Assembly: GCA_028554795.2 (NCBI GenBank)
Contig: CM068835.1
Location: 35,482,401 to 35,546,400 of the forward strand
Origin: Sinohyriopsis cumingii
Taxonomy: Eukaryota; Mollusca; Bivalvia; Unionida; Unionidae
Direction: 5' to 3'
DNA length: 64,000 bases
Both the position numbers and the translations under genes were made by a program. Below, piece after piece: positions 1-64,000 of this stretch. Below the pieces are notes generated by a model. It searched no databases. It was not told where the DNA came from and worked only from the letters and a program-made list of their open reading frames with translations. The first letter of the stretch is position 1; each line of letters starts with the position of its first letter.

Positions 1-371
1 GGGGAAATTTTCAGTTAGAAATAAAAAAAATTAGACAAAAGATAAACAAACTTCTAATATCAAATCCTTTTTAAGATGGCTTCTCATTTTACTTGCAATG
101 TCATCTGTGTACATTTCCTGTTCAACCAAGTAAGCATTCCAGTCTTGGACTGCTGATGTGACCTTTCTTCAACTTCAAAATTTTTCTTGTCTGTAAGGAC
201 TGATGAAAACCCCACTCACCACAATACCATATGAAACACACAAAGCATATCACAATACAAAATTTTCTCTTGTATGTTGTACTACTATAACAACATGGAT
301 GGCAAAATAAGAACACTGAAGTGGATCATATTTAACTGTCAAAAAGAGTTACTGTGATTTTCAGCATAAAA

Positions 372-377
372 TTTATT
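372..377 (-). terminator. Candidate poly(A) signal of TAF13
   Basis: AATAAA on the minus strand (TTTATT on plus) lies about 115 bp after the TAF13 stop. No other canonical hexamer was seen between it and the stop. Confidence 0.5.
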
Positions 378-489
378 CTAACCTCCTCAGAAGAAAAGGA
401 CTTCCATTAATATGAATCCATCTATCAATCAATGTATCATTCCAGCTACCTGAGAATCCATTCCCACTTTTTGCCACATAATAAATCCA

Positions 490-666
490 CTATTTTGTTG
501 TGGCATATTTGATTTCATCAAAAGCTTTCCTGGCCTTGCGTAACGCCTCATTCATCATAAGGAGCTCTTTGACTCTAGAGTACTTCTTGGGGTCCTTTCT
601 TATCAGGAAAATAATGTCTTCTACAGAGATTCTTCCTGGTCGACCGACTTCCATGGCCTTCTTGGT
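490..666 (-). CDS. TAF13: TAF13 exon 4 (C-terminal half of histone fold, stop)
   Basis: It codes 58 residues plus TAG (CTA on the plus strand at 490-492). The acceptor AG is at 667-668 and the exon enters in phase 0. It carries the GRPGRISVEDIIFLIRKDP core that is nearly invariant in TAF13. Confidence 0.93.
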   Translation of the reverse strand, partial: TKKAMEVGRPGRISVEDIIFLIRKDPKKYSRVKELLMMNEALRKARKAFDEIKYATTK

Positions 667-3600
667 CTGAAAACATTTATATAAATGTCATTTCCACTTT
701 TCTAAAAATAAATAAACACAAAAATAAAATATCTAAAAGTATAGCTAATTCTCTCTCTCTCTCTCTCTGTAAGTATCTAATTTGTGATCACTGATCAATA
801 TAAGGAATAATTTAATCAAACTGGTAATAAAGTATAATATAAGTATTCCCTAGCTGATATATACACAAAGCTGGTTTGATGTTCAGAACATCTCGCTTTG
901 ATTTTTAATTATACACTGAAGCAAAATACAACTATTGCTATTACACTAATGATCTGCACGGCATTGGGGTGTATGTTTATGGTGAAGAAATACAAAGACT
1001 GTTATTCTGTGGCAGTCAGGTCTCGATTTTTATATACTTAATCACTATTAAACATAAATATAAGCATACATTTTTAAGCATACTGTGTACAAATTTAGAA
1101 TTTAAGATGTATATCTTTTCAGCAGTCAGCTTCAAAAAATGCATGTTAGCCATACTGTCCGTAATCCACGAAAATAGGTTCCACAACAGAGGATAAAACC
1201 ATTGGCTTAACCATTGGCTTTTTAATAGTCTATTTTCATTATTAAAAGCAATCCTGGGTAATAATTAAATACATATTCTGGGAAGAGAGAGGGACTGAGT
1301 TTCAAATGAATCTGATTGGGGTCCAAAATTGACTCTTATCAGACCTTGACCTTTATGATATAAACCCAACTTTTAAAACATTCAGGACCTTCCCAGCTTG
1401 AACAGCATGGGACACGTATCGCAAGGCAAAAAAATGCATACCTCCATTTGCTGCCTCTTATATCATGCAGTTGGGTGCACAAGGTCAAGTGTACTGAGGG
1501 AAAAGAAAATGAATTCTAACACAGGACACAAGTTGAGATTATTCTTATATCAAGTTTATGTATTCTGAAGCCAAACAATAGACAAATTTTCATTAGGTAT
1601 CTAAAATATTGTTTCATATAACATTTAATACACTGTATAAAATGTTGGAGATCCTGAATTCCCTGCTGGAGTGCTGAAGATAAGCTGAAGATCTTATTTC
1701 CTCTGCAGGAGTGCCAGAGAGAGGTAAAATGCTGGAGACAACACCAAATCATGGAATTTTTACATTATTACATTTCTGCCCTTCACTTCTAATAGAAGGA
1801 TGATCTATAAGATGGCAGACAATGTTTTTAAATGTTACTGCCATTTCAGACTGAACACAGTATTTGTCTTGGCTGTCCCCATGGATAACATCACCTTACA
1901 ACATTATCACCAGTTCACTTTACAGTCTGTTTCCAAAACCAGCTAATAAATGAACTGCGATTAGAGTCACCTCCTTATTGAAGGGGAGACTTTTGTTCTG
2001 TTCCTCCATATGACAGTAATAAAAACAAAAACAATATGGAGACATTCTTTTTCCATGTAGCAGTCATTTGGCAACAAAATCAAATATACTAACATTCAGA
2101 TTCTGAGTTATTTTTAAATAAAAGTACATACCACTCCTGCAGTTAGTCATGGGCATTGAGAACTGACCTTTCACTGAAACACCATACACTCAACAGGTGT
2201 GCATCAAGGAACACCTGGTGTTCTCCATTTCAAACTTGAAAAAGACAACCACTGCTAAATTCAGTTGGAAACATCAGTAATTATTAAAACATCAGATGTT
2301 ATTATGAAAACCATTACCATTTCTGTGATGAAGTTGATGACAAGGTCTTCCAGCAAATCCACAGACTCTGTGTAAGGATTTTGGTCATCACCAAATCCAT
2401 ACATCATACAGCGCACTAAAAGAAAAAAGTTAAGACTTGACTTTATAAATATTACAGTAATTATCATGTGATAAGATGCAGTAGTAAGATTGGGCATATC
2501 AACAGATAATGATCTCTTTGGTAAATATTTGTAAAGTAAAGGTGTAAACTTTTAAGTCAATACTCTTTCTCAAAATGGCATAGTACTTTTTGACATGGTA
2601 CTTTTGTAATACAGGCTGGATCTATTTCTTTCATCTTCTGCTTGTTTTGTTTAATAATTCAGAAAAATTTAACAGAGAACTATAACTCTAGAGTAAAATG
2701 AAATCAATCAGAATTGAGAAGAAATGTAGAAAGAAAGAAGAAAAAAAGAATAGTAAGAATAAGAAAAATATATAAAAGAAAAAATTAAACTGACCTCAAA
2801 TTAGTAAAGATATTATGTTACTGTCTTTAGGTGACCCTGATTATCATGTTGCATTTTTGCTAATATATACTGCTTAAAAATAACTAGTTACTTTTTGAAA
2901 TGAACTATAAACCAAGATGTCCAAAGTTTATCTGAACGAAAGACACTGTAAAAATGGCACAATGATGGTGATAATTACATTCTTTTGAGAAAATCTTTTT
3001 CCTCTTTTCAAGGGGTACATCATCCTCTGCATCATCATCCTCAAACTAAAATTACACAAAGTTTGTAAAAACTTTCAAAATTTTCCAAAACATGTTCAAA
3101 CTTTTTGCCCAGGTAGCTTCAAGAAAGCATGCTTTAAATGAAAAGGAATGAAGGGAGTCTAGCATGTGTTTAAAATATTCCTTTTAATTTATTATACCTT
3201 GTGATTCTTCCACACGTACTGTTTTGGGGTCAAAAATATGACAGGCACTTAAAACATAACTAAATTTTTAATTCCACTTCTTATTCTGTAGATAGAGCTC
3301 ACTAGCGGTAGTTGTCAGGGTGACAATGTGTGTGTGTGTGATTTGGATTTTTAACGTAGCTTTAAAAAAAAAATCAGTCATATTGCTACAATGTCTGCAG
3401 TGTGACAGTTTATAGTGATGTCTAGCACTGGGGCATCATGCTGCAGACATGTAGCACGATGTCCCACCCAGTCACATTATCCTGACACCAGGCCGACCAG
3501 TCCTAACACTAACCTCTTAATGCTAAGCGCCAAGCGAGGTAGCTGTTAGTATCATTTTTGTAAGTCTTTGGTATGACTCTGCCGGGGATTGAACCCATGA

Positions 3601-5555
3601 TCTCCCACATCCGAGGCAGATGCTCTAACCACTAGGCCACCAGAGTGGTCATCAGGGTGACAAAAATATTTGGATTATTCTATTCACATTATCAAAATTT
3701 CAAAATAAAAGCCTCAGCATACAATATGAGGTGTAAAAAGAAAAGCATAAAGTAAACTGTCATAAAAGGTATGCCTTTAAATTTATTGTTTCAATGTAAC
3801 ATAATAGAATAAAAAAGAGACAAGTCATACATATAATTATCCTGTTAAAAAGGATATACAATATATCAATTTAAAAAAAAAATTATACAATTTTATATAA
3901 TGTATTGGCATTAAGGCCATTAGGTACAAAGTATCTAACTTATGAATTCACCAAGTTTCTTTTATGAGTCTAGTCATGTCACCATGCACAGTATTTATTG
4001 GCATGAAAGAAAAATCGAGTAGAGAGTGATTATTGGTGTTAAAGTGTGTTGAAATATTAGAGGAAAACTGAGGATCTCTATAATTTTTTATATGAAAGCG
4101 ATGATTATTCATTCTCTTAGAAACCTGTTGAAGTTTGTCCAACATATTGCATGCTACATTTTTTTTTTTACAGGTTATCAAAAATATCACATTTCATATG
4201 CAGTTTGTGTTATCATGTAGAGAAAATACCTCTTTTGTATTAGCGCTACTGAAAGTAGTACTTTCTCTTATGTTTGCACATTGAGAGCATCGGTGACTGT
4301 TACATTCAGATGATGAAAATTGTCTTTTTCTATTTTCTGTTTAGTTCTAATTAGAAAATTTTGCAAATTCTTGGGTCTTCTATAAGCAAGAATTGGTTTA
4401 TTTTTGTAAAGTGATTTTACGCTGGTTTTATTTGATAAATTTAGGAGACTATAATATTTATTAATTATTCGACATATATTAGGTAATGAATGATTATATT
4501 GTATTGTGAAAGGAATTATATAATTTATAACGTTATGTAATGACGTAAATATTATTTTAAAATAAAAGATGTCATCTGTTTTCTTTCAAAACATTTCATG
4601 CCTTAAGATGCATAAATGCGAAACTAGTTGTACAAAATTTTCAGCGTTTGTGTTTTTTTATATATCCCAATCATTTCCATGTAGAGATCATTTTTAAAAT
4701 CAGCAGCACACATATTATTTCATATTGCTCCAATTTTTTACTTCAAGGTAAGAAATTCTTCATGAAATTTATACATTATGAACTCAATTTCTGCCTTTGT
4801 AAAAACCAAATTTTCATTGCACTTCCCCATTATCACCTCAACCCAAAAGCATCTAGAGTAAGGTCTGTCCCAGGGGTCAATGCCAGTTCAGTTCACTGTA
4901 TATGCACTCTTTCAAGCAAAGTACATATGGGGTTATAGGGAACCTGAGATTCTCATCAGTTTTCAAGCTATGACATAAGGGATAAATAAGTACCCTTAGG
5001 GGTAAGGACCAGCCCCTACAGCCATGTCAGATGCATGTATAAATTTGTTTCTTTTCATGTTCAGTAAGTATACATTGTTGTACAGTAAAGATATCAATAG
5101 TTTCCAATTTATGATCTAGGTTATAAGTCCCTGGGTGTAGGGATGGACTCTGAGGGTTGCAGGTACAAGTTTGTATTTTCATTCCTTATTATGTGTATAT
5201 GTGGTGATAAGGTTAGGATTTCAATTATTTACATGTTATGGCTGTAGGGGTAGGGGAAGAAAGAAAAAAAGCGATCAATGTCACTTGCATTAAAAATTGG
5301 TCTTTGATACCCATTAAGTACATATGTGATTGTAGCGGTTATTGCAACAGTTCATATGTTGTCATCACCCAAGGCTGATAGCCCCTGGGGTGGGGGTGTT
5401 AAACAGGGGGTACCACTGTGTATGCCTTGACCCTATAGATATAGGTCATAGATGCCAATTCTCAGAAATCAACAACTCTGGAGCTTACTTAAAATGTATG
5501 AAAGTCAAATTAACCCTGAACTTCCTGGAAAGCAAGGGGACAATAATGAACAGAT

Positions 5556-5608
<53 letters not shown>

Positions 5609-8600
5609 ATGTGTGTGTGTGTGTGTACTACTTCCCTACATGTACTGTTCTGATGACTTCAACCCTTTGATTAAAGTTGTTGTTGTTGTTCTAGGGTTTA
5701 ACGCCATTTTTCAGCACAAGATAGGCTATACATGGCGGCCAGTATTAATGGTGGAGGAAGAACCCTGGAAAACCCAGGGAAGAACCACCAACCCACAAGA
5801 AGCTACTGGCAGGCTTTCCCACGTACCCATGCTAGCCGAGAATGGACTTGAACCCATGCAGACAAAGGTGAGATGGCAGTGATCCAGAATGGTGAGAACT
5901 TTAGACCACTCAGCCACCCTTGATTAGAAGTAATTTTTGTATAAATTATAGTTAATGAAGCTGCTAAAAGAGAGCAGGAGTTTAAGAAAATAAGTGTTAA
6001 AGTACTAAATGCAAAAAGTAAAAGTTGAGAAAAATATAATGCAGTGAAAACAGGTTATAAAATTATGGCTTGACATAATAATACTGAAAACATGCAAACA
6101 AAATGGTTTAACATAATAATAATGGACAACAGCTATAAAAATTATGGTTTGACATGATAATATTGTACAAGAGCATTACAATGATGGCTTGATATGACAA
6201 TACTTAAAAACAGTTAAACAAAACTATGATTTGCTGTTCTGAAAGCATCCAGGTTGGTGACTGCACAGTAACTTGGGGGGGGGGGGACATGGATAAGTAC
6301 ATGTAACAGAAAGATACAGTAATTCACAAGTTTTTTTGTGCAAAACAAAAACACATGGTGGTGAAAGGGAAGTAACTCAAAGATCACTAATATTTCTCAA
6401 GATAACCAGGGCCATACTAATTACTACTAACTTTCGAAATTAAAGAATCAATGATCTATGATCCAGAATTTACAGAATGCATTATTTAAGCTCTGTGATA
6501 ATGCAAACAGCTTAACAGATTCTCTATATCATCATTTTAATGGAAATTTAATCATTTAGTTGGGCATTGTGCAAAAGGTCATATTTCACTATTTATTTGG
6601 GAGAGAGAAAAGTGTTTGTAAAGGTAACATTCAGGGCTGTAACAAGATTGCACTGAATGACAAAGTGCACCAGGCCTAAAACTGAACAATCCAAAAATGT
6701 CTTTGAGCATGACCATGCATCAATCAAGGGTCATTCATCAATGTTTGCTATCTTTTTTACCTTTCTATATGCCTGTAAACTGTTTATTTGTTAAATCTAT
6801 TATTAGTTATGGGAATAATAACTAAATGTGTGTATTTTAATGCAAAAGCTGCATATTTAAGTAAAATACAGAATACAAAAATATGACTGGAGAAATGTCC
6901 CAAAGCCCCACTCCACCCCTGCTAGGTGCCCTGTATCACCTTCCCCTTGTAATGGCCATGTTACAAATGAGCCTCAAAATAATAACATTCAGTCTTCACT
7001 GACTGGCTCAAAATGGTTTTGGTCTGGCCTGTTTCTTCAGAGCACATCAGCATGCATAGGTTATTTAGTGCTGGGAAAATGGGAGTAAAATGAATTGTCG
7101 ACGAGGGCTTATTTGATCATAGTATTTAAACCAAAACCATTTCAGTTGCCAATCTGGCATACTACCATGGCAGCTAGTCTCCAGGACTCATGGTACTAAT
7201 TCCACTCCAATGGTAAACATATGGAAACACTATCATATTCAAAATTCAATAACTTAAAATTTATGGGTGCTGATAATGACACCTATAATTTTTCGTGCAC
7301 ATCTAACCTTGGTGCAAGCTTATGTGTGGAGAACACCATATGACCCGCGGCAATTTGTTTACATACATGTGCATGAAACACGTGTTATTGATTCTGCACC
7401 AAATGAATCAGGTGCTACTTTCAGTATTGAGTACTCCTGAGTCAAGCCTGTAAAAATGCTAAAGTTGCATCAGTAGAAATTTGTCAATATTTTTTTTACA
7501 TTACATATAGGATAAGCTCTCAAAAGATATTTTTCCTAAAATTTTAATTTTCATTATTAACCAATTATGGACCACCAAACCTGTAAATACTCTATCATTT
7601 CTTCACCCATTTCTAGACTGGTTCACAGTTCTTCCGTATAATTAGTACCGTGTGTCCTCCAATGACCACTTCTTATGACATGCATAATGGCACATTGGGA
7701 AAACAACGGTCTGCTTCACACACATTTATCTTGAAAAGTCAATGAAAAGCAAACTGACTTCATCTCTGCAGACATTATGTCAAAGATGGATGTCAAGCAT
7801 GGTACGTGTATAGTGTCAAATGTACATACATGTCCAAAGTAAAGTTAGTTATGAATTCATTAACATTATGATCTATGGTAATTCATGTAAAGGTGTGAAC
7901 ACAACACATAAATGGGCCCACATGTAATATAACATGGTATGTTGGACTTGACCTTGCCCAAAACTAAGTTCATTTCTGCTTGACCCAAATTGATTTTTTT
8001 TATATTTTATGTTGTTGGTGTAGGGTTTAATGCCATTTTTCAGCACATGATAGGCTATACATGATGGCCAGTATTAATGGTGGAAGAAGAACCCGGAAAA
8101 TCCCCGGAAAGAACCACAGACCCTTGAGAAGCTACTGGCAAGCTTTCTCACATACCCACATTGACCCAATCCGCGACTCGAACATATGCAGACAGAGGTG
8201 AGATGGCAGTGATCTGTAACAGAAAGCACTTTAGACCAATCGGCCACTCAGGGCCCCTTTTATTTTATTCATTGTAAACAACTAAATTATTCACTATATG
8301 TATGGGTTAAAAATCAGTATTATTATTAATAGAAGAAATAAATATGTTTATGTGGGTCAAGGATTTGGAATTTCCTAAGTGAATTATACATACCCTGGTA
8401 ATCCAGATTGTTTTGTAAATATCAGATCATTGGAGAAGGTTATTTTCCATTAGGTAATGTTTTGTTTTGAAAATGCTAACTATGACCTGAGGTCAAGTAT
8501 AGAGCTATATAAACAGAGGATTTCATCAGTTGCTTTAAGATATAGCATCTTTAAATTGTATTATATGCTGTGTCCAGTGATTTGGGCTGGGAATTTTATT

Positions 8601-11420
8601 TCTTTAAATTATTAAATTCAAGTGATTATTTTCTCTGGAAACACAAAAGTGCTTTGATAAAATTCTTGGATAGAGACATTCACTGGAATTTATAGTGTAT
8701 TCAAACATGGTATTACTTTTCTGTGATTCAACAAAAGACTGTCGGCACATGAACACATGAGGAGCTATAACAGACAAGTCATCACCATCAGTTTTGGATT
8801 TATTCTGGACTTTTACTGAATTTTATTCAGGACTTTAAAAAATGTTACCGTAAATGTGACCTTGGTCATGTAGAGGGCTATATAATCCTGTTTACTGGAA
8901 AAATTATTTATTTATGCTGTAAAAACTTGATTTAGGCAGGAATTAATTATTCAAAATATTATTCTCTGGAATTTGAAAAGTGCTCAATAATATTTCTTAT
9001 ACAGAGATATTAACTGGGAATTATAGTGAATTCAAACAAGGACTTCTTGGACTGTATTACTGTGATTCATCAAAAGACTGTTGGCACATCATTACAATTC
9101 AGGCCATTGGTACAACAGTACATTAGAGACTGCAGGCCACTACAGTCACATCAACACTTTCAGTATTGGAAATTATTTGAAATGTATGTACCTCTAAAGT
9201 TTATTCAGAACTTTATTCATTAGGACACGTTATTTATTCTTGGATTATTCATGATTTAATTCTCAATACTCGTTTTCACTTTGAGTTCTAAGGAAATAAG
9301 TTTTTCATTGAATTTTTTCAAAACTCATTGGTTTTCGCTTTTTTTCTATTATGTTGGTTAAAACCATGGAGCCATAATACCTGTGCATCAGAGTGGAGGT
9401 TACACTGTCTTATCTGCACTGGATTTATCCGTCAAGTCATTAATTTTACATCCTTTTTTAGTTTACTTCTTGTGCAATAATAATTTTCTTTACAGTGGAT
9501 AATTTGATGTGAAGACTGCAGTGGGTGGATAAAATCTATGGTTGCCATCGCAACCAAATCCTGCCATAAATTTGTAAAATTATGACAAAATTAGCTATTT
9601 TATCACTTTTTTATACTGAGCTTATTGTACAACTGTTACCAAGTCAGTTGTGCTTTGATTTTATTCAAATAATTGAGAAAAGCAAGATTTTCTAATTATT
9701 TGGCTAAGATTATCCAAATTCCACCAAATATAGGCATGACAGGTGTTTCGTTTCAGTGAAATGTTAAGATTGAGCACTTATAATCAATAAAATCAATAAA
9801 GTTTGACTGTACATTCTGTGTTCACATATCGCTGCAATATACTCACATGGCCTTAAAAAAACAACTTTCAAATATAAACAAGAATTTGATCCAACATTTA
9901 ATTCGTTGAAATTTATATTAAATAGTTTGGTTAATGTAGCAAAATATCAAAAATGCAGCAACAACATTATGATATTAAAGCTGATTTATAACATATCTCC
10001 AAAATGTGGATGCCAATTTTCAAGTTCAAAAAGAACTTAAAAGAATGCTGAAGAATGATAAACAAATTATAAATTAATGAAGATAAAAGTAGTATAATCA
10101 ATCTAATGCATATTTAAAACAATAACAATCAAATGAATGTTTTCATGCAGCTGCTTATTTTAAAATTTATTTTCTTATAATTATTATCCGATCTATTTCT
10201 TCGATACTTGTTACTAATCCATCTTCATAAATTTGCTGATAATAAATCCTTGAACAAAAATATGTTATAAGTCTGGGATTCATAACTAAAAAAGTGAATG
10301 ATCAGAAGGATTTAATGCCATCAGTAAAAAAACAAGGAGGGGCCCCGAGTGGCCAAGTGGTCTAAGGTGCTCTCCATTACGGATCACTGCCATCTCATCT
10401 CTGCGTGGGTTCGAGTCTCGGATTCGGCTAATGTGGATATGTGAGAAAGCTTGCCAGTAGCTTCTCATGGGTCGGTGGTTCTTTCCGGGCTTTTCTGGGT
10501 TCTTCCTCCACCATTAATACTGGCCGCCATGTATAGCCTATCGTGTGCTGAAAAATGGCGTTAAACCATACAACAACAACAAAAAAACAAGGGATTTTAC
10601 TTACCATCTGCATATAAGGGTCTGTCAAAATAGATGTATTTTTACCAGCAAGCTGTCGATAATGACACTATTTGGGTAGAAAACTCTAGTACAAACAGTG
10701 CCAAGCAACTTTGGTCTCCGCCACAGTAATGTAAGACAAAAAGATTTACTTGTTGGTCTAATATCCCTTAATGAATAAAATTTTTTTAGTACCTATTGAA
10801 GAGTATTCCATGCATGCAAGTAGAATGCTGTTAGGCCTACAATTTTAATAACTTAAAGAGGGCAGGTCGTGTGTGCTACATACACATTTCAGTCAACATC
10901 AAAAAATCTTGTTGGGGTCACAGACGCATGTATAGAAACCGACTGCTGTGTGCCATTTTAAAATTTACATTACAATGCTATTTAATATCTTTCTGGAAGA
11001 TACCAGGTATCCAAAATTATCATATAGATTCAGTTCTTAGTGCACAAGGATACAATTTAATGAGTTTTAATGGAAATTTGCAGAAATATAAACGTTGCCA
11101 GGAACTGATTCCGCGAATGTCGGCTGACGCACCCCACCCCCACCACACACGCACAATAAAATTATATCCGGACCAGTTATACTCGAAAGATAGTTAAGAT
11201 TTGTTCATTAACAGTATTTATTAAAATTATATTCTTGTTCACAGTAGATCTTGTGTCAATGTCTACGTTGTATCATAATCATTGCTCAACTCGATTTCCT
11301 TTCGGTATAACTGGAGCCGTGAGGCATTTAAACATAATAAAACGATGGCACATTGTGTTCATGCACCAAATCCCTACGTAAACCAAAAGGTTAGACCTGA
11401 TCTTTCTCCGTCTCTGCCAT
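490..11420 (-). CDS. TAF13: TAF13, TFIID subunit 13 (four coding exons)
   Basis: TAF13 is a small histone-fold subunit of TFIID that pairs with TAF11 and acts at RNA polymerase II promoters in the nucleus. Four minus-strand exons join in frame: 11397-11420, 2979-3045, 2318-2415 and 490-666. They give 121 residues; human TAF13 has 124. Seen in order: a short N-terminus (MAETEKDQ), an acidic stretch with a basic KRKK patch, the family signature RCMMYGFGDDQNPYTESVD, then VEDIIFLIRKDPKKYSRVKELL and a KARKAFDE C-terminus. Signature and helices match animal TAF13 closely, so exons 2-4 are near certain. Exon 1 is inferred from an ATG, the correct phase and a CAG|GT junction; its donor (GTCTAA) is weak. 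Intron 1 spans about 8.35 kb and holds SINEs. No frame break is seen. Confidence 0.92.
739..768. repeat. (CT)n microsatellite
   Basis: A short run of CT dinucleotides in TAF13 intron 3, within a larger AT-rich intron (667-2317) where I see nothing else. Confidence 0.85.
2318..2415 (-). CDS. TAF13: TAF13 exon 3 (N-terminal half of histone fold)
   Basis: This 98-bp exon holds RCMMYGFGDDQNPYTESVD and LVINFITEM. It is preceded by a pyrimidine-rich tract and TTTTAG, and followed by a GTAATG donor. It enters with two bases of a split Leu codon and leaves in phase 0. Confidence 0.94.
2979..3045 (-). CDS. TAF13: TAF13 exon 2 (acidic linker)
   Basis: This 67-bp exon reads FEDDDAEDDVPLEKRKKIF followed by SKE, and its last base starts the split Leu codon. 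The acceptor TTTTAG and the GTAATT donor are present. FSKELRCMMYGF across the junction is the family consensus. Confidence 0.9.
3327..3651 (-). mobile_element. tRNA-derived SINE, family 2, full length
   Basis: Read on the minus strand, a tRNA-like head has an A box (TGGCCTAGTGG) and a B box (GGTTCAATCC). An internal domain shared with copies at 23.6, 35.1 and 56.3 kb follows, then a (CA)n tail. A perfect 12-bp target duplication, TCAGGGTGACAA, flanks it at 3315-3326 and 3652-3663. It lies in TAF13 intron 1. Confidence 0.88.
3664..5555. other. Intronic stretch with no recognised feature
   Basis: AT-rich part of TAF13 intron 1. The short ORFs here (for example around 3950-4190 and 4650-4940) have no recognisable domain and are likely chance. 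Confidence 0.6.
5556..5626. repeat. (TA)n-(TG)n compound microsatellite
   Basis: A run of TA repeats passes into TG repeats. It produces artificial Tyr-Ile ORFs in two frames, which should not be annotated as genes. Confidence 0.92.
5677..5920 (-). mobile_element. tRNA-derived SINE, family 1
   Basis: On the minus strand: a tRNA-like head with B box near GGGTTCAAGTC, a conserved body (GCTTGCCAGTAGCTTCT, GGCCGCCATGTATAGCCTA and GGCGTTAAACCC types of block), and an ACAACAACAA tail. Imperfect target copies CCCTTTGATTAAAG and CCCTTGATTAGAAG flank it. It is one of seven copies in the window. Confidence 0.85.
5930..8000. other. Intronic stretch with no recognised feature
   Basis: AT-rich TAF13 intron 1 sequence with a poly(G) run near 6276-6288. 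No coding exon or repeat of known type was recognised. Confidence 0.55.
8011..8257 (-). mobile_element. tRNA-derived SINE, family 1 (diverged)
   Basis: It has the same body and GGGTTTAA-type 3' end as the other copies, on the minus strand. The tail is short and decayed. A/T-rich flanks TTTTATATTTTAT and TTTTATTTTATT may be a degraded target duplication. Confidence 0.83.
8487..9230. repeat. Diverged tandem duplication, unit about 370 bp
   Basis: Two adjacent segments (about 8487-8856 and 8857-9230) share ordered blocks. These are GAGGTCAAGTATAGAGCTATATAA against GGTCATGTAGAGGGCTATATAA-type starts, then GTGATTCAACAAAAGACTGT against GTGATTCATCAAAAGACTGT, then a Phe/Leu-rich AT tail. They have diverged by many substitutions and indels. 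No coding capacity is evident. Confidence 0.6.
9231..10325. other. Intronic stretch with no recognised feature
   Basis: AT-rich part of TAF13 intron 1. I see no repeat family or exon here. Confidence 0.5.
10338..10580 (+). mobile_element. tRNA-derived SINE, family 1, full length
   Basis: The best-preserved copy. The head GGGGCCCCGAGTGGCCAAG contains the A box (GTGGCCAAGTGG), and the B box is GGGTTCGAGTC. The shared body and an (ACA)n tail follow. A perfect 12-bp target duplication, AAAAAAACAAGG, flanks it at 10326-10337 and 10581-10592. It is antisense to TAF13. Confidence 0.92.
11397..11420 (-). CDS. TAF13: Probable TAF13 exon 1 (start codon, 8 codons)
   Basis: It reads ATG then AETEKDQ and ends CAG|GTCTAA, leaving phase 0 as exon 2 requires. 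The acidic, Met-Ala start resembles other TAF13 N-termini. The donor is non-optimal and a different upstream exon cannot be excluded. Confidence 0.65.
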
Positions 11421-11585
11421 ATAACGATTATTACTGTAATAAACTGTGATAATTTATCGCTTAAGTTTTCTACTCGACTTTGTGTACAAAATCAATCGGG
11501 ATGTCTTGGAGTGCACCAAATATGTTACTACAGAAAAGGCTAAAAAATTCCGATTGTGCCTTTGTCTCCTTCCGCCAGACTATTA

Positions 11586-11635
11586 TAGTTTGGTTCCCTT
11601 GCTTCAGAGAACACACGAAGCAGGGAACCAGACTA
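11586..11635. repeat. Short inverted repeat (hairpin)
   Basis: AGTTTGGTTCCCTTGCTTC is followed after a short loop by GAAGCAGGGAACCAGACT. A further copy, AAGCAGGGAACCGGACTAG, sits near 18441-18459 in the same orientation as the second arm. These may be transposon ends. Confidence 0.6.
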
Positions 11636-11933
11636 GTAGGTTGATCTGTGAACGAAAGTTTATTCAGAATACACTGGTCAACAGTGAAATCATTACTGAC
11701 TTGAAAAGGCCCTAATCTGTAGTATTTTGGTGTGCCGAACACGAATATAACCGTGAAAAATTTGTATTGGCTCTCGTTTTGAAGATATTCATATACCTCA
11801 TTTTCTATGTTTCACTGTGTAAATTTCTCCAGTAGGACTGCAGCAACATCCGGAATAATGATGTAACATTGCATAATACCATCATGCTCACATCATCCAC
11901 AGTTGATTGCATCATTTTCTGATGCAATGCAAT

Positions 11934-12052
11934 ACTAATGCCATGCGGCTGCTGAAGTAAGTTGACGTCAGCAGTGTACTATACATGTGTAGGCCTATTA
12001 TACTAATGCCAGGCGGCTGCTGAAGCTGACGTAAGCAGTGTACTATATAAAG
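11934..12052 (+). promoter_or_regulatory. Duplicated CRE-like promoter with TATA box
   Basis: Two tandem units of about 67 bp each carry ACTAATGCC, GCGGCTGCTGAAG, a CRE-like octamer and CAGTGTACTATA. The first octamer is the perfect palindrome TGACGTCA (11963-11970), the second TGACGTAA (12027-12034). The second unit ends in TATATAAAG (12044-12052), about 115 bp before the ATG of the gene at 12166. The first unit has the decayed box CTATACATG. This suggests a CREB/ATF-responsive core promoter. Confidence 0.6.
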
Positions 12053-12165
12053 CCCAATCAGATAGGTTCAGCATTTAAAATATTTTAGACGTTGTGCGAG
12101 ACAGTTCAAGCTACTGTTACATAAAACTTATTATTTTATCCATTTACGTACAATAAAGAACAGTA

Positions 12166-13854
12166 ATGCCTCGAAAGTGTGTTAATACCGCGGACAATTT
12201 TTGCTATATTTGTGGGGAAGTGACATTTGCCAACCAGAAGAAAAGTATCAATTCTCAAGTGAAGAAGGCATATCATCTTTACTTCGGATGCAAGGTTGGT
12301 GACCAAGACAAGCCTTGGGCTCCGCATATATGCTGTGCTACATGTACAACACAGCTTTCACAGTGGTTGAATTGCAAAAGGTCATCAATGCCGTTTGCAG
12401 TCCCAATGGTGTGGAGAGAGCCAAGCAACCACCTAAATGACTGTTACTTCTGCTTGGTTCCTCCTCTTTCCGGCGGAATAACGAAGCAAAAGAAGTCGAG
12501 AATAGTCTACCCAAACATTCCGTCTGCATTGAGACCAGTTCCACATGGTGAGGGACTTCCTATTCCAGAACCTCCAGCAGAATATTCTCTTGATTCATCT
12601 GACGAAGACAAAGGTGAGTCGACCTGTTCTTCTCCTGGTCCATCAGCATGCAGTGATCCAGATTATCACTGTGGTGCATCATCAACCCCACACAGAATAA
12701 CACAGGAAGAACTAAATGACCTGATTCGTGATTTGGACTTATCAAAGAACAAGGCAGAATTGCTAGGATCAAGACTCCAACAATGGAATCTTCTAGAAGA
12801 AGATGTCACAATTACTGCATATCGAAAGCGCCACCAGCAATTGGAGCCTTTCTTCAGAAAGGAAAGTAATCTGATATTCTGTTCCGATATTGAGGGCCTC
12901 ATGAATGCTTTAAAAATCACTCATGACCCACAAGAATGGAGACTATTTGTGGACTCTTCGAAACTGAGTCTCAAGGCTGTGCTTTTGCACAATGGAAACA
13001 TTCTTCCATCTATTCCAGTAGCGTATGCTGTCCACATGAAAGAGACATACGATAACTTAAGGCAGCTACTGAATTCCATTGAGTATAACAAGTACAGCTG
13101 GCACCTCTGTGGTGATTTGAAGGTAGTTGCCCTTTTAATGGGACTGCAGCAAGGATATACAAAATACATGTGTTTCTTATGCGAGTGGGATAGCCGAGCA
13201 AGGGAAATGCACTACATGAGGAAGGAATGGACTCACAGGCAGAATGTAGCCATTGGAGAGAAGAATATCCAACACCCAGCTCTGGTTGAGGCTCAGAAAA
13301 TCTTGCTACCACCCCTTCACATCAAACTAGGTTTGATGAAGAACTTCGTGAAAGCCATTGACCGGACTTTGCCAGCATTCCGATACCTGCATGAAAAATT
13401 CCCTCGACTCAGCGAAGCAAAGATTAAAGAGGGAGTTTTTGTGGGTCCTCAGATTCGAGAGCTTTTCAAAGATGACCGGTTCAACAACTTGCTGGAAGGT
13501 GACGCGAAACAAGCATGGAATGCTTTTCGCCTAGTTTCTACAAACTTCCTCGGAAATGTTAGGGCAGAAAACTATAAGGAACTAGTAGAAGACATGTTGA
13601 TGAAGTATAAGAAACTTGGCTGCAATATGTCTCTAAAGATTCACTTCCTTCATTCCCATTTGGATTTCTTTCCTAGCAACTGTGGTGTTGTTAGTGATGA
13701 ACACGGCGAACGTTTTCATCAAGATATCGCAACAATGGAACAAAGATACCAGGGAAAATGGTCCACTACAATGCTGGCTGACTACTGCTGGACACTCCTC
13801 AGAGATGCTCCCGAACAGCTGTACAAGAGACAGGCGAAGAAATCTAAGATGTAG
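12166..13854 (+). CDS. Intact 562-aa zinc-binding, transposase-like protein
   Basis: A single uninterrupted exon. The N-terminal zinc-binding module has Cys at residues 13/16 (CYIC), 56/57/60 and 93/96 (CYFC), and contains the phrase KPWAPHICC. Residues 131-170 are acidic and Ser-rich. The C-terminal part has a DDE-like layout: FVDSS (Asp263), LCGDLKV (Asp317), a CFLCEWDSR insert (Cys336/Cys339), a His cluster (493-498) and DEHGERFHQD (511-520). From memory, proteins with these motifs occur in many, often near-identical copies in cnidarians, arthropods and molluscs, which suggests a mobile origin. The nuclease assignment is my inference; no function is established. The start is the first ATG after a TATA box, and no intron is needed. 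It could be an active element gene or a domesticated one. Confidence 0.85.
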   Translation: MPRKCVNTADNFCYICGEVTFANQKKSINSQVKKAYHLYFGCKVGDQDKPWAPHICCATCTTQLSQWLNCKRSSMPFAVPMVWREPSNHLNDCYFCLVPPLSGGITKQKKSRIVYPNIPSALRPVPHGEGLPIPEPPAEYSLDSSDEDKGESTCSSPGPSACSDPDYHCGASSTPHRITQEELNDLIRDLDLSKNKAELLGSRLQQWNLLEEDVTITAYRKRHQQLEPFFRKESNLIFCSDIEGLMNALKITHDPQEWRLFVDSSKLSLKAVLLHNGNILPSIPVAYAVHMKETYDNLRQLLNSIEYNKYSWHLCGDLKVVALLMGLQQGYTKYMCFLCEWDSRAREMHYMRKEWTHRQNVAIGEKNIQHPALVEAQKILLPPLHIKLGLMKNFVKAIDRTLPAFRYLHEKFPRLSEAKIKEGVFVGPQIRELFKDDRFNNLLEGDAKQAWNAFRLVSTNFLGNVRAENYKELVEDMLMKYKKLGCNMSLKIHFLHSHLDFFPSNCGVVSDEHGERFHQDIATMEQRYQGKWSTTMLADYCWTLLRDAPEQLYKRQAKKSKM

Positions 13855-16800
13855 TCAATGACTTGATTTTTTATAGGTAGGCTATTACAGTTGACCTTTT
13901 ACTATTGGAATGCATTTCGTTATGTAAACATTAATTTCTTGCAGATTACAAAAAAACTAGAGCCAATTTTGCAATTTGACTGTCATATTCGTGTTCAGCA
14001 CATAAAAATTGATAAGAATTGACTAATTTTATTTCAGTAACATGACTTTTGTAAAAATTTGTTGTCCAGTGATATAATTCTAAATCGCGACGAATTACAT
14101 CTGAGGTTTCTTTCTCAACTTAACGGAAAAGCCGACAAATTCCGCATGAAATATGTAGTTAGTGATGAAAAATAATTCACTGACTTCTGATTGTCATCAA
14201 CCAAACTTTAGCTAGCATTCGCAAACTAAACTTTAGCTTGAATTCCCCAAGAAAACTATGCAGCAGCGCTATCGACGATTTCAAAGCAGCAGCAGCAAGA
14301 ATAATAATAATAATAACGGTCAACATTGTTATGTTTTGCTAAATAACACAAAACATGGTTTGGTCTAACTACATTAATGGCTAGATTACGACTGACTGAA
14401 ACAATGAAAACATACGCACACTAGTTTCTCAAGCTAATGTTATCATAAGGCATATAGGGTCGCAACTTAGCGAGAGCCTGGAGCTGACCTTAGGTGACCT
14501 GTAAATGTCAGACCATTTGTAGCAACAGAATGTTAATACCGTATATTACCACAGAAGTCATAATGGTTAAGAGGTCTTTGCAAAAGACTTCACCGATTTG
14601 TCATTGCATATGATGCACTCACAGAAACTTGATGTTAACTTTAGTGTATTTCTGGATCGTGCCCTTTATAATCATAAACACTAGCTAACGTCAAGCTGCT
14701 GTAGGTACACTTGACCCCTAATTGTGATATTATGATCTGGAGATTTTAATAAGGAATGAATTCGAAACGATGAAGTATGACAATGTGCGTGGACGTTTCT
14801 TCTTCTCTTTGATTATGTCAGTGAACCTCTGACCCAAAAATGTCTTTAAAATGTTCACAGCATAATTACAAGTACGAGGTTCAGCTGATTATATCATAAT
14901 CTTGTGTGACATGGTGATTATAGTGCTCTATCATGTTTTAAAAACTGTATTAAGCGGGATGCGATAGAAGCCTTAAAAAGGATGGAGAAAAAATACTTCC
15001 TGAATATTTATTTTTGCTTGAATTTTCACTGCATGCATTTAAAAATCTCGTCACGAGTGTAAACATATACCATCCAAACATTTTTCTCGGAAAGGTTTCG
15101 TACATTCCTGGTAAACCATACACCTATTGATAATATCGTCTCGACAGAGAAAACTGAAACAGTATGAACGAACACATAAGGAACTTTGATGAAGAGGCCT
15201 AGTTAGAAATATTAGATATGCTAAACATGATTATTACATAACTCCACCTATTTCGTTGTTGGTTTGTTTTTTTTGTTTTTTTGTTTCTTGTTTATCGCAC
15301 GTTTTTGTCGCATGCAATCATTTGTACCGTGTGTGTCCATGTCCGAGTTGTGCTGAGAGAGAGAGAGAGAGAGAAATGATTGCACACTTGTTGCCCCGAA
15401 AGCCTTGATAGAAGACGATTAACGTATATGTAGTATATACATGGCAAACCTAGACCAAACAGAGAAATGTATTTGTAATAAATTTCAATTCATAGCTTAG
15501 TCCAGTCATCACCTTAATGCCGTCGCGACATAAATCCGCTTCTTAAGTGACATGGTTTTCATTAATTTCATAGCCTGTACATGTAATGTCATTATTATCC
15601 GCAGGAAAAAATATTCTTCTGACCATGTCGAGGTCTTCTCTCATGATGCCATGAAACACCGACTGCTTGACACCACTTTGATGTCAGCTGTGAGGATTGT
15701 TATGGTTTGGGTGAGGTGCTCCCACTATTCAATTAAACTATGATAGAAATCTCACCCAGGCTCGATTTTGATTGGAAGTGAAAGATAGATGTAAAGTTCC
15801 GAGCCTCCAGTCAGCGATGCCGACAGTTAAATGGGTAGACATATAAAAATGTTGAAATTCAATGAACAAGAATTTAATAACAATTCAATAATCAAATGCT
15901 TCAAATTTCCAATTACACTCCTTCCGCTCGAACCTTTAATAGCTTATTGCATCACTTGAGTAGCAGTGAGATCGATTTTCACATGGCCGCGGTAATATTC
16001 CCAAGACAATAGATCATAGTTTGCTTTATACACGTCTTTATAGCTGGGGCTTAACAAACGTGGCATCAGCATATAATGTTCTAGAATAGTCTTGCATTTA
16101 TTGCGACGAAATGTTTTTGTTGTTGTTCGTTTTGCCTCTACATCTCTTCACTGGGCCTAAAATGCTCATTTTAACCTCAGGAACTACCGTTATTGGTATA
16201 TCGTGATTATTAATAGGTATATCGTGGTTATTAATAAGGTTGTGTGGTCTATTAAGAACTCATCTCCATCAACATCAAGAACTACCTCCTTGTTAATGAG
16301 GTTGTGTGATCCATCAGTGAATATTTTGAATCTACCGTGCACCTGCTTACCGTCAGGATGAGAGCAATACAGTCATGACATCGTCAAACTCGGAAATAAC
16401 AGAGCTGAGAGGACACCATGATCAGCAGTGACTGTAGCCGAAAGCTGGTCCAGAATGATAAAAAAGCATTTTTTTTTTAATTTTTTTTTTTAGGGTAAAG
16501 TCAACTGCTCCGTCTTTGGTATACTTGACCCAGGAGGGACCACAATCTGGGGCCACGTTGACTTCATAAGCGGCCGGAGCCACCATCGTTATCTGTTCAG
16601 GCCTAGTTCGAACAATTGCATGCAGTGTCTATTGTTTGTCTCGTTACAGAGCCATGGGAAAATCACGTGCGGAAATATAAATAAAAAAAAAAACACATGG
16701 AGAAAGAAAGGTCATGGAGAAGGCCAAAAGTACATAGAAAAAGATACCAACATAGTTAAGAACTATTATGTTGCAACAACAGAACTTTCTACTAAAGACA

Positions 16801-17160
16801 TAAAAAGGCGCAGAGAGAAAATAGAGCTTCGTACGCAGAAAAAGAGGTGAAAGAAAACGGTAATGCTTTAAAAGAACCAAGGGATATAATAAGTGGCTTG
16901 CAAATGAAAATAAAGGATATAAAAAGAAAACACCTTTTAATTCTAAACTAAATATTATTACGCCATTTAAACAGCATCTTGATTCTTTCAAAGAACTGTT
17001 AATTTCAGATTTTTCTTAAACAATGTTTTTATTTCATCTTACAAACTTTAGATCAGAAGACTAGTGATATTTATGAAAATGTGGCATAATATATCTGCTG
17101 AATATCTCGTGGTTTTCTGGTAAAACTATAGGGTAGAGGGACGATGTTTTAATATGTTCA
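13855..17160. other. Non-coding flank of the 562-aa gene
   Basis: I see no other gene. Minor items: AAT repeats near 14301-14317, a (GA)n run near 15355-15375, poly(T) near 16469-16492, and a duplicated GGTATATCGTG motif near 16195-16230. The short ORFs are low-complexity or antisense pairs. Confidence 0.55.
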
Positions 17161-17166
17161 AAAAAC

Positions 17167-17248
17167 TAGACCAACAAGTAGATCTCCGCTTTTTTTCTGA
17201 CATTAATGCTAATGTCAGAGAAAAACCGGATATCTACTTGTTGGTCCA
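17167..17248. repeat. 78-bp imperfect palindrome
   Basis: The arms TAGACCAACAAGTAGAT and ATCTACTTGTTGGTCCA close over inner pairs TCTGACATTA and TAATGTCAGA with an ATGC loop. The arm motif ACTTGTTGGTCTA also occurs alone near 10748-10760, inverted relative to the left arm. It could be a solo terminal structure of a DNA transposon or a tiny MITE. Confidence 0.75.
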
Positions 17249-17835
17249 TCGTGGCTAGCCAAGGTTCCGATGTGTTAACCATATGTACACCTAGGCAGAT
17301 CAATCTGATATTTCAGTGCTTCGGGTCTGTGAAATTCATTGGAAGCGGCGGCAGGCCACCGCATCCAAATCAAAACCAAGTTGTTCAAATGTGAACACTC
17401 TTCCTACTTGATCGAGAGAAGGGGAGCACACAATTGGAACGAATACATCCTTTCCCTCCAATGCACCTGTAATGGCTTCTCTCCGGTACGTTGTCAAAAT
17501 TTCGATCGTAAACTAAGTGTCCTTTTTGAATCAATTGTATCCACCAGTTAACACATTGTGCTTTTAATTTTATCAGCTACAGAAACCTTCCGTGGACATG
17601 TGGTACATATTTTCACTTAACTCCATCAGATCTGTGACAAACATAGACTGAGCACGCATATGTGTATATAAGTTGGCAGAGCAGGCATGTGCACATTCGG
17701 CCTGCGACCCAATCTGATTAAAATCAGATCTCCACCGTATTACATCAAGATCTGACAACGACCGCTTAGGGTTATGTTCTGGTGACCTATGAGGACGCTC
17801 ACCATTTAATATGTACTTTTGAGTACTTTTCCCAA

Positions 17836-18272
17836 AAAGTGCTAGCTCCACTTTGTCATTTTGACCTCGAACTTCAGACGTAAATTGTATAAAAATGAGC
17901 CGATAACTTTTGTTTTACATTTTATATGTTTGGTAATTCACTCCTTGCACTTGCAGAAGCCGGTATTGTCTAGTCTGGCAAAATTCATTTTCCCTGTTAT
18001 AATAGCTGCTACGGATCGTGTACTTTAGACTAATTCAGGCTGATTTTTTTTTTTTTAGCACAAGGGAGCAGTCATTTTAGTTAACAGGATGCTTTGATCA
18101 TGTACAGTTTCCAAAAGTACAATATCCAAAGAAAGATGATCCATATTACATTAATGTAGCATAGAGGTATGCCAACATTCTCTCCATTGTGCATGTTTTA
18201 AATGCAAACTACTTCACCTTACATTTGTCACTCTCTCTAAAGTACATAAAAACTGGTTAGCGCCCCCTAAGC
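17836..18272 (+). mobile_element. Repeat family R1, copy A (3' part)
   Basis: It starts at GTGCTAGCTCCACTTTGTCA and shares ordered blocks with copies at 38.6, 55.3, 56.8 and 61.6 kb. Shared blocks are GAGCCGATAACTT, CAGAAGCCGGTATTGTCTAG, GTACAGTTTCCAAAAGTAC, GAGGTATGCCAACATTCT and TAGCGCCCCCT. No coding potential is seen, so it looks like a non-autonomous DNA element. The 5' part of the family is absent here. Confidence 0.75.
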
Positions 18273-18920
18273 GGTCGCTATCAGAACGGGTCATGGGGTA
18301 ATCTGAGGTTATTTTGTTACTTGCTACGATTTTTTTCCTTCAGATTTTTGCTTTTTACTTTACAACATCAAGCTCGCGTCGAGCACCTGTGGTTTTTCAT
18401 AGAGGGCGGCGGTCGTCTGATGTTTATGACGAGCGGAGCATAAGCAGGGAACCGGACTAGTTTGACAATCTCTTACACCAGTCTAACGTTATGAAACCCT
18501 GCATGAAGTAGAAACAATGTCAAGCCATCAGATTCAGGCAGTTACAGACAACCAAGGCGAAAAACCCAAATTAAAGCCATGCTGCGCTTGCCCCGAGACT
18601 AAAAAATCTAGAGATGCATGGTAAGTCTGACTTTTCCAGGATTAAAGAATAAGATTTCATATGACAGTAAATGATGAAATTCAAACGCGTGGTGTCCAGT
18701 TATATAATTACAGTAATAACCATTAACGTCTGCAAAACATCTTTATAATGTTTGTAATGCTGTTATAATAATAATGATTGTACTCCAGCCATTCATTTAA
18801 GATTTTCTACTCTTTAAATTGAATAGAAAATGAAACGTTTAAAAGTTTTTACGACGCGAAATCGCTGTAAAAATTCATACCTTGTATAGATGATCAACCT
18901 TGATCATCAAGGTCATACCC

Positions 18921-19682
18921 TAGTTCTACAATGTAAGACATAGCACATGGTTTTGTTTAAGTGCTGTGTCTTACTGACCAAATAACGGGCTTGTATAGCG
19001 TATTCCGATGTCGTTGATATCGGAACGAGTAGTCAAAGTTTCAGGAATATCTCGCTCACTTGGCAGCCTATATCGACACTCCTCCACGAATTTATGTGTA
19101 ATTAATATACTTACTGTGCTGTCTTTATCCTGGCGGAATGAAAATATGACACTAGCAAATGGACGCATTTTCATGTTCGGTTGACATACATTTGAATTTG
19201 TTGCAATGCGATGGTTTTGGTATGCTGAAGTATATTTAAGTAGGTCCATGTGGCGGATATGTTTCTTGAACAAAATGAAATGTTGTTTACAGTTCCAATA
19301 GGCAAAACATATTTTGCATTCATTTCATCAAAGAATAATATTTCAACTCAACCCAATTTCGGCATTCACAGCTTTCATCACTTTCCAGCCTGAAATGTAG
19401 GCCAATGAAACTTGAAAACAGGTCTATTTCTTTTGTGAGAATTTGAATTTATTAGAGAAAAGACAGCAGGGTAAGTAAAGTCTGACAAAAGCATTATAGC
19501 TTTACTTTGTAGGAGAGCATCGTTATTGGTTGTCAGTTGTGTGTGATATTTCTGAAAATTTGACTTTCATTTTACTGTTAGTTCACATCAAAACATGCTA
19601 TACAACACCGTTACTTAGCCTGTAAGACCCATCACCCCCCAGAACAAAAATATCGGGTGATGTGTCTTACGTTGTAAAACTA
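18921..19682. mobile_element. Foldback element F1, copy 1 (near-complete palindrome)
   Basis: The ends are inverted: TAGTTCTACAATGTAAGACA on the left and TGTCTTACGTTGTAAAACTA on the right. Complementarity continues inward almost to the centre. A left block GTGTCTTACTGACCAAATAA mirrors the right-arm block around TTACTTAGCCTGTAAGACCC, and ATTTGAATTTG, TATGCTGAAG and CTGTCTTTAT blocks have mirrored partners. The flanks GGTCATACC (18911-18919) and GGTCACACC (19683-19691) look like a 9-bp target duplication with one mismatch and one extra base. It has no ORF of note. Confidence 0.85.
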
Positions 19683-20062
19683 GGTCACACCTGTTCTTTT
19701 GCCTCTTTTGACTTCATCCTGCTTTGATGCAATATCATAAACTCCTTGTTCTCGAGGAAACACATATCTGATAAACATCACACTGATCAACACAGATTCA
19801 TATAGACAGACACTTTTGTCAAAAATCCAGTCAATATCTGCAGTGAATTTAGTCCTACAATGCAAGACTTATTACGTTTTATTTTAGTCATACATGTAAG
19901 ACGTATTACATGTTATTTATGTTATAGTGCTACATCTTACTGCCTAAATAATGGCCTTGTATAAAATGTTCCGATGTCAACCAACATTAGAAAGATAGTC
20001 TAATGGTTTCAGGAATATCTTGTACACTTGGCAGCCCATATCAGCATTCTACCACAGTGTGT

Positions 20063-20215
20063 TGGGTATGTGAGAAAGCTTGCCAGTAGCTTCTCGTGGG
20101 TCGGTGGTTCTTTCCGGGGTTTTCCCGGGTTCTTCCTCCACCATTAATACTGGCCGCCATGTATAGCCTATCGTGTGCTGAAAAATGGCGTTAAACCCCT
20201 ACAACAACAACAACA
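20063..20215 (+). mobile_element. Family 1 SINE, 5'-truncated, nested in F1 copy 2
   Basis: Only the body and the (AAC)n tail remain; the tRNA head is missing. A perfect 12-bp target duplication, ACCACAGTGTGT, at 20051-20062 and 20216-20227 shows insertion into the foldback element. Confidence 0.92.
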
Positions 20216-20738
20216 ACCACAGTGTGTAATAAAATTCTTGCTGTGCTGTTTTTATCTTGGTGGAATCAAAATCTGACACTTGCAAATGGATGCATTTTCA
20301 TGTTCCGTTGACATGCATTTGAATTTGTTGAAATGCATTGGTAGTCGGGGTATGCCAAAGTATGTTCAGGTAGGTTCATGCTGGAGGATATGTTTCTTGA
20401 ATGAAATTAAATGTTGCTTACAATTCCAATAGGCATAATATATTTTTATTTTATTTAGTTAAAGAATAATACTTCAACTTATCCCAGTTTTGGCATTCCC
20501 AGCTTTCATTGCTTTCCAGCCAGCTGAAATGTAAGCCAACCAAACTTGAAAACAGGTTGTGTGCGAATGAAATTTCTTAGGAAAAAGACATCAGAGTAAG
20601 TAAAGTCTGATACACTATAACCTTAATATGTAGAAAAGCACTGATAAAGGTTGTCAAGTGTGAGGTATTCCATAAAATTTTACTTTTATTATGATATCAG
20701 TCGACATCAAAACATACTACACAGCACCATCATTTATG

Positions 20739-20990
20739 TTGTTGTTGTTGTTTTGGGGTTTAACACCATTTTTCAGCACACGATAGGCTATGCATGGCAG
20801 CCAGTATTAATGGTGAGGAAGAACCTGGGAAAACCCCAGGAAGAACCACTGACCCACGAGAAGCTACTGGCAAGCTTTCTCACATACCCACATTAGCCGA
20901 ATCTTGGACTCGAACCCACGCAGATAGAGGTGAGATGGCAGTGATCCGTAACGGAGAGTGCTTTAGACCCCTCAGCCACTCGGGGCCCCT
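20739..20990 (-). mobile_element. Family 1 SINE, full length, nested in F1 copy 2
   Basis: A minus-strand copy with head, B box and (TTG)n tail. A perfect 12-bp target duplication, CCATCATTTATG, lies at 20727-20738 and 20991-21002. Confidence 0.93.
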
Positions 20991-21439
20991 CCATCATTTA
21001 TGCAGTAAGACCTTGATGGCCAAAAAATAAATATCAAGGACAGGGTCTTACATTGTAGGACTACAGTGAATTGAACCCCAAGATTGCTACATGCCAACCA
21101 TTACACTTTTGGCCTAATCATTATGCTTTTTTCACTAAATTATGCCTTATGTGTAACTGTATTCAGATTTCGCATTTTCGGTATATCCCCCTCCCCCCCA
21201 AAAATTTATAATTTGCTTTGTCATTTTTATTAACATCCATTAATCCCACACACCATATTCTAGAAAAGATGGCTTCTATGTAACTATGACATAAGAGTAC
21301 ACTTGTCCAAAGACTTGCATGCACTTTCCTATATGAATTACATACTACAGCGTTCCATTCTAGGGCAGATTCATGCCCCTTGCAGGCTACATGGAAAGGA
21401 TTTTAATATTGGTCATGGAAGTAAAACAAAGAAACATTG

Positions 21440-22411
21440 AATTAGCTCGTTTTATTAACTCCAATACTAAGTTAACTTCTTTTTTCACAGCAAAACTTAA
21501 TTGTGGACACGAATTTTATAAATGCAGAGGCGTTAGTTCTACTTTGTTCTTAACAGAACACACCAGTGATAGAAGACTACATTGGTCATTTGTTCAAACG
21601 ATTTTTTATGTTTTTTTGCTTGATAATGCTTTAAGTAAGTTGGCAGAACTGTATGGGGTTTTCAGCTGATACTGCATCAGCGATGACTGAAATTCATAAA
21701 GGAGTTGCATTTTTTTTTTTACAGCAAAACTTAATTGTGGACACGAATTTTATAAATGCAGAGGCGTTATCTACTCAGTTCTTAACAGAACACAGACTAC
21801 CACTAGTGATAGAAGACTACATTGGTCATTTGTTCAAACGAATGGTTTTTTTTTTTTTTGCTTGATAATGCTTTAAGTAGGTTGGCAGAACTGTATGGGG
21901 TTTTCAGCTGATACTGCATCAGTGATGACTGAAATTCATAAAGGAGTTGCATTCTTTATTTTGAAAAATGTCTCCATCATTGTACATATCAGGTTGTCTC
22001 TGTCATATGATGCACCTTGCTGCAGGAAAGGCTGATGATAATTAGGAGAACTCTTGAAGTATCAAGTTGACACTCTACCTGACAATGTACTTAATGTAGA
22101 CAGTTGATTTTTTCCATCTTATTTTACAGCTAAAAGACCCAATAACTGGAAGATATAAATTTCCTCTTCTTTGTCATGTTATGAAAGGAATATTGATTCT
22201 TTACCATTACAATGCTGACTGTGAGAGATTGTTCAATATTAACAAAAATAAAACTGAATTCAGATCCAGGCTATATAAAACAGCACTTAGTGCTCTACTG
22301 GTGTGCAAAACATTCATAGTCTCAACTGGTACAAAGTGTTTTGAAATGCAATATGAGAGTCTGTTGCTTTTTAAATCTCAAAGTGTTATATACGAAAACT
22401 TGAAGCAGTAA
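21440..22411 (+). pseudogene. Decayed hAT-family transposase
   Basis: Two parts are recognisable. At about 21488-21960 a tandemly duplicated segment (unit 234 bp) reads INAEALSTQFLTEH, RLPLVIEDYIGHLFKRM. This resembles the FLxEHxLPLxxADHxGxLFxKMF region of hAT-type proteins. At 22130-22411 the C-terminal dimerisation region is intact in frame: PITGRYKFPLLC, then YHYNADCERLFNINKNKTEF and RSRLYKTALSALLVCKTF, ending in TAA. NADCERxF and KTxxRxxL are diagnostic of hAT C-termini. Stops, frameshifts and poly(T) runs between the parts show decay. A TTTTACAG before 22130 could be a splice acceptor. It lies between two foldback elements. Confidence 0.72.
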
Positions 22412-22737
22412 TTGATGTTAAAAGTCCAGAGGGATAAATAAATCATTTTGTACATATGCTCATTGAATTTTTATCATGTTATATATGGATTACTCTTTTT
22501 CTGCTCGGATTACTCTTTTTGTCCAACTTGGATTAGACTTTTTCCTTGCCGGGGTTGGCATGTATGTTGCTATCCTCAGGCATAATATTGTTAAAAATAT
22601 AGACTTCTTTGGATTGACACTGGTCTTATTACGTCTTTCTAATTTTTCTACCATAACCCATAAGACAATAGGTCAAGAGCAGACCAAAAGTTCAATAAAA
22701 TAAGTGCATAGATAAAAAATTTCAGCTGTTTCCTCTT

Positions 22738-23485
22738 TAGTCGTGCAGTTTAAGATGTATTCCCTGGTATTTATGTGTTTGGGTGCTGTGTCTTACTCCC
22801 TAAATAACAGCCTTGTTAAGTGTGTTCCCAAGTCGACTGACCGGAAAACAAGAGGTCAAATTTTCAGGAATATCTCACACACCTGGCAGCCCATATTGAC
22901 AATTTTCCAGTAATTTAAATCTAACTGATATACTTACTTTTCTGTTTTTGTCTAGATGGAATCAAACCTGCCAATAGTGAATAGATGCATTTTCTTGTTA
23001 TGTTGACGTACATTTCATTTGGTTGGAATGTGATGGAAGCTAAGAATGCTGAAATTGGATTAAGTTGAAATATGTTTCTTTATAGAAACAAAGAAAAATA
23101 TACATGTACTAATATTGAACAAAGTGTTTAGATAGCTTTATTTCATTCAAGATATTTATCATCCTTTCAACCAATTTCGGCATTCCTGGCTTCCATCACA
23201 ATTCAACCAGCTGAAATGTAGGTCAGTATAACTTGTGTGAGAAATTGAATTTATTAGAAGAAAAGACACCAGAGTAAGTTAAGTCTGCATAAATTATCAT
23301 GATTTTGTTTTGTGGAAAAGCACTGATATATGCTGCCAAGCACGCAAGATATTCATGAAAATTTGGTTTCTTGTTCTGATGTCACTAGACAATTGGAATA
23401 TGCTATACAAGGCTGTTATTTAAGCAGTAAGACATAGCATGCAAAGATGTAAATATCATTTGATATGTCTTTCATTATAGAACTA
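22738..23485. mobile_element. Foldback element F1, copy 3 (most diverged)
   Basis: Ends TAGTCGTGCAGTTTAAGATG and the right-hand mirror TCTTTCATTATAGAACTA are degenerate. The inner block GTGCTGTGTCTTACTCCCTA and the order of blocks match copies 1 and 2. Flanks TTTCCTCTT (22729-22737) and TTTTCTCTT (23486-23494) match at 8 of 9 positions. The AAGATTGGTTGAAA-type centre is rearranged. Confidence 0.78.
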
Positions 23486-23582
23486 TTTTCTCTTCAGCAA
23501 AAGGGAATTTTCAGACATGTCCAAAATGAAAACATTTTTTATTATACCCTGAACTAAAATAATTTGGTGATTTTTTATTGTT

Positions 23583-23915
23583 TTGGTGGCTTAAGTGGTT
23601 AGAATATCCGTCTCGGATGCATGAGGTCAGGGTTTAAATCCAGGCCAAGTAGAAATAAAGATTGATAAAATTGATACTAGCAGATGCCGTCGCTTGGCAC
23701 TCAGCATTAGATTAGTTTTATGACTGTTTGGCTTGGTGTCATGATAATGTGACTGGGTGATACATGATGCTAAATGTCTGCGGCATGATATCCGAATGCT
23801 AGACGTTGCTATTAACTCATCACTTTTAACTGCCAAACTTCAGAAATTGTAGCATTATAACTGACATTGTTAAAGCTATGTTAAAAATTAAAATCACACA
23901 CTCATACTGTGACTT
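23583..23915 (+). mobile_element. tRNA-derived SINE, family 2 (old copy)
   Basis: The head TGGTGGCTTAAGTGGTTAG and a decayed B box (GGGTTTAAATC) lead into the internal domain shared with the copy at 35.1 kb, for example TGGCTTGGTGTCATGATAAT and ATGTCTGCGGCATG. It ends in AAATCACACACTC. There is no clear target duplication. Confidence 0.78.
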
Positions 23916-25010
23916 CATATGTGTTGCACAAGTAAATGAAATAAGGGGCTGGAAAATTTTGATCCACATTCAATAATCTCAGGGTACTGACTAATTGAAC
24001 TGTTAGAAATATTTTTAAAAAAACATCTCACCTGACTATACATCTGATGTTTGAGACTTTAACATCTGTTTATAATTAGCACACAAATTTGATCTTAGTT
24101 CCATAACAGATTTTCGTTCATTTTCCAATCAGCAAAATACCAGGTGACAGCCATTATTTTTAAAGGAAGGTATCTATGTTGGATCAGAAAGTGAAATAAC
24201 AAGATAATGGATCATTTCCTTGGTTTCTAAACTACTTTTTTAATTTTTCAATGAAACAAGTGGATTTTCCATCATCAGCTACTTTGTATGAAGTAGACTT
24301 TTGTTTCTGTTCATGAGTAAGCATGATCCTGTATCTTGGTTCTGGAATCGGGTGACACCTGCACCTAAGTATCAAATCTCAACAGTAAGAGGATATTTCA
24401 TCTTTCTCAAAACTTTGTATTGTTGATGGTGCTATCTGTGACGAAGGAATGGATTGGCAGTTGAATGGGTAGAAACCTGATTTGCAGAATGCACAACAAA
24501 TATTTACAGGTTTTAGAATTTGAACATATTGTATTGCTGTCAGGCGTGTGACCTTCTATCTAGTTATAGTTATGTTTGAATTTTTCTGTTGAGTGGCAGT
24601 TGTTGTAGTTAAACACTGTCAACATATAAGGGTTCAGTGAGATGGCTTGTATATGGAGGAAGCACAAAAAGAACTATGTTCCACTTTCATGCCCATGCAG
24701 TTATTGTTGGAGATGAATAAGATTTATGCCCATCATAAAGTTTCAGAGCTGTAGGCCTGTCTTTTCCTTCAGTGATGGAAGATGGTCCATAATGTAAAAT
24801 AATCCATACAAGAGTTTGACAGTCCTGTTTGTGACATCTTGTCAGCAGATCCAGTCGGAGTCCTCATTGATAAATCATCACTTCATCTTTAGCCAGGAAA
24901 AAACATAAAAAGGAGGCATCTGAATTCCTTTAGTATTAGCTCTCACAATAATGGTAATATTTGCAGATCAAGCAGATGTGATATGTGGGTCCCTGTTATT
25001 TGCACATAAA
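23916..25010. other. No recognised feature
   Basis: AT-rich spacer. The minus strand may hold decayed coding sequence continuous with the ORF at 25014-25277, but it is full of stops. Confidence 0.4.
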
Positions 25011-25013
25011 ATC

Positions 25014-25277
25014 TTACATGTATGTGGTACATTCTCCATGTTGATACCTGTTTACACGTTTTGTTGATGTTTTAGAGCGTGTAGCAGCCCATTTTCTTTC
25101 AGGATTTTGCCCATTATTCTCTAGTACATCTCCAGTTACATCCTTTAATGCACTTTTTCGCTCTATATATGTGTAGCTTCTAGGCTTTAACCATTTTAAG
25201 ATCCCATCATCTCTTCCAAAATCTATATAGCTGATCATCACTAAGGGATTTTTTTTTAAAACTTTACTGTGCTTCAT
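25014..25277 (-). pseudogene. Unrecognised minus-strand ORF, possibly a relic exon
   Basis: About 87 codons with a protein-like composition, including ISYIDFGRDDGILKWLKPRS, YIERKSALKDVTGDVLENNG and a basic KTSTKRVNRY stretch. No ATG-led gene structure was found, and the reading frame on both sides is interrupted by stops. I do not recognise the family. The charged, non-repetitive composition differs from the AT-driven chance ORFs nearby, so a decayed mobile-element or host exon is possible. Confidence 0.3.
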
Positions 25278-26146
25278 AGCAAAATCGGATGGTATATACT
25301 TGACATAGCCATAACTAAATCATTAATGTCATCCATATTCTTGAGGTGGTCAACAAATTGTTAGCTCTACTGGTCAGAGACAGTTTCTTATCACTAATTT
25401 TGCATATGAATTAAAATGCATAATTTCAAAATGACTCCCTGCATGGATGTGGCCACTTAGTATGAAGTGCTGAGATGTGTGCAGGCCATAGGTTGGACAC
25501 ACCTTTTCAAATTGGTCCTAAATGAAAATCGTGCTGCTCGGACATCCATTGCGGCCACCACCATTGCCAAATTGAAAATCTTGTTATTGCTACTCATGAA
25601 AGGATGGTCATATCAACATTGGGTTATCACTAAAATTCTAAGAATAATGTCTAGTTGGTGCTAAATAAAAATGGTACCAATCAGCAGGTAAGGATACAAT
25701 GCTATCTAGTTTACGTATAGCTACGATGTTGTAGCCTCAACTTGATTTGTTGTGGTAGGAGTAGGGGTACTAATATTAGTACTAGTTTATGTAGACCACT
25801 TCATACCAGCATTGAACTTGAATGGTACAGTGAGACATAGTCCAGGCAATAAGGCTGTTAATTTTCCTACACGTTTCATGATGTATTAAATATTGGGCAT
25901 ACGTATCATGATTCATTCACTGTACTCATATTAAGCTTGGAGGGATTTCCCTCCAAAGCCTATTACATGCTTTCTGTTCTTCTTATACTTAGAATAGTAT
26001 TTGTTTATAATGAGAAGGCTCTTTGTATATTAGCTCATTTGGTTGCAAAGAGGCTATCAAGTAGGTGAAAAAGGGACATAACTCAAATTCTTATCCTGCA
26101 AGCAAAGGAATTACCTCCCTTGATATGGTTTGCCTGCTTTTGCACA

Positions 26147-26424
26147 CGGGGTTCATACAGGTCCTGGAATCCTGGAAAAGTTTTGGAATTTAAAATATAA
26201 ATTTCAGCAGCCTTGAAAGTCATGGAATTTCTGACGGTGGAATTTAAAAAATAAATGCTAGTTTCACAGAGCTCTGAGCATAGATTAATAAAAACAAACT
26301 TGTTTTGAACATGATGACTGATTTACTTTACAAGATATTGAGGTCCTTCTGTTTTGTGACATGTCCCTAGAAAAGTTTTGGAAAGGTCATGGAATTTTAG
26401 TTAAGTCTGCAGGAACCCTGTGCA
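26147..26424. repeat. Inverted-end repeat, MITE-like
   Basis: Ends GCACACGGGGTTCATACAG and CTGCAGGAACCCTGTGC are imperfect inverted repeats. The interior repeats GGAAAAGTTTTGGAATTT and GTCATGGAATTT motifs. A looser relative lies near 30540-30660. No target duplication was identified. Confidence 0.5.
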
Positions 26425-27199
26425 TAGTACTTAAACCAATGCAGAATCATTTCAGTAGAAAATGCTCATAAATGGCTATTCTCAAAATATTCTGACAAAT
26501 ATTTTGAAATTTGTTTTACCAATTTTCTATAAAGAAATAAACAGAACTGGAAACTTTAAGAAAACTTCATGTGCTGAGAGAGATACTGGTATCAGAGGGC
26601 CATGATTATCAAAATCTTGTAGTCTGTGTTCATTCAGTATATCTTGATTCATGTACCAATATCACCAAAACCTGTCAGACTTTTTATATTCTCAACACTC
26701 TGATTTTTCAGTATCATAGAGAAAGGAGAAGAACACTGTACAGAATTAATTGAAGCACACAAAGAATGCATGAGAAAACTTGGTTTTAAAATATGACATG
26801 GGCATATATATATATATGTATATAAGGTAAGTTCATGACAAGTTTGATAATACTATATATATATGTGAAGATGCAATGATGCAGAAAATCAATGCCTAAT
26901 GTAATGAAAATAAAGATATGTAAAAGAGAAAGAAAAACCAAATAGAATTGTAAATAATCCATAGGAGCTACAATTTGTTGAATCTGTATTACTCAAGGAA
27001 GAATGTGAACAACATGTATGAAAAAATGTTCATAATTAAAAACTGAACTTGAAATTTTACAGGATTCATGAAGTCTCTAAGCTTGAAAATCTGTTCCACA
27101 TTAAGCTGAAATGGCCACTGTATACATAATGTGCAGTTGATTTTGATGACTGTTTCAGTTGTTATTCTTATAATTACAGATAGTTTTAAAAATAATAAT
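26425..27199. other. No recognised gene; AT microsatellites
   Basis: It contains (AT)n runs near 26803-26823 and 26852-26864. The small ORF near 26571-26753 shows no recognisable domain. Confidence 0.5.
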
Positions 27200-27200
27200 A

Positions 27201-27450
27201 GGGGCCCCATGTGGCCAAGTGATCTGAAGTGTTCATCTTTACAGTTCACTGCCATCTCACCCGTGTCCACGTGGGTTCAAGTCTTGGGCTCAACCATTGT
27301 GGGTATGTGAGAAAGCTTGCCTGTAGCTTCCCATGGGTTGATGGTTCATATCTGGATTTTCCCATGTATTTTCTCTACCATTTATAGTGGCCGCCATGTT
27401 AAGTCCATCATGTGCTGGAAAATGGCATTAAAACCACAAGAAGCACAACA
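27201..27450 (+). mobile_element. tRNA-derived SINE, family 1 (diverged)
   Basis: The head GGGGCCCCATGTGGCCAAG, the B box GGGTTCAAGTC and a GAGAAAGCTTGCCTGTAGCTT body are present. The 3' end has decayed to AAGAAGCACAACAC. AATAATA-type flanks may be a target duplication. Confidence 0.85.
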
Positions 27451-28158
27451 CATGTAATAATACATCTAAAGTAATAAATAGCGCTTCATTTAACAGTTGT
27501 TTACAAATAGTGTTAACACACAGGAAGAGCACATATGAGCAGTTTCTGGCATTTTGAACTTGTTTTCAGGGTCACATGGTGTGATTTTCATCTCCCTGCT
27601 TCTTTCAGAGCTATTGTAAAAAATATGCATTATTGTTTAATGTCTGTTGTTACTTGTTATCTTCTGTTATGGGGTATTCATTATAATATTCTGGTAAATG
27701 TTTTTTCACAGCCTAAAAAATGTGTTTTTCATGTGTTGCTGTCAAAGACATACTTATTAACCAATTTTGTCTATTATGATTTTTTTTTTGGGACAAGTAA
27801 ATTGAGAGGTTTATTATCGACAGTATATCCAGTGGTTCTCTTTTGTATATTTGAAATTGTTCATATTCAGAAGAATCCAATAATTGTCATGAATTTTTAA
27901 TATCTGATTGCCAAATTAATATTCACTTAAGTTCCAAGTCTGAGTGTAAGACTTTAATGGTCGTGATTGCTTTCAGAATCTCAAGTCCTTAGCTCTTATG
28001 TTTTAACATTAGGGTGAGTCATATTCAATTCAGTTTGTTCTGAAAATAAGTGCATCTCTAACAGGCACTGACAGATGTACATGCTCTGGTGACCTTTGAA
28101 TTTCCAGTCCACTTATTTGTAATATTCAGTCAAATAAAGGATTGCATTTTGTGTTAGG

Positions 28159-28536
28159 ATGAGGTTTTGGAAAGGATTTGTTCAGATGACATTTGTCTTT
28201 TTCATCTTTGTGACAGCTGTACTCTTATTGGTGAATTGACAGGTCAACAGTACATGACACCAAATTGGCATTTATCAGATCTCCATGAAATCATAGATCT
28301 CAAGTGGTATTTAGTTTGTTGTCTTCCTATATCTCATCTTGTCCATGTGTAGAACTTCCATTTTGCAAAATGTATTATGTGGATGTCCCAAGCATTGCCC
28401 AAATACTCCTACATCCACTGCTGCTTTCTTACAGGGTTGGACCTTCTTTGTTGATGCTGAGACCAGAAGGATTGGGGGAGAAAAGCAGTCCCGGATGTTA
28501 TACTGGAGAAACATGGTTCTGTACAAATGCAAATGA
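28159..28536 (+). CDS. Putative two-exon membrane microprotein (57 aa)
   Basis: Exon 1 (28159-28230) starts MRFWKGFVQMTF and continues with a hydrophobic segment to VLLL, then a GTGAAT donor. After a 204-bp intron ending CTTTCTTACAG, exon 2 (28435-28536) continues in phase 0 as GWTFFVDAETRR, EKQSRMLYWRNMVLYKCK, then TGA. An ATTAAA hexamer lies at 28587-28592. The layout is an N-terminal membrane anchor plus a basic tail. Length, topology and a VLL-GW turn loosely recall vertebrate mitoregulin, but the resemblance is weak and may be chance. An upstream in-frame stop and a preceding TTAG fit a spliced 5' UTR. An alternative is that exon 2 is read in another frame (GCYTGETWFCTNANDDRC) and continues past a GTAAATG donor at 28570. 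Without transcripts this is tentative. Confidence 0.35.
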
Positions 28537-28768
28537 TGACCGCTGTCATAGAAGGATGTGTGCTTCGTAAATGATGATTGTAATTTATTAAATATATCAG
28601 ATCTTTTTGATAAATTTTTACTTTTATAGTGACTTTTTATCTTTATTTGTTTCATTGGGCATAGGGTTAATGAAATTTTATTTAAGACAGAATTTAGCTT
28701 ACAATAATGTAAATTCTGCATAATAATTGGTACCTGTTTTTTAATGACTGCCAAAACAATGAGCTTAA

Positions 28769-29341
28769 CTCATTAATCCCTGGAGGTTTTTGCCGTTTTT
28801 GCCTGAAATGCGAGTAGGAAACACATTTTTGGGGCTGTTTCTGAATACATCCTAATACATCGACTTCCAAGCGATTTTCCATTAGCTAATGCCTAGTTGT
28901 GTTAGAAACATTGTTTTCCATTGGTTATTTTGCTTGCACATGAGCAGAAGGGTAAAAGTTGGAGTTTTTTTTTTTTTGCTTAACGGACCCATCATTTTCG
29001 GATCGAGACCACTCTTTATTACAAAGGCCCACCTTATCCTACGTTTTGCAAAGGTTCACCTATCTGTGTGCTGTTCAGACCGGTTTGTCTAAAATCTGGA
29101 CACAAAATCAAATTCCAACTACAGTCAAATTTTGGGTGGAAAAAAATGGGTCCAAAAAATTAGGTTTTTCCCTCTGTATTTTGTAGTGCAGCTAATTATT
29201 TAGTATCATTGTAGAACTACATCTGTCTACCTTTCTATAATACCACCCACTTTAGTGTATCATACATGACCTTGACACTACTGAGCCCTGCAGTAGGCTA
29301 CTACCTCCTGCCATGTAAATGCGGAACCAGGGATTAATGAG
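28769..29341. mobile_element. TTAA-flanked MITE
   Basis: Perfect 15-bp inverted ends CTCATTAATCCCTGG and CCAGGGATTAATGAG are bounded on both sides by TTAA (28765-28768 and 29342-29345), so the mirror extends 19 bp. Length is 573 bp. No transposase is encoded. TTAA targets are typical of piggyBac and Kolobok DNA transposons; the TIR start does not settle which. Confidence 0.8.
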
Positions 29342-29349
29342 TTAATAAG

Positions 29350-30780
29350 ACATGATGGCCATCCATCTGCCAATTTACTATCTGCACAAATACAGACTAT
29401 CTACAGTTACCAAACTGACTGAAAGAAGAAAAGGGTTAGTTCTGCAACACATTTTTACATCACAGACCAAGAACATGGCTTACATAGTTTTGTTGATGAA
29501 AAAATTCATTTTGAATTTAAAGGCTTATGTTATTTGCATTGTTACTGTAGGTAGAAAGGTGGTTTCGGCGCAGAACAAAATAACTGAGACAAGTAATGTA
29601 CTTGGGGTGTGAAACTGATTTGCAATTCACTGTACTCTTGTCAAAATAGTAATGGATTTATGTGCTTCTTATTCATATGCACAGTGGAATGAGACCATGA
29701 TATAATTACTTTTTACTGGTTCAACATTAATTGATAACAAGAAGGTGACTTGCTATAAAAAAAAAAGATAGTAAGTGGGAAAATTTAGAATATCACTCAA
29801 GTGAATGGTCTTACTTAACATTTAATAAGAAACAGTATGATCAGTTGTCAGTTTTTGTTGTGAAATTTTTGTTTCCTCCTGCGAGTTAGATTGTACCAGA
29901 AGTGCCTTCCAGTATAGCATTAGAGGCATCTTATGTTGGAAGCATTTTTGACTTTGGTTGTATCTTGTGAAGATTAAAAGAAAGTTAGCTTGATATAATT
30001 AAAAATGACTTTGTATTGTTAGGATCCTTATTTGCCTTTATCTTTGTGTTGCATGTCTTCTTTTGGGTGTTTACACTTACCTGGCACTATATAACCTAAT
30101 GCGTACATGCATTCCTTTAGACATATATTTTCCCTGCAAAAATACAAGACTGCCCATATATGGCTATTTTCCGTATATGGTCATTTTCATGTATGCTTTG
30201 ATTCTACAGTGTTTATTGTACTGTCTGTTTAGTATTATTAGTAGACTTATCAGTTTTAGTGGATTCAGTCATTGGTAAAATTTATAGATTTAGAAATTTA
30301 TTGAAAAGTGATATTTCTGTGGAGACATTTGTTCCAGTGTGTATCCTCAAATTTATATGTACATGGGGAAAAAATGACAATTGTTGCAAAACCACAAATA
30401 TTGATAAAAGCACAGTATTTTGTCAACATTCATTTGGCACTACATTACAGTTGAATTAATCATTGACACATTTCTTTGGAATTGCCCGTTAATTGGGTGA
30501 TTTTGTCTTATTCATAACAGCAGTAGACTCCATGGTGTGCACAACCTTGAAAATGTCTTGAATTTTATGGGTAACCTTAAAACTTCCTTAAATTCCACCC
30601 AGACTTGAATTTTTTAAAATGGCTTTTAAAAGCCCTTGAATTTCACATGAACAGAGCTTCCTTACCAAAAATTATGTTTGAAGTAGTTTACATTTTTTTA
30701 AAACTCAGTAAATAAAGAAATAATCTATACCAGTGCTCAAAGTACTAGCATTACATATTTATCACTATATCTACTATAAA
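29350..30780. other. No recognised gene
   Basis: AT-rich spacer. Short ORFs near 29352-29612 and 30063-30459 lack recognisable domains. Near 30540-30660 a CTTGAATTTT-rich stretch resembles the inverted-end repeat at 26.15 kb. Confidence 0.45.
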
Positions 30781-30906
30781 TTGGATCTTATGGTATAGAT
30801 ATCCAATCACTGTTTCTGTTACTTGGATCTTTTGGTATAGATATCCAATCACTGTTTCTGTTACTTGGATCTTTTGGTATAGATATCCAATCACTGTTTC
30901 TGTTAC
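30781..30906. repeat. 42-bp tandem repeat, three copies
   Basis: Units start TTGGATCTTWTGGTATAGAT and end CACTGTTTCTGTTAC. They are almost identical. Because 42 is a multiple of three, the minus-strand ORF shows a repeated ETVIGYLYQKIQVT peptide, which I regard as an artefact. Confidence 0.93.
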
Positions 30907-31807
30907 TTTTTCTAAGCAGCAGAGTGATGATATATTTAGTTGTGAAATAGACAGAAAAGACGATTTTCTAGTTACCAATACAAATGTTCTGATTGGTTAA
31001 GGCAAAATAAAATAGATTCTGACATGATGGAAAAGGCAGAGGGATTTCCCAGTTAACAATACAAATAGCCGACATGCATGAATGAGAATTATCCTGCTTA
31101 ATCATGCCTGGAAAGTGTTTGTGCAATGGGAAGTGGTTGTCTGACTATTTGGGTCAGAGAAACAAAGGGTGATGGGTACAAGGCATACTGTGCATATTTG
31201 TCATAAGAATGTAGAGCTTTGGAAAATGGGTGAAATTGCTTTCAGTAAGTGAGATGCACAAAACACTGCAGCATTTGGAATAAAATGCCTTCAGAAATTT
31301 CTTCATTGTGAGAAACAAATCCTGTTGGATACCAGCGGAAATGGTAAGTTCGAATATGGCTTAGTGTAAAATGTAAACAATACAGCAGCAATTTCATTAC
31401 TCTTGTGTACATTTAACTCCATCTCCTCCACCAGACACCCCTTTTACCTCTTCCAGCATCATACAAAGTAATGCTGTCTTGGTTGAAAAAAGGATGTGCT
31501 GAAATCTGAAATTTTGTTGACAGTACAAACTATTATAATGCTGGTTATGTTTCCTGATAGCAAGATTGCTAACTGATGTATATGTTGGAAGTGAAAGACT
31601 TTTTATTTATATATTTTGCAGTGTCAAAAAATACAGAAACGCATTGGTAAATGGTAAGAATAATAGGTTCAATGGGGTCTCAAAATGGGTGACGAGTCCA
31701 AAAGCCCTAAAAAGTCTTTAAATTTCAGTTTGAAATTTCTGTATGAACTATGTAATGATACCCCAAAATTATAGCAAACTGATTTACCATGAATTTAGTT
31801 TTGTTGA

Positions 31808-31900
31808 GCCCACATTAGTGGCAATTGTGCTATTGCAGTCACATTAGTGGTAAGTGTGCTATTGCAGTCACATTAGTGGTAAGTGTGCTATTGCAGTCAC
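31808..31900. repeat. 29-bp tandem repeat, about three copies
   Basis: Units of the form CACATTAGTGGTAAGTGTGC followed by TATTGCAGT are repeated head to tail with one or two substitutions. Confidence 0.9.
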
Positions 31901-31904
31901 ATTT

Positions 31905-32910
31905 CCACCTTTCTTGTCATTATCGGCAGTATAGATTTTCAGGCAATGCTTTGATAGTAGACATGGTGTTCAGGTCCTGGCCTCCTTTTTTCTGTGGAAA
32001 GCACGTTTTTAACATGCCTAGTTTAATATATATGTATCATATCTGGTTCTTGTGTCAACAGTAGTTAATGTTTTGGTTCAAATTTTTTGTTATGGAAATA
32101 AGCAGAGTCCAACAAATTTCAGAATTTAATAGTAACCCAATAGGCTTCTAGGAATAGAATTACCTCCCCTTGATCATTGCTTGTCACTGCATATGCCTGC
32201 CATTAAGGTACTGATGTATATAGTGCCTGACATGAGAAAGACAATAGAAAGAGAACACTTGAAAAAACTCAATATTTCTTGATTTTAAAGAAAAACTTTA
32301 TTTACATAAAGTTCTGATTTTGTACTGTCGAGCACATCTTGTAGGAAAATGTAAAAGTAACTCCCTTTAATTGATATGAGCAAATCTCCATGTTTTAATA
32401 CTTGATGGTTTCAGTTTTTACTATCTTCATATGCTGCTAAGCAGTTACTTTCTGCCATGTGTTTAAAATTGGAAAAACTAATAGATTGTACTATATTGGC
32501 CAGATTTCTTAAATCTTTCATGCAAGTAATTGAGAGAAATTGATATATATAATAATCTTTATGATTAGTTATGCAATATCTAAATTTGATGAAAAAGGTC
32601 ATGCAGATGATGCAGTTGCAGATGTTTTTCATCCTCATCTTTTATCATGCTTTTAAACTTCTTATTGTAATGAACATCATTATGCAGTAAATGGCATTGT
32701 TTATATTGAAAAGAAAAAAATGTCTCAAATAATATGAATGAAACAAAGCCTACAAAAGTATGACCTATTCTTGATGGCTTAATTCATAATGCAACATTTG
32801 TTAATATAGATTTACTTGGTGGATAATTTGATCAAATTACCTGAATTTAAAATTTGGCAACATGTATGTTGTGTGTTTAATGGTACATTAGCACAATCCA
32901 GGCATTACAA
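31905..32910. other. No recognised feature
   Basis: AT-rich spacer. The ORFs on either strand are short and have no recognisable domain. Confidence 0.5.
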
Positions 32911-32912
32911 TT

Positions 32913-33168
32913 TGGGGGGTGGGGGCAGAGTTGTCTAAAGCTCTCACCGATATGGATCACTGCCATCTCACCTTTGTGTGGGTTCGAGTCTCGGGTTTGG
33001 CCAATGTGGATATGTGAGAAAGCTTGCTGGTAGCTTCTTGTGGGTTGGTGGTTCTTTCCAGGGTTTTCCCAGGTTTCTTCCTCCACCATTAATATTGGCT
33101 GCCATGTATAGCTTAGCTTGTACTGAAAAATGGCATTAAACCCTACAACAACAACAACAACAACAACA
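32913..33168 (+). mobile_element. tRNA-derived SINE, family 1 (head decayed)
   Basis: The first 40 bases are degenerate and G-rich. From ATGGATCACTGCCATCTCAC onward it matches the family, with B box GGGTTCGAGTC and a long (ACA)n tail. ACAATT occurs at both borders. Confidence 0.86.
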
Positions 33169-35049
33169 ATTCTTAGGAAGTTACATATCTCAAAAAAGGT
33201 ACACAGAACAAGGATAAAGCCAAAATGTGGCCAGAATCTTTAAATAAAAATCCAAGAATTCCAAGACCTTGGCTAGAACACTATTATAGGACATATTCCA
33301 GGGCAATAGGATTCCTTTGTTAGTTTTCTCTATGAAGTGCAGTAAGGTGCATTGAACTTGTTCTACATCACTGAGCCAGCAGGGGGATAACACAAGCTAT
33401 TGAGGATTAAAAGAATCTTCCCTAGAAATAGTGCCTCAAGATCAAGAAAGAAAAATCCAAATGAAATTATACAGAAAAAAACCAACAAGCTTAGTAAAAT
33501 TCAAGAAATACCAAATGAAATTTTAAAAGAACTTAATGTTCAAAATGTCCTTCAATGAATTCACACCAATCCCAAAAGAGAGTCAGTCCAAAGGTCAATG
33601 AGCACTTTGTAATTTGGATTTCAGTGAATAATTTAAATAGATTCCTCGCAATAAATCCAAACACAACTGAAGTTTAAGGATTGAATTATGTTTACTTAGG
33701 ATTCGTATTTTAAAAAACTAAGATAAGACAACCAGGATTTGGTCATTTTCCCAACAGATTAATAAACAAGTTTACTTAAAGAAAATTATACATTTCAATT
33801 TAAATTATTGGACCTTGAACCATACATCAGTAAACAAACTATTTATAACTTGCGAACAAGACCAAAAGCAGGTACACCTTATAGAACCTTCAAAAGTCAA
33901 AAAGCCATGTCAGCATGTTTACATAATCTTAAAGTACAGTCAAATGGACAAAAGTTCTGCTTGTACAAATAATTCTTGCAAACTATGATCATGGACAAAA
34001 GTTAAACCCCCCCACACACATATGAGCAAAACAAGTTTTTCTTATTGAATCAGTACTCTACCAACCCCTACATCACTTGCATCAACATGCATTTTCAATG
34101 ATTTGTTGAAATTTGGAGTTGAAAGGACTGGTGCACTTTATATTGATAAGTCCATCTTGAGTTGCAACTGTCAAAATTTATTTTGCTCTTTTTGCGAGTG
34201 GAATTTGCGAAAAATCCTTTCAAAACTTCAGACTTGGTATATTTTGCATTCATTGCTTCTTGGCTCAGAATTAATCTGTTTTGGCGACAATGTTCACTTT
34301 TCTATAGTCGGTACACATTCGGAAAGTATTACCTGGTTTTAGCACAAAAATATATGGTTTACTCGATTTACTATTGCTTGGTTCAAAATCCTTCAGCAGC
34401 AAATATCAAATTTCCTTTTTCAAACATTCCTGCTTGATAGGATTCATTCTGTAAGGTTGCTGTTTCACTGGTGTAGAATCTACAATTTCTGTGTCATTTG
34501 TTCTTGTTGGAATATTTGGAAATGAGTGCTCATATTCACACAATAGTTGTTTTAATCTTCTTATTGTGGCTGTTGATATTTTAATATTTCTGAAATCCGA
34601 AGATTGGTTAAACCAGAGTCACGACAGTCAGATTTCATGCCATCGTTTAAATCATTAGTGTGGGACAGGTACATATAAATTTATTGAATAATTAACAGGG
34701 CTATTTCAATCAAGATACTCCTTGAACATACTTACATGGCAAAGTTGTTTATGTTTCCTCCTCCCAGGAGTTTTAATGAGTGACTTACTTTTCAACCGAA
34801 CAAGGACTGTACTTCTAAATCATTAGAGGACATTGAGGTATGGGGCAGAGAGCCATGCCTTTATCACCAGGCTGAAAACACATTTATTTTGTCTTTCTGT
34901 CAACTTCATTGCTGACTGAGTAGGGTGAAGATTAGTTCTTGCCTCTTCACAATCATTTGACAACTAACATTTCAAATCAGAGACATAAGAATATTAATCT
35001 GTAAATCTTAGGTTGAAAAAGGTTTCTCCTCCAATAGGTTAAGTGGTCT

Positions 35050-35338
35050 AGACGGCTCCGGTGGTCTAGTGATTAGAGCGGGCGTGGGTTTGATCCCCGG
35101 CCGAGTCATACCAAAGATTTAAAATAATGGTACTAACAGTTGCCTCGCTTGGCGCTCAGTATTAAGAGGTTGTTTTATGACTGGTCGGCCTGGTGTCGGG
35201 ATAATGGGACTGGGTGGGACATCATGCTACATGTCTGCGGCATGTTGCCCTAGTGCTGGACATCACTATAAACTGCCATGCTGCAAACATCGTAGCGGTA
35301 TGACTGAAATATTGTTAAAGCTACGATAAAAATCCAAA

Positions 35339-35408
<70 letters not shown>

Positions 35409-35412
35409 CTTC
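35050..35412 (+). mobile_element. tRNA-derived SINE, family 2, inserted in the gypsy relic
   Basis: The head GGCTCCGGTGGTCTAGTG and B box GGTTTGATCCC lead into the family-2 internal domain, followed by a (CT)n-(AC)n tail of about 65 bp. AGTGGTCT flanks it at 35042-35049 and 35413-35420. It splits the integrase tail of the retroelement. Confidence 0.88.
35341..35404. repeat. (CT)n-(AC)n microsatellite
   Basis: A compound dinucleotide run forms the 3' tail of the family-2 SINE. Other copies end in CA/TG runs, so the tail probably seeded it. Confidence 0.9.
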
Positions 35413-36334
35413 AGTGGTCTTTGTCTATTAACAGCTCCATCAGTCTATGGACAGTATGTTAAAAAATATTAGTTCAAAGGTATGCAAACCTAATGATTCT
35501 TGAACCGATTCTATAACAGGAAACGATAGGAAATGATCACCTTCATCGGAATCTTTTCCTGTATTAAAGCAATATTTTCGAATCATATTCTCCAAGGTCT
35601 GATGAAATATTTCCAATGTCCCTTGACTTTCAGGGTAATAGGCAGAATACTTAAATTGTTTGATGCCTAATTTATGCATAATTTCGAAAATTACAGGCAT
35701 AACATTTTACCTTTACTAAGATTTGACAGATTTGTGAAGACCAACAAGTGTTAAAAAATTTTTATCAACGCTTTTACTATTAATCTTTATATCAAAGAAA
35801 TTGCCTCAGAAAATCTTGTGGATGCGCACATTATGGTCAGCAAGTATTGTGCCTAACTAACTTGATCTTGTATAAAGGACCGACACAGTCTACCAGTCTT
35901 CTGCTAAATGGTTGTAAAATGTAGGAATAGGTAAGGTTGCAGATGAGCTCTGGGCATCTTCAGGTTCGGTCTCTATTTTCTCATAAAGACCCTATTTTTC
36001 ACAAAATAACAAGCTGTTACTTGTGTGGCTTTAGTTTTGCTAATATTTCTAATATTTGCTAATAATAGATATCTGAAACAGGATCTTGTTCCTATTCAAT
36101 GAGTGATTGTCTTTTGTCAACCTGATTAGAATTGAAGGAATGAGTAGTAACAAGAGGATCATTGTGATCAATATCTCTTGATTGGTCAATACCGTGAGCA
36201 AGTGACCTCGTCAAAAGACGGGCCAATACACGTGGCAGCTACAGGGTAGGATTTACAACAAAGTGGAGAACTTGCTGGTTTCAATTGAAGATTTGTCAAA
36301 TATGTGAAATTAAAATACCAGGACTAAGAAAATT

Positions 36335-38560
36335 GCGAATCGTTGAATTTAACTTTTAATTTTTCAGGTATATTTAAAATATTCATATCCCGGACGAGTG
36401 TCCCCAATTTCTGTTACGAATCTTTGGTCTTAAACTAAATAAAAGAAAAGCAAAACAAAAAAGCTTCGTAAATTTCATGGCATTTCCATCAAAATGATTC
36501 AAGTTTGAGTTATAACAATACCATTCATAGAAAATTAAAGTCTTACAAATCTCTCTCTGATGGACATACACACACAGTGACAGCTCATTACCATGTTTAT
36601 TTTCTTCCTTTATAGAAAATACCATCATTCATAGCTGTACCATGTTGTCAATATCGTGAGTCTCCATTGATTCTCTAACGTACTATTTGCAGTATTCCAT
36701 TAAACTTCGTCTCGTTAAGATATTGATTACAGTTCCGAATTCAAATTTAACATATCCCCTGGCTTGATCTGAGGATTTATGGAACCGTTAAAGAACAATC
36801 TTTAAATTATTTTAAAAAAAATAAATTGTTACTGTACAGATACATGCACTATTGTAGATTCAAACAGAAGAGTAGCACGATGAATTTTTCAGCTATACCA
36901 ATGGCTTTTCAATTTGCAGTCTATTTTCCACTCATTTAATTAATTGTATGACTATCTATTAATCCTACTGACTTTGAAACATACTGATGTTGAGTTATCC
37001 AGGTTTGAGATATTCGATGGCCTATTTGTTCATTAGACACGTGAACCTGAACCTTTTGTTGAAAGGCAACTGTTTAGGAAGTACATAATATTAATAAGGT
37101 ATTAGCCATGAATGTGGAATAATTAGCCATATAACTTTCTTTATTTCTTCTTCTTTTTTTAAAGTTTTGCAGCAGATTAATAAACTGAAGGTCACTGTAG
37201 AAAGTACACCTCTCTTTTGGGAGAATGTTTACAATAAAAGAAGCACAAGTGAAAGCATCATTATGGGGTTCTTTTCACCATGAACTGGATAACATAATTG
37301 TTCGTTGGTCACATCGTCCCATCTTCCTAAAAAGGATATAAAAAAAATCTACAAAAGGTTTACATTCACGTTACCGAATATAATTATTTTATTTTATGAA
37401 TGTGTTTACATTATGTATCTCGTTTAAGTAAAGTATTAGTTATACAAATGTGGCTGAGAAACCACAACAAATAAACTCATGCGGTCTTAATAAAAACCAC
37501 TTGATTTGAGGATTTCATCCGTATTCAACGGCATTGTATGCAGGTATTATCCACTTTGACAGACCATTTTGTTATTCAGTTAATTATTTCTTCTTTTTTG
37601 TTCATTCTATATTGATTTATTTTAAAATGCTTTTCATATATTTGACCATCCCTCCCAACTTCACCCCACCCCCCAACAAAAACAGTACAAGACAATTGCT
37701 ACTGAAAACGAAACAGACTACACAATAAAAGTAAAAACCTATAAGCCTATTGAAAGGTATAAATATAACATTATACAAACAGAGTTGCACCTTGAGCGAC
37801 GGTTTGCATTTTTGCCCTATGTTCCCCAAATCTGGACCCTGTGTTCTCCACGAGTTTTTTCGTCCCGAATATTTTTCTTTATACTGCTTCTAAATTTCAT
37901 TCATGGATGTCCATTCACGACTAGGTTGGCGCAAACAATGGTCAAAGTAAGAAAAAGGGACAAAAATTGTAACATGGTAATGATTATCCACATCTGAAAT
38001 TCTATCACTGTAGTAAGAAATATTTAGAAGAAAAACTATACGGTCCTATTAGGCATGGTTGGCAATGGAGATATTAGGTGGTTGAGTGCATTATAAATAT
38101 TTGTCAAATGTTTCGATGGCAGTCAAAATATTTTTACAATTCATACGTTGCCAACGTGAACGAATGCTAATCATCCATCTGCGATGGTAACATAACTGTT
38201 AAGGACGTAGTTCAAAGTAATACAGAACAAATTGTGAATCAGATATCAGGAGGAGAAAAAAAAAAAATAACTGTAAACTCCATTTCCAAAGTCACGGTTG
38301 CATGTCATACGATGCGGGTTAGTCTATTAATATTTCCAATTTCCATTCTAAATGTTTTATACAAAAATTATAAACTGTTGTCATTCTTTAATTACAGATC
38401 TATAAATTTAACATTAAAAATAAAATGAAAACGTTTTTGTTTTGTGTATTTTTATGAACTTGCTTTTATGTGGACAGCCACTTGCGATTTGTTAAAAATG
38501 TGTAAGCCCTGTATAAAACATTTAACCACTATACTGGTTAGAAGCTCCGCTTTTAAGATG
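36335..38560. other. No recognised gene
   Basis: AT-rich spacer. ORFs near 36383-36628 and 37534-37997 are low-complexity or have no recognisable domain. Confidence 0.5.
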
Positions 38561-38561
38561 G

Positions 38562-39190
38562 CGCTCTGCACTTTCGTTTTTTGTATAAGGATATATTTGT
38601 AAAGAAAAATAATTTCCCAGTATTTCTTCACTTGTAATCCTGACTATTTAGAAAAGGACCTTATTTATCTTAGGTATTGTTGAAATAACATATAATTCCT
38701 ATTATTTTGGTGTATGATTTATTGATGTAATATGGGTTAGAGAGTACAGAGCTTGGCCTTACTTCAGACGTGCGTCTCTCATAAAACTGCTAGCTCCGCT
38801 TGATCATTTTCAGTCTTTGGATATTAGAGGAAAATTGCAAAATGACTACCCAATAACTTGTTACTTTTTATATATTTTTGTATTTTACATTTTCAGAAGC
38901 TGGTATTGCCTGCTTTTGCAAAATTCGTTTCCCTTATTTTATTAATTTAAGATAGTTTACTTAAGACTAATTCAGACATTGTTCGGGCACATATGAGCAG
39001 ACATTTTGCTTTACCGTGTGATTAAGATTATGTACAGTTTCCACAAGTACAACAGGTAAAGAAATTTCAGCCTCAGTACATGAAAATAACAGGTATTCCA
39101 ACTTTTTCACATGGACGTTATAAAATACTAATGACTTCTTCTTACACATGTCACTCTCTCAGAAGTTCTTGAAATCTGTAGAGCGCCCGC
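38562..39190 (+). mobile_element. Repeat family R1, copy B (near full length)
   Basis: It begins near ATGGCGCTCTGCACTTTCG and ends TAGAGCGCCCGCTC, so the outer ends are inverted forms of a GGCGCTC core. Between them are the family blocks: CTTAGGTATTGTTGAAATAA, TTTTGGTGTATGATT, CTGCTAGCTCCGCTTGATCA, CAGAAGCTGGTATTGCC and GTACAGTTTCCACAAGTAC. No ORF of note. Confidence 0.75.
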
Positions 39191-39259
39191 TCGTAGACCG
39201 CATGTATTATTACTGTATTATTTAAGTTTGGTTGTGTAGCTGACACAATTAAATGTTAC

Positions 39260-39600
39260 TTTACTAATCTCTAATCTACACATCTTTGTGGTTTTGAGAT
39301 GTATCCATATAAACATGGGTACTAATTTTATATGCTACTGCACTAATTTATAATCTGTACAATGTCTTTGTGGTTTGGACATGTATCCATAGGAACAATG
39401 GTACTAATTGTCTATGCTACTGCACTAATGTATAATCTGTACAATGTCTTTGTGGTTTGGACATGTATCCATAGGAACAATGGTACTAATTGTCTATGCT
39501 ACTGCACTAATGTATAATCTGTACAATGTCTTTGTGGTTTGGACATTAATCACTAGGAACAATGATAATATTTGTGTTACTTCACTAATCTATATACTAC
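39260..39600. repeat. 82-bp tandem repeat, about four copies
   Basis: Units contain TAATCTGTACAATGTCTTTG, ATGTATCCATAGGAACAATG and TATGCTACTGCACTAATG. The central copies are nearly identical, with starts at 39351, 39433 and 39515. The first and last are diverged. It lies directly downstream of R1 copy B. Confidence 0.9.
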
Positions 39601-39881
39601 ATGATGTCACTGATTCTGAGATCGCACGTTGGTATATGCGTTGTTTTAATTGCTCACAAAAAATATGTCAATACATTGAAATTGATGTTTTCAGTTTTCA
39701 GATGATAACCTTTAGGACAAGTGGATTTATTGTGAGCGAACTGTTTATGCTTTTTTCGGGGGGGGGGGGGGTGTTGGAAGGTAGGAATGTTGCAAGCATA
39801 TTGTCAATCAAAAATCAATCGTATCAGTAGACTGTTCAAGTTGTTGCATTGTTTGCGGTGCGTTGGCATAGTTCCAAAGCA

Positions 39882-40651
39882 CTAGAAATTGAAGTGAACG
39901 CATTCGTCGCGTTTCCTAGGACCTGCAACACCTTTAAGCACTCCGCTATTTTCAACTGTCAGAGAAAAGTTTCGATTCCTTTGCCTTATACATTCTGTAC
40001 AGTATCTCTCGCCTAGAACGTCACAGTACTGCACACTTGACGAAGGTAAATTCCTCGGTGTTAACGTTTTTGTTACTTTCTGGCACATAGCTGGGGACAG
40101 GTAATTTCCCTTGGCTAAAGTCTCAGTATATATGGTGCTCGCGTATCGAAACCGACAGTCTGCACATGTCAAAAATCTGGCATATACGTCTGGCACATGA
40201 ACTTCGTCGTGGAAGAATCTTTCCAGCTTGCCTGTACGACTTACATATTTATTCACATAATTTTTCTCCTGAATACTTAGACCTTCATGAACCATATCTG
40301 GTAGCCTTTGAGACTTTGGTGGCAATATCACAGTGTTCTCTTTCAAAAGTCTTCCATAAGATTCATTAAATTGCCGATCATGCAGACCGGTATATACAAC
40401 GACATTGTGACAATATTTCTTATGTGGTTGAAATTTCGCCGGAACTTTCCAAAGCTTTCGAACGTTCTGTCTCTTTGTGCGGTCGAAAGAATTCGCTAAC
40501 TTTGGGCAGCATTTCCTTGTGGCACGAGGCATATTGTTGACCTTGGCATTTCTATAGTTGTCGCCATCCTTGAGATCTGAATTGGTCCTCAGCTGTATTA
40601 CAGGAAGTCTTAATATCGTCTGGCACTTCTGCATGAGCTCAGAACTCACTC
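39882..40651 (-). CDS. Last coding exon of an unrecognised cysteine-rich protein
   Basis: A 256-codon open frame on the minus strand, entered through a strong acceptor (TGTTTTGCAG at 40652-40661) and ending in TAG at 39882-39884. The apparent start is a GTG, so the true start lies in an upstream exon I could not find. Fourteen cysteines include CC, CADC and RYCTEC. The rest is basic and hydrophilic, with phrases such as HNVVVYTGLHDRQFNESYGR and KGVAGPRKRDECVHFNF. The cysteine content would suit a secreted protein or zinc-binding module, but no signal peptide is visible because the 5' exons are missing. I do not recognise the family. Base composition is clearly less AT-rich than its surroundings, which supports real coding. 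Confidence 0.65.
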
Positions 40652-41019
40652 CTGCAAAACAGGAAATACTGCTTTAGTTTGTAACGAGAAAGAATCAAGA
40701 CCAGCACAAATTAACGTCGGCTGCATAGCCATTGTGTCTTTTATGCATTGTCGATGTCTGTTTTTCAGTTCGTTTATTTTTTTCAGCCACTAGTTTACCA
40801 GTACAAATGAATTATCTTTCTTACTCAAGGCAAGTGGATCTTTTTATAATAATCAGAATTCCTGACGTGGAATCGAAAAATCCCATCAAAGCAATGCACA
40901 TGATTCATATTTAATTTATAATTGAAAGTTTACACACATAGGCAATGGTATGCAATTATTTAATTGATATATAATTCAATTTAGAAACATTTTATTGAAA
41001 GAATTATAAAAAAACATGT

Positions 41020-42180
41020 CATTAACTTTGCTATCCAAATAGACACGGTTGGCTTCAAATAATCTTTCAACATTAGAAAGCATTGCTGTTGGTATCGAGT
41101 TGAAGGCATCGTTACAACTTTTAGTCAGTATTTAATACGTCGTATAAACCATACGAGTTACAAAGTGGGTATCTTCCACCATCCACTAACACAATATTAT
41201 TATTCGTACATTTAGAAACACCTAAATAATGTTTAAAAAAGTTGTATTACACAATTTCAATATCTCTACTAATTTCAAATCACCAAATTTCTTACTAATA
41301 GTCAGCAGTTTGTTTTGGCACAAAATCAAAATTTAAAAACGTCCTCTACACTAAAAAAGCCAAATCGGTTTTAATAATTCAAAATCCTTTTGAAGTTTCT
41401 TTCTTGTCTGTGCCGCTAGTATCTGCTTTGCATTCGTCCGAACAAACTTTGGGGTGAAAAATAATCCCATATACTTAAAGTAAGGCACATATTCAATACG
41501 TCTTTCTTTGAAAACCAAACCTCCTTTTGATTAATATATCACCATTTCTGAAAACATTTTTTAAGTTTAAGCCATCACCCTCGACGTAACGTGTTGCAAA
41601 AATATCTTTGGGATCTTTTGAGGTAATTAGATCTATATTGCATTAGAGCTTCAGCTATGTAATCAAATAATAAAAAGGGAAAACATTATAGGGCTCAAAA
41701 CACATCTTGTACCTAATGTGCATTCGAAATAAGTAGTTAAACATTTAGGTGCTCGGACACAACTTTTCAGGTTTCTATACATATCTCTTAAAAAGTTTAT
41801 TATTTTACCATTCATACACTTACATATTAATGCCGACCATAATTTATCATGCAGTACGTTATCAAAAGCATGCTTAAAATCTACAAATAATAAACGTGTG
41901 TTTTTTTTTTTTTCCTAAACCCTGTTTGTGCTTCGTCTATCAGACCATTGTCTTCCGCCCACGTGTAAACAGAGCATTTAATATATCTCTAAAGGTCTTG
42001 TATAGAATATAAATAAGGAAGATGCCTCTAATTGTTTGGATCACTCTTGTCGCCGTACTTATAGAGAGAGAATGTTCTTCTCTAATAGCAAAATCAAGGG
42101 TCTGTTAGCACTTGTTAGGCTTATATTAATCAGGAATTTACCCAACAAGCGTCGGTTGTTAAACCGGTCAACGTACTTTT
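41020..42180 (-). pseudogene. Relic of a non-LTR retrotransposon (RTE/L1-like RT), second LINE type
   Basis: On the minus strand, fragments appear in the correct order: YKYGDKSDPNN and WAEDNGLIDEAQTGFR near 42.07-41.92 kb, then LLFVDFKHAFDNVLHDKLWS and MYRNLKSCVRAP near 41.90-41.75 kb. A VLSPIMFSLFI block follows near 41.68 kb, a C-terminal block (GLVFKERRIEYVPYFKYMGL) near 41.52 kb, and IRRIKYWLKVVTMPSTRYQQ-like residues near 41.15-41.07 kb. These are reverse transcriptase and C-terminal motifs of LINE pol proteins. Multiple stops and frameshifts kill it. It differs from the CR1/L2-like LINE at 47-50 kb. Exact clade is uncertain. Confidence 0.7.
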
Positions 42181-42184
42181 TCTT

Positions 42185-45100
42185 GTAGCTATTTATATAG
42201 GATGGTCATAACAATTTATGGACGCGTATGTTGCTAGTAGCGTAAAGATTTTTTAAATCCCAAACTGAGCCTGCAAAAAATTCACTGACACCTTACCAAG
42301 ACCATTGTTAAAAATACGTCTTGTTTGACCATTTCAAGCCATTTCAATTTCACTGTTAACAATTTTGACAATGTTTCAATAATTTATGAGCTCTTTATAC
42401 TGCCATAAGAGTATAATATATAGTTAAAATAAATAAAATCTTTATTTAAATTTTAATTTTTGTTGAATTTTATTGACAAAGAGAAATAGGTTCAACTTAT
42501 TTAAAAACTATAGTCATAAACAAAGTGACTTATTATAATTTCAAATATTGGAATGCTGCTAATTATCAGGGAATTAACAAGGGACATTACGTGTGACACA
42601 AAAATAAACTTTACTCGGTGTCAGAAGTAAAAAATATGAGGTCGAGACTTCTAAGAGTCAAATTTACTGAAATACCAAGGCAGGTATTGAACACCCGAAG
42701 AAGCCATTTAGAGCTTAGACAAACAAGAACGAAAGTAAATATGAATGAGGTCTGAAATGTTTTAGACCAAGCTCGTCGATGCAATGGTTGAAATAACGCA
42801 AAAATAAAGAATGTTTCATTTGGAAAAACAGGGGGTGGCGGGCACGTCGAAAGATTGGAAATTCCAATCTGAATATAATATTCACTATGACCTCCTAAAA
42901 AGGAGTGGACTATAACTCTGTTGGTGACAAGAATTTTCAGGAATCCAAGATAAGACAATTTCTCCTGTCTTTTTATAATTTAACTGCTGAGTACTAAAAC
43001 CATTTCTGATATTCTTTACAATCTCCAAGATACCAAACTTGGTTACAAAAGCTTTCTTACATGTTTGAGTTAGTTGCTCACATTATATAAAATTATTTCA
43101 TGGCATTTGCTATTGAACGTAATACATGGATAAAATATTTTTAAACGCTGTCAGATATGCCCTGATACTAAGGTTGGTTTAATCTGTAAATATTAGAAAC
43201 ACCCCACCCAACCACCATGTTATAGATCTGATATCATTTAGACACTCTTCGCGTTCACTTCTTCAATTACTACATAAAAGCAAAAACACCGCCCTGTCTT
43301 AATCTTGCTGTTTGACAAATTTTTCTACTACTTTCATTTTTCTTACTAATAAATCACTACCATTCCATTGGAACATTACTAGCACATTAAATTCAGACAG
43401 TAAAATGATATAATTGTGGTACTTCAAAATCACAAAAAGACAAGGAACAAGTTTAACATAAAACAACAATCTCGGTATTAAAATATAACATGTATTTGTG
43501 TACAGGTTTAGCTGGGATGAAAGTGTCAACGTTAGTTGTGATGCAAAATAACCTTCAAGATAACATCTAATACTACTGATCGTTGGTGAATCGTGTCATG
43601 AGTTGGATTTAAGTGAGGTAGAGTTGTTGCGGAGTCACCATCACTCTCTCATCCAGGCCTGTCTGAATCTAGTGTACGAGTGTATACGTGCCCTGATGCA
43701 TTGAATTCCCACTGACCAAAAGCCTTGCGTTCTCCACACAGTTCCTGCTATCGGCTTTCACAGCCAGTGGAAAAACATATTTGCTCGGACGCCTGATCCA
43801 TCAGAAAAGACTTTCAAGAGGGACCCAGGTGTATCTATCCGTTCTGGATCAACGGTCACTGGTAGTACCGTCTACTGTCACCGTCGGTAGCAGGCATAGC
43901 CTGACCTGACCGGTAGTAGGTGTTTAGTGACTGTTGTTCATTCTAGTAATAAATTTCACGATAATTACCACTTCAAACATACTGAAGCAACTGTTTCTTC
44001 TTCTACCGGTCGATACACTGATACGAAAACACCGAAATCTTTCTAAATACTTTGTATAACTTTAAATAGTAATGGACTTAATTTTAAATGTTCTTTGTAT
44101 TTAATCTATTTTCATGATCAGCTGCCAGATGTCTTCATGCTTTTATTGAACAAAACATCAGTTACATCATAGTTATTTATTGCATTTATTACCACTTTGT
44201 TATTACATATCCAATGTGGTAAAACTTGGTATGTGCTGTTATTTCCGTTTACGGATTCCATATAGCAGCTAGAGTTTAATATGGTTCTTGCTAGTACGCA
44301 AGAAATTATCTAGCCCTAAATGTTGTATCATTCCCTAATGTCTCAAATTTTCTTACTAGTTTTGCATATTTAAATACAATTGTGAATTTTACTTTATACT
44401 TCAGTTATACCCTGAACTGTACAAGGTATATCCATTCCAATAAATATCTTTTTCTATTGTTTGCTGCATGACATTTAATATAATTTTCCATCCTTTTAAA
44501 TATAGGTAATAATCATTTACTGAAACTACAAAAAATACCGTATAGTTTTTCAAGCATTCGCCCCGGGCTTCATCCTTTACATTACATGCAACTCTAGGGC
44601 TGCCGGAACAAAGCATTTCCTCTTTGAATGATCTTGGAGAGACTTTTGTTTTGTAATAAAATCTAGCTTCTTAACATCACTATTTTTGGGGGTCTTTTCT
44701 GATCTTTATTTTTTATATTGTCGATTTGTATTAACAATTTATACTAGTGTGCAGTTTTTCATACATTTGCTTTACGGATATTTTCATTTACAAAATTATT
44801 ATTATTGTCTTATAAATTACACGTCATTGCAATTTACATATACATACCGTAAAAATGTCCAGTGAATTCATTTAAAAATAAATATTACTTGTAGATTAAG
44901 GGATTTATGACATATTGCATGATGAGTTATTGAATAAATAGACCAGTAGGAGAAATATTATATCGCCACAGGTTTGAATAAACTTTTATCGCCACAGTAG
45001 AGAGATCACTTTTGAAACTACTTTTTCCATGTAAGAAGTATATCTGCCATTCTGTGTGATACTCATACAGGTTTTTCAATATTTTGGCATATTTCGTTTT

Positions 45101-45940
45101 CTTCTTCTTCTTCTTCTTCTTCTTCTCTCTCTCTCTCTCTCTCTCATGAATCAATCTTAAATTCTTAAATTTGTAAAGAATATTGACCATCTTGTATACA
45201 TTCCGTAATCATTTAGAATGTGCCATCATGAATGCTTCAAACGAAACCACCAAAGATCAAATTGTATACTTCAAGTATTAGCTTTTCTAGAAATATTTTT
45301 TTCACATGAATCATGCAGATTTAGAGCGACTAAACTAAGATGACATTCGATATTCTGTGTCACCGATACACTATGTATACTTATTGTACTCAACGACAAA
45401 TGGTACACATTTTTACAAAACGTACAATTTACACATAGTAAGAAAAAATTGTTTAAATAGCGATTTCAAATGTCATCACAATCATCATCATGCCTGAAAG
45501 CGGAGGAGAAATCGGGCACTGATTTGTATCGACTAAATTTACGGTAGATAGTGTTACCCGTTTGATTTTAAACCTATACGTCAAAAGTAATACAAAACTG
45601 GTGCTCTTTAGTTAGTGAAGCTTTCCGATATAAATAAAGTGATGATGTTTGATCGTGCAGATTTCTGTTGATATACACATCTTGAGAAGCATTCGGTTTG
45701 CTTTTATTGTAGCATGATTATGAAAAGTTTTAGTTCGATTATTTGAAGCTCATCACTTGTTTCTTTCGCCTTTGTTTGCTAGTCTTATTATATTTTATCA
45801 GCTTTAGTGAGGCATATGTGTCCGTTTATTTTCTTCATTTTAAAAAAAAGATCTTTCAAACTTTGTTCCCGGTGGTCATAATATATACCCTCTATAATCC
45901 CGATTCCTATAAATTATTGGGGAAAATAATAAGAAGCAAT
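42185..45940. other. No recognised gene; (TTC)n-(TC)n microsatellite
   Basis: AT-rich spacer that should contain the missing upstream exon(s) of the gene at 39.9-40.65 kb, though none was identified. A (TTC)n-(TC)n run lies near 45101-45146. The minus-strand ORF near 42611-42958 has no recognisable domain. Confidence 0.5.
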
Positions 45941-45944
45941 GAAG

Positions 45945-46070
45945 TAAGCTTGATGTGAGTTTATATCACGCTTCTTAACACTCGTGTTTTGCATTCATAA
46001 AATGGACTAAGCTTGATGTGAGTTTATATCACGCTTCTTAACACTCGTGTTTTGCATTCATAAAATGGAC
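45945..46070. repeat. Exact 63-bp tandem duplication
   Basis: Two identical units beginning TAAGCTTGATGTGAGTTTAT and ending GCATTCATAAAATGGAC lie head to tail (45945-46007, 46008-46070). The identity points to a recent event. Confidence 0.95.
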
Positions 46071-46786
46071 CATACAGGTTTTCTCAAGGAATCAACGATC
46101 ACACCATTGTGGATATATATTTATTCTCAATTTACACCATTGCATTTACAATTGTTACACCTATTAAACTGTATTCTTTTTTAAATTCAGAAGAATAAAA
46201 GAAAAACAAATATTTCACGCAAGAATACACTTAAATGAGTAAACATTAACTTATCTAACTCACATGGATATTTAAAATAAAAAAAGCTTTAAAACTTAAC
46301 TTTTACAAATTTAGAGTGTATATGTAAACGTGTTCATACGCATATCTATTTACAATGAATTATATATTTTTGTATTCATGCACATCCCCCCAATCAAAAC
46401 AAAACAACAGATCAAGTGTCAACGTTACCTATTTTACACTCATTGACTAGTATTCCTTATGCCTCAAATGTAGGTGGCGCAAGGTGGTCAGAGAGATACA
46501 CACATAGCCAATAAAACTTCGTAAGCATATTCATGAAAGGTCGTGAGACGGAGTACTTAAAAAAAAGATATTAACGAAATCACAAATCTAGATCAATCAT
46601 GTACTTATTTTCCTGGACCTTACTGTGAGGCATATCTAGCTAAAATTCTAGACCTCTATTTTAATCAATTCTACCAGTCAACGTGATTGCAAATGTTTCA
46701 GAAAACTGTATCAGTAATATTTGGACTTCCTCCAAATATTATTCAAGTACTTCTTTATAAGCACTATAACAAATTTGATTTTGCAA

Positions 46787-49700
46787 TAATAATAATAATG
46801 AGGACTTTGTATAGTGCCTAATCTTTAGAAGCTCTAAGCGCTTTACAACATTAGACAACACCTATAGGATAAAAAAACATATAATAATATTATTACAAAA
46901 AAAAAAAACACAATGAAGTTAGAAAAAACATTAAAAATTAAAAAAAAACATGCTGAGAATATTTCAGGTAGGAAACATCATTAGATCTTTAAGTTTGTTC
47001 TTGCAGTCAAAATAAGTGAGTTTTGAGAGCACTCTTGAATGGGATCACTGTGTCTTTGTGTCTAAGTTCAGTGGGCAATTCATTCCATGTTGCTGGGCCC
47101 TGGTATGCAAAAGAACGCTGTCCATATGACTTTGTTTTCATAGTGGGAATAATGAGTACAGGATTGTCAGAAGAGGAGCGTAAGTATCTTGCTGGTGTGT
47201 ACACATGGCTGAGGTAGGATAGGTATGTTGGACTGGAGTCCATCATTGAAACGTAGCACAGAGAACAAATTTTGTGTTTGATTCTGAATCGAATGGATAG
47301 CCAGTGTAGGGTACAGAGCAGCGGGGAGGTGTGCTCTGATCGTGGTACTCACAGTATGATCCGAGCAGCTGTGTTTTGAACTTTTTGAAGTTTCTGGAGT
47401 AGATATTGAGATGAACTAGACAGAACTGAGTTACAATAGTCCTGTCTTGAAAGTACTAATGAACACACAAGTGTTTTAGTGGCATCAACTGAAAGATATT
47501 TGCGAATGGAGCTGATGCGTCTCAGCTCAAGATATGAAGCCTTGCATATGTTCATGACATGTTGGTGCAATGTGAGAGTACTGTCCAGAGTAACACATAG
47601 GTTTCGTACTGATTGTGTGAATTTAATGTTGGTGTTGTTGATATTTATTGTTTGAGGTAAAGGATGTGAATAAGAAAATCTTTGTATTGTGATCAGAATG
47701 GCCTCAGTTTTATCATCATTCATCTGCAGCTTGTTACATGTCATCTATGATTTCACATCAGAAATGCACCTCTCTACACCTTGGATGGTAGCATCAACGT
47801 CAGTTGGGTGGCTAGATCTGTATATTTTGGTGTCATCAGCGTACAATTGGTGAGACACTGGATGATGATCTATGACACTTGAGAGCGGCTGAGTGTACAG
47901 CATGATGAGAACAGGTCCAAGAACAGACCCCCGTGGAACACCACAACATAGATCAACTGGGCTGGAGTGTATTCCGTTTGCAGATACAATTTGTGTCCTG
48001 TTTACCAAGTAGGACTTGAACCACAGTAAGGCTGTATCATGAATGCCAAATACATGCTGGAGACGGTGACGTAATATATCATGGTCTATTGTGTCATATG
48101 CTGAAGACAAATCAAGGAGGGTGAGGACTGTAATCTTTCCGCTATCCAACGCAGAGAGAAAGTCGTTAATTACTTTTAGAAGAGCAGTTTCAGTATTATG
48201 GTAAGGGCGATATGCAGATTGTACATTGCTAAAAAGACTGTTTGAATTTAGATGAGATACAAGCTGGGATAGAACAACCTTTTCTAAGATTTCTGATATG
48301 AATGGGAGATTAGAAACTAGGCGGTAGTTCTTTAAATCGTTATGGTCTAGTGTTGGTTTCTTCAGCAGAGGCTTTACAATGGAAGTTTTGAAAAATGATG
48401 GGAATTCCCCGGATGAGAGAGAGGTATTAATAACATCAGATAGTGAAGGCAATACTGGATATAAGCACTCAAGCAGCAGTGATGTTGGAATTGGATCAAG
48501 TTCACATGACTTTGGTGCACTCTTCATCAGGATTGTATGTACAAAATCCATAGAGACAGGTTCAAATGCTGCTAATGGTTGCCGCTCAAATTCTGTATCC
48601 CAACTGTATGGTGACGACGAGTCAATTGAAATTGTGGTGTCAAGCTTATCTCTAATGGTTTGTACTTTGTCACAGAAGAAATTTGCAAACATGTCCGGAA
48701 GGACGACTGGAGAGAAGGTAGTTGAAAGTGGTGTTGATTTGTTCCTTGACATTAGCTTGTTAGTAATCTCGAAGAGCTCTTTGCAGCTGGAACTTTCCAT
48801 GATCTTAGTAGTGTAGTAGCATGATTTCGCTGCATGGACTATATTTGTGACATTCTTTTTAGCGACTAGATTTGCTTATGAATAGTTAGTCTGGTGGAAA
48901 GCCAGAGCCTCTCAGCTTTACGGCGGTCGATTGTAGCAGTGCGACGCTGGTCCCTAACATTGTTATAGCATGGAGAACACTTTTGAATTGATACTCTGCA
49001 CTTGGTAGCTGGGGCATGTTTGTCAAGCAATGAACGCAGACAGTTATCGAGTTGTTCTGCTGTAGGAGGTAAGCAAGTTGTTAGGTTAGCTTGGATGTCG
49101 TGCATTAGTTTGGTTCTATTTATCATGCGGAGGTTTCTCTTAGTAGCAGATAAAGGTAGAGGGTTAGGGACTGATACGTCAAGATGGCATATAATGCAGA
49201 GGTGATCTGATGCAAGGTCATGGGATACCAAAGAGGACCGTAGAATGTTATCATCAGGTCTATGAAGAATCCAGTCTAACTGACTGTTTGAGGTTGAAAA
49301 CATTAATGGCATCTATGAGTTTTGATGTATTTGTGTTTCCGGGACAGTCAAAGTGAAAGTTGAAATCTCCAAGAATAATCAGGTTGCCACCTATCGAATT
49401 TCCATAGTCCAGGAGATTCGGAAACTGCTCCAAAAAGAGAGTCAGCCAGCTTGTTTTTTTCTACTAGGAGGAGGGCGGTATAGGCAGAAAAAATGGACTG
49501 ACCTTTGCTCCAGTGTGAGTGTGGTTTGCACTAGTTCAAACGATGTGTGGTCGAAATTGAATGCTGTGGTGTAGCAATTCCACTTCCGCGAGAATTACGG
49601 GGGAACGACTTGATGGAGCAACCAGTGGGTGTTAGATCCGCCTGATGTTTTCAGCCATGTTTCAATCAGGAAAAATATGTCAACATTTTGGTCGTTGATA

Positions 49701-50390
49701 AAATTAACTATTTCTGTGCGCTTTTCCGGTGGTCCTACTGACTGGGCATTGAATAATGCAATGCGTAGAGGTATTTCTTGGATAGTTGAAACAAAGGTTG
49801 ACGAATGAATAGGGATTTGAATTAGGTTATCTAAATTAACGGTCGAAATTTTTTTAAATTGTTGAGCCGAAATAAGGGAGGTAACTGGGATTCTTCTTCC
49901 TGTTCTACGCCGGCCAGCTTTGAAACAACGTTTCTTTTTTCGCTTCTGTTTACATTTAGGTAATGATGAATGTAGTCCCAGTTCGTTTAGTCTAGAGCAC
50001 AATGTAGCGTGGAGAGCCAAGGAGTGATCATTTAAAGCAATTAATGAGGGTCCATCTGAGCATAAACGGGTTGACTGGCGAGTATCACGTGATGGTGGCT
50101 TGTTCAAAAACAGTGGAGCAAGACAGCTGAGAAAAAGTCGAATTGTTCTCGTTTCCAAAACAAGGAGATGAAGAAACACATACGAATTTAACAGCCAATA
50201 CATAATGAACACAATAACGAAGATGAAAACAGGCAACAAGCACAAATATCATGAAAACGGCACTAAAAAACGGAACAGCTGCTTCAAGCCGGTTAAGCGA
50301 TAGCGGCCATCTTGTATCTTGAATCTTAAAATTCAAGCACCTTGAAGGTTTCTTAAAAATCTGTACGAAAATAAAACCGAGCAAACGATA
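46787..50390 (-). mobile_element. CR1/L2-like LINE, nearly full length but inactivated
   Basis: A non-LTR retrotransposon read from about 50.39 kb (5', approximate) to the (AAT)n tail at 46.79 kb. Minus-strand parts in order: a basic N-terminal region; endonuclease start (LFNAQSVGPPEKRTEIVNF, LIETWLK); LYRPPPS and LGDFNFHFD endonuclease blocks; SDHLCIICHL; the linker; reverse transcriptase with LDLSSAYDTIDHDIL, GVPRGSVLGP and LYADDTKIY; and a C-terminal tail (RSSSDNPVLIIP, GPATWNELP). It is broken by frameshifts near 49.3 and 48.87 kb, a TAG at 47745-47747 and a TGA at 47349-47351. The second copy has sense codons at both stop positions. Confidence 0.88.
47745..48800 (-). pseudogene. LINE reverse transcriptase domain, copy 1
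   Basis: A 351-codon open segment covering RT motifs from KPLLKKPTLDHNDLKNYRLV to YADD. It normally continues through a Trp codon (TGG in copy 2), here mutated to TAG, into MTCNKLQMNDDKTEAIL. The fused upstream frame (VAKKNVTNIVHAAKSCYY) is shifted by one base from the endonuclease part near 48.87 kb. RT and endonuclease would normally act together in target-primed reverse transcription. Confidence 0.85.
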
Positions 50391-51422
50391 AATCGAAGGA
50401 TATATAAAAATATAGGTGTATATACGAAAATATAAATGTTCCCAAATTGTTGATCAGGATGTCATCTTCAATCACTTTGACCTTTTCCACTAGAGGTGAA
50501 AGGTCAGAAAAATGTGTTAATATTTTTACAAGCCGGGTGTCTTTACTTATCCGAGCGGTGTCACACCCTGGCGCGATTCCCGCTAGAAGTCATAAGTTTA
50601 CCCCAAATTTCCAAAGACTTCCATACAACTTCAGTTGTAAATTAGAAAGCCTGATGTGTCCGTTATATGCCGAAAGTTTACTATAATCAATGCAAGATCA
50701 CAGATTTCACATCTTGTCAAATATCTATCAACCACACATCTGCATGGTTTCTCTTTGTTAGGTTTCCGTACCGCCAGCAGTTTACGCCATAGAAACTATA
50801 CAACTAACCCTTAACACAAGGAATTATTTTAACTACGCCACCTTAGGCCAGTCAATTCATTTTTTCAGGCACATTGCGCCAGTACAACTGCACCACATTT
50901 GCCACCATGGCTCATAAACGGTATCTGCCGAGTCCCTTCTTATTCGTTTCTTAGCGCAATTTACCGATTTCCTACCATAAATACTGCCACTGCAGTCACA
51001 CTACCAATGTACACCACTAGATTTTAGTAGGAGCTTTATTATTTCCATGGAAACTCATTCGGTTTGGACCTGAATTCACTACCAGTAAACCATGGTATCA
51101 TGGAAACTCACTAACACTTTACTCGGTGACGTTTGCTCCAACTAATTGGCTAATTATTTCGGGCAAAGGAATATTTATATTGCACCGAATTCCAATATGT
51201 AGACAAGTAATCACAAAAATCTAAGAATTCCTTAAAACGGGTCGCTGTAACCAAATGCGCGTACTCCAAATTTATTACAATGTCATCAAAACAGCATGAA
51301 TGCTGAGTGTTTTGATGATATTATTATAAATTTAATGTAATAATGCCTTTAAAAAAATGTCATTATTTCGATGAAGATATATTTTAAAAATTCAGAGAGA
51401 GAGAGTGAGAGAGAGAGAGAGG

Positions 51423-51471
<49 letters not shown>

Positions 51472-53490
51472 CATTATATTAAAAACTCAGAATGGAATGA
51501 AAGGATATCCAAATGTTTAGTTATTACACTATAATAACTTACACCACGTCTGGTATTGTTCAGCCAAGATGTATTTGAGGTTGAACTTGTTTTAATCGCC
51601 GATTTACGTGACACATATTTTAATTGCAACTATCTAGTGAGTCTCTTTTCTGTTTTCATGTCTTCACCAGCTATAGACTGTTATAATCTATCTACATCTG
51701 CCGTGATCCGATAACATACTGAATAAATATAGTATACAGGTGTATAAAAACAGTATCAATTTACAATGGAACAGTCAGACTGAGTAGATAGGCTTGTATA
51801 TTGTAGAAAGTAGGCTAAGTGGCTAAATTCTGTATAGCTTGTAAGTAGTTAAAGCTCGATAAGTGTTTCAACTTAATAGTATTATCGTATTTGGCAAACG
51901 GCATTGTTGAATTAATGCTGTTTAAACAAAGTTGGTTTTTCAAGCTACGCAAGGTGTGTATGTTTATATCATTAACATAAGACACTTAAATTGGCGATCT
52001 GTATTTGATCAGTTTTGTATATATTAGGCAGCTCCATTATATTGATCTTTCAATTGATCATTCTACTGCATTTGTGACTCCATGATAAATATATCAATTC
52101 AGATATATTTTTTGTTTGCAATAAATATATCCTCAAATTCATCTGATTGATTCAAAAGAATGTCAGCCAAGAAAAACGTTGATTTAGGCGATGTAAGAAG
52201 ACTTTCACTTTCCTAATTTGACATCTAAACTCAAACCAGTAAGGCACGATATCGACAAATTACCAAGAACAAGAACTCTAAAATAACGTAAATTTTTTGT
52301 AAGTTCGGGTGTTTTGTTCTCTGGTTTCTTTTTGTCGTGATTGCTTCTGTTTTGTTGTTTTGTAACTGCCTTCGAAACAGACCCAACAGGAGTTGAAAGT
52401 GCTTACGATATTTAAAAAATAGTTATTCACTGTTCCTTGTCAACCTTTTTTTACGGTTATCTTAACCAATTCCCGACACAATCGACCCATTGGTGGATCC
52501 TTGGAAGGATTGTTATGAGACATGCGATTTGTATTATCTCTCTCCGATTCAAATGATGGACATATATAAGTCTGGAGGGTTTACACACGGGTCGAAATTC
52601 ATAAGTTAAAATCATTAAATATTTTCTCAAAGCCGAAGTTATAATCATTAAATATTTTCTCACAGCCTGTTTGAAACGAATGGGAATATATTTTGACAAC
52701 TGAGCTATGTACCACAAGTTGCAAAACATTAGCTGTATCTGACGTGTGTGTTTGTTGCTTCGTGTTTTATGTCGAATGATACAGTGAAACTTCTCAAAAT
52801 TAAAACCTCACTATATCTGAATTCCATCAAGACTATATACGACTTTAGTCACGAATTTGTCCATCTTTAAAGACACCATCTTCCCCCCAATAAACCGAAA
52901 CCACCGTTCAACTCTGAATACCAAAACAAATTATGTTCCCAAATTTCAATTTTATCTACCTTCCATAAGTTTAAATTTGGAAATAAGTTTTAACTGCTGC
53001 ATTCTTGATACACGCTGGAACAAAGTCATTACTATTAGCAAGTACTGCAGTGGGCTGATCTGTCAAAGACCCGGAAAATGTCCCAACGGCACGTAAGGTT
53101 AAGGCGAATTATTAAATGCATGTAGTTAAGTCATTTAAGAAAGACTATGTTTATCGGCCTAGTATCTAATTGTGATTGTTGCTATTCATTTTTAGACACG
53201 ATCAGTAGAACACTGTTTGCTTGATTTTTTATAAACAAATATCAAGGCTTTTTTAACCAGTCATGTGGCATCGCTTTTGCTACTTTGCAGACGGAGACAT
53301 ACAAGGCAGAATTATAAAAGTTAGATTCACTCAGTGGCATACCCTGAAGTTTTAAATTGTTTACATAGATTAAAATCTTCGCGATTGCTAAGGATGAACT
53401 TTATTTGGTTGCGGCAAAAGAAATGGAATCATTAAAACAAGCCACATTTGTTAAAGAAAGATGTAAGTAACAACAGACAACGCTCCGAGA
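50391..53490. other. No recognised gene; (GA)n microsatellite and a short duplication
   Basis: AT-rich spacer. A (GA)n run spans about 51392-51468, which yields low-complexity ORFs. A short tandem duplication, ATCATTAAATATTTTCTCA, occurs twice near 52608-52672. Confidence 0.6.
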
Positions 53491-53493
53491 CTT

Positions 53494-53969
53494 CTTCAAG
53501 CCAAATGATGAACCGTGAACGTTATGCAATACGGAGTATTTCAACATTGTGGAGTATCATTCTTCAAGCCAGATGATGAACCGTGAACATTATGCTATAC
53601 GGAGTATTTCAATATTGTGGAGTATCATTCTTCAAGTCATATGATGAACAGTGAACATTATGCAATACGGAGTATTTCAACATTGTGGAGTATCATTCTT
53701 CAAGCCAGATGATGAACCGTGAACATTATGCAATACGGAGTATTTCAACATTGTGGAGTATCATTCTTCAAGCCAGATGATGAACCGTGAACATTATGCA
53801 ATACCGAGTATTTCAACATTGTGGAGTATCATTCTTCAAGCCAGATAATGAATCGTGAACATTATGCAATACGGAATATTTCAACATTGGTGAGTATCAT
53901 TCCTCAAGCCAGATGATGAACCGTGAGCATTATGCAATACGGAGTATTTCAACATTGTGGAGTATCATT
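53494..53969. repeat. 68-bp tandem repeat, seven copies
   Basis: Exactly seven 68-bp units (476 bp) start CTTCAAGCCAGATGATGAAC, contain TTATGCAATACGGAGTATTT and end GTGGAGTATCATT. Phase is kept perfectly, with only scattered substitutions. It lies about 0.5 kb upstream of the PAN-domain gene. Confidence 0.96.
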
Positions 53970-54196
53970 CATAGGTATAATGGATTTATAGTACAGTTAT
54001 TAAAATATCTCGTTTCTCAGATGTTTCTTGAGACGAGAACTGTGGTTCTGTGTGGAATAAATGTATTTATGTATGTGACAGGATGTGATTTTCGGAAGGA
54101 ACGTATCTTGTTCAGCCAATTCTTCATTAAATACGTGTATTACACATAAAAATTACAGCTTTCTTAATTTGCGAACTCTTACACAGAGACACTGAT

Positions 54197-54234
<38 letters not shown>
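54197..54234. repeat. (TC)n microsatellite
   Basis: About 19 TC units between the 68-bp array and the PAN gene. It creates a false Arg-Glu ORF on the minus strand. Confidence 0.93.
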
Positions 54235-54237
<3 letters not shown>

Positions 54238-54491
54238 TTCACGCAACAATTTAAGCATCATCCGTATTGTAATAAATAATGTGTGGATGAATAACTTTCT
54301 GCAACGAGATACTAGCGGCAACTCTGAATTTTTAATATCAGCTCGACATGCGCTGAATGCCTCTCATACGCTTGGCTTTCTTCTATTCATGTACTACAAT
54401 GGAATACAATCAGTTACCTCAGTCACTTCCATTAGAACTTAGTGGCGACATCATGAAATAAAATTCCTGGTAAATACTAACTGTGAAAATT

Positions 54492-57400
54492 ATGACATTT
54501 AAAATGAAACTTCACATTTTAAAAGTGTTTTCAATCTGTTTCATTGGAATATGCTCTACATTAGAAGAAAGGAGACTTGAAATTTCTTATAAAGAACTAA
54601 AAAGAAGAGGAGATTTTCCAGGTATGCGTAAGGACGGTTACCAGTACTTGAATATATCCTCTATTGGTTTGGGGCAATGCGGGCAGGAATGTGTCTTACG
54701 ACGCAATTGCAAGTCTTTTAACTACAACTTGGAAACTTTCGAGTGTGAACTTAATAAGGAAAGTGTACTTAGCAAACCATACGAGGGGTGGACGGATGAT
54801 CCCAAATGGTTCCATGGCTTGAAAGGCACTTGGATTAAGGTATGAATCCGTATTTTCTTCGCTCGTACCCGGCCAAAACTGTTTATCCAGCATTATATGC
54901 CGGCAACTGGTATATCTATTTCATCCTAGTGGTTAATCAGTGACGTCAGTCAAACAAAGATGACGTCATTCTATAATAGCTAGTTTTGACCCTCCCCACC
55001 CCCATCTCAGAACTGCAGTGAGTGGTTGGTAGCGTCATGTTGACGCATGGCATTATGGATACAAAGATTGAAATTGTTGTACTTCGTTCGAAGATTTAGG
55101 CTAATAGTTATTTACGGTCTTGAGACCACAGGAATTGTAACACATTCGTCACCCAATGCATTATTTCGTTCAACCGATCTCCCTGGTGGCTCTGTAAGAC
55201 CGTCGTGAAATGAATTCTCGTTATTCGCTGCTACACAACCTAAATTGGCAAGCCAGTATCATCTGCCGACAAACAGCAAAATCTATGTCTCCAGGCCGGT
55301 TAGTCAGTGACGCAATTCGTACAACAGCAACATCATTTACATAGGTGGCGATCCTTAGTTTTGTTTTGTGCACAAGGGTTACATTTTTAAAGGAAAAGAA
55401 TTTCATAGGTTTTCCTCACTTGTTGTCCTGGCTATTTAAACAAGACCCCGTATATCTTAGGTATTGCTAAAAGAACTTTTAATTCCCTTTATTTTGGTGT
55501 ATGAATGATGGGTATGATTTGTCTCATGGAGTATACAGCTTGGTCTTACTTTAGATGTACATCTATCAAACAACTGCTACCTACTTCAAAGGTAAATTGT
55601 GAAAAAAGAGCCGATAACTTTATTTTTACTTTTTATAGCATTTGCAATTCATTTATTGCGCTTTCAGAAGCTGGTATTATCTAGTCTGGCAAAGTTCGTT
55701 TTCCGTATTGTAAAACCTGCCAAAACAGACGGGAGAGTTATTTTGGTTCGTTGTGTGCCTAGATCATACAGTTTCCACAAGTACAGTATCCAAAGATATT
55801 TCAGCCATAGTACATGAAAATAACAAAGAGGTATGCTAATATTCTATCCACTGTTTATGTTGCAAATGCAAATAACTTTACCTTATATATGTCACTTTCC
55901 CAGACGTACATAATATCTGTATACTTTCCCCATATAGACCTAATTAGTATTATAACTGCATGACTTAATTATGGTTGTATAGCTGAAACATCTAAGTAGC
56001 AAGCATCAAAACAGTCCTTTGCAATAATTCTCATATTTTTCCACACTGAGCAGCATTTATTAGCAGAAAGTGCCAGATAAGGCCAGCAACATCACCCACA
56101 TGATGAAATGTGAGCTATTTTATAAACGCACATTTTAATTTCTCAACATAGCAACCATTGTTATGGTGAAAGACATGACCTTAAAGCTTTTCAAAGTTAT
56201 TCCTGAGATGCCACTAATAAATAGTACAGTTTGAAAAGGGATGGAACAGATCCGGTTTATGAAGGTCAAAGGTCAACGGGTAAAATATTTGTGTGATGTG
56301 ATGTGATTTTGATTTTTAACTTAGCTTTAACAATTTTTCAGTCATACGATGTCTGCAGAGTGGCAGTTTATAGTGATGTCTAGCACTGGGGCATCATGCC
56401 GCATTATCCCTTCACCAGGCCGACCAGTCCTAACACTAACCTCTTAATGCTGAACGCCAAGCGAGGCAGTTGTTAGTACCATTTTTTAAGTCTCTTGTGT
56501 GACTCGGTAAAATATTTGCTTATTCTTCTAACACTAGCATCTGGAAGAAAGCGATTCTGTTTTATCACCATTTTTTCCTTGATTTTATTACAAATGAATG
56601 AAATAAAATATTTTCACTGTATTTTTCGTTCACTTAATGCAACAGTTTTGAATTTAAGCTGACCTCATTCCTGTGTTCTAAGACTTTTGATTTTTCTATA
56701 ATTAAGGCCATTGCGTCTATAATACTGGCACAAGGCATAATGTGTATGCAAGAACAAAAATAAGCATAATTAGCTTATTTTCATACATAACATTAACAGG
56801 TATTGTTAAAAGAACTGTCGATTTCCTTTATTCTGGTGTATGATTGCCATGTGTGATTTTGGGTTATAGCGTAACCTTACTTAGATGCACATATAAAGAA
56901 GACTGCTAGCTCCGCTTGGTAATTTTGACTTCAAAGGTAAATTGTAAGAAAAGAAACGAGTCAATGCTTTAAAAAAATACTTTTGATGTATTTTGTATAT
57001 CATTAATTCCACTTTCAGAAGCTGGTAGTGTCTACTCTGGCAGAATTTGTTTTCCTAATTTAATACCTGCTAAAATTAGTGTACATTGGACTAATTCATG
57101 TTTTTCGAGCACACGGGAGCAGCAGTATTAGTCATCTGTTTGCTTAGATCATGTACAATTTCCAAACGTACAATATATCAGCCAAATACATAAAGTACTA
57201 TAGTGGTATGCCAACATTGTAAGCAATTTCACATTTCAACTGTCACTGTGTATTATCAGTAGAACGTTTGGTTGGTAGTTTCACAACTGCGTGATGCACT
57301 GTGGGTAAAAAAAGTACGGAAATCTCAAAGATGGCTGTTGAGTTATCTGCTTTCCCACGACCACCGGAAGGATGATGCTGTAGTCAGCAAATGTCGGCTA

Positions 57401-57790
57401 ACCACACCCACCCTCTTTTAACTTTTAAATCGACACTTTTCAAATTTCTTTATCAAAGATTAAATGCCAGGTCAGAAATGTAAGGCAGTTTTTATTTATC
57501 TGTTCTAGCTCACAAACTACTCGTTTTTGATACTGCTTGTACAACTTTTGTGGACAACATAATTAAGTGTGGCATGGCATGATGCAAACTCTTATATATT
57601 CACCTATGTATGTATGTACGTGACGAGTTGAAACTATAAGGATATAATTTTCACATGTTAAAATATCGGAATGGAAAAACAAATATGAAAATATTGTCGC
57701 CGGTAAGTCTTTATTTTTCACACTTATGTACACATTAAAAGATGCTTTTATTATTTTCAATTGCAGCTGTTGAACGAAACGCTTGGCTGA
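54492..57790 (+). CDS. Small secreted PAN/apple-domain protein (two exons proposed)
   Basis: Exon 1 (54492-54840) starts at the first ATG, MTFKMKLHILKVFSICFIGI, a clear signal peptide. A single PAN/apple-like domain follows: GQCGQECVLRRNCKSFNYN, then TFECELNKES, with the C-x3-C, CKSFxY and CxL pattern. It ends WIK at an AAG|GTATGA donor. A good acceptor (TTTCAATTGCAG) at 57755-57766 opens a phase-0 exon 57767-57790 coding LLNETLG and TGA, with AATAAA at 57809-57814. The product would be about 123 residues. PAN modules bind proteins or sugars outside the cell; the ligand here is unknown. Exon 1 is convincing; exon 2 is an inference and the true gene may run into other exons. Intron 1 holds R1 copies C and D and a SINE. 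Confidence 0.6.
55340..55930 (+). mobile_element. Repeat family R1, copy C
   Basis: It opens near CATAGGTGGCGATCC and carries GTTTTCCTCACTTGTTGTCC, CTTAGGTATTGCTAAAAG, GAGCCGATAACTT, CAGAAGCTGGTATTATCTAG and GTTTCCACAAGTACAGTATC blocks in family order. The ORF across it (55599-55817) is incidental. It lies in the PAN gene intron. Confidence 0.72.
56292..56505 (-). mobile_element. Family 2 SINE, 5'-truncated with internal deletion
   Basis: On the minus strand it keeps the internal domain from ACTTAAAAAATGGTACTAAC through the family core to a short CA tail, but the tRNA head is missing. A perfect 13-bp target duplication, GGTAAAATATTTG, lies at 56279-56291 and 56506-56518. Confidence 0.9.
56795..57240 (+). 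mobile_element. Repeat family R1, copy D
   Basis: Blocks GGTATTGTTAAAAGAACTG, CTGGTGTATGATT, CTGCTAGCTCCGCTTGGTAA, CAGAAGCTGGTAGTGTCTA and GTACAATTTCCAAACGTAC match the other copies in order. Both ends are incomplete. It lies in the PAN gene intron, 1 kb from copy C and in the same orientation. Confidence 0.72.
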
Positions 57791-58377
57791 TGGCAAAAGA
57801 CTTCAAGGAATAAAAGTGGACAAATAACTAGCCTATAATATATGCCATATAATCATGTTTTTGGATTTGGAAACTAAACATAAAGATAAATGTCAAACCG
57901 TATTCCCTTATCAGGCGTGACCACGTTCCGCTATCATACGTAACCGCGTTCCATTATATGGCATAATCACGTTCCTGCTGTCAGACGTAAAACTGGAGAA
58001 ACTTGAACTCTTCATCCGCTAGTCATTGGAAAACTAATCGTGGAGAAAAATACACGGAAAGTTGACTACGAGACATCAAACTGATTTCTTTAGACATACA
58101 TATTAGTCTTGTGATATTTAAGCTGCAATACTTAAAAACAGAAGAAAAAAACCATCGAAAATGAAATGTATTATATTTTGCATAGAAAAGCAAAACATGT
58201 TAATATCATTTTTCATAAAAATAGCAAATACTCGTAAAATAAGTGTTGCAAGAACCTTTTCTGTACATATCACGTTCCAATGCAACCATTTAGCACAAGT
58301 GTGTAATCTACTTCAGTTACTCTTTCTTAGAAGAGTGAATAAAGATGGCCATACCTATATTCTGCTTCTTCTTTTCT

Positions 58378-59295
58378 GATATATGCATACCGATATTGTA
58401 GTATGATATATGCATACCGATATTGTAGTATGATACATGCATACCGATATTGTAGTATGATACATGCATACCGATATTGTAGTATGATACATGCATACCG
58501 ATATTGTAGTATGATATATGCATACCGATATTGTAGTATCATACATGCATACCGATATTGTAGTATCATACATGCATACCGATATTGTAGTATCATACAT
58601 GCATACCGATATTGTAGTATCATACATGCATACCGATATTGTAGTATCATACATGCATACCGATATTGTAGTATCATACATGCATACCGATATTGTAGTA
58701 TCATACATGCATACCGATATTGTAGTATCATACATGCATACCGATATTGTAGTATCATACATGCATACCGATATTGTAGTATGATACATGCATACCGACA
58801 TTGTAGTATCATACATGCATACCGATATTGTAGTATGATACATGCATACCGACATTGTAGTATCATACATGCATACCGATATTGTAGTATGATACATGCA
58901 TACCGATATTGTAGTATGATACATGCATACCGATATTGTAGTATGATACATGCATACCGATATTGTAGTATGATACATGCATACCGATATTGTAGTATGA
59001 TACATGCATACCGATATTGTAGTATGATACATGCATACCGATATTGTAGTATGATATATGCATACCGATATTGTAGTATGATACATGCATACCGATATTG
59101 TAGTATGATACATGCATACCGATATTGTAGTATGATATATGCATACCGATATTGTAGTATGATACATGCATACCGATATTGTAGTATGATACATGCATAC
59201 CGATATTGTAGTATGATACATGCATACCGATATTGTAGTATGATTTATGCATGCCAGTACTGTAGTATGATATATGCATACCGATACTATATTAT
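58378..59295. repeat. 27-bp minisatellite, about 34 units
   Basis: The unit reads GATACATGCATACCGATA then TTGTAGTAT. One position alternates between TATGATA and TATCATA. TATGATA units occupy the outer parts, TATCATA units form a block from about 58536 to 58780, and two 54-bp dimers follow in which a GACATT variant precedes TATCATA. Since 27 is a multiple of three, all frames stay open and ORFs of up to 330 codons appear on both strands. They are artefacts. Confidence 0.95.
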
Positions 59296-59474
59296 GACAT
59301 GCAATATAAATGGGTATACTCTATTAGGAACCATGCTTTGTCACCATTTTAACATCTCTTGCAAAGCAACAATTATATATGTATTGACAGTATAACACAT
59401 GTTTACATTACTATAAATTAAAAACTTATACTGAGTAAAATGACATGTAATGTTATGTACATATCCTACTTTTA

Positions 59475-59509
59475 ATAATAATAATAACAATAACAATAAT
59501 AATAATAAT

Positions 59510-59541
<32 letters not shown>
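59475..59541. repeat. (AAT)n tract, 3' tail of LINE copy 2
   Basis: A long AAT-rich run directly abuts the 3' end of the LINE (TGACTTAGTATAGCGCCTAA). Copy 1 has the same junction with a shorter tail at 46787-46799. Confidence 0.9.
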
Positions 59542-59544
<3 letters not shown>

Positions 59545-61560
59545 CTTAGTATAGCGCCTAATCTTTAGAAGCTCTAAGCGTTTTACAACATCAGACAACA
59601 CCTATAAAATAAAAAACATATAATGATATGATTACAAAAACAAACACCATGAAATTAGAAAACATAAAAACATGCTGAAAATATTAAGGTAGGAAACATT
59701 ATTAGGTCTTTAAGTTTGTTCTTGCAGTCGAAATAAGTGAGTTTTGAGAGCACTCTTGAATGGGATCACTGTGTCTTTGTGTCTAAGTTCAGTGGGCAAT
59801 TCACTCCACGTTGCTGGGCCCTGGTATGCAAAAGAACGCTGTCCATATGACTTTGTTTTCATAGTGGGAATAATGAGTACAGGATTGTCAGAAGAGGAGC
59901 GTAAGTATCTTGCTGGTGTGTACACATGGCTGAGGTCGGATAGGTATGTTGGAATGGAGTCCATCATTGAAACGTAGCACAGAGAACAAATTTTGTGTTT
60001 GATTCTGGATCGAATGGATAGCCAGTGTAGGGTACAGAGCAGCGGGGAGGTGTGCTCTGATCGTGGTACTCTAAGTATTATCCGAGCAGCTGTGTTTTGA
60101 ACTTTTTTAAGTTTCTGGAGTAGATATTGAGATGAACCAGACAGAACTGAGTTACAATAGTCCTGTCTTGAAAGTTCTAATGAACACACAAGTGTTTTAG
60201 TGGCATCAACTGAAAGATATTTGCGAATGGAGCTGATGCGTCTCAGCTCAAGATATGAAGCCTTGCATATGTTCATGACATGTTAGTGCAATGTGAGAGT
60301 ACTGTCCAGAGTAACACATAGGTTTCGTACTGATTGTGTGAATTTAATGTTGGTGTTGTTGATATTTATTGTGTGAGGTAAAGGATGTGAATGAGAAAGT
60401 CTTTTTGTTGTAATCAGAATGGCCTCAGTTTTATCATCATTCATCTGCAGCTTGTTACATGTCATCCATGATTTCACATCAGAAATGCACCTCTCTACAC
60501 CTTGGATGGTAGCATCAACGTCAGTTGGGTGGCTAGATTTGTATATTTTGGTGTCATCAGCGTACAATTGGTGAGACACTGGATGATGATCTATGATACT
60601 TGAGAGTGGCTGAGTGTACAGCATGAAGAGAACAGGCCCAAGAACACACCCCCGTGGAACACCACAACATAGATCAACTGGGCTGGAGTGTATTCCATTT
60701 GCAGACACAATTGGTGTCCTGTTGACCAAGTAGGACATGAACCACAGTAAGGCTGTATCATGAATGCCAAATACATCCTTTAGACGGTGAAGTAATATAG
60801 CATGGTCTATTGTATCAAATGCTGCAGACAAATCAAGGAGGGTGAAGACTGTAATCTTTCCGCTATGCAAAGCAGAGATAATGTTATTAACTACTTTTCG
60901 AAGAGTAGTTTCAGTACTGTGGCAAGGGCGATATGCAGATTGTACATTGCTATAAAGACTAGTTGAATTCAGATGAGATACAAACTGGGATAGAACAACC
61001 TTTTCTAAGATTTTTTATATGAATGGGATATTAGGCGGTAATTCTTTAAATCGTTATGGTCTAGTGTTGTTTTCTTCAGCAGAGGCTTTACAATGGCAGT
61101 TTTGAAAAATGATGGGAATTCCCCGGATGAGAGAGAGGTATTAATAACATCAGTTAGCGAAGGCAATACTGGATATAAGCACTCAAGCAGCAGTGATGAT
61201 GGAATTGGATCAAGTTCACATGACTTTGGTGCCCTCTTCATCAGGATCGTACGTACGAAATCCATAGAGACAGGTTAAAATGCTGCTAACCTTTACCGCT
61301 CAAATTCTGTATCCATACTGTATGGTGACGACGAGTCAATTGAAATTGTGGTGTCAAGCTTATTTCTAATGATTTGTACTTTGTTACGGAAGAAATTTGC
61401 AAACATGTCCGGAAGGTATACTGGAAAGAAGGTAGTTGGAAGTGGTGTAGATTTGTTCCTTGGCATTAGTTTGTTAGTAATCTCGAAGAGCTCTTTGCAG
61501 CTGGAACTTTCCATGATCTTAGTAGTGTAGTGGGCTGATTTCGCTGTATGGACTATATTT
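59542..61560 (-). mobile_element. CR1/L2-like LINE, copy 2, 5'-truncated
   Basis: This is the same element as at 46.8-50.4 kb, matching it almost base for base from the 3' end to 61560, where homology stops abruptly at GGACTATATTT. It lacks the endonuclease. The RT segment 60870-60283 is open (LDLSAAFDTIDHAIL, GVPRGCVLGP, YADDTKIY) and the C-terminal part 60276-59710 is open. A TAA at 60283-60285 (CAA in copy 1) and a small deletion near 61020-61035 break it. 5' truncation is typical of target-primed insertion. Confidence 0.9.
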
Positions 61561-61589
61561 ATTCAGGAAGCTTGAAAAACGACAATAGA

Positions 61590-62220
61590 TAACCAAAGGG
61601 GCGCTCACCAGTTATGTAGTTTTGAGAAAGTGACGTATGTAAGGTGAAGTTGGTTGTATTTGAAACATGCACTGTGGAGAGAATGTTGGCATACCTCTAT
61701 GCTACTTTGATGTAATGTGGCTGAAATTTGTTTGGATATTGTACTTATGGAAATTGTAATGATCTAAGCACACTGCTAACTGAAATGACTGCTCCCTTAT
61801 GCAAACAAAATCAGCCTGAATTAGTCTAAAGTACACTATCTTCATCACCTATTAAAATAGGGAAAATGAATTTTGCCCAAATAGATAATGGCAGCTTCTT
61901 AAAGTGCAATGGATGAATTACTACATATATAAAATGTAAAAGAAATTTATCGGCTCTTTTTTATATACAATTTACCTCTGAAGTCCAGGAAGTGAAAATG
62001 ACCAAGCGGAGCTAGCAGTTTTTGAAAGATTCACATCTGGAGTCAGGTCAAGCTGTAAACTCTATAACCCATATTACGCCCATCAATCATACACCAGAAG
62101 TAAAGGGAACTAAAGGTTCTTTGAAAAATACCTAATATATACAAGGTCTGTTTTAAATAGCCAACATAACGAGTGAGGAAAGCCGGGGAAATTCTTTCTC
62201 TTTAAAATTCTAACCCTTGC
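61590..62220 (-). mobile_element. Repeat family R1, copy E (near full length)
   Basis: An inverted copy that starts at AAAGGGGCGCTCACCAGTTA (the 3' end of the family) and runs to TTTAAAATTCTAACCCTTGC. It contains the mirrored blocks GCATACCTCTATGCTACTT, CCAAGCGGAGCTAGCAG and AATCATACACCAGAAGTAAA. It begins about 30 bp past the truncation point of LINE copy 2. Confidence 0.77.
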
Positions 62221-62224
62221 AAAA

Positions 62225-64000
62225 TTCGAAACTATAGAGGGGTACCCATATAACGTAACACAGGACAGAAAATTTAATTTGTTAACAAATCTGTACGCGT
62301 GTCTATCTCCCATTAATTAGTCTAAAAGAATATTTGGTATATCATGAACATTTTAAAAAAATAAATTTTCCCCAAACATCTTTTTGAAAAGACCCTTTCG
62401 GTTTGAAGGAACTAGAAGAAACATTTTCTTCCACAATGAAGACTCGTATTTATAATACACGATCCAGTTATAATACACCCAGAGTGAACTCAAACTCGTC
62501 TTGATACAGAATGAGTTTTCTGTACTTTGCTTAGTTCGATAAATCAACCCCCCCCCCCCCATCATTTGATACTGATGGTCGATTTGTTGGTCTGACGTCA
62601 CCTGTTTTTTGTGTTTATTTTTTTAAATGTGGAATTTCGCCGCATGCAAATCTTTCCGGAACCCACATGCATACAGTTAAGACAATTACCAGTATTTGGT
62701 AATAGTCATATCTAGCGCGAAATTCAAAATGGCCACAGGACAGAGTTTTTTTCTATTCCACGTGAATCGTTAAATATAGAATTTGATCCGGAAATATTAT
62801 GCACGTATCGCTGAAAGAACCCTTCGACCGATGGTAGCTCAACAGCCGTGAGAAATACCGTTAAGTTTATAAAATATACATCGATGTTTACAGACGAAAC
62901 TGTCTGCAAATAGTTGCAACGTTTAATGAATAGGCGATATCAGCCCCAAGATCATAAGTCAGATTCATTACAAGTGTTGAGCTGATTTTTCGTTCTACAC
63001 TTTGCTGTGTAAAAGACGATATGCCATCCTCCATGTTGTATTTTGCTGGGCAGCGACGCATAACAGCGTATTACATTAGTGTATTTGGTTTTCTTGGAAA
63101 CCATTTTCCTTCATTACTTATTAAAAACTATCCGTCAAACACAATCGCTAGAACGGAACTATATATTTGGCGAATGTTTGTTCTTGTGAAAATAAGTATC
63201 ATCAATTATTCATCATTATAAATAAAACTACGACAGATCAATAACATGTTCCGGTAAAATAGGTCCAATTCGCGCTAAGCTTTTGAAATTTACGGTCCCA
63301 GCCTCATAAATCTTGGATAGGTTTCCGATGTTGTTTATTATTGTGAGCTTTCGCGTTGTCATGTAAATATGCCTGTTTGAATTGTCGACATGAGCTTTGT
63401 TTTAAATGCGGTATATAGGTACGGTTTCTACTTTTCTGTATTGTTGAAATTTAATAAAATATTTATATCTATAATGACCGGATCTTGAAAACTTGTAGAA
63501 TTATGAGCTTTCCCAGAAGTGTCAACCAGCTATGTATGTATGTATGTATGTATGTATGTATGTATGTATGTATGTATGTATGTATGTTTGTATGTATATA
63601 TGTTTACAATTTAATAGAAAATATTGCATGCTTCTATTTAAAAAAATTGTTTCTACCTCATGACGACAGACATCACCGTAATGCTCTTTTGAAATGAACT
63701 TTATTGAATGCGTTTAATAATGTATACATTTCGCAAGTGTTTCAGAGCTTAAAATTTAATTTGCTTATTATGATTCACCTTTTGTCTGAAATATGTCAAA
63801 ATGTTATTTCCCTTATGACGTGAAGAAAATCGCCTTTTCATTAAAAATCCTCAAAAGTCATGTAGAGAAATGTCCTAAAATAACCGTCTGATGCCTTAAT
63901 TGACCTTGACTATATGAGGCTGCATTAGAGATATGACATCCGTAGTTAATGGGGGCTGTTTACGGACAATGGAAATCCCAGTCAAAAAGGGCCTGGGGCT
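62225..64000. other. No recognised gene; (TATG)n microsatellite and poly(C)
   Basis: A poly(C) run lies near 62550-62560 and a (TATG)n run near 63532-63590. ORFs here are short and unrecognised. An ATGCAAAT octamer occurs near 62644 with no nearby gene to attach it to. Confidence 0.55.

Follow-up and report, generated by a model that had tools for sequence, protein, structure and literature searches.

The locus described here raises two questions, namely, what kind of element accounts for three palindromic sequences lying within 4.6 kb of each other in the genome of the bivalve Sinohyriopsis cumingii, and what moved them there. The window, i.e., the whole stretch of 64,000 nucleotides that was analyzed, carries copy 1 at positions 18921 to 19682 (762 bp), copy 2 at 19850 to 21063 (1,214 bp), and copy 3 at 22738 to 23485 (748 bp), all on the plus strand. 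These coordinates, proposed in a first-pass annotation, proved exact, since the same terminus, TAGTYCTACAAYGTAAGACA, is common to the starts and the ends of the three copies. With up to three mismatches allowed, the terminus pattern TAGTYCTACAATGTAAGAC matched five of the six copy ends and no other site in the window, where 0.06 matches would be expected; only the left end of copy 3, which has diverged further, was missed. The blocks are colinear and equally oriented among the copies, in agreement with the shared inverted ends and block order described earlier. Scanning the whole window with the family consensus revealed no further copies, and no open reading frame (ORF) of 120 amino acids or more was found between 18921 and 23485. 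The 9-mers flanking the copies were also as annotated. Copy 2 is enclosed by a perfect 9-bp target duplication (CAGTGAATT, 19841 to 19849 and 21064 to 21072), the flanks of copy 3 match at 8 of 9 positions (TTTCCTCTT at 22729 to 22737 and TTTTCTCTT at 23486 to 23494), and those of copy 1 (GTCATACCC at 18912 to 18920 and GGTCACACC at 19683 to 19691) depart from a perfect 9-bp duplication by one mismatch and one extra base.

Copy 2 measures 1,214 bp instead of 785 bp because two SINEs of one family have inserted into it. The first, truncated at its 5' end, occupies 20063 to 20216 on the plus strand and has an 11-bp target duplication (CCACAGTGTGT, 20052 to 20062 and 20217 to 20227). The second lies on the minus strand at 20739 to 20990, with a 12-bp target duplication (CCATCATTTATG, 20727 to 20738 and 20991 to 21002). 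This SINE ends in a ACAACAAC tail and has seven copies in the window, the other five being located at 5670 to 5917, 7999 to 8258, 10338 to 10585, 27200 to 27450, and 32924 to 33162. Its head appears tRNA-like by eye; neither ARAGORN nor Rfam called a tRNA, and the one Rfam match in the SINE region was far under the gathering score. Copy 2 also shows a doubled terminal unit at its left end (19848 to 19918, plus strand, period of 34), with the match to the consensus beginning at 19885. Since the 9-bp duplication is external to the outer unit, this doubled-unit end was probably mobile.

The palindromic structure was assessed by aligning one half of each copy against the reverse complement of the other half. 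The scores were 69.5, 103.5, and 99.0 for copies 1, 2, and 3, respectively, while the best of 200 base shuffles gave −16.5, −35.0, and −13.5. The family consensus scored 116.5 (top of 200 shuffles, −18). We used scores and folds rather than the percent identity of the halves because the latter is a weak statistic here: shuffled halves aligned with free gaps average 63% and reach a maximum of 70.6%, which is nearly the 71.6% of the consensus. The arms of copy 1 are 381 nt long, with 244 identities and 111 mismatches, so that the complementarity is imperfect and extends to the center. The hairpin of more than 300 bp per arm that had been proposed for this copy thus stands as regards arm length and falls as regards perfect pairing. 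RNA folding, suggested at that stage as a check, placed copy 1 at −247.1 kcal/mol, with 20 dinucleotide shuffles of it at −175.4 ± 5.8 (z = −12.4), and copy 3 at −273.3 kcal/mol, with its dinucleotide shuffles at −164.6 ± 6.7 (z = −16.2). The pairing in these predicted folds is mostly on the axis of the palindrome (199 of 259 pairs in copy 1 and 263 of 276 in copy 3). For copy 2 without its SINEs, 59 of 267 pairs lay within 25 nt of the axis and 224 of 267 within 60 nt. The low first count arises because the doubled end unit shifts the axis, and on removal of the first 35 nt as well, 221 of 259 pairs were on axis.

Inverted repeats fill most of the element in copies 1 to 3 and in the consensus, as is characteristic of foldback elements, and this palindromic architecture holds on the genome copies too. 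Tandem subrepeats within the inverted repeats, which also belong to the strict definition, were absent from copies 1 and 3 at a score of 40, and in copy 2 they amount to one 34-bp end unit that is doubled. We therefore name the family foldback-shaped and not foldback in the strict sense. Each end of the consensus has a small hairpin of its own, formed on the left by GTAAGACATAGCAC and its reverse complement further in and on the right by a similar pair, so that the motif GTAAGAC is present four times with alternating orientation. These alternating motifs near the ends may be binding sites for the transposase.

The family is abundant. A DNA search of the genome assembly (2.90 Gb, 1,138 contigs) with copy 1 returned 3,325 first-look candidates. 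Forty of these were scored; besides copy 1 itself, the top match in each is 83 to 88% identical to copy 1, and most of these matches span nearly the full length. With no more than one mismatch, the 22-base end was found 1,823 times and its reversed pattern 0 times; with no more than three, the counts were 5,956 and 519, respectively. This abundance, together with a length of about 770 bp, inverted termini, and the lack of an ORF of at least 120 amino acids in the region, is that of a MITE. Our alignment comprised 31 rows: 29 genome loci, one of which is copy 1, plus copy 3 and copy 2 stripped of its SINEs. Four of an initial 33 loci were left out because they have their insertion site in common with a fifth; these five (L053, L055, L058, L060, and L063) have identical flanks (GTCCAAAATA) and are a single insertion multiplied inside a larger repeat. 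The majority consensus, from whose vote copy 3 was excluded, is 771 bp long. The 29 loci are 90 to 96% identical to it (92% for copy 1), copy 2 is 83% identical, and copy 3, the most diverged of the three in the window, is 74% identical; as they were picked up through either similarity to copy 1 or an exact end, the sampled loci lean to one lineage. Divergence reached 27.8% at CpG sites versus 5.5% elsewhere, which looks like the decay of methylated DNA after insertion. The family is probably inactive now.

The two arms of the consensus are 71.6% identical in the alignment mentioned above and 69% identical in another. Since the arms are about 30% apart while the 29 loci keep 90 to 96% identity to the consensus, the drift of the arms preceded the spread of the sampled lineage. 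In a tree built from twelve arms, left and right arms separated with a support of 0.949, and each arm of copy 3 fell with its own side, the right one by a thin margin (identity of 0.69 versus 0.67). The inverted duplication thus appears, from these sequences, to predate the split between the lineages of copies 1 and 3. We saw no sign of homogenization of the arms by conversion after the left/right split.

We then turn to the length of the target duplication, which bears on the mobilizer. In a first count, covering the 31 of 33 loci with both ends clear and including the five loci of one insertion site, the identity between left and right flanks peaked at 9 bp (0.59 versus 0.27 between different loci). 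The independent set has 31 sites, copies 2 and 3 being added to the 29 loci. Here, mean flank identity was 0.61 at 9 bp, compared with 0.27 for 8 bp and 0.41 for 10 bp, and it ranged from 0.22 to 0.41 over all lengths from 5 to 13 bp except 9. A match of at least 8 of 9 bases, with up to two bases of slack, was observed at 17 of the 31 sites versus 1 of 930 mismatched pairs, and none of 10,000 permutations attained the real mean 9-bp identity. The remaining 14 sites, two of which (L012 and L013) have a poorly located right end, fell short of this match, which we put down to age. Flanks were perfect at 10 bp in two of the 31 sites and at 8 bp in none. A duplication of about 9 bp is that of the Mutator superfamily (MULEs), while the 8 bp of hAT elements is at background here. 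Accordingly, the 9-bp duplication and the case against hAT, first argued from the window, hold on the genome copies.

The family also has short relatives of about 70 to 140 bp, made of the two ends and little else, several of which have flank repeats of 9 to 10 bp. Nine of them (L078, L081, L082, L091, L092, L094, L095, L096, and L098) were among 21 places retrieved with a pattern for ends lacking the usual body. By eye, flank repeats are perfect over 9 or 10 bp at L094, L095, and L096 (of which L095 and L096 occupy the same site), match at 8 of 9 positions at L078, L082, L091, and L092, and are absent at L081 and L098. Two further short elements were found, one in L066 with a 10-bp flank repeat and one in L067 without such a repeat. 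These mini-elements suggest that movement needed little besides two ends. The L066 region (G000:C1:165382336-165391336) contains a 4.2-kb tandem repeat with units 99.8% identical, each carrying one mini-element of about 100 bp. On the same contig, C1, five pairs of exact ends, of which three belong to a single tandem array, span 94 to 104 bp, and another two pairs span 753 to 758 bp. Among the 85 elements or solitary ends on this contig that have an exact end, 3 gaps are shorter than 5 kb versus 0.17 expected, two of these three gaps falling within one 4.2-kb tandem array. Moreover, a second family piece lies within 1.5 kb at 3 of 14 sampled loci outside the window (L004, L006, and L014). This suggests that insertions are clustered in the genome.

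MULE transposases are present in the genome. PF10551 gave at least 132 matches (150 of 474 candidates scored), and PF00872 gave one (E = 1.3e−4). Thirty of these 132 PF10551 loci, examined with 1.5 kb per side, fall into six groups, and none has family ends at up to four substitutions in 22 bases. At eight weaker-scoring MULE loci, of 5 to 6 kb each, we found only stray matches to the ends (3 to 5 edits in 19 bases), of which the closest, with 3 edits at L074, was taken as chance without a control. Pieces of the consensus were found at none of these 38 loci, and the ends of 13 MULE loci in three groups differ from those of the family (e.g., GGACAAAATGGTA and GGTCTAGGAAATTACCCC). Contig C1 has two MULE matches, with the nearest exact family end 0.6 Mb away from one and 1.2 Mb away from the other. 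An autonomous partner was also sought through ends without the usual body. The first such pattern gave the 21 places mentioned above (12 for the reversed control), which, besides the nine short elements, comprise ends that are nested or stacked, chance matches, L079, whose longest frame within 3 kb has at most 81 codons, and L090, which by eye continues into a LINE reverse transcriptase-like frame. A second pattern gave 6 places (0 for the reversed control). The proposed search for genome relatives and for a MULE with the same terminal inverted repeats (TIRs) therefore succeeded for the relatives, with thousands of ends, and for the presence of MULEs, but not for a MULE carrying these ends. 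A Mutator-like transposase, as the first-pass annotation suggested, is the best reading of the 9-bp duplication and the most likely mobilizer; we infer it rather than report it as found, because none of the 38 MULE loci examined carries the family ends. Some MULE-domain genes of this genome are arranged in tandem, in steps of about 12.4 kb and many with a 643-amino-acid open frame (G000:C12:68601977-68756653, C12:77591217-77665601, C478, and C153), and a further array has steps of roughly 19 to 21 kb (C7:129820070-129995583).

That result at the 38 MULE loci would also suit a MITE from another, possibly undescribed, superfamily (e.g., hAT or P) whose target duplication is 9 bp by coincidence. 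The flank data argue against this origin, since identity peaks at 9 bp and stays at background at 8 bp, contrary to what hAT and other 8-bp duplicators would leave, and MULEs exist in the genome; we consider it improbable. The proximity of the three copies, within 4.6 kb, and the second pieces at 3 of the 14 sampled loci could alternatively suggest that copies 1 to 3 derive from the local tandem duplication of one insertion. However, the copies are only 67 to 79% identical to each other, and their flank repeats differ in sequence, which refutes such a duplication and leaves it practically no chance.

A third alternative concerns function, i.e., that the copies were retained because they supply a small-RNA pathway with long hairpin RNA. 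Copies 1 and 3 do fold far better than their shuffles, but the variation among the 29 loci points the other way: pair-keeping double changes between the arms are at the level of shuffles (40 versus 37.6 ± 4.9), and divergence is alike at paired and unpaired sites (6.9% and 7.5%, respectively). The pairing of the hairpin thus shows no sign of upkeep by selection. Since, in addition, no Rfam family reached the gathering score in the window, we regard retention for this function as highly unlikely. It is an equally speculative idea, to which we give little credence, that a MITE family which spread as a near-full-length, already diverged palindrome might feed long hairpin RNAs from thousands of loci into an animal small-RNA pathway, its arms being too diverged to suffer the instability of perfect palindromes while its RNA still folds.

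Taken together, we think it very probable that the family is a Mutator-like, gene-less, foldback-shaped MITE, i.e., a non-autonomous cut-and-paste DNA transposon of about 770 bp, and that copies 1 to 3 are independent, old insertions of it. An ancient inverted duplication would have produced the two halves while copies 1 and 3 still shared a lineage. The arms would then have diverged, every copy inheriting the already diverged pair, and the copies would have been moved by a transposase, most likely Mutator-like, recognizing the shared ends and duplicating 9 bp of target. This Mutator-like family adds a large member to the foldback-shaped MITEs with 9-bp duplications. The order of events that it offers, from inverted duplication through arm drift to the spread of the sampled lineage, bears on the origin of foldback shapes and on the rarity of long near-perfect palindromes.

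The family is a new one within a familiar type, set apart from Tm1 and Tetris by their descriptions. Tm1, a Mutator/Foldback family of root-knot nematodes with a MITE-like class, Tm1-ML, is described as having composite inverted repeats, 9-bp target duplications, mostly gene-less MITE-like copies, and signs of inactivity, all of which resemble the family studied here (PMC3169594). The same description gives Tm1 a putative autonomous copy of the Phantom type and asymmetric outer motifs, and its TIRs consist of 1 to 9 units of a motif of about 14 bp, with an average identity of 93% (PMC3169594). In our family, by comparison with that account, the inverted repeat reaches the center, the arms are about 30% apart, no autonomous copy was found, and a doubled end unit is seen in copy 2 of the window and, by eye, at L085. 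Tetris, a foldback element of Drosophila virilis, is likewise described as a foldback structure without a conserved ORF, with target duplications of 8 to 10 bp and no autonomous copy found; Mutator was proposed from the duplication length, and the TIR ends are common to a smaller MITE, DAIBAM (PMC4079207). It differs in its three structurally complete copies and in internal tandem repeats that seeded a satellite (PMC4079207), whereas our family has thousands of ends in the genome. Closer at hand, several MULE families of the same genome (L016 to L045 and L070 to L077) are compact, with inverted repeats around the MULE domain, but none of these 38 loci has the ends of the palindromic family. 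MULEs occur in all the mollusc genomes covered by a study of bivalve transposons, according to its text (PMC10294476). Our literature search met no palindromic MULE-type MITE with 9-bp duplications, a result that cannot show the family to be unnamed.

Several other features were observed in the window. Between copies 2 and 3, at 21480 to 21962, there is a 242-bp tandem duplication with 91% matches. A LINE-like reverse transcriptase with an RVT_1 match is encoded on the minus strand at 47745 to 48875, and another, recognized by the likeness of its frames, lies at 59710 to 61014 on the same strand. On the plus strand, an open frame of 565 amino acids (12157 to 13854) contains cysteine pairs without a Pfam match and is perhaps derived from a transposon, and the open frame at 54474 to 54845 has a PAN domain and is probably an exon of a host gene. 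Finally, a 27-bp unit is repeated 34 times in tandem at 58377 to 59297, where several frames are open.
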